This document shows, piece by piece, positions 1 to 39,524 of a stretch of DNA of 39,524 bases. The stretch lies in contig JAAFHB010000019.1 of assembly GCA_010906965.1 (NCBI GenBank), forward strand, positions 1 to 39,524, in the 5' to 3' direction. A program made the position numbers and the translations under genes. The number at the start of each line of letters is the position of its first letter. Positions within the stretch are counted from its first letter, which is position 1. This stretch comes from Mariniphaga sp. Its GTDB lineage: Bacteria > Bacteroidota > Bacteroidia > Bacteroidales > Prolixibacteraceae. The notes under the pieces were generated by a model that made no database searches, had not been told where the DNA came from, and was given only the letters and a program-made list of their open reading frames with translations.

Positions 1-49
1 GTGGTGTGTCTGTTAAAGACGAAATCAGGATTAAAAAATGGAGTGTTTT

Positions 50-91
50 CAGCATAAAAAAACCGGACGATGATCCGGTTTTTTTATGCTG
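50..91. terminator. Perfect inverted repeat, bidirectional intrinsic terminator after cas2
   Basis: Two perfectly complementary 18-nt arms (50-67 and 74-91) are separated by a 6-nt loop. Each arm carries a run of A or T outside a CCGGA core, so the RNA from either strand ends in a GC stem followed by a U tract. It lies 12 bp past the cas2 stop codon and should end the leftward cas transcript. It could equally stop a rightward transcript entering from outside the window. Positions 1-49 hold nothing recognisable and no CRISPR repeat. Confidence 0.85.
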
Positions 92-102
92 TCGAGTGAC
101 TA

Positions 103-447
<345 letters not shown>

Positions 448-459
448 TTAGGTGAGCGT

Positions 460-1374
460 TTAATTCATCTCAGGGTATTCAATCTTTCGCAATTCGCCCA
501 GGAAGCATTTGGCAAGTGACGCAGTTGTCTGTTGAGCGGCCAGCATCAGCGGGCTTCGCCGGTCATTGATTGTCACATCCAATACTGGTATCTGCAATAG
601 TTTGGCTTTATGTTCTTTGGTTAACTCTTCTGGCATTTCGGGGCCATCGAGAATTTCAAGAACCAACCGGTCAACATAGGGACGGTAAGGTTCCATGACA
701 TCATCGGCAAGGCAATAGGCATTGTACCGGTTGTGGTGGTGAATCCCAAGTGTTGGTAACATTCCCGAAGCAACAAGTGATCGCGCAACAGTTGCACGTA
801 AAATTGCATAGCCGTAGTTGAGTAGGTTGTTCGGGGCGAAACCGTCGGGGTCGCGCCTGAAATCGAGCGATGTATCGAAGAGTTCACCCCAGTAGTATGC
901 CGCTGCCCGACCCTCATGGTTCTCGGTATCACCACTCTTCACCTGATCGGCCCAGTATTTCATATTTTCAGTTTTTCGCCCTTCCTGGTTTAGTACCGCT
1001 GCCTGATTCAAAATTTTCTGTCGGACTGTTTGCTGCCACAACTGTTTGCGCAATGGTTCTGAAGCGTTAATCTGATGCGTAAACCTTTCACATTGCGTGG
1101 TGTTCCCTTCCAAAGGCAGTAGCAATCCTGTGGGCATATGACGGTGGTCGCAGGTGAGTACTGCGACATTATTTTCCACCAGGGCACTCATCAGTTGGTG
1201 GGTGATGGTGATTTGCGGGTTTTCGAGCACCACAAAACCAATGTCCTCAATCGGAATGGTGATTGTACGATCTTTTTCGGGTAAAGCGGAAGTTTCCGGC
1301 AGGTTGATCACCAACTGCTCATCCTTAAAACGGAGATAAGCCGGGTTTCCAAAGAAAAGGGTGCGTTTGATCAT
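460..1374 (-). CDS. cas1: CRISPR-associated integrase Cas1 (type II)
   Basis: Cas1 is the metal-dependent integrase that, with Cas2, inserts new spacers at the leader end of the array. The 304-residue length fits the type II subfamily. The start MIKRTLFFGNPAYL and the N-terminal beta domain are typical. The metal ligands are present: E154 in HEGRAAAYYWGELF, a histidine in LGIHHHNRYNAY (H212-214), and E228 in DDVMEPYRPYVDRL. All catalytic residues are intact, so the adaptation module looks functional. The gene lies 24 bp upstream of cas2. It is separated from cas9 by a DUF6261-like gene and about 450 bp of repeat-containing DNA, which is unusual because cas9 and cas1 are normally adjacent in type II-C loci. 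Confidence 0.97.
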   Translation of the reverse strand: MIKRTLFFGNPAYLRFKDEQLVINLPETSALPEKDRTITIPIEDIGFVVLENPQITITHQLMSALVENNVAVLTCDHRHMPTGLLLPLEGNTTQCERFTHQINASEPLRKQLWQQTVRQKILNQAAVLNQEGRKTENMKYWADQVKSGDTENHEGRAAAYYWGELFDTSLDFRRDPDGFAPNNLLNYGYAILRATVARSLVASGMLPTLGIHHHNRYNAYCLADDVMEPYRPYVDRLVLEILDGPEMPEELTKEHKAKLLQIPVLDVTINDRRSPLMLAAQQTTASLAKCFLGELRKIEYPEMN

Positions 1375-1493
1375 GGATGTTAGTTTTTAATTTGGCATAA
1401 ACCCAATAATTTCCCTCGGGGAAATTTAAGAATCTGTTTAATTTGGTCTTCTGATCCAGTAAGGGATCAAATGTGGGTAGAACATCGGTTATT

Positions 1494-1534
1494 ATGCAAG
1501 GGTCCGCCCCGGACAGGGACGGAATATTTTGCAT
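1494..1534. repeat. REP-like palindromic element
   Basis: Outer arms ATGCAA (1494-1499) and TTGCAT (1529-1534) flank a GC-rich inner hairpin, GTCCG/CGGAC with a CCC loop (1502-1514), followed by GGGACGGAATATT. Bacteroidota genomes often carry dispersed elements with a GTCCC...GGGAC core next to AATATT, and this looks like one. Its sequence differs from the REP units near 28 kb, so it would belong to another family. Only one copy is seen in the window. Confidence 0.4.
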
Positions 1535-1781
1535 CAGTTCACATTTTGCACTTCGATGATTGAAATGGTTCTTTGTGAATCTGATACCGATCCTTGCGAA
1601 CTTTGTGGTGAATTTTTTAACACAAGGAACACAAAGGTTGCACAAAGAAAACGGTTTTTAAATCAGGAGGGGATGAATACCTTATTATCCTGAACCCAAC
1701 CTATTAAGGTTTAAAAATGGAATAAGGTTTTTTCCTTTCCATCCGGGGTTAAAATGTTTCTTCGTGAAACGCATTGTAAGA

Positions 1782-1808
1782 GAGGGTTTCACACTGCGTA
1801 AAACCCTC
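1782..1808 (-). terminator. Hairpin just downstream of the DUF6261-like gene
   Basis: GAGGGTTT (1782-1789) pairs perfectly with AAACCCTC (1801-1808) around an 11-nt loop, 13 bp after the stop codon of the leftward gene. No clear U tract follows on the leftward transcript, so termination may be weak and some read-through into cas1 is possible. Confidence 0.45.
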
Positions 1809-1821
1809 ACTAGCCGGAATT

Positions 1822-2562
1822 TTATTTAATAACAGTCGCCTTTTCTGTTTCTGTCTCCGGTTCGGCAGCCCGTGTGTTCAGCAGTGTGATATACTGATCG
1901 ATCAGCGCGTTTAGTGCATTGATCAATTTTTCATAAGCTGCACTTGGATTTAGTACCGAATTAGCATCGATGAATTTCCGCAACTCGTAATAGGCGAGCA
2001 CAGTCTCTTCACGTTTTGACTTCAGCGTGTCGGGATTTGCAGCGCCGTACTCCTCTGTCCGTTCGAGATATTTCTGTTCGAATAGCTGGTTTGCAGCTTT
2101 TAATTCGGCAACCCATGCAGTAAGTCCAAGCAATGTAATGGCAGCTGTCAGCTCAGGTTTAGTTTCCCAATCTTTGACGATGGCATCGATTGTTCCCGAT
2201 TCAGATGGCAGATTCATTTTGGCAACCCCTTTGCCATAAAGATTTAAACTCGCTAGCAGAAGGTTGGCAGCCTTAACAGTAGCACTGTCAAAGTGGTAGC
2301 AATAACTTTCGATCATACCACTTATCCCATTAATAGCCTTGTCGCGGCGTTCGTCGTCCAATACCAACTCCTGCGTAAGCGGACTTGACTGTTCCAGTTT
2401 GAAGAGCTGTGACGTTTCGTCTAATTTGATTTTAAAGGCAACGTGTTGCGGTTCGATATTCAAAACAACCGGATCGTTTGCATTTACCAAACCATAAAAA
2501 TCGGCTCCGAATCTCAAAAACTCTACATTTCGTAATGTTCTTAGATCAATTGCATTTATCAT
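1822..2562 (-). CDS. DUF6261-like protein of unknown function, inserted between cas9 and cas1
   Basis: The 246-residue protein starts MINAIDLRTLRNVEFLRFG and resembles the Bacteroidota family I know as DUF6261; no function is established for it. It has no signal peptide and no membrane segment. It appears almost entirely helical, with a long mixed-charge helix around residues 150-185 (AELKAANQLFEQKYLERTEE) and an acidic, Glu/Thr-rich tail (residues 230-246). No nuclease, polymerase or nucleotide-binding motif is visible. It is on the cas strand, but gaps of 376 bp to cas9 and 447 bp to cas1 argue for its own transcript. Three tandem 41-bp repeats lie upstream of its start, and the leader is very A-rich. 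It could be a passenger carried by a repeat-associated element, or an accessory of the CRISPR locus; the sequence does not decide. Family assignment is moderately confident. Confidence 0.7.
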   Translation of the reverse strand: MINAIDLRTLRNVEFLRFGADFYGLVNANDPVVLNIEPQHVAFKIKLDETSQLFKLEQSSPLTQELVLDDERRDKAINGISGMIESYCYHFDSATVKAANLLLASLNLYGKGVAKMNLPSESGTIDAIVKDWETKPELTAAITLLGLTAWVAELKAANQLFEQKYLERTEEYGAANPDTLKSKREETVLAYYELRKFIDANSVLNPSAAYEKLINALNALIDQYITLLNTRAAEPETETEKATVIK

Positions 2563-2566
2563 GTTA

Positions 2567-2600
2567 AATTTTTTTTAATGTGGAATAATTTTTTTTAATG
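2567..2600 (-). repeat. Duplicated A-rich leader segment upstream of the DUF6261-like gene
   Basis: A 14-nt block, AATTTTTTTTAATG on the plus strand, occurs at 2567-2580 and again at 2587-2600, 20 nt apart. On the coding strand this puts two runs of eight A directly before the ATG at 2562. Bacteroidota favour A-rich ribosome-loading leaders, so the block may set translation efficiency, or mark a small duplication. Confidence 0.6.
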
Positions 2601-2699
2601 ACCAGGTGACTGCACTCATTAAATGAGGAAAACTACAACGCGTCGGTTTGGTTCCTTAAGACGTAACCGGGTCATTTCTTTTTATATTTTATCTTCCGG

Positions 2700-2822
2700 T
2701 GTTCCGGAAACGTTCCTGCCCTTGGCGCGGAGCTTGCCGATGTTCCGGAAACGTTCCTGCCCTTGGCGCGGAGCTTTCCGGCGTTCCGGAATCCTTCCTG
2801 CCGTCAGCGCGGAGCTTTCCGG
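2700..2822 (-). repeat. Three tandem copies of a GC-rich 41-bp unit with complementary ends
   Basis: Units lie at 2700-2740, 2741-2781 and 2782-2822. The first two are identical except for three or four bases near the right end; the third has about six further changes (for example CCGTCAGCGC for CCCTTGGCGC). Read leftward, each well-kept unit starts CCGGAAAG and ends GTTTCCGGAACA, so its ends can pair as a 7-bp stem around CTCCGCGCC; the junctions between units can pair as well. As 41 is not a multiple of 3, successive copies fall in different reading frames, which argues against a protein repeat. The block is far richer in G and C than its flanks and lies about 140 bp upstream of the DUF6261-like start, on the side of cas9. 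Confidence 0.85.
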
Positions 2823-2938
2823 AAAAAATGGAAGCAGATCTGCCAATGGCAGTCTATCATCGGATGCACCCGAAAACGTCCAGCCAATAACCGGAGGCTT
2901 TCGGGAAGCAGAAGCCGGGGCTCCACTTAAAATTGTAC

Positions 2939-5900
2939 TTAGGTAAGTGATTCTTCAACTTTTAAAGTTTTATTTAGAATAGGTTTATTATTTATGGATG
3001 TTATTTGGCCTATACGGTTTACCTGGAGTTTTTCGCAAGTTTCTTTAATGGATACCCCTTCTATTCCTTCGAGCTTATTTAACTGACTAAATTCAAACTT
3101 GTCAACAATTGATGAAGAAATGTTATTGGGAATTGCATATAACCGACTGCCAGTGAAACTTACTATTTTATAAACTCGGTTTACTTGATCTAATGACAGA
3201 TTTGCAAAATCAATGTGAAATTTGGAGTTCGTATCGTCCTTTGGATGAATGTAAACCAAGTCATTAGGCGAAAGGTAAAAAGCTAATTGTTCACCTTTAT
3301 CATTCGTTTCTGGTACTGGTTTAAGTCCTTGTTTTTGGCGTTCGATCACAATATTTAAAGGGATGCTTTCGTAGCTACGCTTTCCTTCGCTGTTTTGATA
3401 GATTGCAAAGAACAGATTAGTTCCCTTTGCCGCCTCCACGTATTTTTGGCCTTTATTACCGGTTGTGCCTACATTGAATTTATTTCCTTTAGGTTCAAAA
3501 GTCCGGACTTTATAGATGGGTTGGTGGAATTTACCATCATTAAGCTGGACGATATTCTTATTCATTTCGTCTAGTCCATCGGGTGAGAAGGCCAGTTCTG
3601 GATGCTCAATAACCTTCCCATCTTTAGTTTCATTGTATTTCTCGAGATGATTAAGCATGATTTTTTGGCTGGCCGTATCGGTAATGCTTTTGATAAAATT
3701 GGTATTATACGCTTCGTTTATTGAAGACCTGGAAGCGACCATCTCTTTTTCGAAATAGTATATTTCAACTTTTGAGATACTATTTCCATCCCATTTGTCT
3801 TCTAATTCTTTGAAAAATTTCCGGAGCTTTGTCTTATCAAAGCCTTGTTTTACAAGTGTCTTTATTTGATTTTTCAATGATTTATCGACCATCATTTCCC
3901 ATTGGTCGAGTGCCGCAGAGAGTTGCACTGTTTTTTTGAAACGTAATTGCACCAACCCAGCAACCGTCTCTTTGTGCATCGGTTTACGGATCGCCCAATG
4001 GTCACCAGTTTTCTGCTTTGTGAATACTTTTTTCAAACTTCCATCGTCCTGCGTTTCCCATCTCTGATACCAGTTGCTGGTCTTATTAATAACTCGGATA
4101 TTTTGTTTAAAACTGACGATAGTCGTTGAAAGGGTGTGACGTGCATCCTGCGTAAACGTATCCCATGGTTTATAAAACGACCATTTATAATTTCCATTTT
4201 CATCTGGTTTCGTTTTAAAACATAGTTTTTGCTTTAAATCGTAACGGGATTCTTTTGAAGTTGATTTAGCCGACTCATTATTCAAATAATTGATATGACT
4301 TCTGGAGGCACACGCTATAACCAATGCATCCATTGCATGATGGCGGTGGTCGATCCGTTTTTTAGTAAATCCCTTTTGCAGTTCAAGTGGTATCTCCGTT
4401 TGAAAAACTCTTTTCCCATCTTTGTTTGTCCAATGTCCAAAATTATTGCTTTTGGTGAGATCGTTTAATCTTTCAAAACGAGGGGTAATTAGCTCATTCC
4501 AAACATCGTTTAGTCCCCAATCTTGCTTTAATGTTGAGGTGATACTTCCGTTGCAGGCTGCAATATTTTTCGATGTGGTTTCAACTTCGCCCTCTTCGCG
4601 GACAATGTTTGACAAGAGATTTTTGATCAGTTTGCTGATATACTTTGTATCGTTCAATTGTCGGTTGATGAAATCATCGGGAATATCTTCCATGAGTAAT
4701 TTCTTCATTTTGCTTCTGTTTTTTGCAAAACGGTTTTTTACAAAATCTTCGTAAGCGTCGAGGGTGAAAAGCGTTACCTTTTTACCAAAATCTAATTCGA
4801 TGATCTTACCATGTTGTTCTTTGATATAAGCGTAAGCGGTTTTGTTGTCTTTATCCTTGTTCACTACCGACTCGCAGATGACTTTATTGCTTAACGAATC
4901 GTCGAAATAGCGTGATTGTGGTATAATGTGCTCAATCTCATAACTTGAAGTAAAGAGTTTCCCAAGTGGGATAATTTCTCCGGTATAGGGTGAACGGTAT
5001 TGTTGGTCGAGCCAAAGCTTATACCTTGTTAATTCTGATGAAGTCGGTTGAGCATTTTTACTGATTTTTAGTATTTCGTCAGGGATATCGGCAACAGCAC
5101 TTAAAACACCCTCTTCATATAATTTTAGAATTTCTTGCTGACTTGGCGAATATGGACGGACATTTTGAACGGTGTTATCGTTCTTTAATTCTGCGAGCAA
5201 TGCCTTAATCCGCAGGTTCGTGTTTTCATTTTCTGTTACAACAGATGTGAGTCGTTTCCGTTGATCGGCAGTATTTTTCATTTCGCGCCCTAACTCAATA
5301 TGAATTTCATCGAAGAAATCTTTTTCTCCGTTGCCAAATTGTTTCCAGATATCGGTAACAACCCTAAGTGTTTCTGTTACGACTTGTTCTACAATAGGAT
5401 TTCGAAGAGAATGTTGCTTAAATGTATCGTTTAAGTAGTGTTCAATATCGATTGGTACCTCCCATTTAACAACTTCACCCTCTTCGGAGTGTCTGCCATA
5501 CACAGCATAACATGCCTGATAAGTATTTAGGGCGGTTAATGGATTACGGCAATCGATAAAGCTTTTTAATACTTGCTTTGGAATATCATCATCAGCGATG
5601 TTGGCAATTCTATTTTTTTCATAATCAATCGAATCGAGACGCTCTACGATTGCTGAAATGCGTTTTTTAGTATCAATTGAAATGGCTTCATCCGACCAAT
5701 ATTTTCCTCTGCGCATCAGCGGCAATAACTTTTTAATTGCTTTTGCGGAATAGGCGCCGTACTCCTTCTTAAACGGGGTAAATTTTTTGAAGTTCTCTAT
5801 AAATTCCTTTGGCAGGCTGCGCTTACCGGCAAAAGTTGTCAGTGCTTTTTCTATCTCTATCTTATCATCTATCGAGCTTAGAATATGCCAAAGTTGCTCT

Positions 5901-7552
5901 TCGATATCCTTAGTTAAAAACTCTGGTGCGATATCCGATGTTTTTAATTTTGTAAGCATCTGTGACCTTGTTTCGTTCGCCGGATAAGTTTTATCTTCTA
6001 CATAATTCCACCGGTAGAGTTCTACATTCTTCTTCAAATTAAACGCAGGATATTTCAGGAAAGCTTTCTGATCTATTTCTTTGCGGTCATTTAGAAAATC
6101 GAATAAGGCAACCCAATCTTCCTCTGATTTTAGAAATTCAGAGGTAACATTGATATCGGTATTAAGCCGACCATCGATGTATTTTTCACGCTGATAGATT
6201 GTCAGGTTTTGCAGGAATTGCCAAAGCCGAAATTCCTGAAATAATGGGTGCGACCTTGCAATACATTTTAATGCATCATTTTGCAATATCCCTTCCTTAT
6301 CAAGGTACGACCGCGATTCGTAGCGGCACTCGCTGATTTCCGATTTCTTGCTTTTTAAAGGACGCTGATAAAAAATAATGTCATTAATAAAGAGATGGGT
6401 AAAGTCTTTCTGGCTATATGTATTCCGATGATCCTGATTGTTTCGGTAAAGTTCTTCAAGACAAGCCGTATAATTTTTCTTGTCTTGTAATTCGGAGTGA
6501 AAGGTTTGTTGTTTATCGAGAATGAGCTTCAACTCTTCGCGATAGAATCTCCGTTCGATGGTACGAACGAGCTTCCCTTTAATTTTTTGACCCGGAGATT
6601 GGAGCAAAGTATCATAGATATAGGTTCCTACCGTATGATTAGTCCGCTCAATTTCTGCTTCAGTTTTCTTTTTAACCAATGTCCAGTCATCAGCACCTGG
6701 TGACCTGAATGAGCGTTTTTCTTTTCCCTCTTTATCTGTTTTGATACTTCCGTCATCGTTGAGATCCGTAGTGACAATGAATTCTTTAATCTTTCCAACC
6801 CAATCAAGCGGTGTCCGGCTTGTGCGTCTGTAAATCCATCCATTTTCCAAAACAACATTATACCAGATTTCTTCCTTACTTTTCCTGTCACCGCTATCTA
6901 AAACTTCAACGACCTTTAGCGTATGAAATTCAACAAGTTTATTCTTGCTATCGTCTTCATCTTCACCGCGGAGTTGATAGTAACCGCGTTTTTGGTTAAA
7001 ATGAAGTAGCAACCATGCTAATTCTGCTTTTGCAATGGGATATGTCAACGCTTTTTTGCGGAGAAAATAAATTGTCCAGTCGTAAGGTATCTTTTTATTG
7101 TTTTCAAATAACTGGGGTTGTATTTTTTTAAAGTCCTCAATCATTTCATCGAATGAGTCTTTGAATAGGAATTCGTATTTCCCGGTCTCTGCATTAAGTT
7201 GATAGGCTATTTTAGGCTCGGCATGATTCAAAAACTGTCCGAAATGACAATCAAAGTCAATCTGGTCTGAGTAATGTTCTGGTAGAAATCCCAATTTGTA
7301 AAGGACTCTGTTCAATCTTTCCCTTCGTAATAAAAAACGTTCTCTTAATCTCCGAATCCCTCTGAAATTTGTTCTATCTGCCGTCTGTGAAACAGGATTT
7401 CCTTTTTCAAAATCGCCAATACTGGTTTGATCCATAGGAATTATCCTTGATCCTATACCAAGTATTTTTCCGGACTTTTCCTTAAAGTCTTGTTCGGTTA
7501 AGGCCCATCCGATACTGTTGGTTCCTAAGTCAAGTCCTAAAATTTTTTTCAT
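2939..7552 (-). CDS. cas9: CRISPR-associated endonuclease Cas9 (type II-C, 1537 aa)
   Basis: Cas9 is the RNA-guided effector that cuts target DNA with two nuclease domains. All catalytic residues are present: RuvC-I D8 (KKILGLDLGTNSIGWAL), RuvC-II E753 (IHIELGREM), the HNH pair E874-H875 (IEHIIPQSRYFDDS) with N898, and RuvC-III H1071/H1072 and D1075 (HHAMDALVIA). An arginine-rich bridge helix (FRGIRRLRERFLLRRERL) is near residues 64-81. After RuvC-III about 460 residues remain for the PAM-reading C-terminal region. At 1537 residues it is at the long end for type II-C, though large Cas9s are common in Bacteroidota. No cas4 or csn2 is seen, which with cas1-cas2 fits II-C. The only ATG that keeps RuvC-I is at 7552. 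A tracrRNA gene diverges from its 5' end. PAM preference cannot be read from sequence. Confidence 0.97.
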   Translation of the reverse strand: MKKILGLDLGTNSIGWALTEQDFKEKSGKILGIGSRIIPMDQTSIGDFEKGNPVSQTADRTNFRGIRRLRERFLLRRERLNRVLYKLGFLPEHYSDQIDFDCHFGQFLNHAEPKIAYQLNAETGKYEFLFKDSFDEMIEDFKKIQPQLFENNKKIPYDWTIYFLRKKALTYPIAKAELAWLLLHFNQKRGYYQLRGEDEDDSKNKLVEFHTLKVVEVLDSGDRKSKEEIWYNVVLENGWIYRRTSRTPLDWVGKIKEFIVTTDLNDDGSIKTDKEGKEKRSFRSPGADDWTLVKKKTEAEIERTNHTVGTYIYDTLLQSPGQKIKGKLVRTIERRFYREELKLILDKQQTFHSELQDKKNYTACLEELYRNNQDHRNTYSQKDFTHLFINDIIFYQRPLKSKKSEISECRYESRSYLDKEGILQNDALKCIARSHPLFQEFRLWQFLQNLTIYQREKYIDGRLNTDINVTSEFLKSEEDWVALFDFLNDRKEIDQKAFLKYPAFNLKKNVELYRWNYVEDKTYPANETRSQMLTKLKTSDIAPEFLTKDIEEQLWHILSSIDDKIEIEKALTTFAGKRSLPKEFIENFKKFTPFKKEYGAYSAKAIKKLLPLMRRGKYWSDEAISIDTKKRISAIVERLDSIDYEKNRIANIADDDIPKQVLKSFIDCRNPLTALNTYQACYAVYGRHSEEGEVVKWEVPIDIEHYLNDTFKQHSLRNPIVEQVVTETLRVVTDIWKQFGNGEKDFFDEIHIELGREMKNTADQRKRLTSVVTENENTNLRIKALLAELKNDNTVQNVRPYSPSQQEILKLYEEGVLSAVADIPDEILKISKNAQPTSSELTRYKLWLDQQYRSPYTGEIIPLGKLFTSSYEIEHIIPQSRYFDDSLSNKVICESVVNKDKDNKTAYAYIKEQHGKIIELDFGKKVTLFTLDAYEDFVKNRFAKNRSKMKKLLMEDIPDDFINRQLNDTKYISKLIKNLLSNIVREEGEVETTSKNIAACNGSITSTLKQDWGLNDVWNELITPRFERLNDLTKSNNFGHWTNKDGKRVFQTEIPLELQKGFTKKRIDHRHHAMDALVIACASRSHINYLNNESAKSTSKESRYDLKQKLCFKTKPDENGNYKWSFYKPWDTFTQDARHTLSTTIVSFKQNIRVINKTSNWYQRWETQDDGSLKKVFTKQKTGDHWAIRKPMHKETVAGLVQLRFKKTVQLSAALDQWEMMVDKSLKNQIKTLVKQGFDKTKLRKFFKELEDKWDGNSISKVEIYYFEKEMVASRSSINEAYNTNFIKSITDTASQKIMLNHLEKYNETKDGKVIEHPELAFSPDGLDEMNKNIVQLNDGKFHQPIYKVRTFEPKGNKFNVGTTGNKGQKYVEAAKGTNLFFAIYQNSEGKRSYESIPLNIVIERQKQGLKPVPETNDKGEQLAFYLSPNDLVYIHPKDDTNSKFHIDFANLSLDQVNRVYKIVSFTGSRLYAIPNNISSSIVDKFEFSQLNKLEGIEGVSIKETCEKLQVNRIGQITSINNKPILNKTLKVEESLT

Positions 7553-7557
7553 GCTAT

Positions 7558-7587
7558 TTTGTGTTTCGATAATAATTACTAATTTAG
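7558..7587 (+). promoter_or_regulatory. Candidate tracrRNA promoter
   Basis: TTTG (7558-7561) and TAATTTAG (7580-7587) are spaced by 18 nt, close to the Bacteroidota -33 TTTG / -7 TAnnTTTG pattern with one mismatch in the -7 box. The implied start, about 7592-7595, falls exactly at the beginning of the anti-repeat. The element overlaps the short leader of the divergent cas9 gene, so the two transcripts may interfere with each other. Confidence 0.5.
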
Positions 7588-7591
7588 CCGT

Positions 7592-7677
7592 ACAATTTGA
7601 AGCAAATCACAATAAGGATTATTCCGTTGTGAAAACATTTAAGCCACCCTCGTCTTACAATACGGGGGTATTTTTTT
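7592..7677 (+). ncRNA. tracrRNA of the type II-C locus
   Basis: This RNA pairs with CRISPR repeats to form the guide loaded into Cas9. Its anti-repeat (about 7593-7613, CAATTTGAAGCAAATCACAA) is the complement of a sequence starting TTGTGATTTGCTTCAAATTG, which is the form of 5' repeat end found in Bacteroides-type II-C arrays (GTTGTGATTTGC...). Next comes a nexus-like segment with a GGATTATTCC hairpin and GTTGTGAAAACA (7616-7640). Last is a terminator: ACCCTCGT (7646-7653) pairs with ACGGGGGT (7662-7669), followed by seven T (7671-7677). The predicted length is about 86 nt. It is divergent from cas9. Start and processing sites are inferred. Confidence 0.85.
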
Positions 7678-8008
7678 GCCATGTCCTGCAAAAAACGCCC
7701 AACTCCAAGCCGTACGACATAAGATCATCATTTGAAAAACAGTTGGTCTTGCATTTTAAACAATCATTATTTGTGGTATTCATGGTCGTGATGTGGTATT
7801 GGTTAGGCAATTAATGGCAAAATTCAAGTTGCGTGTAAAGGCACTCTAAAGTTGTAAAATATATTTGTTATTTGCCAAATAAATAGTGGAAAATATATGT
7901 TGGTCGACTTAAAAAGTTTATGGTGAGAATAGAAAACAAAGAAGGAGGTGCTTTTGGCAATATTAGCTATCTGTTTTGTGCATGCTTACCAAACATCATA
8001 AAAACGTA
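7678..8008. other. Intergenic stretch between tracrRNA and the gldN terminator
   Basis: I see no gene, CRISPR repeat or clear promoter in these 331 bp. Short plus-strand frames cross it but have no ribosome site or family resemblance. The stretch divides the CRISPR locus from the type IX secretion operon. Confidence 0.5.
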
Positions 8009-8040
8009 GCGCCGCATTCCGTTGGTACGGGATGCGGCGC
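8009..8040 (-). terminator. Terminator of the porP-gldKLMN operon
   Basis: GCGCCGCATTCC (8009-8020) pairs with GGGATGCGGCGC (8029-8040) over 12 bp with one G-T pair and an 8-nt loop. On the leftward transcript it is followed by TACGTTTTTATG. It lies 18 bp after the gldN stop codon and is a convincing intrinsic terminator. Confidence 0.85.
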
Positions 8041-8058
8041 AATGTCGTATTGTTTTGT

Positions 8059-8907
8059 TTAATATTCCCAGAGATCCTGCTCGTAATTAAAGATGGAGTT
8101 TTTGATTCTTTCGGATTCTTTGGCGGCATATTCGCCCTTCGCATAGTCCGAAATCGCCCGGTTGTTATAGGTGTTTTCTTCTTTCACAATATAACCATCA
8201 AATTTCCGGGTAAGGAATAAGTCGTCAAAACTTAAGCTACGCGCCCCGTTAAATCCGTTAAGTGATTCGTTTTTTGCAAGAAGGGGACGAATTTCAGGAT
8301 AATAAACCCAGAAAAGTTTTTTGCGGACATAAGCCGTATCGGTTGGTTCTTTTTTGTAGACCCTGATCGGACAGATTCCGAGAATCCGAACCTGAAGCGT
8401 CGACTTTTGTTTGTCGAAATACCAGACCTCTTTTATTTCCAATTGCTTGACTTCCTGTACTGGGATTTCAGCAGCAACAATTGAATCACGTGCAGCATTG
8501 GTATCTATATCGATGACCTGTATCTTCTTAACAGAGTCTCCAAACTGTTGCTTAACCTGATTGTAATCGATTGGTTTAAAGAATTCACTCTCAGCAACGT
8601 CCGGATCGAATGCGGTAATTATCTTCGCTTCAATTCCTTTTAAAAGGACATTAAACAGGTTATAGCGCCCTTGTATTACACGGGTTGGATAATAAAAATG
8701 CTGGTTTGCTTTTTCGCGTAAATCGATGGTCCGCCAGACGGTTCTTGACCATACGGCATCTGACTCCCGCACCAATGGGAGCGGAGCCGGTTTGCGATCA
8801 ATGGTTGTCCGCTTTGTATAAACACCATCGACGATGACCTGAGCTTGCAAATATTGTGATGCAGCTCCAATCAGAATTAATGCAAGGATCAATAATAATT
8901 TTTTCAT
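8059..8907 (-). CDS. gldN: Type IX secretion/gliding ring protein GldN (PorN)
   Basis: GldN is a periplasmic protein that joins the GldK ring and the GldM shaft in the type IX secretion system. The 282-residue product starts with a signal peptide (MKKLLLILALILIGAASQYLQAQ). The rest has the GldN layout: an early VYTKRTTIDRKPAPLPLVRESDAVWSR-type region, then KEVWYFDKQKSTLQVRILGICP and a Tyr/Arg-rich tail. It is the last gene of the operon, 2 bp after gldM, and is followed by a strong terminator. Length and order match gldN/porN in Flavobacterium and Porphyromonas. Identification is firm from family features plus synteny. Confidence 0.93.
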   Translation of the reverse strand: MKKLLLILALILIGAASQYLQAQVIVDGVYTKRTTIDRKPAPLPLVRESDAVWSRTVWRTIDLREKANQHFYYPTRVIQGRYNLFNVLLKGIEAKIITAFDPDVAESEFFKPIDYNQVKQQFGDSVKKIQVIDIDTNAARDSIVAAEIPVQEVKQLEIKEVWYFDKQKSTLQVRILGICPIRVYKKEPTDTAYVRKKLFWVYYPEIRPLLAKNESLNGFNGARSLSFDDLFLTRKFDGYIVKEENTYNNRAISDYAKGEYAAKESERIKNSIFNYEQDLWEY

Positions 8908-8909
8908 CG

Positions 8910-10451
8910 TTAATTTATTTTAAAGCTTATCGAAGGTAAATTACGTACCGAGCCATCATCACCTTTTACTACAATGCTCTCGATATATAACCGGCCTCCA
9001 GGATTTAATCCTTTCATCAGATCTTTCTGGTCCTGCGAGAACCGGTTTCCTTTTGCCGGTTTATCAACTACAAAGCCGCCCTTGGATGTTGAAACGACAA
9101 ATGAAGTAACTGAAAAGTTCATCTCGAAATCGAAATCCGGGATCTTCGCCACAACGCCCTGTTGTGCTAATAACTCATTCTTTGTTATTGCTCCCTCTAT
9201 TTTACCTGCGACCGAAGCAACGGGGTCAGGAACTCTTTTTACACGGAATGGCATCGAACCAATCTCTTTCGTGGTTCCGTCAATCAGGGCACTCACAGAA
9301 ATTGTCGAAAGGACGCCTATCTTATCCGGCCTGACAACATAACCTGTTGCACCGGGCTGAATAGAACCATTTGTAATCGATACTTTTACATTGGTTGGTG
9401 ATATCCCGGGTACTGAAACTGAAACGGGATTATCGAGACCTGCATAAAAGACATTCATCTTTGTTGGCGAAACAGTCATCGAAGGTTTGGCCACTTCGTA
9501 TTCGTGTTTGAACGGGTACGCGACGATAATGCCATCCGGATTCTTGTAATTGATATGCCCGCTCCATTCAACTTTGCCCTCCCGTGATGTTACAACTTTG
9601 TATAATCCGGCATTTTCGCCCGACATCATTGGCAAGGTCGATCCACCAACAATAATTTCCGGTTTAACGGTTGTATCGACAGCAGAAAGAAAAACTTTGG
9701 CTTCATAAGCACTACCTTGAAGAACAAAGTCAGATTTCGAAACTACCTGCGCCTGAAGCTTATTAAATTTGAATGAGGAAGCATCAATCTGAGCATATAA
9801 GTGATGGATAACATCCGACTCGGCATTACGTACGTCACTTTGAATTTTTGACATTAGGGTAATAACGGCTATCAATGGATATCCCTCAAATTTACTCGAT
9901 TCCCACGAAGGTGTGCTTCCTTCCTTTTTTGGAGGAGGTGCAGTACTAAGACTCTGGTTGATTGAAGTTATTAATTCGGTATTTGAGGTATCAATTAAAG
10001 CAAGAAGTGAACTTCGGTAGGCTTCAATTGCATTCTTCAATGCTGTTCCATTTTTTTTAGTAATCATAATCTCTGCCGCAAAGTTTAGGTTCTCTTGTGC
10101 CTTTATGGCATTGACATCACCTTCGGGACCATCAGCCGTTTTAACGATTAACTCTTTTAAACTGAAAATGTAGCGGTACAACGAATCGGAACTTGCTTTC
10201 ACTTTTAAAACTTCTTTGTTGAGTTCACCTGCTTTTTGCGGATTTTCCTGTGCTGCATTGTTGAAATCGTTGTAAACCCGCTGGTTCTTAGCCGTGAAAT
10301 TTTCGATTGTTTGCATGAAATTATTATTGACCACGGCAAATGCATCTAACACTGATTTGTCAACATTGAGCGCTAACATCGCGGTCAATACAAGATACAT
10401 CAAACTGATCATTTTTTGTCGGGGCGCTTCCGGACAGTATTTTGTTCCCAT
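8910..10451 (-). CDS. gldM: Type IX secretion motor shaft protein GldM (PorM)
   Basis: GldM spans the periplasm and passes the motion of the GldL/GldM inner-membrane motor to the GldK/GldN ring. The 513-residue protein has one N-terminal membrane helix (MISLMYLVLTAMLALNVDKSV, about residues 14-34) and a long periplasmic part. The first part is helical (residues 40-230); several beta domains follow, including the VSPTKMNVFYAGLDNPVSVSVPG segment typical of the GldM C-terminal domains. It begins 7 bp after gldL and ends 2 bp before gldN, so these genes are tightly coupled. Length and domain order match the family. Confidence 0.95.
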   Translation of the reverse strand: MGTKYCPEAPRQKMISLMYLVLTAMLALNVDKSVLDAFAVVNNNFMQTIENFTAKNQRVYNDFNNAAQENPQKAGELNKEVLKVKASSDSLYRYIFSLKELIVKTADGPEGDVNAIKAQENLNFAAEIMITKKNGTALKNAIEAYRSSLLALIDTSNTELITSINQSLSTAPPPKKEGSTPSWESSKFEGYPLIAVITLMSKIQSDVRNAESDVIHHLYAQIDASSFKFNKLQAQVVSKSDFVLQGSAYEAKVFLSAVDTTVKPEIIVGGSTLPMMSGENAGLYKVVTSREGKVEWSGHINYKNPDGIIVAYPFKHEYEVAKPSMTVSPTKMNVFYAGLDNPVSVSVPGISPTNVKVSITNGSIQPGATGYVVRPDKIGVLSTISVSALIDGTTKEIGSMPFRVKRVPDPVASVAGKIEGAITKNELLAQQGVVAKIPDFDFEMNFSVTSFVVSTSKGGFVVDKPAKGNRFSQDQKDLMKGLNPGGRLYIESIVVKGDDGSVRNLPSISFKIN

Positions 10452-10458
10452 CTTCGAA

Positions 10459-11439
10459 TTAACCTTTTACGTTCATTGCTCCAAGCATATTACCATAAAC
10501 ATGGTTAAGTGCTTCCAAATTTTTATTTAGCTGTTCTGTGTGTTTGCGGTATTTCTGAGCTTCTTCAAGCGAATTATTTACCACTTCGGTCATTTTAGAA
10601 TAACCTTCAAAGGCTTTTGCCGATGAGTCGGAAAGCTTTTTGGTATTCTGTAAATGAAGTTCGTAAGATGAATTTAAGGCCGACAAGCTTGTGTTAATAT
10701 GCGAAAGTCCGTTACTGTAGGTTTTGGTTTGATCGGTTAAGACCGTCAAATCCTTATTTATCAGTTCTGTAAAACTTTTATACGATTGTGCAAGTTTGTC
10801 ACCGGATGTAGATAGCTGTTCGTTAATTTTTTTCGAAGAGTCGTTAAACGTCTGAGCCAGATTCTTTGATGAATTAGTCAAAATCTGCGTAGATTGGTCG
10901 TAAGAATGGATCAGATCGGTCGTGGATTTTTCAATCGAATGGGTTGCACGGGTATTAATATCGTTGATAGCGGCCATCGATTCTGAAGCGCCTGTCATGT
11001 TCTTTACATATTCATCCGTCACTAAAGTAGCACTCGAGATATCTGCAATTCCACTTGCAGCGTTGGAAAGATCCTGAAGTCCTTTTTTTATTTTGCCAAG
11101 TAATTCAGGCGAAATATCGGCTTTCTCGAATATATTGTCAATCGATTTTGGCTGTTTGGTTGGATAAGGAAGTTCTTCCTCTTCTTCAATACCAATATAG
11201 TCGGGACGGAGTTGACGGTATACTTTTTTCCAGTCAGGTATTTCGACAGAAGGTTCAAATGCGGAAAGGAAAAAGATCAGTACTTCGGTTGACATCCCAA
11301 TGGTAAGCATTGTACCTCCACCTGTCCAATGTTGCAGTTTGAATAATGCTCCCATTAAAACAACGGCAGCTCCCCAACTGTAGCAATAATTCATGAAGTT
11401 TTTCCACTTACTTGAATGTGTTAATTCAGACATTCCCAT
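10459..11439 (-). CDS. gldL: Type IX secretion motor protein GldL (PorL)
   Basis: GldL is the stator-like inner-membrane subunit that, with GldM, turns proton flow into motion for secretion and gliding. Two membrane helices fill residues about 18-63. The charged residues known to matter in the family are present: K34 and H37 in ALFKLQHW, and E52 in STEVLIFFLSAFEP, which matches the proton-binding glutamate of GldL. The cytoplasmic region after residue 70 is long (about 255 residues), Ser/Asn/Thr-rich and coiled-coil-like, with repeated helices resembling chemoreceptor signalling domains. Two ATGs (11439 and 11433) could serve as start; both keep the helices. It lies between gldK and gldM in the usual order. 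Confidence 0.95.
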   Translation of the reverse strand: MGMSELTHSSKWKNFMNYCYSWGAAVVLMGALFKLQHWTGGGTMLTIGMSTEVLIFFLSAFEPSVEIPDWKKVYRQLRPDYIGIEEEEELPYPTKQPKSIDNIFEKADISPELLGKIKKGLQDLSNAASGIADISSATLVTDEYVKNMTGASESMAAINDINTRATHSIEKSTTDLIHSYDQSTQILTNSSKNLAQTFNDSSKKINEQLSTSGDKLAQSYKSFTELINKDLTVLTDQTKTYSNGLSHINTSLSALNSSYELHLQNTKKLSDSSAKAFEGYSKMTEVVNNSLEEAQKYRKHTEQLNKNLEALNHVYGNMLGAMNVKG

Positions 11440-11465
11440 AATAATCAGTATTTTTTAGATTGTTG

Positions 11466-12812
11466 TTATTTTTTTGATTGAAACTCATCTCCGAAGGTGG
11501 AACGGACGCAGCGAAAGCCGACATACGATTTGGCTGTATCCTGGTATTCGAACGTACGAGTACCAACCTGGATAAAATAGGCGATGTCTTTCCATGATCC
11601 GCCGCGGATTACTTTCCGCTTCATCGCCGGTGGATCATCCGGAAGTGCGTTTTGTTCGAAGTTGGGATTCAGGTCGTGCATGAAATTATAGGCCGACTCG
11701 TCGTAGGCACTAATTGTCCATTCCGCAACATTACCGGCCATGTCGTAGAGTCCATATCCGTTGGGATCGTAAGTTGCAACTTTAACAGTAGTTTTACCTC
11801 CATCGTCGCTGTAATTTCCGCGCATGGGTTTAAAGTTGGCCAGAAAACAACCTGTTTGAGAGCGTGTATAATATCCACCCCAGGGATACATCGAATTATT
11901 TAAACCGCCACGTGCTGCCAGTTCCCATTCTGCTTCTGATGGTAAACGGTAATCCTGTACGGCAAAGTCACCTCTTTCGGCAAGGGTTGAATTTTTGAAA
12001 TTCGTACGCCACATGCAAAATGCTTTTGCCTGTTTCCAGGTTACCCCAACGACGGGATAATCGTCAAACCCGGGGTGCGAAAAATACTTGTTTGTAAGTG
12101 GTTCGTTGAATGCATAAGAGAAGTCGCGGATCCAGACCAATGTGTCGGGGTAAATATTAGTTCCTTCATTCATTATAAAACTTGAGCGTCCCTCGATAGG
12201 GACCACTTTTCCCGTAAGATCGTTCACAGTTCCCTGATAACTTTGTGTCTGGAAGTTGTAAGCATTCTGAAGACGGGCAGCCTGCTGCAGGTCAACCCAC
12301 GAATAACTGTAGTTTAGCTTTCTTGGATCGAGTTCCTTTTTACCCAGGATCCTGTCGTTGCCAGCGTAATACATTGGTTCCAGAGCATCTTTATAATCGG
12401 GATTGCGCCAGTCGAGTTTTCTTTTCCAGTCGAGAATCGGCGGGTCAATCGGATTACCTTTCCGGTCCTCTGTAATTTTAAATTCTGCGAACTGATCGGA
12501 TAGCATTGTTCGTGCCATCGAGTCACGAACCCAATAAACGAATTGTCGGTATTCGTTATTGGTAATTTCAGTGTCGTCCATCCAGAAAGTGGATAGGTCG
12601 ACAGTCCGTGTTGGTGAGGTAGCATAAGCCACATCCTGATCACCGGGACCCATATTGAAACTTCGCCCTGGAATTAGCGCCATGCCAAGAGGGGAAGGCT
12701 CAAAATACTTGCCCCGTTTTTCCACTCCCGTCAATTCTCCGTTACCACCTTTGTGGCAACCGACTAACAAGAGAATCGACGATATACAACCAAAGAAAAA
12801 CAATCGCTTCAT
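11466..12812 (-). CDS. gldK: Type IX secretion ring lipoprotein GldK (PorK)
   Basis: GldK is an outer-membrane lipoprotein that builds the large periplasmic ring of the type IX system together with GldN. The 448-residue product has a lipoprotein signal with a LVGC lipobox (Cys19). The body is a formylglycine-generating-enzyme/sulfatase-modifying fold: MALIPGRSFNMGPGDQD near residue 45, FWMDDTEITNNEYRQFVYW near residue 75, YRLPSEAEWELAARGG near residue 288 and VIRGGSWKD near residue 400. In GldK this fold serves structure, not catalysis. It begins 45 bp after porP and ends 26 bp before gldL. Paralogues such as GldJ share the fold, but the position before gldL identifies gldK. Confidence 0.94.
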   Translation of the reverse strand: MKRLFFFGCISSILLLVGCHKGGNGELTGVEKRGKYFEPSPLGMALIPGRSFNMGPGDQDVAYATSPTRTVDLSTFWMDDTEITNNEYRQFVYWVRDSMARTMLSDQFAEFKITEDRKGNPIDPPILDWKRKLDWRNPDYKDALEPMYYAGNDRILGKKELDPRKLNYSYSWVDLQQAARLQNAYNFQTQSYQGTVNDLTGKVVPIEGRSSFIMNEGTNIYPDTLVWIRDFSYAFNEPLTNKYFSHPGFDDYPVVGVTWKQAKAFCMWRTNFKNSTLAERGDFAVQDYRLPSEAEWELAARGGLNNSMYPWGGYYTRSQTGCFLANFKPMRGNYSDDGGKTTVKVATYDPNGYGLYDMAGNVAEWTISAYDESAYNFMHDLNPNFEQNALPDDPPAMKRKVIRGGSWKDIAYFIQVGTRTFEYQDTAKSYVGFRCVRSTFGDEFQSKK

Positions 12813-12856
12813 AGTTCGTTTAATATGTTGTGCTCAACTATATTTTTACGCCAAAG

Positions 12857-13846
12857 TTACAAAAATCTTACACTTCTGTACTTGTGCGTACGTTTTTTGT
12901 TTAATAAAACTGAATATGCCAGAAATAATTCATGCGATCCGGCGTTATATCTTGATAATGAGGACGTACTGATGTCGTAAGCGTAGCCAAACTTTATACC
13001 GTTCCATAACTCTGTTCCGAAGGTTAAAATAATTGCATCTTTTACGCGATAACCGATTCCTCCCCATATTCTTTTATCATACTGAACAGTCATGTTGAGG
13101 TCTGCTTGCCAGGTTGTTGTTTCAGTTTTAAAGAAGAACGAAGGAAGAACTTCGAATCGTTCATCTGCCATTTGAACAGTGTAGCTTCCACTCATGTAAT
13201 AGTGCCTTCGAAGTGAATACCTGCCTGTTTCTTCGAACAACAACGTGGGCTGATTCAGGTGCCTGGCAGAGAGTGCAAGATCGAAATTTTTACACTGGTA
13301 ATAGAATCCAGCTCCCACGTCAACCAAAACACCCGTTGCTTTGCCTTGGGGAAGTCCCGGATCTGTTAAATTGAAATTATCAAAATCGCTCCACCTATTT
13401 ATTTCCGACATGTCAAGATTCTTATTCATCAAACCCAACGAAACACCCGATCCCAGGATACCATTGCCGATTTTTGTCCTCCATGAATAATTTAATCCAA
13501 ACGAAATATTTTTTTCAAAACCGATAACATCATTTACTACAGATAAACCAATTCCGTCATTCTTCCCGATTAAATGGGCTGATGCATCAGCATTGAAAAC
13601 GATTGTAACTGGGGCACCCGGGAATCCAACCCATTGATATCTATTTAATAATGAAAAGTTTATAAGTCCTGATGATCCTGCAAAGCCCGGGTTTACTGTC
13701 AGTTGATTCAACCGATTCTGACTAAACTGGGGATCTTGCTGAGCTTTTGCTGCAAAAATACTAATATTTATTAATAACAACAATAGAATAGCATTGTTCA
13801 ATATTTGCCTTATGCTATCATTGATATTTGTTTTTTCATAATTCAT
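12857..13846 (-). CDS. porP: PorP/SprF-family type IX secretion outer-membrane protein
   Basis: PorP/SprF proteins are outer-membrane beta-barrels that accompany the type IX translocon and often help display particular cargo. The 329-residue protein has an extended N-terminal signal (hydrophobic stretch at residues 17-33, cleavage near AKAQ) followed by the family hallmark QQDPQFSQNRLNQLTVNPGFAGSSG. The remainder shows alternating beta strands (GIGLSVVNDVIGFEKNISFGLNYSWR, then a C-terminal FGYAYDISTSSLSRYNAGSHELFLAYS) as in the family. It is the first gene of the porP-gldKLMN operon, as in Porphyromonas. Some Bacteroidota carry several PorP copies; this is the one linked to the core operon. 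Confidence 0.9.
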   Translation of the reverse strand: MNYEKTNINDSIRQILNNAILLLLLINISIFAAKAQQDPQFSQNRLNQLTVNPGFAGSSGLINFSLLNRYQWVGFPGAPVTIVFNADASAHLIGKNDGIGLSVVNDVIGFEKNISFGLNYSWRTKIGNGILGSGVSLGLMNKNLDMSEINRWSDFDNFNLTDPGLPQGKATGVLVDVGAGFYYQCKNFDLALSARHLNQPTLLFEETGRYSLRRHYYMSGSYTVQMADERFEVLPSFFFKTETTTWQADLNMTVQYDKRIWGGIGYRVKDAIILTFGTELWNGIKFGYAYDISTSSLSRYNAGSHELFLAYSVLLNKKRTHKYRSVRFL

Positions 13847-13901
13847 GAGCAGGATGGTAACTTTTGTGGATTCGCATTTAGCGGTAACGCAATTTCATAA
13901 A

Positions 13902-13909
13902 CAAAGATA
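13902..13909 (-). promoter_or_regulatory. Candidate -7 box of the porP-gldKLMN operon
   Basis: Read leftward the box is TATCTTTG, an exact fit to the Bacteroidota TAnnTTTG consensus. It lies 56 bp before the porP start and just past the stop of the upstream arginase-like gene. The -33 region is weak (a TTCG about 22 nt upstream). It implies a separate transcript for the secretion operon. Confidence 0.5.
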
Positions 13910-13921
13910 TAACTTTACTAA

Positions 13922-15046
13922 TTATAATTTGTCGAAATATTTCCACCATCTTTCAGGAATCTCATTTTTGCAAGCTTTTCGGTAATCTTTTTTGGCACAG
14001 GGAATTCTGACGGGGAAAATGGTACAATCTTCATCGGGCACTTCCATCCACCATCGTTGCGATACCGGGTGTCGTAAGAATGAGATCGGCTCATCTAATC
14101 CATCCACAGGAATGTGATAGTGTTCAAAATTAGTGGCTTCGTCCTCAGGTTCTTCGTCAAGTCGTTTAGAAACCCCATTCATAAAATACCAGCTGATTTG
14201 TGCTGCCATCATTGCTCCGGCAGTTGTGAAGTCAAAAGACGGGGCATAGCCAAAAAGGCCAAACCAGGTTTGTTTTGTTGAAATACCTGAATACCACGCT
14301 ATCTGACAGGCTTCTTCGCCGGTTAGTCCATTCGGCGAAATGCGGTATTGACCCGGCGCTTCACCTGATTTAATGGATCCAAAATCGAAACTGACGAGAT
14401 CAGATCTTCGGAGCAGTGGTTCCATCTCTTTAAAATCGGCACGGATCTCTCCTAAAGTCAAAATCTCACCATTGTATCCTTCGGCTACAATATCGTGTTC
14501 CTGCTGACATATAAAATAAGATTGTCCGGCAATTACACTTACAGTTGTCCCAATCGGCAGGTTGTTGATAAAAAATTCGTCGGCTGGACTATTTTTTTTT
14601 ATGTTATTGTCGATCCTGTCATCGACGATCACTAGATTAAATGCCGGTTTAGCGAATCCGTCAATTAGCGGAACTGTCATTTCCTGGCTCCCGCCAAGTA
14701 TCAGAAGGTGGATGTTCAGGGCTGAAAGTTCCTCCGTCACAATTTTAACAGCGGCGTAGGTATCTTTGAGTTCGTTGCCGCATATAATATTTCCAAGATC
14801 GACAATGCCAATTTCAGCTGGAAAAGTTGTAAGCGTGTATAAATGACGCCTGATTGCATCGGGAGCTGCCTCTACCTGATGGCAAAGTGAGCCTCTTCCT
14901 TCCGGCAGACCTAAAATGGCAATATGCGGAAGATGATCTATATCCCAGACCTGACTTTTCAGAAAATGCCCTAACTGATCGGAGCTCCCTTCGTATTGTT
15001 TTACAACCTCTAACGCTGATGCCGGTATAATCAGTTCGTTCAACAT
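13922..15046 (-). CDS. Arginase/formimidoylglutamase-fold protein with degenerate metal site
   Basis: The 374-residue protein has the ureohydrolase layout but lacks most manganese ligands. The usual GGDHS motif reads GGSQE (residues 118-122), so the histidine is lost. DAHxD reads DDRID (142-146), keeping both aspartates but with Arg for His. SxDxDxxDP reads SFDFGSIKS (219-227), keeping only the first Asp. Binuclear manganese catalysis therefore looks unlikely. Flanking structure is well kept (LGLPEGRGS, QIAWYSGISTKQTWFGLFGYAPSFD), so this is not simple decay. As far as I recall, Bacteroidota commonly carry such a gene beside porP-gldKLMN. It ends 75 bp upstream of porP and begins 63 bp after topA. 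A structural or regulatory role tied to secretion is possible but unproven. Confidence 0.8.
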   Translation of the reverse strand: MLNELIIPASALEVVKQYEGSSDQLGHFLKSQVWDIDHLPHIAILGLPEGRGSLCHQVEAAPDAIRRHLYTLTTFPAEIGIVDLGNIICGNELKDTYAAVKIVTEELSALNIHLLILGGSQEMTVPLIDGFAKPAFNLVIVDDRIDNNIKKNSPADEFFINNLPIGTTVSVIAGQSYFICQQEHDIVAEGYNGEILTLGEIRADFKEMEPLLRRSDLVSFDFGSIKSGEAPGQYRISPNGLTGEEACQIAWYSGISTKQTWFGLFGYAPSFDFTTAGAMMAAQISWYFMNGVSKRLDEEPEDEATNFEHYHIPVDGLDEPISFLRHPVSQRWWMEVPDEDCTIFPVRIPCAKKDYRKACKNEIPERWWKYFDKL

Positions 15047-15109
15047 GGGAAACAGAATTAATGGTTAACTCTTAAAAATATCAGATGCTGCACAAGCCGT
15101 TCGATACCT

Positions 15110-17446
15110 TTATTTGGCGCGTCGCTTACTCGTTTTGGGCTTGGCTCCTTCGGTTTCAATGATCAATTTGCAGTCAGCAATTGTCAGTGCCTCGATATCA
15201 GTTCCTTTTTTAATCTTATAGTTTCCTTTTTTAAAGGAGATATAGGGACCCCAGCGTCCTTCAAGAACCCTGATATCCGGCTCTTCGGTGAACGTTTTCA
15301 GAACTGATTTTATGGTTTGTTCTCTTTTTTCTTCAATCAATTCGATTGCACGTTCGATCGTTACCTCCATTGGTTCATCGATTCCTTTTTTCAGGGATAC
15401 AAAATTCCCGTCGTGACGGACATAGGGTCCGAACCTGCCAATGCCAACAATGACTTTCTTATCTTCAAACATTCCCAGATCACGCGGAAGATCAAATAAT
15501 TTCATCGCTTCTTCCAACGAGATAGTTTCGATGCTCTGTCCTTTTTGAAGACTGGCAAACTGGGGTTTTTCTTCGCTTCCTTCAACCATTTCGCCCAATT
15601 GTACAAACGGACCAAACCGACCGATTTTTGCCGATACCTCTTTTCCAGTTACAGGATCAGGCCCCAGCATTCTTTCGCCGCGTGCTCTTTCAGAGTTATT
15701 GAGGGTATCTTCGATTGTCAAATGAAAAGGACGATAGAAACCATCAATCATTTCATTCCAGACCAATTGACCTTCAGCAATTTCGTCAAATTGTTTTTCG
15801 ACCGTTGCTGTGAAATTAAAATCAACGATCGATTCAAAATGTTTAACAAGGAAATCGTTAACAACCAGACCAATATCTGACGGAAATAACTTTGATTTCT
15901 CTGCACCGGTGATCTCGGTTTTAACCTCTTCGCTAATTGTTGCATCACGCAGGGTTAAGGTCAGAAATGAACGCTCTGTTCCTTCACGATCCTCTTTGAT
16001 TACATATTCGCGTGCTTGAATAGTTGTAATTGTTGGTGCGTAGGTAGAAGGACGACCAATTCCCAGTTCCTCAAGTTTACGGACCAGACTTGCCTCTGTA
16101 TACCGGGCTGATTTTTGCGAAAATCTTTCAAGTGCCTGAATTACCTCAGGTTCTAATTTTTGATGAACCGTTAGTATCGGAAGCATACCTTTCTCATCTT
16201 CACCATTGGTTTCATCATCCGATGATTCCATATATACACCAAGGAATCCGTCGAACCGTAGCACCTCGCCGGCAGCAACAAAAATCTCTTTTGCTTTCGA
16301 TACTGTAATATTAACTGTCGTTCTTTCTATTTCGGCGTCAGCCATTTGTGAAGCCAATGTCCGTTTCCAGATAAGGCTGTATAGCTTTTGCTCCTGCGGT
16401 GTGCCTTTAACTTCTTCCTGATCTAAATAGGTTGGGCGAATGGCCTCATGCGCCTCCTGGGCACCTTTCACCTTTGTTTTATATTGGCGGATTTTTACAT
16501 ATTTGTTACCATATGATTCAATTATTTTTTTCTTAGCAGCCTGGAGTGCTGTATCGGAAAGGGTCGTTGAATCGGTACGCATGTAAGTGATAAATCCGGA
16601 TTCGTATAATTTTTGAGCCACCGACATTGTTAAACCTACAGGAAACCCAAGCTTCCGGCTTGCTTCCTGCTGAAGCGTGGAAGTTGTAAAAGGGGCAGCT
16701 GGTGATTTCTTTGCAGGACGTGTAACAATGTCCGCGATGGTGAATTCAGAGCCAAGGCACTTTTCAAGAAATGCTTTTGCTTCTTTTGCTGTTTCGAAAC
16801 GATTGTTTAACTCAGCTTTCAGTGGTGTAATCTTACCATTATTCTCGGGAACCAAAAATATGGCATTTACCCTAAAGAATGGAACGCTTTGAAAATTCGT
16901 TATTTCACGTTCGCGGTCAACAATAAGCCGTACAGCTACAGATTGAACTCTTCCGGCCGAAAGTGATGGCTTAACTTTTTTCCAAAGAACCGGCGAAATT
17001 TCAAACCCAACCAACCGGTCGAGTATGCGACGTGCCTGTTGAGCATCAACAAGATCTCTGTTCAGACGGCGTGGATTCTCAATTGCCTTTAAAATTGCTT
17101 CTTTCGTAATCTCGTGAAAAACAATTCTGTTTGTCTTTTCTGGATCGAGGTGCAATACCTCCATCAAATGCCAGGCAATAGCCTCTCCCTCCCGGTCCTC
17201 ATCAGAAGCGATCCAAACCTTCGTGGCGGTCTTGGCACATTTTTTTAATTCGGCGACAACCTTTTTCTTGTCTTCCGAAATGATATAATTTGGTTGATAA
17301 TTATTATTGATATCAACTCCGAAATCTTTCTTATCCAGATCACGGATGTGACCAAAACTAGATTTAACGAGGAAATCCTTTCCCAGAATTTTCTCAATTG
17401 TTTTGGCCTTGGCAGGCGATTCGACTATTACCAGATTCTCTTCCAT
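15110..17446 (-). CDS. topA: DNA topoisomerase I
   Basis: TopA relaxes negative supercoils by cutting and rejoining one strand. I place the start at the ATG at 17446 (MEENLVIVESPAKAKTI, 778 residues), because the 23 extra residues available upstream have no family counterpart. The Toprim domain contains VESPAKAKTIEK and ASDEDREGEAIAWHL. The nucleophilic tyrosine is Y288 in SGFITYMRTDST. In place of zinc fingers the C-terminus has three glycine/aromatic repeats (GRFGPFVQLG, GRFGPYVRHD, GRWGPYISFKKG), usual for Bacteroidota TopA. The final SKRRAK is basic. It is followed leftward by the arginase-like gene and the secretion operon, a gene order I recognise from other Bacteroidota. Confidence 0.97.
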   Translation of the reverse strand: MEENLVIVESPAKAKTIEKILGKDFLVKSSFGHIRDLDKKDFGVDINNNYQPNYIISEDKKKVVAELKKCAKTATKVWIASDEDREGEAIAWHLMEVLHLDPEKTNRIVFHEITKEAILKAIENPRRLNRDLVDAQQARRILDRLVGFEISPVLWKKVKPSLSAGRVQSVAVRLIVDREREITNFQSVPFFRVNAIFLVPENNGKITPLKAELNNRFETAKEAKAFLEKCLGSEFTIADIVTRPAKKSPAAPFTTSTLQQEASRKLGFPVGLTMSVAQKLYESGFITYMRTDSTTLSDTALQAAKKKIIESYGNKYVKIRQYKTKVKGAQEAHEAIRPTYLDQEEVKGTPQEQKLYSLIWKRTLASQMADAEIERTTVNITVSKAKEIFVAAGEVLRFDGFLGVYMESSDDETNGEDEKGMLPILTVHQKLEPEVIQALERFSQKSARYTEASLVRKLEELGIGRPSTYAPTITTIQAREYVIKEDREGTERSFLTLTLRDATISEEVKTEITGAEKSKLFPSDIGLVVNDFLVKHFESIVDFNFTATVEKQFDEIAEGQLVWNEMIDGFYRPFHLTIEDTLNNSERARGERMLGPDPVTGKEVSAKIGRFGPFVQLGEMVEGSEEKPQFASLQKGQSIETISLEEAMKLFDLPRDLGMFEDKKVIVGIGRFGPYVRHDGNFVSLKKGIDEPMEVTIERAIELIEEKREQTIKSVLKTFTEEPDIRVLEGRWGPYISFKKGNYKIKKGTDIEALTIADCKLIIETEGAKPKTSKRRAK

Positions 17447-17792
17447 ACTTTTGAAGGATGATTTTGGTGCTTCTAAATTTTTTGCAAAGTAAAGAAAATC
17501 AAATCCTAAGTTCAAACATTTTCTTCATTCTTTATTGCATGATGTAAATGACCGACAACAAGAAGTCGTTGTAATTGTTCTGTAAATCAATGGTATATTC
17601 CTGATAAATAAATTATTTACAATGATATTCTTTTTAGTTACCTGCCATTCTGAATTTTTGCACAGCTATCATTAAATACCTGGAATAATTAATTCCGGGT
17701 ATTTGTAATGTTCAGAAATATAATGATTTAGTTATTAAAGGATCTTCCTGATTTTAGATCTGCTCATTTTGCCTCTACCACGATGCCGTTTG
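17447..17792. other. Intergenic stretch between the NIPSNAP gene and topA
   Basis: These 346 bp hold no credible gene. The one clear structure is a 13-bp hairpin at 17674-17704. The rest is AT-rich and should include the topA promoter, but no box matches TAnnTTTG on the leftward strand well enough to call. Confidence 0.5.
17674..17704 (-). terminator. Hairpin ending the fucose-linked operon
   Basis: AAATACCTGGAAT (17674-17686) pairs with ATTCCGGGTATTT (17692-17704), 13 bp with one G-T pair and a 5-nt loop. It lies about 90 bp after the NIPSNAP stop codon on the leftward transcript. Its U tract is short, so it could be a weak terminator or a processing stem. Confidence 0.55.
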
Positions 17793-18575
17793 CTATAAAT
17801 CTGAATAATCGGTCGGATAAAGCAGCAATTTTACCGATTTAGAGACAGTGTGCTGATATTCGCTGAGGGCTGAAAGCTTTTTCCATTCAGGATGATCTCT
17901 GAAAGCATTCCAGTGTGCATCGTGTGCAGCCATGTCGGCAAAAGTGGTTAGATACATCAGATTGGGCATTGTACTTCCTGAAAGTACTTCTGCATAGAAA
18001 ATTGCATTGAAATCAAGTGATTTAAACAGTTTTATTTCACCACCTTCGTTGAACATCTTCACTTTTTGGCGGAAAAGATTATCAGCAGGACCTTCGTAAC
18101 TTCTTAGTTCATAAATTCTTTCTGACGGCTTTGTTTTGTGCTTCGGGATAAAAAAGGAAGGAGCGTCCGGAAATGCTTTTAATAGGATTGATTCTTTCCT
18201 CTGAAAAGGGACATTATCAAACGGGGCGTTTAAAAAATCGGCACCGGCTGTCTGATATGCCATGTCTTTAGAGAGCGTTAATTGCAGTTTATCTAACTGG
18301 TCAAGCGAGGTTAAAGGTAGCCAAACTATGATTTGATTTCCAGAGATAGTGTCTGCCGGAATCGGTTTAAAAACCCCAACAGTTTTTATCCCAGCCCGGT
18401 GCAAGGCAGGTAAATAGGCCATTTTCAGAAAATTGTCGGTACGCGTTTCCTGGGCTTTTGAGTTAAGCCGATAGACCTGAATCTGGTAGAAATCGCGACC
18501 AGCAGCAGTAACGAATTGTGCAGCAGCAAACAACAGTATTGCTGCGACTGCGAGTTGTTTCATTGTCTTTTTCAT
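17793..18575 (-). CDS. Exported NIPSNAP-family protein
   Basis: The 260-residue protein carries a Sec signal peptide (cleavage after about FVTAA) and two NIPSNAP-like ferredoxin-fold halves: FYQIQVYRLNSKAQETRTDNFL at residues 30-130 and YELRSYEGPADNLFRQKVKMF at about 155-258. NIPSNAP domains form dimeric alpha-beta barrels; the bacterial exported versions have no defined reaction. It is the last gene of the leftward cluster, 81 bp after the GH105 gene. In Bacteroidota such proteins are often found beside carbohydrate-degradation genes, which suggests a supporting role in sugar processing, but this is inference. Confidence 0.85.
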   Translation of the reverse strand: MKKTMKQLAVAAILLFAAAQFVTAAGRDFYQIQVYRLNSKAQETRTDNFLKMAYLPALHRAGIKTVGVFKPIPADTISGNQIIVWLPLTSLDQLDKLQLTLSKDMAYQTAGADFLNAPFDNVPFQRKESILLKAFPDAPSFFIPKHKTKPSERIYELRSYEGPADNLFRQKVKMFNEGGEIKLFKSLDFNAIFYAEVLSGSTMPNLMYLTTFADMAAHDAHWNAFRDHPEWKKLSALSEYQHTVSKSVKLLLYPTDYSDL

Positions 18576-18656
18576 TGTTTGTTCTTTAAAGCGTTATTGT
18601 TGATTAAAAATTATTTGATGATTTATGCAATTGCGGAAAATCGATTTCTCTTTTAC

Positions 18657-19790
18657 TTAACGAAGAAGTGCCGTTGCACACCATATTAAAGGAGCCTGTC
18701 CATGCAAATCGCCAACGATGCGTTTTCGTTGCATATAATGGTTACGTTCGTTTTTGATATTGGTGCCTTCGCAAACTTCGGTCAGTTCATCGTCCTGATT
18801 GATATAGGAAACCAGCGCCAGCCAACCTTTACGTGCAGCAGCACCGTAAGTTTTTTTGTCGAGCCAGCCGTTTTTAACACCGGTAATCATCGCATAGGTA
18901 AACATTGCTGTTCCTGATGTCTCTTTCCAGGCTTCCGGGTCGTCGATAATCTGTCGCCACATGCCATCTTTCTCCTGAAATTTCAGCAATGCGGACATCA
19001 TTTTCTGATAACCTTCCATGATGCGGGCTTCGTTTGGATTGTCTTTTGGCATGTTGCGCAACATTTCGGCCATTCCTACGGCCATCCATCCGTTTCCGCG
19101 TCCCCAACTGAAATGAGCCTCTGGTGAATGGTAAAACAGTCCATTTTCCAATTGAATTTTGTCGAGGTAAAGCACCATCTCTTTGGCTGCACGGTCGATG
19201 TACTTGCGATCGCCGGTTGCAAGGTAAGCCTGTGATTGAACAGCTGTTATCATGAACATATCGTCGATCCATATTCTTGTTTGCCATGAATAGCCTTTGT
19301 CGGCATAGGCTTTTTCTTCTGGTTTGGCATTTTCGGGAAGTGCCCATTGTGCATCGGCATAAGTCAATCCAAGATCGAGGTATTTCTTTTCTTTCGTCAG
19401 AAGGTAAAGTTCAAACGCTAATGAACCAAATACGTTGTTATCGACATGATTAGGTTTCGGCAATAAGTTTTTCTGAGCATCGAAAAGTGGATTAAAACGC
19501 GCTTCGAGCTGGTTGAGCATCGGTTTATTGTTCGTCACTTGCGCAAACCAAAGTCCTCCAAGCCATGCACATACATCGGGATAGGTGATTTGTGTGGGTG
19601 GTACTTCAGGGTGGGTATTTCCATACCTCGAATGCGGCGTATTTAAAAATTTAACGACGATTCTTTTCCCAACTTCTGTTGGTGATGAACCTTTTGGCCA
19701 GTGTTTCAGATCCGATTCCCCTTTTTGTGCCTGAATTGCCAGTACACTAAAAATTAGAGCGATAGTGATGGTGATGCGATGAAGTTTCAT
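18657..19790 (-). CDS. GH105-like unsaturated glycosyl hydrolase, exported
   Basis: GH105 enzymes remove the unsaturated uronic acid that polysaccharide lyases leave at oligosaccharide ends. The 377-residue protein has a signal peptide (MKLHRITITIALIFSVLAIQAQ) and the (alpha/alpha)6-barrel pattern of the family. WIDDMFM near residue 175 supplies the likely catalytic aspartate, and FSWGRGNGWMAVGMAEML near residue 229 is a family signature, followed by ETSGTAMFTYAM. Length is normal for the family. It sits 164 bp after the fucosidase gene with a hairpin between them and 81 bp before the NIPSNAP gene. Substrate could be a rhamnogalacturonan or other uronic-acid oligosaccharide that also carries fucose. 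GH88 is the main alternative family. Confidence 0.85.
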   Translation of the reverse strand: MKLHRITITIALIFSVLAIQAQKGESDLKHWPKGSSPTEVGKRIVVKFLNTPHSRYGNTHPEVPPTQITYPDVCAWLGGLWFAQVTNNKPMLNQLEARFNPLFDAQKNLLPKPNHVDNNVFGSLAFELYLLTKEKKYLDLGLTYADAQWALPENAKPEEKAYADKGYSWQTRIWIDDMFMITAVQSQAYLATGDRKYIDRAAKEMVLYLDKIQLENGLFYHSPEAHFSWGRGNGWMAVGMAEMLRNMPKDNPNEARIMEGYQKMMSALLKFQEKDGMWRQIIDDPEAWKETSGTAMFTYAMITGVKNGWLDKKTYGAAARKGWLALVSYINQDDELTEVCEGTNIKNERNHYMQRKRIVGDLHGQAPLIWCATALLR

Positions 19791-19871
19791 TTGATTTTGT
19801 TTGGTTTTCTAAAAAATGCAAATTGATGTGATGAAATAAGTTAGTCTTTTAAGTCGTTTTTTAATAACAAA

Positions 19872-19909
19872 TTCGCGTCCCTTCCCCATGAAAGGGAACA
19901 GAACGCGAA
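19872..19909 (-). terminator. Stem-loop between the fucosidase and GH105 genes
   Basis: TTCGCGT (19872-19878) pairs with ACGCGAA (19903-19909), and inside it CCCTT (19879-19883) pairs with AAGGG (19892-19896). The leftward RNA then reads TTTGTTATTAAAAAACG. The structure may partly end transcription after the fucosidase or protect the upstream mRNA end, giving different levels for genes on either side. Confidence 0.55.
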
Positions 19910-19954
19910 AAGTAAGCAAATATTTTATAAAAATTGTTTCTTAAATGATAATGC

Positions 19955-21622
19955 TCAATCGGCTCTGAAAAGAATCCATTCATTGATGGTTGGATCTTTA
20001 GCTTCAACAATTTTCAGTCGGAAATAGCGGGCAGAAACAGGTTTGAAAGAGGCCGTATGACCTGTTCCGTTCGTGGTTACAGCCAAAGCAACTGCCCATT
20101 TATCACCCGATTTGTATTGAATCTCAATTTTTTGACCTTTATTGTCCCATGGATGCCAGGGTTCAACAATCGAGAAAGCGCCGATTGGTGCTTCCACACC
20201 CAAATCAACTTCTACCCATTTGTCTTTGTCTTCAACTGTTGGCTGCCATTTGTCTTTGGGGTTTCCATCGAAAAGATTTTTAGCTGAAGTACCCTCTTTT
20301 TCTGAAGAAGCAGTTGCAGGTTTCCCGGCCGAAGGCAATGGAAGTACTTCTGGTGCACTGTCCAATTCAACAACTACAACAGACGCTATTTTGTCCGGAG
20401 CATTGCCTGTAAGCTTAATGGTATTCTTCGACTTCGATTTTTCTACTTTTAGTGTTTTCTTTGGTTCAGATAATAGGTAAGCTCTTGAAATTTTGTTGAG
20501 TACCGGAAGAGATATCTTTCCATCCTTTGGCCAGTCAAAGACATGAAGATAGAGTTTGTTTCCTTTTTGAGTACATCTTCCCCAGGGAAGGTAGCTGAAC
20601 GGACTGGCAGTGGTTCCATAGATGGCTTCGCCATTAACTTTCATCCATTTTCCAACCTCTGCAAGTCTTTCAATACTTGGCTGTGGAACAAGACCTTCTG
20701 AAGTTGGTCCTACATTCAACAGGTAATTGCCGCCCTTACTAACGATATCGATCAGCGTCTGAATAATTTCTTTTGTCGATTTCCAGTTGTTGTCCTTCGA
20801 TTTGTAACCCCAGGTATCGTTCATCGTCATGCAGGTTTCCCAGTTGCGACCCGGAAATCCGGTTGCCGGAACAAATTGTTCTGGAGTTTCAGTATCACCA
20901 TTAAAGCCACCACCTAATCTGTTATTAGTAATAAGGTTAGGGTATTCCGCAAGGATCGGAAGGAATTTTTCAGCACGTTCTTTGGTCATATCCGTTGGGG
21001 TATCCCACCAAAGGATATCGACTTGCCCGTAATTCGAAAGGATTTCCTTTACCTGGGGAACAGCCACTTTATCAATGTATTCATCCATCGAACCATCCTG
21101 TGCTTTATCCCAATGTCCGCCGCTTGCTGCGCCACCCTGGTTATTCCAGTCCTGAGCCTGAGAATAGTAAAATCCAAGTCTGATTCCATTTTTATGACAA
21201 GCGTCGGCTAGGGGTTTTAGCAGATCTTTGCCATATGGCGTTGCTTCAACAATGTTCCATTTCGAAGCTTTTGTTTCGAATAAAGTAAAGCCGTCATGAT
21301 GTTTGGATGTGATAACCAGGTATTTCATCCCGGCATCTTTGGCCATTTTGACCCATGCTTCCGGATCGTATTTCACCGGATTAAATTCTTTGGCATATGC
21401 CTGGTACCTGGCGGTTGGGATTTTCCCCCGGTTCATGATCCATTCACCAATACCTTCAACGTCTTTCCCGTCATAGACTCCGGCTGGAACAGAATAGATA
21501 CCCCAATGGATAAACAGGCCAAATTTAGCCTCCTTCCACCAATCCATCTTGTCGGGTTTCGACTGAGCGAAAGTATTTACAGTCAATACCACTGCAAATA
21601 AAAATACCATGATCTTTTTCAT
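19955..21622 (-). CDS. GH29 alpha-L-fucosidase with C-terminal F5/8-type C domain
   Basis: It hydrolyses alpha-linked L-fucose from glycans. The 555-residue product has a signal peptide (to FAQ20) and the GH29 barrel: WWKEAKFGLFIHWGIYS (residues 28-44), SKHHDGF (106-112) and the nucleophile D207 in VDILWWDTP. The acid/base residue is not obvious from sequence, as is usual in GH29. After a beta domain, residues about 420-555 form a discoidin-like carbohydrate-binding domain (GKPATASSEKEGTSAKNLFDG to NEWILFRAD). No type IX C-terminal sorting signal is evident, so periplasmic location is likely. It is preceded by fucP (54 bp) and fucU, so it supplies fucose to the importer. GH29 identity is firm; linkage specificity is not known. 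Confidence 0.94.
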   Translation of the reverse strand: MKKIMVFLFAVVLTVNTFAQSKPDKMDWWKEAKFGLFIHWGIYSVPAGVYDGKDVEGIGEWIMNRGKIPTARYQAYAKEFNPVKYDPEAWVKMAKDAGMKYLVITSKHHDGFTLFETKASKWNIVEATPYGKDLLKPLADACHKNGIRLGFYYSQAQDWNNQGGAASGGHWDKAQDGSMDEYIDKVAVPQVKEILSNYGQVDILWWDTPTDMTKERAEKFLPILAEYPNLITNNRLGGGFNGDTETPEQFVPATGFPGRNWETCMTMNDTWGYKSKDNNWKSTKEIIQTLIDIVSKGGNYLLNVGPTSEGLVPQPSIERLAEVGKWMKVNGEAIYGTTASPFSYLPWGRCTQKGNKLYLHVFDWPKDGKISLPVLNKISRAYLLSEPKKTLKVEKSKSKNTIKLTGNAPDKIASVVVVELDSAPEVLPLPSAGKPATASSEKEGTSAKNLFDGNPKDKWQPTVEDKDKWVEVDLGVEAPIGAFSIVEPWHPWDNKGQKIEIQYKSGDKWAVALAVTTNGTGHTASFKPVSARYFRLKIVEAKDPTINEWILFRAD

Positions 21623-21676
21623 CGTGTGTTATTTGATTGATAGTTATAAATAGTTGAAATCTGTTTCTTAGAATTC

Positions 21677-23008
21677 TTAATTATCAATAAGGTGCAATTT
21701 AAGGGAGCGATAACTGTAGATTGCCACAACAATAAAGCAGATTAAAGGGAGTGCAAACGAGATATTGACCTCGGGCACATACCCAAAATACTTCACATCG
21801 GCATAGCCGCTTCCTCCGATATCGCAGATATATCCTTGTAATGGAGGTGTAAGCGCACCACCCACAATCGCCATTACCAGTCCGGCAGACCCAAGTTTAG
21901 CCTCGTCGCCCATATCCTTTAGCGCTATTCCATAAATGGTTGGGAACATCAGCGACATAAATACAGAGATTCCTACCAAACAATACAGACCACCAATGCC
22001 AACAATGAAAATGGAACCCAAAGTCATTATACAAGCACCGATTGCGAAATAAAACATCAGTTTTGCAGGCTTAATATATTTCAACAGATAGTTACTGATC
22101 CATCGACCCGATAAAAAAGAGATCATTGCAGCCATATTGTACCAGGTTGCAGTTAATTGAGCTGTTTCTGCCCTTCCTGCATTCAGATTTTCAACGTATT
22201 GAAAGATAAATGTCCAGCACATAATCTGGGCTCCGACATAAAAAGTCTGTGCAATGACGCCTTCGTAGTATCTCTTATTATTTATCAAAAGTTTAAAAGT
22301 TTTGGGTATTGATATTTCATCATGTTCGTGAACCTTGGGTATTTTCACAAGAATCATTATCACTAAAATAGTTAGAACCAATACGCCAAGCCCGATATAT
22401 GGAACACTGATCAGATCCAGATCGCTTGTGCGGATAGCTGCTTGTTCGGCTGATGGAAGCGCAGCATATGCCTGAGCGGTAATGTCGTCCGATTTCAATA
22501 GCTTCATCACGTAAATTTGCGCAATCAACATACCGAACAAGGAGCCCAATGGATTGAATGATTGGGCAAGGTTGAGTCTTCGTGTCGATGATTCGGGATT
22601 CCCCATTGCAAGAATGAAAGGATTAGCTGTTGTTTCAAGAAATGCCAGTCCAAAAGTGAGGATATATAAGGAAGCAAGGAAAAATCCGAATTTTTCATAA
22701 GCTGCTGCGGGATAGAAAAGTAAAGCGCCTATTGCATAAAGGCCAAGCCCAACAAGTATACCTGCTTTGTAGGAGAACTTTCGGATAAAAAGTGCGGCAG
22801 GAATGGCCATTGTGGCATATCCGCCATAAAATGCAAGCTGAACAAGCGCTGCTTCGAAATTTGAAAGTTCAGGCATCACCTTTTTGAAAGCTAAAACCAT
22901 CGGATTGGTCATATCATTTGCAATTCCCCAAAGGAAAAAGAGGCTTGTGATAAAAATGAATGGTATTAGGTATTTACCTTCAACCACTTTTGCTTTAATT
23001 TTTTCCAT
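21677..23008 (-). CDS. fucP: L-fucose:H+ symporter FucP (MFS)
   Basis: FucP imports L-fucose with protons across the inner membrane. The 443-residue protein has about 12 membrane helices and the FucP-type opening YLIPFIFITSLFFLWGIANDMTNPMVLAFKKVMP, including the N and D residues important in sugar/proton coupling. The NPLGSLFG and FLETTANPFILAMGNPESSTRRLNLAQSFN segments are also typical of the FucP/GlcP subgroup. Its place between fucU and a GH29 fucosidase points to fucose as the substrate. Related transporters of this subgroup carry glucose/galactose or N-acetylglucosamine, so substrate rests partly on context. It begins 51 bp after fucU in the same operon. Confidence 0.9.
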   Translation of the reverse strand: MEKIKAKVVEGKYLIPFIFITSLFFLWGIANDMTNPMVLAFKKVMPELSNFEAALVQLAFYGGYATMAIPAALFIRKFSYKAGILVGLGLYAIGALLFYPAAAYEKFGFFLASLYILTFGLAFLETTANPFILAMGNPESSTRRLNLAQSFNPLGSLFGMLIAQIYVMKLLKSDDITAQAYAALPSAEQAAIRTSDLDLISVPYIGLGVLVLTILVIMILVKIPKVHEHDEISIPKTFKLLINNKRYYEGVIAQTFYVGAQIMCWTFIFQYVENLNAGRAETAQLTATWYNMAAMISFLSGRWISNYLLKYIKPAKLMFYFAIGACIMTLGSIFIVGIGGLYCLVGISVFMSLMFPTIYGIALKDMGDEAKLGSAGLVMAIVGGALTPPLQGYICDIGGSGYADVKYFGYVPEVNISFALPLICFIVVAIYSYRSLKLHLIDN

Positions 23009-23059
23009 AAAAGAATATTGAACGATTTAGTTTGAATGAGAATTATACTTGTTTAGTAA

Positions 23060-23494
23060 TTAAAGATCGGGTGTAACTCCTTTTTTGAGAATAATGTTAC
23101 CGTATTTGGCAGTTTCACCGGTCATTACAACTGCGAAAGCGCTTTTTGCCCGTTCGTAAAAAGCAAATCTTTCGACTTGTTCAATTGGAGCAACCGAGGG
23201 ATTTGTTTCGAGAATACTTTTCAGATAACTCGCTTCGACAAGTGGATCAAGCGCGTCACCGGGAACGGCTGCCATCATCGCAATTGGATGAGCAGCATAG
23301 GCGTCGAGTTCAAAAAGGGGCAAAATGGCGGACAAAAGGTCTGCTATTTTTAATCCATCGGCACGCAAAACACGCGGATTGAAAGTTTCGCCGGGGAAAT
23401 GGGCATCGGCCAGTACGATCTCGTCGCCGTGGCCCATTCTTGCCAGAACACTGAGCAGTTCCGGGCTAATCAAAGGGGATATTCCTTTTAGCAT
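23060..23494 (-). CDS. fucU: L-fucose mutarotase FucU (RbsD/FucU family)
   Basis: FucU interconverts alpha and beta L-fucose, speeding entry into catabolism. The 144-residue protein has the RbsD/FucU start [34 protein letters not shown], with the conserved H22, D30 and H32 region, and a C-terminal [35 protein letters not shown], matching FucU better than RbsD. It is the first gene of the leftward operon, with a good promoter 21 bp upstream. fucI, fucK and fucA are not in the window, so catabolism must be encoded elsewhere. Confidence 0.92.
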
Positions 23495-23514
23495 ATTAGT
23501 TGTTTGTATGGAAG

Positions 23515-23544
23515 CAAAGATAAAAAGTTTTTTTTCATGTCAAA
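23515..23544 (-). promoter_or_regulatory. Promoter of the fucU-fucP-fucosidase operon
   Basis: Read leftward, TTTG (23541-23544) and TATCTTTG (23515-23522) are separated by 18 nt. The -7 box is an exact TAnnTTTG match. The expected start is near 23508, giving a leader of about 14 nt before the fucU ATG. The divergent AraC-family gene makes this a likely control point. Confidence 0.7.
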
Positions 23545-23738
23545 TGTAATTGGAGCTATCTTCAAATGCTATGGATTAGAAAATCATTTTTGTGTATATT
23601 TTAAACATGGAATTTAGTCTGTTTTGAATCTTTTAAAGTTAATTATTTTGGCTTATCTTCACATTCTTATTTTTTTAGCATTTCATTTTCGTTGCATTAA
23701 CGGGTGTTTTGATTCAATAATACTTTCCTTTATTTTGA

Positions 23739-23746
23739 TATCTTTG
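23739..23746 (+). promoter_or_regulatory. Candidate -7 box of the AraC-family gene
   Basis: TATCTTTG at 23739-23746 fits TAnnTTTG exactly and lies 37 bp before the ATG at 23784. A TTTG at 23708-23711 is rather too far upstream (27 nt) to be a standard -33 box, which fits an activator-dependent or weak promoter. Confidence 0.5.
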
Positions 23747-23783
23747 TGTATATATTAATTTCAATCCGTCTCACTTTTCCAAA

Positions 23784-24710
23784 ATGAAGTTTTTCAAAGT
23801 ACCCGACAAAGGCGATCCCTCGAATATTCCGCAGATTTTCTCCGGATTGAATATTAATCTGTTATGTTGCAGGTTTTGGTGGCTTAAGAATTGGGAAAGC
23901 CGGAATATGTCGTTTCCCTATTGGAGAATTTATTGGAATAAAAGTTCCGGCGGTATCATCTCATTTGCCGGGAAAACTATCGAATTAACTCCAAACCAGG
24001 TGATTCTGGTCCCGCCATATACTGCTTTTTCAAGCCGGTTGAAAGAAAATACGATACCTACTTCTGGTTACAGCCTCGAAGGGGGAAGGGTTGGAGAGGG
24101 TGAAGCGGAAGCAGATTTGCTTGGTGAAGGAGCTGTTTTGCACCTGTTTATCCATTTCAACCTGGGCTTGCCATACGATTTTATCGCTCCACAATTGTTT
24201 TCATTCGAAGTTTCAAACGATCTGCGAACTGATCTGGAAGAACTGTCATTTAGTCTTCAGCAAAGCAATGTTCAATTGTCGGTGCAGTCCAGTCTGCTGA
24301 TTTATAAAATCATCATTCTCGCGGTCAGTCGAATTCCCAAAGAGTTTTGGAACCTTGCCACAACCGATCAGCGGATTCTGAGTGTCTTGAGGGAGATTGA
24401 GGATCATATTGCGGAGGAACTCACCAACAAACGGTTAGCACAGGTGGCAAATATGGCTGTGAACTCGTTTGCACGCATTTTCAAGGAAGAAATCGGAATT
24501 CCTCCGCAGCAATTTGTGCGGGAGAGAAGGGTGCAGAAAACGAGTATTTTGCTTCACCATACCACTGAACCGATTGAGGAGATCGCAAGATTATCAGGTT
24601 TTTGTGACCGCTTCCACCTGGCACGCGTATTCAAAGAAGTCACATCATACTCACCGGCGCAATACCGGAAACAGTTTTATCCCAAAGGTGAAATTCAATT
24701 TTCTGAATAA
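23784..24710 (+). CDS. AraC-family transcriptional regulator next to the fucose operon
   Basis: The 308-residue protein has an N-terminal cupin-like sensor (residues about 40-160) and a C-terminal AraC/XylS pair of helix-turn-helix motifs: NKRLAQVANMAVNSFARIFKEEIG near residue 215 and EPIEEIARLSGFCDRFHLARVFKEVTSYSPAQYRKQF near residues 262-300. It has no signal or membrane segment. It is divergent from fucU, so it probably senses a sugar or sugar product and controls the fucose cluster. Residues 95-117 form a Gly/Glu-rich stretch (SLEGGRVGEGEAEADLLGEG) that looks like a flexible insertion in the sensor domain. Ligand and operator are unknown. Family assignment is firm; regulatory target is inferred from position. 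Confidence 0.9.
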   Translation: MKFFKVPDKGDPSNIPQIFSGLNINLLCCRFWWLKNWESRNMSFPYWRIYWNKSSGGIISFAGKTIELTPNQVILVPPYTAFSSRLKENTIPTSGYSLEGGRVGEGEAEADLLGEGAVLHLFIHFNLGLPYDFIAPQLFSFEVSNDLRTDLEELSFSLQQSNVQLSVQSSLLIYKIIILAVSRIPKEFWNLATTDQRILSVLREIEDHIAEELTNKRLAQVANMAVNSFARIFKEEIGIPPQQFVRERRVQKTSILLHHTTEPIEEIARLSGFCDRFHLARVFKEVTSYSPAQYRKQFYPKGEIQFSE

Positions 24711-24712
24711 AA

Positions 24713-24743
24713 TTGGCTGCTTCGCCGCATTTTCCTAATTTCA
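24713..24743 (+). promoter_or_regulatory. Candidate promoter of the menaquinone cluster
   Basis: TTG (24713-24715) is followed after 20 nt by TAATTTCA (24736-24743), six of eight matches to TAnnTTTG with the right spacing. The implied start near 24750 leaves a short leader before the ATG at 24763. It lies immediately after the stop of the AraC-family gene. Confidence 0.45.
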
Positions 24744-24762
24744 CGCTTTTAATTTTAACAGG

Positions 24763-25200
24763 ATGATGTTTCCCAAACTTACAGTTAATACTCCGCTTGC
24801 GTTAATCAATCAGTATGTCAAAGATACGATGGTTGAAAACCTTGGTATCCAATTTACTGCCCTTGGAAATGGATGGGTGGAAGCCACAATGCCAGTCGAT
24901 CGCCGCACCTCCCGACCTGGTGGCCAGTTGCACGGTGGAGCAAACCTTGCGCTCGCCGAAACTGTTGCAGGACTCGGTTCTATGCTATCCGTTGACAATA
25001 ATGAATTCGATATTCTGGGAATTCAGGTCAGTGCCAATCATACCGGTGGAGCATACGAAGGAATTGTCTATGCCCGCGCCGAAATTGTGCATCCTGGTAA
25101 CCAAACCCACGTTTGGAATATTGAAATAAAAAATGAAGCCGGAAAACTAATTTCGACTGCAAGAGTGACCAACATGATTGTAAAACGTAATGGAAAATAA
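24763..25200 (+). CDS. menI: Hotdog-fold thioesterase, likely DHNA-CoA thioesterase
   Basis: The 145-residue protein has the PaaI/YbgC-type hotdog fold with the signature GGQLHGGANLALAETVAGLGSML (residues 52-74; the Glu is the expected catalytic base) and a C-terminal YARAEIVHPGNQTHVWNIEIKNEAGKLISTARV. In menaquinone synthesis this family releases 1,4-dihydroxy-2-naphthoate from its CoA ester after MenB. Its stop overlaps menF by 11 bp, so it is translationally coupled to a men gene, which supports this role over a general acyl-CoA thioesterase. It is the first gene of the cluster. The gene symbol rests on context plus family. Confidence 0.85.
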   Translation: MMFPKLTVNTPLALINQYVKDTMVENLGIQFTALGNGWVEATMPVDRRTSRPGGQLHGGANLALAETVAGLGSMLSVDNNEFDILGIQVSANHTGGAYEGIVYARAEIVHPGNQTHVWNIEIKNEAGKLISTARVTNMIVKRNGK

Positions 25201-26305
25201 GCTCCCGATAAATTCGATTCTTGATCAGCTCATTCAAAAACATATAGCTTTTGCCTGTTGGTTTAATCCAATGGATCATCATTTAGGAATTGTTATCAGT
25301 AATGCATCGGATGTAAATCAATTCGATCGTTTCGATCAGCTAAACGGTGAGGCTGGATTTGTATTTGCACCCTTCCGAATCACAGACAATTGCCCGGTTA
25401 TTCTTCTGAAACCAACCATTTATCTCGAAGATTTCCATTCGACAGAACAATTTGATCTCAGTAATATCGAACCATTTAATTCGGTTAAAAAAGCAGATGA
25501 TCAATGCATTGTCTGTACAAAAGAAGAATATATCCACACAGTTGAAGAGGCTGTTACCTCCATCCGCGAGGGTGAGCTTTCGAAAGTGATTGTTTCCAGG
25601 CAAATACCAGTTAACAGGCCTTTGAGATCATTGGAAAGTATTTTTTATGAGTTACACAATCAAACGCCAAACGCCTTTACCTATCTTGTCAATCTGCCTG
25701 CAACAGGAACCTGGATGGGTGCCACTCCTGAGGTGTTGTTGAAGTCGCATGGCAGGTTTTTCGAAACAGTATCACTGGCGGGGACGCAAGTTCGGAAATA
25801 TGATGCGGACGATTACTGCTGGAATACCAAAGATATTGAAGAGCAGGCATTTGTTTCAAGGTATATGCTTGAAATATTTCACCTTTTCGACATTCATAAA
25901 TACAAGACGACTGGTCCGGAGACCCTTGAAAGTGGCAAAGTTGCTCACCTGAAAACTTCTTTCTTTTTCCCTGCTGAAAAAATTGAAAATTGTCTGGGTG
26001 ATTTTATTGCGGAGTTGCACCCAACCCCTGCCGTTTGCGGATTGCCCAAAAATCTTGCCGACGAATTTATTCGTGAAAAAGAGATACACGACCGAAAATA
26101 CTATTCCGGATATCTTGGCCCTTGGAAACTGAATCAAGAGGTCAATCTTTTCGTAAATTTACGTTGCATGGAAATTACCAACGATCAATTCATTCTGTAT
26201 GCCGGCGGCGGAATAACTTCCAAATCAATTCCGGAGCGCGAATGGGAAGAGACAAATCAAAAGGCCAAAACATTGTTGGATGTAATTAATACCGAATTGG
26301 AATGA
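25190..26305 (+). CDS. menF: Isochorismate synthase
   Basis: It converts chorismate to isochorismate, the first committed step of menaquinone synthesis. The 371-residue protein belongs to the chorismate-binding family: REGELSKVIVSRQI (about residues 126-140, containing the general-base lysine), MGATPEVLLKSHGRFFETVSLAGT (about 193-216) and the C-terminal FIAELHPTPAVCGLPKNLA...DRKYYSGYLGPW block (about 270-310) carrying metal-binding glutamates. Its 5' end overlaps menI by 11 bp and its 3' end overlaps menD by 4 bp, so all three are coupled. Salicylate or anthranilate enzymes share the fold, but the adjacent menD decides for isochorismate synthase. Confidence 0.93.
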   Translation: MENKLPINSILDQLIQKHIAFACWFNPMDHHLGIVISNASDVNQFDRFDQLNGEAGFVFAPFRITDNCPVILLKPTIYLEDFHSTEQFDLSNIEPFNSVKKADDQCIVCTKEEYIHTVEEAVTSIREGELSKVIVSRQIPVNRPLRSLESIFYELHNQTPNAFTYLVNLPATGTWMGATPEVLLKSHGRFFETVSLAGTQVRKYDADDYCWNTKDIEEQAFVSRYMLEIFHLFDIHKYKTTGPETLESGKVAHLKTSFFFPAEKIENCLGDFIAELHPTPAVCGLPKNLADEFIREKEIHDRKYYSGYLGPWKLNQEVNLFVNLRCMEITNDQFILYAGGGITSKSIPEREWEETNQKAKTLLDVINTELE

Positions 26306-27996
26306 TTTCAGATAAAAAACACATACAGCAATTAGCTTCACTTCTGTTGCAGAAGGGAATAACCAATGTAGTGATTTCACCCGGATCACGTAACGCACCG
26401 CTGATTAACACATTTTCCGGTTTACCCGAATTTAGTTGCGTTAATATTGTTGACGAACGTAGTGCCGCCTATTTTGCACTTGGGTTGGCATTGGAGATTA
26501 AAAAACCGGTGGTGGTAATTTGTACTTCGGGAACCGCAGCCATCAACTATGGACCGGCCATTGCCGAAGCTTTTTACCAAAAGATTCCGTTGGTAGTGGT
26601 CACTGCCGACCGTCCTCGCCGGTGGATCGACCAGGCCGACGGACAAACCGTTCGTCAGGAAAACCTGTTTGCCAACCATGCGCTGAAAAGCGTCAATCTC
26701 CAGGAAACTGATCGGCCTGATGATTTTCGCCTCAACAATTTACTCATAAATAAAGCATTAAACCTGACCTTATCATCCAACTCAGGGCCGGTGCATATCA
26801 ATATTCCGCTTGACGAACCATTGTATGGCCTGACAGAAAGCGAACTTCCTTCTTTCAGAAATATTAGGCAAACCAAATCAGACCAACACATTGCGCTTCC
26901 CGAGTTAAAAAAACTCGCAGATCGGTGGAATGCATCTGCAAAAAAAATGGTCATTGTTGGTCAGCTTTCGCCGGATGAAGAACTGAATGAGTTGGTTCGC
27001 CAGCTGGCTGAAGATACCGGCACCATTATTTTGTCCGAGCACATCACCAACCTGCACAGTCCACATCTGATAAAAATAACCGATCCGGCCATTGCAGCCA
27101 TTCCGAAAGACAACAACTCTGATTTTCAACCTGATATTTTGCTCACTTTCGGCCAACAGATCATTTCCAAACGATTGAAACTGTTTGTCCGCGCCAATAA
27201 ACCAGCCGAACACTGGCATATTTCAGCAAAAGCAGAACATACCGATACCTACAACTCACTTTCCGAAGTGATTGCCACCGATGCCTTTTCATTTCTGAAG
27301 GATTTTGTTCCTGTAGTAAAAAATACGAAAAGCACTTACCGCGAAGCATGGAAAGCACTGGAGAAGAAGGCCTTTCAACTTCAAGATAACTATTTGGCAG
27401 AAGCTCCTTTTTGCGACCTGACCGCAAGTCGGTTGATCGCTTCCCAAATCCCGGAACAATCGGTCGTTCACCTTGGAAACAGTTCTTCGGTGAGGCTAAT
27501 GCAAATGTTCTTTCCTGTAAACGGAGTTTCCTATTTCGGCAACCGTGGTACCAGTGGCATCGACGGATCATTGTCAACTGCTGTCGGATTTGCAGGTTCA
27601 TCTGAAAAAATCAATTCGATTATTTTGGGTGAGTTGTCGTTTTTCTACGACTCAAATGCCTTGATGATCAAGCATTTTTCTTCCAATCTGCGGATCATCG
27701 TACTGAATAACGGTGGCGGAAATATCTTTCGTCTGATTGGCGGACCAAGACACTCGCCTGCACTCATTGAACATTTTGTCGCCGAACACGATTATAAAGC
27801 TGAAGGGCTGGCCAAAGCTTTCTGCATCCCTTACCTGAAAGCTGAAAACCTGAAGGAACTTTCGGATTCATTAAATACTATTTTTGCTCCCGGTTTTTCG
27901 GGGCCGGTAATCCTGGAAGTGCTGACTAACGGGGAACTCAGCGCACAGGTATTTCAGGATTGTTTTATCCGGATTGGGAGTAACGAAAAACATTGA
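26302..27996 (+). CDS. menD: SEPHCHC synthase MenD
   Basis: MenD joins isochorismate with 2-oxoglutarate in a thiamine-diphosphate reaction. The 564-residue protein has the expected N-terminal pyrimidine-binding domain with VVISPGSRNAPLI (residues 22-34) and VDERSAAYFALGLAL containing the catalytic Glu, a middle domain, and the C-terminal diphosphate/metal domain with NRGTSGIDGSLSTAVGFA and LNNGGGNIFRLI. It starts at an ATG overlapping the menF stop. The next men gene (menB) is displaced by about 900 bp carrying a REP-associated transposase gene. The product of MenD normally needs MenH, which is absent here. Confidence 0.96.
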   Translation: MISDKKHIQQLASLLLQKGITNVVISPGSRNAPLINTFSGLPEFSCVNIVDERSAAYFALGLALEIKKPVVVICTSGTAAINYGPAIAEAFYQKIPLVVVTADRPRRWIDQADGQTVRQENLFANHALKSVNLQETDRPDDFRLNNLLINKALNLTLSSNSGPVHINIPLDEPLYGLTESELPSFRNIRQTKSDQHIALPELKKLADRWNASAKKMVIVGQLSPDEELNELVRQLAEDTGTIILSEHITNLHSPHLIKITDPAIAAIPKDNNSDFQPDILLTFGQQIISKRLKLFVRANKPAEHWHISAKAEHTDTYNSLSEVIATDAFSFLKDFVPVVKNTKSTYREAWKALEKKAFQLQDNYLAEAPFCDLTASRLIASQIPEQSVVHLGNSSSVRLMQMFFPVNGVSYFGNRGTSGIDGSLSTAVGFAGSSEKINSIILGELSFFYDSNALMIKHFSSNLRIIVLNNGGGNIFRLIGGPRHSPALIEHFVAEHDYKAEGLAKAFCIPYLKAENLKELSDSLNTIFAPGFSGPVILEVLTNGELSAQVFQDCFIRIGSNEKH

Positions 27997-28044
27997 ATAA
28001 ATTGTATTGTAATTACTGATATGTAATGTGTTACAGTCCTGAAG

Positions 28045-28130
28045 GGACAACTTAATTCAGCCCAATGGCAACGCCTTGGGATACTTGGTCAAAAACCTTT
28101 TTTGTCGCCCTGAAAGGGCAGCTTAGAAAA
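28045..28130 (+). repeat. REP-like unit, copy A (left of the transposase gene)
   Basis: The unit contains two hairpins. The first, at 28061-28080, is CCCAATGGC-AAC-GCCTTGGG with one unpaired base, the bulged-stem form of REP elements. The second, at 28107-28119, is GCCCT-GAA-AGGGC. It is nearly identical over 86 nt to the unit at 28801-28886 in the same orientation, with a few substitutions. It ends just before the transposase start codon, so it may also shape translation. Confidence 0.85.
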
Positions 28131-28136
28131 TTTAAT

Positions 28137-28592
28137 ATGTCACAGTCTCTATCAAAATTGTATGTACATCTTATTTTTCACATCAAGGATTCGCTTGTTC
28201 CCATAAATAAGGAGGATAAAAAGGATTTATATGCCTATATCGGTTCAATCGTTAAAGACAACGGTTCTATTCCGATCATCATAAACGGAACCATTGATCA
28301 TGTCCACATCCTTTGTGTGATGTCGAAAAATATTGCGCTTGCCAAGTTGATTGAAGAAATAAAACGACACAGCAGCAGATGGATAAAAACTAAAGGAATG
28401 CATTATCAACAATTTGCATGGCAGGGCGGATATGCCGGATTTTCTGTTAGCCAGTCGTTACACGATAAAACGAAGCATTATATCGAAAATCAGGAAGAAC
28501 ACCACAAAAAGCTGACCTTTAAGGAAGAGTTAATTTTGTTTTTAAAAGAATACGAAATTGAATATGATGAACGATATTTATGGACAGATTAA
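28137..28592 (+). CDS. REP-associated tyrosine transposase (IS200/IS605 TnpA-like)
   Basis: The 151-residue protein is a Y1 single-strand transposase of the kind that moves or copies REP elements. The HUH motif is H55-V-H57 in GTIDHVHILCVM and the nucleophile is Y115 in KHYIENQEEHHKK, with Q119 on the same helix, so the active site is intact. The start MSQSLSKLYVHLIFHIKDS matches the family; an upstream in-frame ATG would only read through the REP hairpin and is rejected. Three REP-like units surround the gene, which is the mark of RAYT proteins rather than free IS200 elements. It lies between menD and menB on the same strand, and the men reading frames are intact. Confidence 0.9.
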   Translation: MSQSLSKLYVHLIFHIKDSLVPINKEDKKDLYAYIGSIVKDNGSIPIIINGTIDHVHILCVMSKNIALAKLIEEIKRHSSRWIKTKGMHYQQFAWQGGYAGFSVSQSLHDKTKHYIENQEEHHKKLTFKEELILFLKEYEIEYDERYLWTD

Positions 28593-28680
28593 GCTGCCCC
28601 TCCAGGGCGCAGGGTTGAGGCTGCCGATTAGTTTCCCAAGGCGTTGCCATTGGGCTGAATTGATTTGGGCTTTCAGCCCG
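28591..28680 (-). repeat. REP-like unit, copy B (inverted, right of the transposase gene)
   Basis: This copy is inverted relative to A and C. The bulged hairpin lies at 28635-28654, and about 28 nt around it match the other copies exactly on the opposite strand. Beyond that the inner sequence differs, apart from a GCCCT-like stem near 28594-28608. A further GGGCT-TTC-AGCCC hairpin lies at 28667-28679. It overlaps the last two bases of the transposase stop codon. Direct (A, C) and inverted (B) copies together make a BIME-like cluster. Confidence 0.75.
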
Positions 28681-28800
28681 CAAAAAGGAGCGATAATCAA
28701 AGAGAAAAAGTAAATCGAAATAAGAAACCGGAATAAACAAAATGCAGAAACTATTAAAAACCAATTAGTGATTGACAACCAATGTGTTTCCTTCCCGAAT

Positions 28801-28886
28801 GGACAGCTTAATTCAGCCCAACGGCAACGCCTTGGGATGCTTGGTCAAAAACCTTTTTTGTCGCCCTGAAAGGGCAGTTTAAAAAA
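28801..28886 (+). repeat. REP-like unit, copy C (before menB)
   Basis: This 86-nt unit nearly repeats copy A in the same orientation. Its bulged hairpin is at 28817-28836 and its second hairpin at 28863-28875. It ends 19 bp before the menB start codon. The stretch between copies B and C (28681-28800) is AT-rich and has no recognisable gene. Confidence 0.85.
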
Positions 28887-28905
28887 ATATTAAAAAATAT
28901 ATAGT

Positions 28906-29730
28906 ATGAGCACAAACAGAGAATGGCAAATAATTAGGGAATACAAAGATATTTTCTTCGATTATTTTGATGGAATCGGGAAGATTACCATTAATCGCGA
29001 GCGTTACCGCAATGCATTCAGGCCAACAACGGTGAACGAAATGAGCGATGCACTAAAGATATGCCGCGAAGATCAGCGAATTAATGTGGTGGTATTGACA
29101 GGTGCCGGTGACAAAGCTTTCTGCGCTGGTGGCGACCAGACTGTGAAAGGCAAAGGAGGTTATATTGATGAAGACGGAATTCCACGACTTAACATCCTTG
29201 AGGTTCAAAAGCAAATCCGCTCGATGCCAAAACCGGTGATCGCAATGGTAAACGGGTATGCCATTGGTGGCGGCCATGTGCTTCATGTGGTTTGCGATAT
29301 CAGTATTGCCTCTGAGAATGCGATCTTCGGACAGACCGGCCCTAAAGTGGGAAGTTTCGATGCAGGATTGGGCTCGTCTTACCTGGCTAGCATCGTGGGA
29401 CAGAAAAAAGCGCGCGAAATCTGGTTCATGTGCCGTCAGTATTCTGCCGCCGAAGCACTCGAAATGGGTCTGGTCAACAAGGTGGTTCCGCTTGATCAGC
29501 TTGAAGATGAAGTGGTGGCGTGGGGCCAAAAAATGCAGGAACACAGTCCGCTGGCATTGCGAATGCTGAAGCTCGGATTGAATGCAGATCTTGATGGACA
29601 AATCGGGATTCAGGAGTTTGCCGGAAATGCCACGTTACTTTATTACCTTACTGATGAAGCCCAGGAAGGCAAGAATGCGTTCCTCGAAAAACGCAAACCT
29701 GACTTCAAAAAGTATCCAAAATTTCCTTGA
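28906..29730 (+). CDS. menB: 1,4-dihydroxy-2-naphthoyl-CoA synthase MenB
   Basis: MenB closes the naphthoquinone ring from o-succinylbenzoyl-CoA. The 274-residue crotonase-fold protein has [14 protein letters not shown] (residues 65-78), the oxyanion-hole segment [21 protein letters not shown] (about 114-134) and the MenB-specific [17 protein letters not shown] (about 145-161) with its catalytic Asp. The full motif set and the cluster context separate it from other enoyl-CoA hydratases. It is preceded by a REP-like unit ending 19 bp upstream; a promoter specific to menB is not evident, so it is likely read from the upstream men genes through the REP region. It is separated from menA by an ATPase gene. 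Confidence 0.96.
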
Positions 29731-29748
29731 TATCAGCAAGTTGAAATA

Positions 29749-29794
29749 GTAACAAGTTTGTTACTAACAAGGTTGTTACTAACAAACTTGTTAC
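29749..29794 (+). repeat. Triple palindromic repeat overlapping the ATPase promoter
   Basis: Three tandem 15-nt units share the form TAACAA-nn-TTGTTA(C), with central dinucleotides GT, GG and AC (29749-29764, 29765-29779, 29780-29794). Each is a perfect 6-7 bp palindrome around a 2-nt centre. The spacing of 15 nt and the overlap with the promoter suggest an operator for a dimeric repressor binding in an array; the units could also fold as small RNA or DNA hairpins. Confidence 0.75.
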
Positions 29795-29803
29795 TTATAT
29801 TTG
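29773..29803 (+). promoter_or_regulatory. Promoter of the ATPase gene
   Basis: TTG (29773-29775) and TATATTTG (29796-29803) are spaced by 20 nt. The -7 box is an exact TAnnTTTG match, and the -33 box lies inside the second palindromic unit. The implied start near 29810 gives a leader of only about 9 nt before the ATG at 29819. It may also drive menA-menC-menE. Confidence 0.65.
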
Positions 29804-29818
29804 TGGAAAATATTCAAT

Positions 29819-30955
29819 ATGGAAACACCTTTCGTTTTTGGAAAATTTGCGGTTGACCAAAATTTCACAAACAGAGATAGTGAAAGAGCGCGATTGTCGG
29901 GGAATTTTTCCGGTCTTGTTAACACGGTCCTTATTTCACCCCGTCGTTGGGGGAAATCATCCTTGGTACAACGGTCCGCGCTTGAAGCGATGTCGGCGTA
30001 TAAAGATTTGCACTTTTGCTTTCTTGATGCTTTCAATATTCGGACTGAAGAGCAGTTTTACCTGGCATTGGCAAGCGAAGTTTTAAAGATTTCCGCTTCA
30101 AAATTTGAGGTGATCATTGAAAATGCAAAGAGGCTGATGGGAGAATTTCTTCCAAAACTCTCTTTTAGTCCCGGTAATCAGGATGAATTGTCACTAAGTC
30201 TCGACTGGAAAGAAGTGAAGAAACATCCTGATGCGATTCTTGATATGGCAGAGACGGTTGCTACTGAGAAAGGATGGAAAATTGTTATTTGTATCGATGA
30301 ATTTCAGAATATCGCAACATTTGAAAATCAATTGGCATTTCAGAAAAAACTAAGGTCGCACTGGCAAAAGCACCAGCATGTTTCATATTGTTTGTATGGA
30401 AGTAAACGGCACATGCTGATGGATGTATTTACCAGTGTATCAATGCCGTTTTATAAATTTGGTGATATCCTTTTTCTTGAAAAGATAAACAGAGATTGCT
30501 GGATTCCCTTTATTTGCAGTCGTTTTGAGGATACGCAGAAACACATTAGTGAAAATAATGCAGGCTTGATTTCGGATCTGGCAGAGTGTCATCCATACTA
30601 TGTTCAGCAACTTGCCCAGCAAAGCTGGTTGCGGACAACGTCATTGTGTTCGGAGGAAATAATCAGGGAAGCGCACGAAGGAATTGTATCACAACTGAGT
30701 TTGCTTTTCCAATCCAAGACAGAAGAATTGTCCACCCCTCAAATTAATTTTTTAAAAGCGTTACTGGACGGGGTTGAAAAATTCAGTTCAAAAAGCATAA
30801 TCGATGATTACCGGCTTGGATCTTCGGCCAATGTATCACGGATCAAGAAAGCCCTTGAAAATAAAGAGATTATCGATATAATGGCTGGAAATATTCTGGT
30901 CCTCGACCCGATGTATAAAAATTGGCTGACAACCCGGTATTTTATTAAAAATTAA
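29819..30955 (+). CDS. AAA-type ATP-binding protein (archaeal-ATPase-like) between menB and menA
   Basis: The 378-residue protein has an N-terminal P-loop ATPase domain with Walker A SPRRWGKSS (residues 40-48, lysine K46) and Walker B KIVICIDEFQ (D160, E161), plus a C-terminal winged-helix-like region (about 295-375, STPQINFLKALLDG to DPMYKNWLTTRYF). This is the layout of the archaeal-ATPase/AAA group common in Bacteroidota, whose function is mostly unknown. I choose the ATG at 29819; a TTG six codons earlier is possible but falls within the -7 box. It has no known link to menaquinone. It has its own promoter with palindromic repeats and ends 10 bp before menA. It looks like an independent gene inserted in the men cluster. 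Confidence 0.85.
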   Translation: METPFVFGKFAVDQNFTNRDSERARLSGNFSGLVNTVLISPRRWGKSSLVQRSALEAMSAYKDLHFCFLDAFNIRTEEQFYLALASEVLKISASKFEVIIENAKRLMGEFLPKLSFSPGNQDELSLSLDWKEVKKHPDAILDMAETVATEKGWKIVICIDEFQNIATFENQLAFQKKLRSHWQKHQHVSYCLYGSKRHMLMDVFTSVSMPFYKFGDILFLEKINRDCWIPFICSRFEDTQKHISENNAGLISDLAECHPYYVQQLAQQSWLRTTSLCSEEIIREAHEGIVSQLSLLFQSKTEELSTPQINFLKALLDGVEKFSSKSIIDDYRLGSSANVSRIKKALENKEIIDIMAGNILVLDPMYKNWLTTRYFIKN

Positions 30956-30965
30956 GCAAACAAGA

Positions 30966-31877
30966 ATGGCATCAATACAAAGTTGGATCAAAGCTTCACG
31001 ATTGCGAACATTACCATTGGCGATGTCAGGCATTCTGATGGGTGCTGCGTTGTCGTATTTCGACGGCGGTTTCCAAATGAAAATTACCGTTTTAGCCATT
31101 GTTACCGCCTTGTTTATCCAGATCTTCTCCAATTTCGCCAACGACTACGGCGATTCGCAGAAAGGAACAGATAATCAGCACCGTGTAGGGCCAAAGCGAA
31201 CGGTACAAAGTGGCGAAATCAGTCTGAAGGAAATGAAGGTTGGCATGGTATCGTTGATTGTGCTAAGTCTGATAACCGGAATCTGGTTGGTTGCCGAAGG
31301 AACTAAAGAACATGACCGGACCACTTTTTTACTTTTTCTGGCTTTCGGAATTGTAGCGCTAATTGCTGCTTACCGTTACACTGCCGGGAGCAATCCCTAC
31401 GGCTATGCCGGTTTTGGAGATGTGGCCGTGTTCCTTTTCTTCGGAATTTTACCGGTGATGGGTACCTATTTTCTGAATTCTCACATGATCAATCCTGAAA
31501 TATTTCTGCCAGCGGTCAGCATCGGACTTTTCAGTACAGGTGTTTTGAATCTGAACAACATGCGCGACATTGAAAATGACCGTAATTCATGTAAAAAAAC
31601 GGTGGTAGTGAGAATGGGAAGCGACAAAAGCAGGATTTATCACACCAGTTTAATTGCGATTGGATGGCTGACCGCGATATTGTTTGTTGTGCTTCGGTTT
31701 CAGTCCGCTTACCAGGTTGTTTTTCTGCTTACAGCACCACTTTTCATCCGCGATCTGGTAAAAATCAATCATATTCAGGAACCCCGTCAGCTTGACCCGT
31801 ATCTGAAAAAATTGTCGGTTGCAACATTGTTGTTTACGCTTTTGTTTGGGATAGGTATGATTATGGCAACACGATGA
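30966..31877 (+). CDS. menA: 1,4-dihydroxy-2-naphthoate polyprenyltransferase MenA
   Basis: MenA attaches the polyprenyl tail to 1,4-dihydroxy-2-naphthoate in the membrane. The 303-residue protein is a UbiA-type multi-pass prenyltransferase. The first Asp-rich motif is FANDYGDSQKGTDNQHRVGPKRTVQSG (about residues 57-83) and the second is NLNNMRDIENDRNSCKKTVVVRMG (about 195-218). About eight hydrophobic helices can be seen. Its stop overlaps the menC start by 4 bp, so the two are coupled. UbiA relatives make heme O or ubiquinone, but the motifs and the cluster fix it as MenA. Confidence 0.95.
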   Translation: MASIQSWIKASRLRTLPLAMSGILMGAALSYFDGGFQMKITVLAIVTALFIQIFSNFANDYGDSQKGTDNQHRVGPKRTVQSGEISLKEMKVGMVSLIVLSLITGIWLVAEGTKEHDRTTFLLFLAFGIVALIAAYRYTAGSNPYGYAGFGDVAVFLFFGILPVMGTYFLNSHMINPEIFLPAVSIGLFSTGVLNLNNMRDIENDRNSCKKTVVVRMGSDKSRIYHTSLIAIGWLTAILFVVLRFQSAYQVVFLLTAPLFIRDLVKINHIQEPRQLDPYLKKLSVATLLFTLLFGIGMIMATR

Positions 31878-32917
31878 AGGCCCGTTTCAAAAAATATATA
31901 CTGAATTTCAAACAACCCTCCGGCACTTCGCGTGGAGTGTACACCACACGTGAGGTATGGTTCCTGTTTTTAACTAATGGGATCAACACCGGCATTGGAG
32001 AATGTGCACCTTTGCCCAATCTGAGTATCGAAAGTCCGGAGAAAATGAGTGCAAAATTGCAGCAGGTTTGCGATAATATTGACGATTTCACACGGTTTCC
32101 CGAAGAGTTGCAAAACTGGCCGTCGATCCGTTTTGGACTCGAAACGGCATTACTCGATCTGCAAAACGGAGGTCAACAAATACTATTTCCGTCAGCTTTT
32201 ACACGCGGAGAACAGGGTATCCCGATCAATGGACTCATCTGGATGGGAACACCTGAGTTTATGAATCAGCAAATCCGCACAAAGCTGGATGTTGGTTTCA
32301 GGTGTATAAAAATGAAAATCGGGGCCATCGACTTTGAGACAGAATTCAGTTTACTCAAAGAGATCCGCAAAGAGTTTTCGGCTGAGGAAATCACATTACG
32401 CGTTGATGCAAACGGCGCTTATTCGTACGAGACTGCCCTCGAAAACCTCAAACGGTTATCCGATTTGCAGATTCATTCGATCGAACAACCCATTAAGGCT
32501 GGGCAATTGGACGAAATGGCTGTCTTGTGCGAAAAGTCGCTGGTGCCAATCGGACTCGATGAGGAACTGATCGGCATTTTCGATCCATCAAAAATGCAAA
32601 TGTTGATAGAAACCATTCAACCCGCTTACCTGATACTGAAACCCAGCTTGCACGGCGGTTTGGCAGGTTGCGAAAATTGGATTAAACTGGCCAATCAACA
32701 GGGAATAGGCTGGTGGATTACCTCGGCACTCGAATCAAATATCGGGTTGAATGCGATTTCACAATGGACTTTTCAGCAAAATATCAAAGTAGAACAAGGA
32801 TTGGGAACCGGTCAGCTTTTTACAAATAATTTAGATTCACCGCTTCAAATTGAAGGAGATCTTCTCTGGTATAAACCCACAAGAGAATGGGATCTAAAAC
32901 AACTGTCCGATGATTAA
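31874..32917 (+). CDS. menC: o-Succinylbenzoate synthase MenC
   Basis: MenC dehydrates SHCHC to o-succinylbenzoate. The 347-residue protein has the enolase-superfamily barrel with the catalytic KMK in CIKMKIGAIDFE (about residues 137-148), metal ligands in LRVDANGAYS, SIEQPI and GLDEEL, and the second-half lysine in YLILKPSLHGG. It overlaps menA by 4 bp and menE by 8 bp, so translation is coupled on both sides. Dipeptide epimerases share the fold; the men context and these residues support MenC. Confidence 0.94.
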   Translation: MKARFKKYILNFKQPSGTSRGVYTTREVWFLFLTNGINTGIGECAPLPNLSIESPEKMSAKLQQVCDNIDDFTRFPEELQNWPSIRFGLETALLDLQNGGQQILFPSAFTRGEQGIPINGLIWMGTPEFMNQQIRTKLDVGFRCIKMKIGAIDFETEFSLLKEIRKEFSAEEITLRVDANGAYSYETALENLKRLSDLQIHSIEQPIKAGQLDEMAVLCEKSLVPIGLDEELIGIFDPSKMQMLIETIQPAYLILKPSLHGGLAGCENWIKLANQQGIGWWITSALESNIGLNAISQWTFQQNIKVEQGLGTGQLFTNNLDSPLQIEGDLLWYKPTREWDLKQLSDD

Positions 32918-34007
32918 AATACCCATAACCATGAAGATCAACGGGCAGGATTATACAACGGATGAGTTGACTATGCTGATAGCAGAAAGGCTTTCACTTC
33001 CTCAATTGCCGGAATGGGAACGCGAGCTATATACATTTCTGAAAGAATGGTTTACGCCTTCGGATTTTATTGAAGCACAGACTTCAGGCAGCACGGGCAA
33101 GCCACAAAACATCCGGTTGCCGAAAACCACGATGAAAAGAAGCGCCAGCCGAACCATTGAATTCTTCGGACTTCAGGCAGGAAACCGGATCTTATTAAGC
33201 CTCCCATGCCGTTTCATTGCCGGAAAAATGATGGTGCTACGGGCAATCATTGGCCGGATGGATTTGAGAACGGTTCATCCTTCATCTGATTTTGACCTTT
33301 TAACCGACGAAAATTTTGATTTTGGGGCGATGGTTCCGAACCAGGTTTTTAAACTGCTCGAAAGTCCTTCCGGAAAAGCAAGACTCGAAAACATTCGAAA
33401 TTTACTAATTGGCGGTTCTGCTATCCCGGCTAATCTGGAAGCACAAATCAGTCAACTGAAAAGCAGGGTTGTTTCGACTTATGGAATGACGGAAACTGCG
33501 TCACACATTGCCATCCGCGAACTTTCGGGCGAAAAGCGGTCGGATGTTTACCATTGCCTGTCCGGAATTTCGGTTACAGCAGGAGAAAATGAGTGTTTAC
33601 AAATTCATATTGCTGAATCGAAGGAGCCGCTTCAGACCAAAGATATTGCCGAAATTCTTTCTTCGACCAGTTTCCGGATTTTGGGAAGGGTTGATGATGT
33701 GATCATTTCGGGTGGAATAAAGTACTGGCCCGAAAAGATTGAGAAAACGTTGCAATCTGCAATTCACGGAAGGTTTGTTATTTCATCGTTGCCCGATGAA
33801 AAGTTAGGCGAAAAGCTTGTGCTTGTGATTGAAGGTGAACCAACCGACAGTGAAATTATCCTTCAAAAATCAGCAGAAATTCTTGCTCCGTTTGAACGTC
33901 CAAAAGCTATTTATTTTATCTGTAAATTTCCGGAAACCCCGAATGGAAAGTTAAAGCGAAACGATATAAAAGAAACGATCAAATTACTTTTCCATAAAGT
34001 TCAGTAA
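32910..34007 (+). CDS. menE: o-Succinylbenzoate-CoA ligase MenE
   Basis: MenE activates o-succinylbenzoate with ATP and CoA. The 365-residue protein is a short member of the adenylate-forming family: P-loop-like TSGSTGKPQNIRLPKT (about residues 59-74), STYGMTETASHIA (about 190-202), the motor-hinge ILGRVDDVIISGGIKYWPEKIE (about 252-273), and a C-terminal lysine in NGKLKRNDIKE. The N-terminal domain is shorter than in many ligases, as is usual in Bacteroidota MenE. It is the last men gene and overlaps menC by 8 bp. No clear terminator follows. Confidence 0.93.
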   Translation: MIKIPITMKINGQDYTTDELTMLIAERLSLPQLPEWERELYTFLKEWFTPSDFIEAQTSGSTGKPQNIRLPKTTMKRSASRTIEFFGLQAGNRILLSLPCRFIAGKMMVLRAIIGRMDLRTVHPSSDFDLLTDENFDFGAMVPNQVFKLLESPSGKARLENIRNLLIGGSAIPANLEAQISQLKSRVVSTYGMTETASHIAIRELSGEKRSDVYHCLSGISVTAGENECLQIHIAESKEPLQTKDIAEILSSTSFRILGRVDDVIISGGIKYWPEKIEKTLQSAIHGRFVISSLPDEKLGEKLVLVIEGEPTDSEIILQKSAEILAPFERPKAIYFICKFPETPNGKLKRNDIKETIKLLFHKVQ

Positions 34008-34281
34008 TCCGATTGTTCGTTTTTTGTGTAGGCAAAGAGCTACTGGCAGCAAGAGCAAAAGTCAAAACAAAATGTAGCACCCACGAATTCGAATGAATGA
34101 TTTGATGGTTTATAACTGGCTACTGAAATATTAACAGGTAGTTTGGGCATTTTATCGGGATTGTTATGGGCAAAATCCAGAATATTTGAACAAAATGTTG
34201 TATTTTTTGTTATAATAATAATTTGGAGATGAAAAATAAATTTAATGCATCTTTTTTGCCTACATTTATGGGACATTTATT
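34008..34281. other. AT-rich gap after menE
   Basis: No convincing gene lies here. A leftward frame (34040-34276) ends in a Cys-rich tail (ATFCFDFCSCCQ), but it has no family resemblance and no good ribosome site. The only regulatory signal is the promoter box just right of this stretch. Confidence 0.45.
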
Positions 34282-34289
34282 TATTTTTG
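34282..34289 (+). promoter_or_regulatory. Candidate -7 box for the DUF2231-like gene
   Basis: TATTTTTG fits TAnnTTTG exactly and lies 25 bp before the ATG at 34315. A TTTG at 34255-34258, 23 nt upstream, is a plausible though slightly distant -33 box. Confidence 0.5.
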
Positions 34290-34314
34290 ATACCCATCTA
34301 CTAAATATTAAACC

Positions 34315-34743
34315 ATGATTTCCACTACCCACTTTCACCCAATGTTGGTGCATTTTCCAATTGCATTAGTTGTTTTTGGATTCGTTACTGAAGTTGCTGC
34401 CTTGTATTTTAAAAAGGAGATCTATTTATCAAGGATGGGTTTTATCCTGTTAATAATTGGCACGCTCTCAGCAATTGCTGCATGGCTAACGGGTACTCTA
34501 TTTACATCTGAAATGGAAGGTGCCGCTGGCGCAATAAAGGAAACGCACGAACTGTTTGCAATAATAACGTTGGGGACACTCCTTTTGACTTCAGTCCTAC
34601 GCATTATACTTCAGACTAAAAAGAATGTAAATGCCAATCTTAAATGGTTTGCTCTTGCTTTATATGGCTTTGCGGCTATTTCTGTGAGTATTACGGGTTT
34701 TTATGGAGGAACGCTCGTGTATAATTATATGATGGCACTCTGA
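34315..34743 (+). CDS. DUF2231-like membrane protein
   Basis: The 142-residue protein has four predicted membrane helices (about residues 12-31, 40-60, 82-100 and 110-136) and the family hallmark HPMLVHFPIALVVFGF at its start. The conserved histidines of HP..VHFP near the membrane face suggest metal or heme contact, but no reaction is established. It lies 95 bp upstream of a rubrerythrin lipoprotein on the same strand and may share its redox or stress context. Identification is from the hallmark and topology. Confidence 0.8.
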   Translation: MISTTHFHPMLVHFPIALVVFGFVTEVAALYFKKEIYLSRMGFILLIIGTLSAIAAWLTGTLFTSEMEGAAGAIKETHELFAIITLGTLLLTSVLRIILQTKKNVNANLKWFALALYGFAAISVSITGFYGGTLVYNYMMAL

Positions 34744-34838
34744 GTTATGTATTTAGCGAGATTTATGGATGACAATTCATCCGCTTTTCAAACTGTATAA
34801 ATAATTGTTACCAATTTATAATTAATTCATTTTACACC

Positions 34839-35450
34839 ATGAGAAACATTTTATTATTTGCATTTGTATGTATGATTGCATTTTCGGGATGCAACGCACC
34901 CAAACCGGTTAAAACTATTGAGAACTTAAAGGCCGGTATTAAAGGAGAGACAACCGCGAGTGCCAAGTATGCCGCTTTTGCCGCGAAGGCAAGGGAAGAG
35001 GGTAATGATACGATTGCCAAATTATTTGATGCTGCATCCAAAGCTGAGTCGATCCATGCTACGAACCACAAAAAGGTATTGGAGGGATTAGGCGAAAAGA
35101 TGGAAGATTTTAAACCTGAATTTGAAGTAAAAACAACTGCAGAAAATCTTCAGGCGGCAATTGAAGGTGAAACTTACGAAGCTACAACCATGTATCCCCA
35201 GTTTCTGGCTGATGCAGCAGCAGAAAAAGTTGAAAAGGCAACCAAATCTTTTAATTGGGCTTTTGATACTGAAAAGAAACATGCGGCATTCTACCAAAAG
35301 GCGCTTGATGCATTAAAAGTGAATGCTGAAAACACTTTGGCATTTGAATATGCGGTATGTCCTGTATGCGGAAATACCTATGAGAAAGCTATGTTAGACA
35401 AAAAATGTGCTTTTTGCCAAACAGGTGAAGAAAAGTTTATCATGATCTAA
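34839..35450 (+). CDS. Lipoprotein rubrerythrin
   Basis: Rubrerythrins reduce hydrogen peroxide at a di-iron site fed by a rubredoxin-type iron. The 203-residue protein has two four-helix-bundle halves with metal ligands E37, E70xxH73, E111 and E145xxH148, and a C-terminal rubredoxin-like pair C174-P-V-C177 and C190-A-F-C193. Most rubrerythrins are cytoplasmic, but this one starts with a lipoprotein signal (MRNILLFAFVCMIAFSGC, lipidated Cys18), placing it in the cell envelope. It would then protect or sense peroxide in the periplasm. A perfect terminator follows directly. Fold and iron ligands are clear; location is inferred from the lipobox. Confidence 0.9.
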   Translation: MRNILLFAFVCMIAFSGCNAPKPVKTIENLKAGIKGETTASAKYAAFAAKAREEGNDTIAKLFDAASKAESIHATNHKKVLEGLGEKMEDFKPEFEVKTTAENLQAAIEGETYEATTMYPQFLADAAAEKVEKATKSFNWAFDTEKKHAAFYQKALDALKVNAENTLAFEYAVCPVCGNTYEKAMLDKKCAFCQTGEEKFIMI

Positions 35451-35489
35451 AAAAAATAAAGGGGAGCATAAAGTTCCCCTTTATTTTTT
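35451..35489. terminator. Bidirectional terminator between rubrerythrin and GH105 genes
   Basis: A 15-bp perfect stem (35451-35465 with 35475-35489) has a GGGGA/TCCCC core, A and T runs outside it, and a 9-nt loop. It starts one base after the rubrerythrin stop codon and lies 72 bp beyond the stop of the converging GH105 gene, so it can serve both. Confidence 0.92.
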
Positions 35490-35561
35490 TCCACATTACA
35501 AACAATCGGTCGTCTTTGTAATTACCTAAATTTTGATGACCAAAGCGGTATTTGTAAATGC

Positions 35562-36695
35562 CTATTTACAAAGCTTATAAACTTCACTTCCAGCTAATAG
35601 GAAACATCCAAGTCCATAATCTTCAAAATTTGGTACACGATCGTAACTGACAGGCTGACTGTCTGACGGTTGTTTTCCGGTACCCTGTACCCAGCCTAAA
35701 AATCCATTAGTGTGGACCGATTCTTTTGACATGCCACTCCATGCTTTTTTAATCACTGGCAGGTATTTCTTTTTACTTAGAATTCCGTGGTTGACGCCCC
35801 ATGCCATTCCATAAGCAAATAAGGCAGTTCCGCTCAATTCCTTGCCTCCAAAATTATTGGGGTCGTGGAGACTGGCATTCCAGAAACCATCCTTCCGCTG
35901 AGTCGGAATCAAAGCTTCAACCATTTGCTCCAGTGTTTTCTGATATTCATCGCGGTGAGGAGCATCTTTAGGCAATATTTCCAAAACACGGAGGAGCGCG
36001 GCAACTACCCAACCGTTTCCGCGCGACCAGTAACAATCCTCTCCGTTAGGTTCTTTGTAAGGAGGTACAAAATCTTTGTCGCGCCACCACAATTTATCCT
36101 TTGGATTGTATAAACCGTTGCCTCCCTGAACGGTCTTGCTGTGCATATACATCTCATGCATCCGTTCGTAATAGCGGTTATCGTTGTATAATACACCGAG
36201 TTGTGCATAGACAGGCATGGCCATTTGCAGCGCGTCAATCCAGTTCCAGTCGTTGATTTTGTCACTTCTAAGCATCAAATCTACCGATGCCTGAATATCT
36301 TTAATCCGCTCCGGTTTTTTGTCGACCCTATATAAATCCATATAGGTTTGTCTGCAACATTGATTGTCCGCATTCCGGGTTTTGATGCCGTCGCGCAGAC
36401 CCCATTTGTGTGCTTCGCCCCATGAAATGCCATAATCGTAATACGCCATATCTTGGTTCAGCGAATAAAGTGACATCAGCCCTTCGTAATAAACTGCACG
36501 GGTCCAGATGTTGCTGGGCCGTTCACGATTGGTAATAATACTTTTGCCGGTATCAGGCCATTTTTGCATGAAATAAGCATTGGTAAGTACCATTTTATCC
36601 ATGACTTCCTTTTTTGAAGGAAGTTTTTGTGCATTTGCAAAATTGATGCTTAATGCCAGTACAATTAATAGAATCGCGACTTTATTGGTCTTCAT
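35562..36695 (-). CDS. GH105-like unsaturated rhamnogalacturonyl hydrolase, exported
   Basis: The 377-residue protein has a signal peptide (to about NFANAQ) and the GH105/GH88 (alpha/alpha)6-barrel pattern: RPSNIWTRAVYYEGLMSLY near residue 58, WNWIDALQMAMPVYAQLG near residue 150 with the likely catalytic Asp, CYWSRGNGWVVAALLRVLE near residue 222 and KELSGTALFAYGMAWGV near residue 288. It differs clearly from the GH105-like gene at 18.7 kb, so the two probably act on different substrates. The nearby GH106 rhamnosidase gene on the same strand points to rhamnose-containing polymers such as rhamnogalacturonan. It would trim the unsaturated uronate left by a lyase. Confidence 0.87.
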   Translation of the reverse strand: MKTNKVAILLIVLALSINFANAQKLPSKKEVMDKMVLTNAYFMQKWPDTGKSIITNRERPSNIWTRAVYYEGLMSLYSLNQDMAYYDYGISWGEAHKWGLRDGIKTRNADNQCCRQTYMDLYRVDKKPERIKDIQASVDLMLRSDKINDWNWIDALQMAMPVYAQLGVLYNDNRYYERMHEMYMHSKTVQGGNGLYNPKDKLWWRDKDFVPPYKEPNGEDCYWSRGNGWVVAALLRVLEILPKDAPHRDEYQKTLEQMVEALIPTQRKDGFWNASLHDPNNFGGKELSGTALFAYGMAWGVNHGILSKKKYLPVIKKAWSGMSKESVHTNGFLGWVQGTGKQPSDSQPVSYDRVPNFEDYGLGCFLLAGSEVYKLCK

Positions 36696-36769
36696 AAATT
36701 CTGATATTGCATACTTATAAGATTCCGTTAGAAAAATCCTAAGGATTTAATATAGAATATCCCTCCATA

Positions 36770-37330
36770 TTATTTAAACCTTTTCAGTATTTCATTCACC
36801 TCTTCAGGTTCGAAGTAATTAGCATCCCATTCTTCATCTTCCAGACCAAGCCACCCTTTCATGTCCTGGTGTTCTTCATGTTTCGGGTCAGCCAAAATTG
36901 CTTTCAGGTTTTCGTAACCCCAGGGACCGCCGCAATCTTCAGGTGGACATGTGCCTTTCCCTGCCAAACAAACCGGACGCTTAATTTCATCCGGAAGTAT
37001 TTTTTCAAGTATAATTTGGTGGGACCAATCATCTCCAAAATCATAGAGATAGTTGAATTTCTGCTTTTCGGTAGTGAAAACCTGATTTAATTTGGTTTTT
37101 TTGGCATTCAAGTCGGTTTCATCCATGTCATCTTCTGATGGATCCGCAATAACGGGATTCGAACCATAACCACTGGGAGAAAACTGGTATAGGTGACCAC
37201 CCTCCCATCCGAAAACCAGTTGGATAAGATAGTGAAATTTGTGAAAAGTAATCGTTTCGGGAACCTGAATTTGTCGCCAAACGGGTGGTTTGGTAATGTC
37301 CTTGATTTGAATTTTAAATTGATAGGTCAT
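36770..37330 (-). CDS. pRiA4b ORF-3-like protein
   Basis: The 186-residue protein shows the pRiA4b ORF-3 pattern: YQFKIQIKDITKPPVWRQIQVPETITFHKFHYLIQLVFGW (residues 3-42), FNYLYDFGDDWSHQIILEKI (about 92-111) and a Cys-containing loop, CLAGKGTCPPEDCGGPWGY (about 121-139), that could hold zinc. The family is widespread, often near mobile genes, but has no assigned function. It has no signal peptide. It lies between two exported glycosidase genes on the same strand without tight coupling, and its position gives no clear functional clue. Confidence 0.88.
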   Translation of the reverse strand: MTYQFKIQIKDITKPPVWRQIQVPETITFHKFHYLIQLVFGWEGGHLYQFSPSGYGSNPVIADPSEDDMDETDLNAKKTKLNQVFTTEKQKFNYLYDFGDDWSHQIILEKILPDEIKRPVCLAGKGTCPPEDCGGPWGYENLKAILADPKHEEHQDMKGWLGLEDEEWDANYFEPEEVNEILKRFK

Positions 37331-37368
37331 AATGATGAAATTTATATTGGTTTATTTATTGTTGTTCT

Positions 37369-39524
37369 TCAGTTTATCTGATAAGGTTTGATGACCACCG
37401 GTCCCAGCAAACCTGAAGTCATTGGCTTCCACCCTGAGGCATCAAACGGCTTATAATCAACATTTACAAAATTGATTTCGTGATAATTGCGCCACTGCAC
37501 TTTCTGCTGATCCATTTGGCGAATCCGGTTAGACATCAGGTTCGCCACTTCAATTTCGATTGTATTAGTTCCTTTTTTGAGATATTTTCCGATTTTCGTT
37601 GTAAACGGAATACTCCATAAGATTCCGGCATCCTGCCCGTTAATCCAAACATGGGCACTCTCGCAAACTTTACCCAGATCGAGCAGGTATTCTCCCGCTA
37701 AACTCCCCTTCAAATCAAATGTTGCGGTATACCTTGCTGATCCTGAAAAGTTTTGGGCAGCCTGATCAGGCAAATCTGTCCACGAAACTAATTTTTTCAA
37801 TTCGGTAGCCGCTGGTATAACTGCACCGCTTTCAGTAAACGTCAACTTCCACGGTCCGGCCAATGCTATCGGAGCCATTGATTTTCCAAGGTATCTCCAA
37901 ACTTCAGCAATCATTTTACTTTCAGAAACCAGCACAAACATCGCCTCACCGGGGGACAATTGAAGGCGAACTTTCAATGATCCTTTTTCCTTCCGAGTCT
38001 GGGCAACTCCGGTTAAACCGGATTGTGGGTCGAGCAGCAAGCAGGTGCTTCCATTTGCATTGACAGGAATATAGCTGTCGATGGTTTGAGCAGTATGATT
38101 GACCAGGTAGTAATAAGCTCCCTGCTCACTTTTACGGCGGATGTATTTCAGGCCAGAATCAACAAGGGTTTCGCGAACGATCTTCTTCTGCTCTAATGCA
38201 GACTGAACCTGGTTAGCCTGCATGATTTCGCCTTTCCCAATTTTTGCAACTTTCATATTTTCAGTATTGCCTTTAAACGACAACGACTTTACTATCTCCT
38301 TTTGCTGCTGCCGTCTGACTTCCAGATCATTCATTCCTGGAACATCTTCAGGGAATTGCTGAAAAATAACTTCAGCTCCGAGATTCGCTAGTTCAACGAT
38401 GCGTTTGAGCGTCGATACCGGCATATATTTACTTGCCGGAATTACGAGCGTGCGATAGGAACTTCCGGATTTTGTGGTGATTAATCCGTTTCTAACGGTA
38501 AGTCCATTGAGTAGTTTGTCAGAAACAAAATCAATCGAATAACCTTGTTTCATGAGCTCTTTCACATCTTTATAGAATGGGGTCGGATAAAGCCACTTAT
38601 CTATCGAATGTATTGTCAGTTGCAAGTCGGCATTTTCGGGTGACATCAAGACATCGTAAACCGGCCAGTAGACCAATAAATCGTTATAGGCTATTCCGGT
38701 TTGCAGCACCGACTGACAGCGGGTAATGTAATCATTCAAACCTCTGATATGCGGCCAGAAAGTGTTGGATGGAGAAAAGTTGACCGACGCATAGAAAAGC
38801 CAGCCGGGCCAGCCTGCTTCAGCCGGAGAATAGGCTGTTCCGTGATAATAAACATGGTTCACGCCCGAAAGAAACGCCTGCTCCACCTCAGGTTTACATT
38901 GCGAAAGCGCCACTCTGAAATGCTCCGCCAACCAAGTGAAAGTTTCGCTCGAAGTCAGGTTTTTACCGGAAACATTGGCTGCTGATGAAGCAAATTTCAG
39001 CATCACAGGATCGGGATCAACATTGCGGATATCAGCACTATCGCGGCGCAGACCCGGAATTGCAAACTTGCTGCTTCCAAATGTTTCGCACTCAGGAATG
39101 TCAACGGCAGCATACAGATCGAGCAGGTTTCCGGGCGAACCATGTGCCTGGTTACGCGTGAGGCTCCCTTTTCCATTGGCCCATTTCGTCCATGACTGCG
39201 TAAAGTTTTCGAGCAGTAAATCGGAAATCGTTTCGCGGTAATCACATTGGATTCGGTGCGAAATATCGGATAAAGGTTTCTTCTCTGAAAGTTCGCGCAA
39301 ATATGGCTGCAGTGAATAACCACGCCGTTTCAGAAATTCATCGAAAACCGAAGCGGTCCAGTTGGTTCCGTAAACTTCATAACTATCGTTAAAGAAGGTA
39401 TGCACCCCATGGTTTGAATTTTGAAAGGCTGAATCGAACCTTGAAAGGTAAACTTTTAGTGCATCTTTCGAAAAATGATCGAAGGTCAGTCCCTCTCCGC
39501 CTGGTGCAGCACGTTTTACTTTCT
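37369..39524 (-). CDS. GH106 alpha-L-rhamnosidase, 5' end beyond the window
   Basis: GH106 enzymes release L-rhamnose, typically from rhamnogalacturonan. The frame stays open to the right edge, so this is the C-terminal part (over 715 residues). The edge begins KVKRAAPGGEGLTFDHFSKDAL, a GH106-like segment, and continues HTFFNDSYEVYGTNWT, the long ECETFGSSKFAIPGLRRD region and HVYYHGTAYSPAEAGWPGWLFYASVN. Beta domains follow, ending in a galactose-binding-like AHVWINGQDAGILWSIPF and EIEVANLMSNRIRQMDQQ. A GTG inside the gene could be mistaken for the start, but coding continues upstream of it. Its neighbours are a GH105-like gene and a pRiA4b-like gene. The N-terminal signal is out of sight. Confidence 0.9.
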   Translation of the reverse strand, partial: KVKRAAPGGEGLTFDHFSKDALKVYLSRFDSAFQNSNHGVHTFFNDSYEVYGTNWTASVFDEFLKRRGYSLQPYLRELSEKKPLSDISHRIQCDYRETISDLLLENFTQSWTKWANGKGSLTRNQAHGSPGNLLDLYAAVDIPECETFGSSKFAIPGLRRDSADIRNVDPDPVMLKFASSAANVSGKNLTSSETFTWLAEHFRVALSQCKPEVEQAFLSGVNHVYYHGTAYSPAEAGWPGWLFYASVNFSPSNTFWPHIRGLNDYITRCQSVLQTGIAYNDLLVYWPVYDVLMSPENADLQLTIHSIDKWLYPTPFYKDVKELMKQGYSIDFVSDKLLNGLTVRNGLITTKSGSSYRTLVIPASKYMPVSTLKRIVELANLGAEVIFQQFPEDVPGMNDLEVRRQQQKEIVKSLSFKGNTENMKVAKIGKGEIMQANQVQSALEQKKIVRETLVDSGLKYIRRKSEQGAYYYLVNHTAQTIDSYIPVNANGSTCLLLDPQSGLTGVAQTRKEKGSLKVRLQLSPGEAMFVLVSESKMIAEVWRYLGKSMAPIALAGPWKLTFTESGAVIPAATELKKLVSWTDLPDQAAQNFSGSARYTATFDLKGSLAGEYLLDLGKVCESAHVWINGQDAGILWSIPFTTKIGKYLKKGTNTIEIEVANLMSNRIRQMDQQKVQWRNYHEINFVNVDYKPFDASGWKPMTSGLLGPVVIKPYQIN

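What the first reader, a model, noticed from the sequence alone, without database searches (positions are those of the whole stretch)
1375..2938. DUF6261-like gene with a repeat block lodged between cas9 and cas1
In type II-C loci cas9, cas1 and cas2 are usually contiguous. Here about 1.56 kb separates cas9 from cas1. It holds one uncharacterised helical protein, three GC-rich tandem 41-bp units upstream of it and several hairpins on its other side. Either a small repeat-associated element has landed in the operon without breaking a cas gene, or the protein and repeats are an accessory part of this CRISPR system (for example, control of adaptation separately from interference). The gene is on the cas strand, which both explanations allow.
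Basis: partly seen in the sequence, partly recalled or inferred. Interest (0 to 1): 0.7.

Follow-up and report, generated by a model that had tools for sequence, protein, structure and literature searches.

The report
Fixed-period repeat cassette beside cas genes
Between two CRISPR genes sits a small gene with its own short repeat array; the same pair of gene and array, with a 41-42 base repeat whose letters differ from copy to copy, recurs in many Bacteroidota genomes, so it looks like an undescribed self-contained DNA cassette rather than a part of CRISPR.

Summary
In detail: cas9 (2939-7552), a 41-bp x3.1 array (2694-2822), a DUF6261 gene (1822-2562), cas1 and cas2, all minus strand. The interest lies outside CRISPR. 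Of 145 DUF6261 upstream regions, 126 hold a tandem self-repeat: 107 with a period of 41 or 42 bp, 17 at 40 bp or a double or triple of 41-42, 2 others (122 of 141 after removing near-duplicates). Downstream, coding and shuffled controls give none at 41-42. Unit sequence differs between subfamilies; the period does not. Conserved columns recur every 10.25-10.5 bp (one DNA turn) and units tend to dyad symmetry without clear strand bias, which points to protein on one face of DNA. Two copies 2 Mb apart in one genome are 98% identical over a 1,242-bp block holding array and gene. A same-genus genome with 91% identical Cas9 lacks the gene, yet nine genomes have it at this place or at one readable side of it. 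Best reading: a dispersing chromosomal cassette whose array is a helically phased platform, most likely for DUF6261 itself (binding inferred, not shown). The papers searched did not describe it.

The parts
1822..2562 (-). DUF6261 gene, 246 aa, predicted all-helical; the family is mostly acidic
   Evidence: PF19775 E 8e-39; AlphaFold2 model pLDDT 88.2, nine helices; pI of family
2694..2822 (-). 41-bp x3.1 tandem array; unit with dyad TTTCCGG-aaca-CCGGAAA on the gene strand
   Evidence: for this array palindrome p 0.025, self-complementarity p 0.043, z 2.5
2869..2905 (-). possible degenerate extra unit between cas9 and the array (CCCGAAA..TTTCGGG), in DNA shared with a relative that lacks DUF6261
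   Evidence: by eye; homology of 2860-3049 with L187
2598..2675 (.). imperfect 13-bp inverted repeat (arms 2598-2610 and 2663-2675) between array and gene; a like element lies in the gap of L187
   Evidence: by eye; REPIN-like reading is inference
1782..1808 (.). hairpin GAGGGTTT..AAACCCTC after the DUF6261 stop; a like one in L194
   Evidence: by eye; role not shown
1390..2859 (-). stretch (1,470 bp) without counterpart in L187, where 143 bp stand instead
2939..7552 (-). cas9 (flank)
   Evidence: TIGR01865 E 8.8e-118
460..1374 (-). cas1, type II (flank)
   Evidence: TIGR03639 E 1.5e-94
103..435 (-). cas2 (flank)
   Evidence: TIGR01573 E 1e-19

Best explanation
The thing in the gap is one copy of a two-part chromosomal cassette of Bacteroidota: a tandem array of 41-42 bp units followed by a DUF6261 gene. 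SHOWN: the pairing, the fixed period with different unit sequences, the one-turn periodicity of conserved columns, a dyad tendency without clear strand bias, and one clear case of array+gene duplicated as a block. INFERRED: the array is a phased DNA platform, four turns per unit, on which a protein assembles along one face; the protein is most likely DUF6261 itself acting on its own upstream region (autoregulation or silencing of the cassette, as SopB does on sopC); lineages drift to new unit sequences while spacing is held because the bound complex is what is selected. In this genome a copy lies between cas9 and cas1 as an independent neighbour, not as a CRISPR component.
For: Period: 126 of 145 upstream regions self-repeat (score 20 or more), 107 at 41/42, 17 at 40 bp or a double/triple of 41-42, 2 others; downstream 13 of 143 with none at 41/42; shuffled 0 of 145; coding 0 of 145. 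After removing four near-duplicate entries: 122 of 141, 105 at 41/42; downstream 12 of 139. Unit-to-unit spacing in 103 arrays (already chosen for period 41/42): 150 x 41, 234 x 42, 2 x 40, 13 longer (12 of them 81-126, one 183), no other. One-turn periodicity of conservation: z 18.8 over 77 arrays; z 10.4, 0 of 300 shuffles, over 27 arrays with proteins under 45% identical. Dyad symmetry: p 0.05 or less in 57 of 125 arrays. No clear strand bias: G.T 168, A.C 167; both strands fold better than column-shuffled arrays, z -2.9 and -2.6. Period follows the protein tree: 18 changes against 36, 33, 33 in the three shuffles printed. Duplication: L177/L178, 98.07% over 1,242 bp. Linkage: in 1.235 Mb of fetched loci (overlaps counted) arrays of 41/42 bp lie almost only upstream of DUF6261.
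Against: No binding was tested. DUF6261 proteins are mostly acidic (median pI 5.0, n 136), which does not favour plain DNA binding, and no fold match supports it (best Foldseek E 0.035). 19 of 145 copies show no array at the threshold. Two 41-42 bp arrays stand without a DUF6261 gene near by: C113 of the own genome (no gene by the family search) and a 42-bp x7.8 array before cas9 in G045 (no DUF6261 in 7000-20454 of that contig; its unit reads as an open 14-codon repeat by eye, so it may be coding). Dyad symmetry is not significant in 68 of 125 arrays. G.T is slightly above the 0.459 share of control pairings (0.501, p 0.125). A third-harmonic peak exists too (z 5.6; 4.1). Promoter-like matches stand before the array in 7 of 107 (0.7 expected) and after it in 2 (0.3 expected), so some arrays may be transcribed. 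L177 and L178 also share one 146-bp stretch (83%) in their upstream flanks; no terminal repeats or target duplications were seen.
Confidence: 0.5

Rival explanations
1. The array is the mobility end of a non-autonomous element moved in trans by RAYT/IS200-like Y1 transposases that recognise its hairpins; DUF6261 is cargo or a helper.
For: Units often hold palindromes (38 of 126 at p 0.05, which still included the N-run row L115); RAYT-like genes lie within 4 kb of 8 of 146 DUF6261 genes and beside it in 6 of the 9 cas-linked genomes; the shared block of L177/L178 ends sharply.
Against: 138 of 146 copies had no member of that RAYT cluster within 4 kb (other RAYT types could be missed); fixed 41-42 bp spacing and one-turn periodicity are not needed for hairpin recognition; few arrays without the gene in the DNA read.
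Confidence: 0.2
2. The array is transcribed and works as a tandem-hairpin RNA bound by DUF6261.
For: Arrays fold better than column-shuffled arrays (z -2.9 sense); 7 of 107 have promoter-like matches before the array, 0.7 expected.
Against: The antisense strand folds as well (z -2.6) and is slightly more stable (sense lower in only 43 of 105, p 0.01); no significant G.U preference; conservation repeats at 10.25-10.5 bp, the B-DNA turn; no Rfam family over its cut-off in the gap.
Confidence: 0.15
3. Accessory component of the type II-C system, e.g. control of adaptation.
For: DUF6261 stands between cas9 and cas1 in seven genomes and beside the one readable cas gene in two more; at least two arrivals are likely, since G130's copy is of another subfamily.
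Against: Not seen in 23 of 30 type II cas1 loci, absent from G078 with 91% identical Cas9, truncated in G083; 7 of 140 genes in the tree carried the cas label (flanks of 1.5 kb could miss some).
Confidence: 0.06
4. A neutral minisatellite that happens to lie upstream of the gene.
For: Minisatellites arise by slippage; neighbouring units are only about 71-74% identical.
Against: One period in loci from across the phylum, strict position upstream, helical periodicity.
Confidence: 0.03

Closest known systems
F-plasmid sopC/parS_F with SopB (ParB_F)
   Different: DUF6261 is not ParB-like by Pfam or fold; unit sequence varies between subfamilies; up to 14 matches per genome; no match to the window protein in the plasmid or phage collections
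RAYT with REP/REPIN palindromes (definition partly recalled; abstract start of PMC3733652 seen)
   Same: Chromosomal, multi-copy, palindromic repeats near one protein family
   Different: DUF6261 has no Y1/HUH domain by Pfam; units are tandem with fixed spacing and rarely seen away from the gene in the DNA read
BrickBuilt MITE minisatellite of Porphyromonas gingivalis
   Same: Intergenic tandem-repeat element of Bacteroidota, many copies (abstract read, PMC4596501)
   Different: 23-nt unit, leader and tail with small inverted ends and no own protein gene named in the abstract; here 41-42 bp and a gene
CRISPR array
   Same: Tandem units beside cas genes
   Different: No repeat/spacer division: units are similar along their length; true CRISPR arrays of 76-77 bp period lie after cas2 in relatives

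Membership tests
DUF6261 (PF19775) | profile match over curated cut-off | tested here: met
   133.4 bits, cut-off 27
Type II-C accessory gene | kept in close relatives of the locus | tested here: not met
   seen in 7 of 30 type II cas1 loci, one truncated; L204 and L208 too short to tell; missing in G078 with 91% identical Cas9
Type II-C accessory gene | found mainly with cas genes | tested here: not met
   7 of 140 genes in the tree carry the cas label, made by tblastn with the window's Cas proteins
ParABS / sopC centromere | tandem units of about 43 bp with inverted repeats | tested here: inconclusive
   41-42 bp period; dyad symmetry significant in 57 of 125 arrays only
ParABS / sopC centromere | ParB-type protein | tested here: not met
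   DUF6261 is the only Pfam match over its cut-off; no significant fold match
ParABS / sopC centromere | ParA partner gene | tested here: inconclusive
   the 15 largest neighbour clusters were printed and none looked like ParA; no profile search was run on them
RAYT-REP | HUH/Y1 transposase | tested here: not met
   no Y1_Tnp match for DUF6261
RAYT-REP | repeats dispersed over the genome | tested here: inconclusive
   with the window's unit one further array in the own genome, C113; arrays of other sequence were not sought genome-wide; in loci almost all lie upstream of the gene
CRISPR array | near-identical repeats with unique spacers | tested here: not met
   units vary along their length without a spacer block
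TIGR-Tas | Nop-domain Tas protein (recalled definition) | tested here: not met
   no Nop match in Pfam
Known transposon or IS | terminal inverted repeats and target duplications | tested here: inconclusive
   ends of six groups of related copies read by eye, none seen

The most novel reading that the evidence does not exclude
DUF6261 cassettes are a new class of self-propagating chromosomal element that encodes spacing instead of sequence: a helical protein assembles on its own array with one contact per DNA turn and four per unit, so units can drift to very different sequences while the 41-42 bp register is enforced, and the complex controls or copies the cassette.
Probability: 0.3. Interest if true: 0.9.

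Novelty: categorically new. Interest (0 to 1): 0.72.

Why it matters
A gene family with no known function turns out to have a nearly constant DNA partner, defined by period and not by sequence. That is unusual (repeat systems are normally recognised by conserved letters, so this one escapes sequence searches) and makes an unknown family directly testable: one protein, one adjacent array, one spacing prediction. It also explains an odd gene inside a CRISPR operon without invoking CRISPR.

Tried and rejected
Rfam on the gap: one match, 23.8 bits against a gathering score of 80, to a microRNA family, taken as chance. Foldseek on two AlphaFold2 models: no hit at E 0.001 or below in PDB (both models) or viral structures (first model). 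A profile search of PDB sequences gave as best hits variants of the designed protein Tet4 (E 1.5e-6 for the whole sequence, no single stretch passing); taken as helical-bundle resemblance. Internal duplication of the protein: profile comparison of the halves E 0.017, probability 2.6%, not accepted. Polarity of the array: gene-end against leader-end pair identity not different (72 arrays, Wilcoxon p 0.12; middle against gene end p 0.06). AT-phasing (bent DNA): no power at one turn (z -0.4). RNA hairpin: see rivals. Relatives' CRISPR repeat in the own genome: none within 3 mismatches. The GTGAGGG hairpin as a dispersed REP: 0 found, but the fixed loop length of the pattern did not fit even the window's copy, so the test is void. 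PADLOC and NCBIfam: none for DUF6261.

Rows dropped or doubled: L115 was an N-run artefact and was left out from then on. Of the 146 genes, L121 is one frame-broken gene counted twice, and three further pairs have near-identical upstream DNA; one search recounts without the second members. In one search, 140 of 146 genes (150 aa or longer) went into the tree. One search used 77 arrays with at least 3.9 copies; one search used 27 representatives of them. In one search, 116 of 140 rows had a period label and 3 of 100 shuffled counts were printed. Related copies are not independent, so z and p values are inflated; one search is the deduplicated check for the periodicity only. The 57 of 102 restored pairs had no control.

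Full report
What is there. The gap between cas9 and cas1 (1375-2938) holds a DUF6261 gene (1822-2562, minus strand) and, upstream of it, a 41-bp tandem array of 3.1 copies (2694-2822). The window is the whole contig C231 of a 5.87-Mb draft genome in 509 contigs (99.6% complete, 7.9% contaminated). A contig of a same-genus genome (G081 C38, 12,817 bp) has the length of a named Mariniphaga sp. contig, so the genus is probably Mariniphaga, Prolixibacteraceae (inference). The contig begins 102 bp beyond cas2, so no CRISPR array is seen.

The pair is general. The own genome has five DUF6261 genes; all five have an upstream array, with periods 41, 41, 41, 42, 42 and different units. In the family 75 of 140 genomes have the gene, up to 14 matches in one genome; in an even sample of the phylum 12 of 395, one of these below the family's cut-off. 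I collected 146 gene entries from genome-search loci, 42 loci of named genomes (Chryseobacterium, Kaistella, Flavobacterium, Mariniphaga and others) and 60 stretches asked for by place. These were picked by similarity, rank or genome, not by array. One entry (L121) is a frame-broken gene counted twice.

The period. In 700 bp upstream, 126 of 145 show a self-repeat (score 20 or more): period 42 in 73, 41 in 34, doubles (82-85) in 10, triples (123-126) in 6, 40 in 1, others (24, 54) in 2. Controls: downstream 13 of 143 with none at 41 or 42; coding 0 of 145; shuffled upstream 0 of 145. Without four near-duplicate entries: 122 of 141, of which 105 at 41/42; downstream 12 of 139. Spacing between unit cores over 103 arrays, already chosen for period 41/42, was 41 (150), 42 (234), 40 (2) or longer (13: 81-126 in 12, 183 in 1). 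In 1,235,173 bases of loci (overlaps counted), nine rows of 41-42 bp were filed away from the gene; on reading them, seven lie upstream of it after all (the open frame ran into the array), one lies 1.1 kb upstream (L155) and one is the gene-less array of C113. A further array, 42 bp x7.8, lies before cas9 in G045 with no DUF6261 in 7000-20454 of that contig; its unit reads as 14 open codons by eye, so it may be coding. Because loci were fetched by the gene, gene-less arrays are under-sampled; only the own genome was searched for them, with the window's unit.

What the array looks like. Columns conserved among units recur at the fourth harmonic of the unit, 10.25-10.5 bp: z 18.8 over 77 arrays, top harmonic in 32 of 77, and with one array per protein group (under 45% identity) z 10.4, 0 of 300 shuffles, top in 10 of 27. 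A weaker third-harmonic peak is present (z 5.6 and 4.1). The purine pattern shows the fourth harmonic too (z 12.0), AT content does not. Units resemble their own reverse complement (p 0.05 or less in 57 of 125, mean z 2.0); single palindromes pass p 0.05 in 38 of 126 (L115 artefact included). In the window's subfamily the unit is about CTTTC-variable core-GAAAG plus a second dyad half a unit away (by eye). Mismatches at dyad pairs are G.T 168 and A.C 167, a G.T share of 0.501 against 0.459 in control pairings (p 0.125), and 57 of 102 double changes restore pairing, without a control. Sense and antisense RNA both fold better than column-shuffled arrays (z -2.9 and -2.6); antisense is slightly more stable (p 0.01). 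I take this as DNA-level symmetry. Promoter-like matches before the array in 7 of 107 (0.7 expected), after it in 2 (0.3), inside it in 0 (0.75) are against a pure DNA reading in those loci.

Protein. Two models (pLDDT 88.2 and 86.5) are all-helical, nine helices, without a significant fold match. The family is mostly acidic. That DUF6261 binds the array is inferred from linkage and from the period following the protein tree (18 changes; the three shuffles printed gave 36, 33, 33), not shown.

Duplication. In genome G068, copies L177 and L178, 2 Mb apart, are 98.07% identical over 1,242 columns, from -472 to +769 around the start codon (leader, array, gene and about 20 bp after the stop); beyond, the 8-kb stretches share only one 146-bp piece (83%) upstream. 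L134 and L141 of the same genome share -682 to +822 at 83%. Ends were read by eye; no inverted ends or target duplications were seen. So the evidence for movement rests on few pairs.

CRISPR. DUF6261 lies between cas9 and cas1 in the window, G083 (truncated), G092, G094, G030, G130 and the NC_groundwater_323 genome (L103; L067 is the same place by its matches). In G086 only the cas1 side and in the L092 genome only the cas9 side could be identified. That makes nine genomes. The copies of L092, L067 and G130 show no repeat signal; L087, L089, L090 and L061 have 41-42 or 83 signals of score 21-40. Among 30 type II cas1 loci of the family (1.5-kb flanks), 7 have DUF6261 and in 23 it was not seen; L204 and L208 are cut too short to tell. 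On the tree the seven cas-labelled copies need four label changes, at least two forced by well-supported branches; two changes could be one gain and one loss. G130's copy is of another subfamily (35% identical at best to the collected genes), so at least two arrivals are likely. G078 has 91% identical Cas9 and 90% identical Cas1 but 143 bp in place of window 2859-1390; since a unit-like piece remains next to its cas9 (by eye) this may be a loss and not a virgin site. So the gene is dispensable to the locus and not tied to one Cas9 type. No chance expectation for this site was computed.

A second resident of that gap. A RAYT-like gene lies directly before cas1 in 21 of 30 type II cas1 loci, with NHFH-like and Y..NP motifs (their meaning recalled) in 20 of 20 checked and Y1_Tnp matches in 2 of 5 proteins tested, one over the cut-off. 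It stands beside DUF6261 in 6 of the 9 genomes above; the window lacks it.

Literature. DUF6261 occurs in one paper of the library, in a table row about Streptococcus oralis (passage read, PMC10376253). Searches for 41/42-bp repeats in Bacteroidetes and related wording listed no paper on this pair by title or abstract start; beyond listings I saw the abstract of PMC4596501 and passages of PMC6238139 and PMC10309648. Subscription papers and preprints were not searched, so 'not described' is limited to these searches.

Verdict. Observation confirmed; the landing-element reading is supported and the CRISPR reading is not. The larger result, a fixed-period array of varying sequence tied to one gene family, is strong as anatomy (I would put it at 0.95) and moderate as mechanism (0.5). 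I rate the kind as new because it fails at least one defining test of each known repeat-plus-protein system I tried; if it proves to be plain autoregulation it would rank as a new variant.

Noticed in passing
L189, L190, L192-L195, L199-L207, L210-L215 (cas9-cas1 gap): A RAYT/IS200-like gene stands directly before cas1 in 21 of 30 type II cas1 loci of the family, motifs present in 20 of 20 checked; possibly an accessory of these systems.
   Followed up: partly
L216-L222, L087-L089: Cas1 is 78-92% identical to the window's among close loci while Cas9 ranges from about 25 to 91%, so cas9 seems to be swapped beside a stable cas1.
   Followed up: partly
L007:7904-8067 (G000:C113): 41-bp x4 array about 75% like the window's array, without a DUF6261 gene.
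   Followed up: partly
L225:266-593 (G045:C40): 42-bp x7.8 array before cas9 with no DUF6261 found in 7000-20454 of the contig; may be a coding repeat.
   Followed up: partly
L187:1400-1485 and window 2598-2675: About 78-bp elements with inverted ends (AGTGACCGGGTAACT..AGTTACCCGGTCACT in L187), REPIN-like by eye.
   Followed up: no
L063, L066, L091, L095-L099, L102, L109, L111: An XRE-type HTH gene (by eye) lies 163-473 bp upstream of DUF6261 on the same strand in 11 of 146 entries.
   Followed up: no
window 29750-29795: 15-bp palindromic tandem repeat TAACAAGCTTGTTAC x3.1.
   Followed up: no
window 50-91: 18-bp perfect inverted repeat just past cas2, terminator-like by eye.
   Followed up: no
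leaders of L055, L137, L134, L160, L045 and others: A shared motif near TAACTnACTGATTA precedes the array in one large clade (by eye).
   Followed up: no
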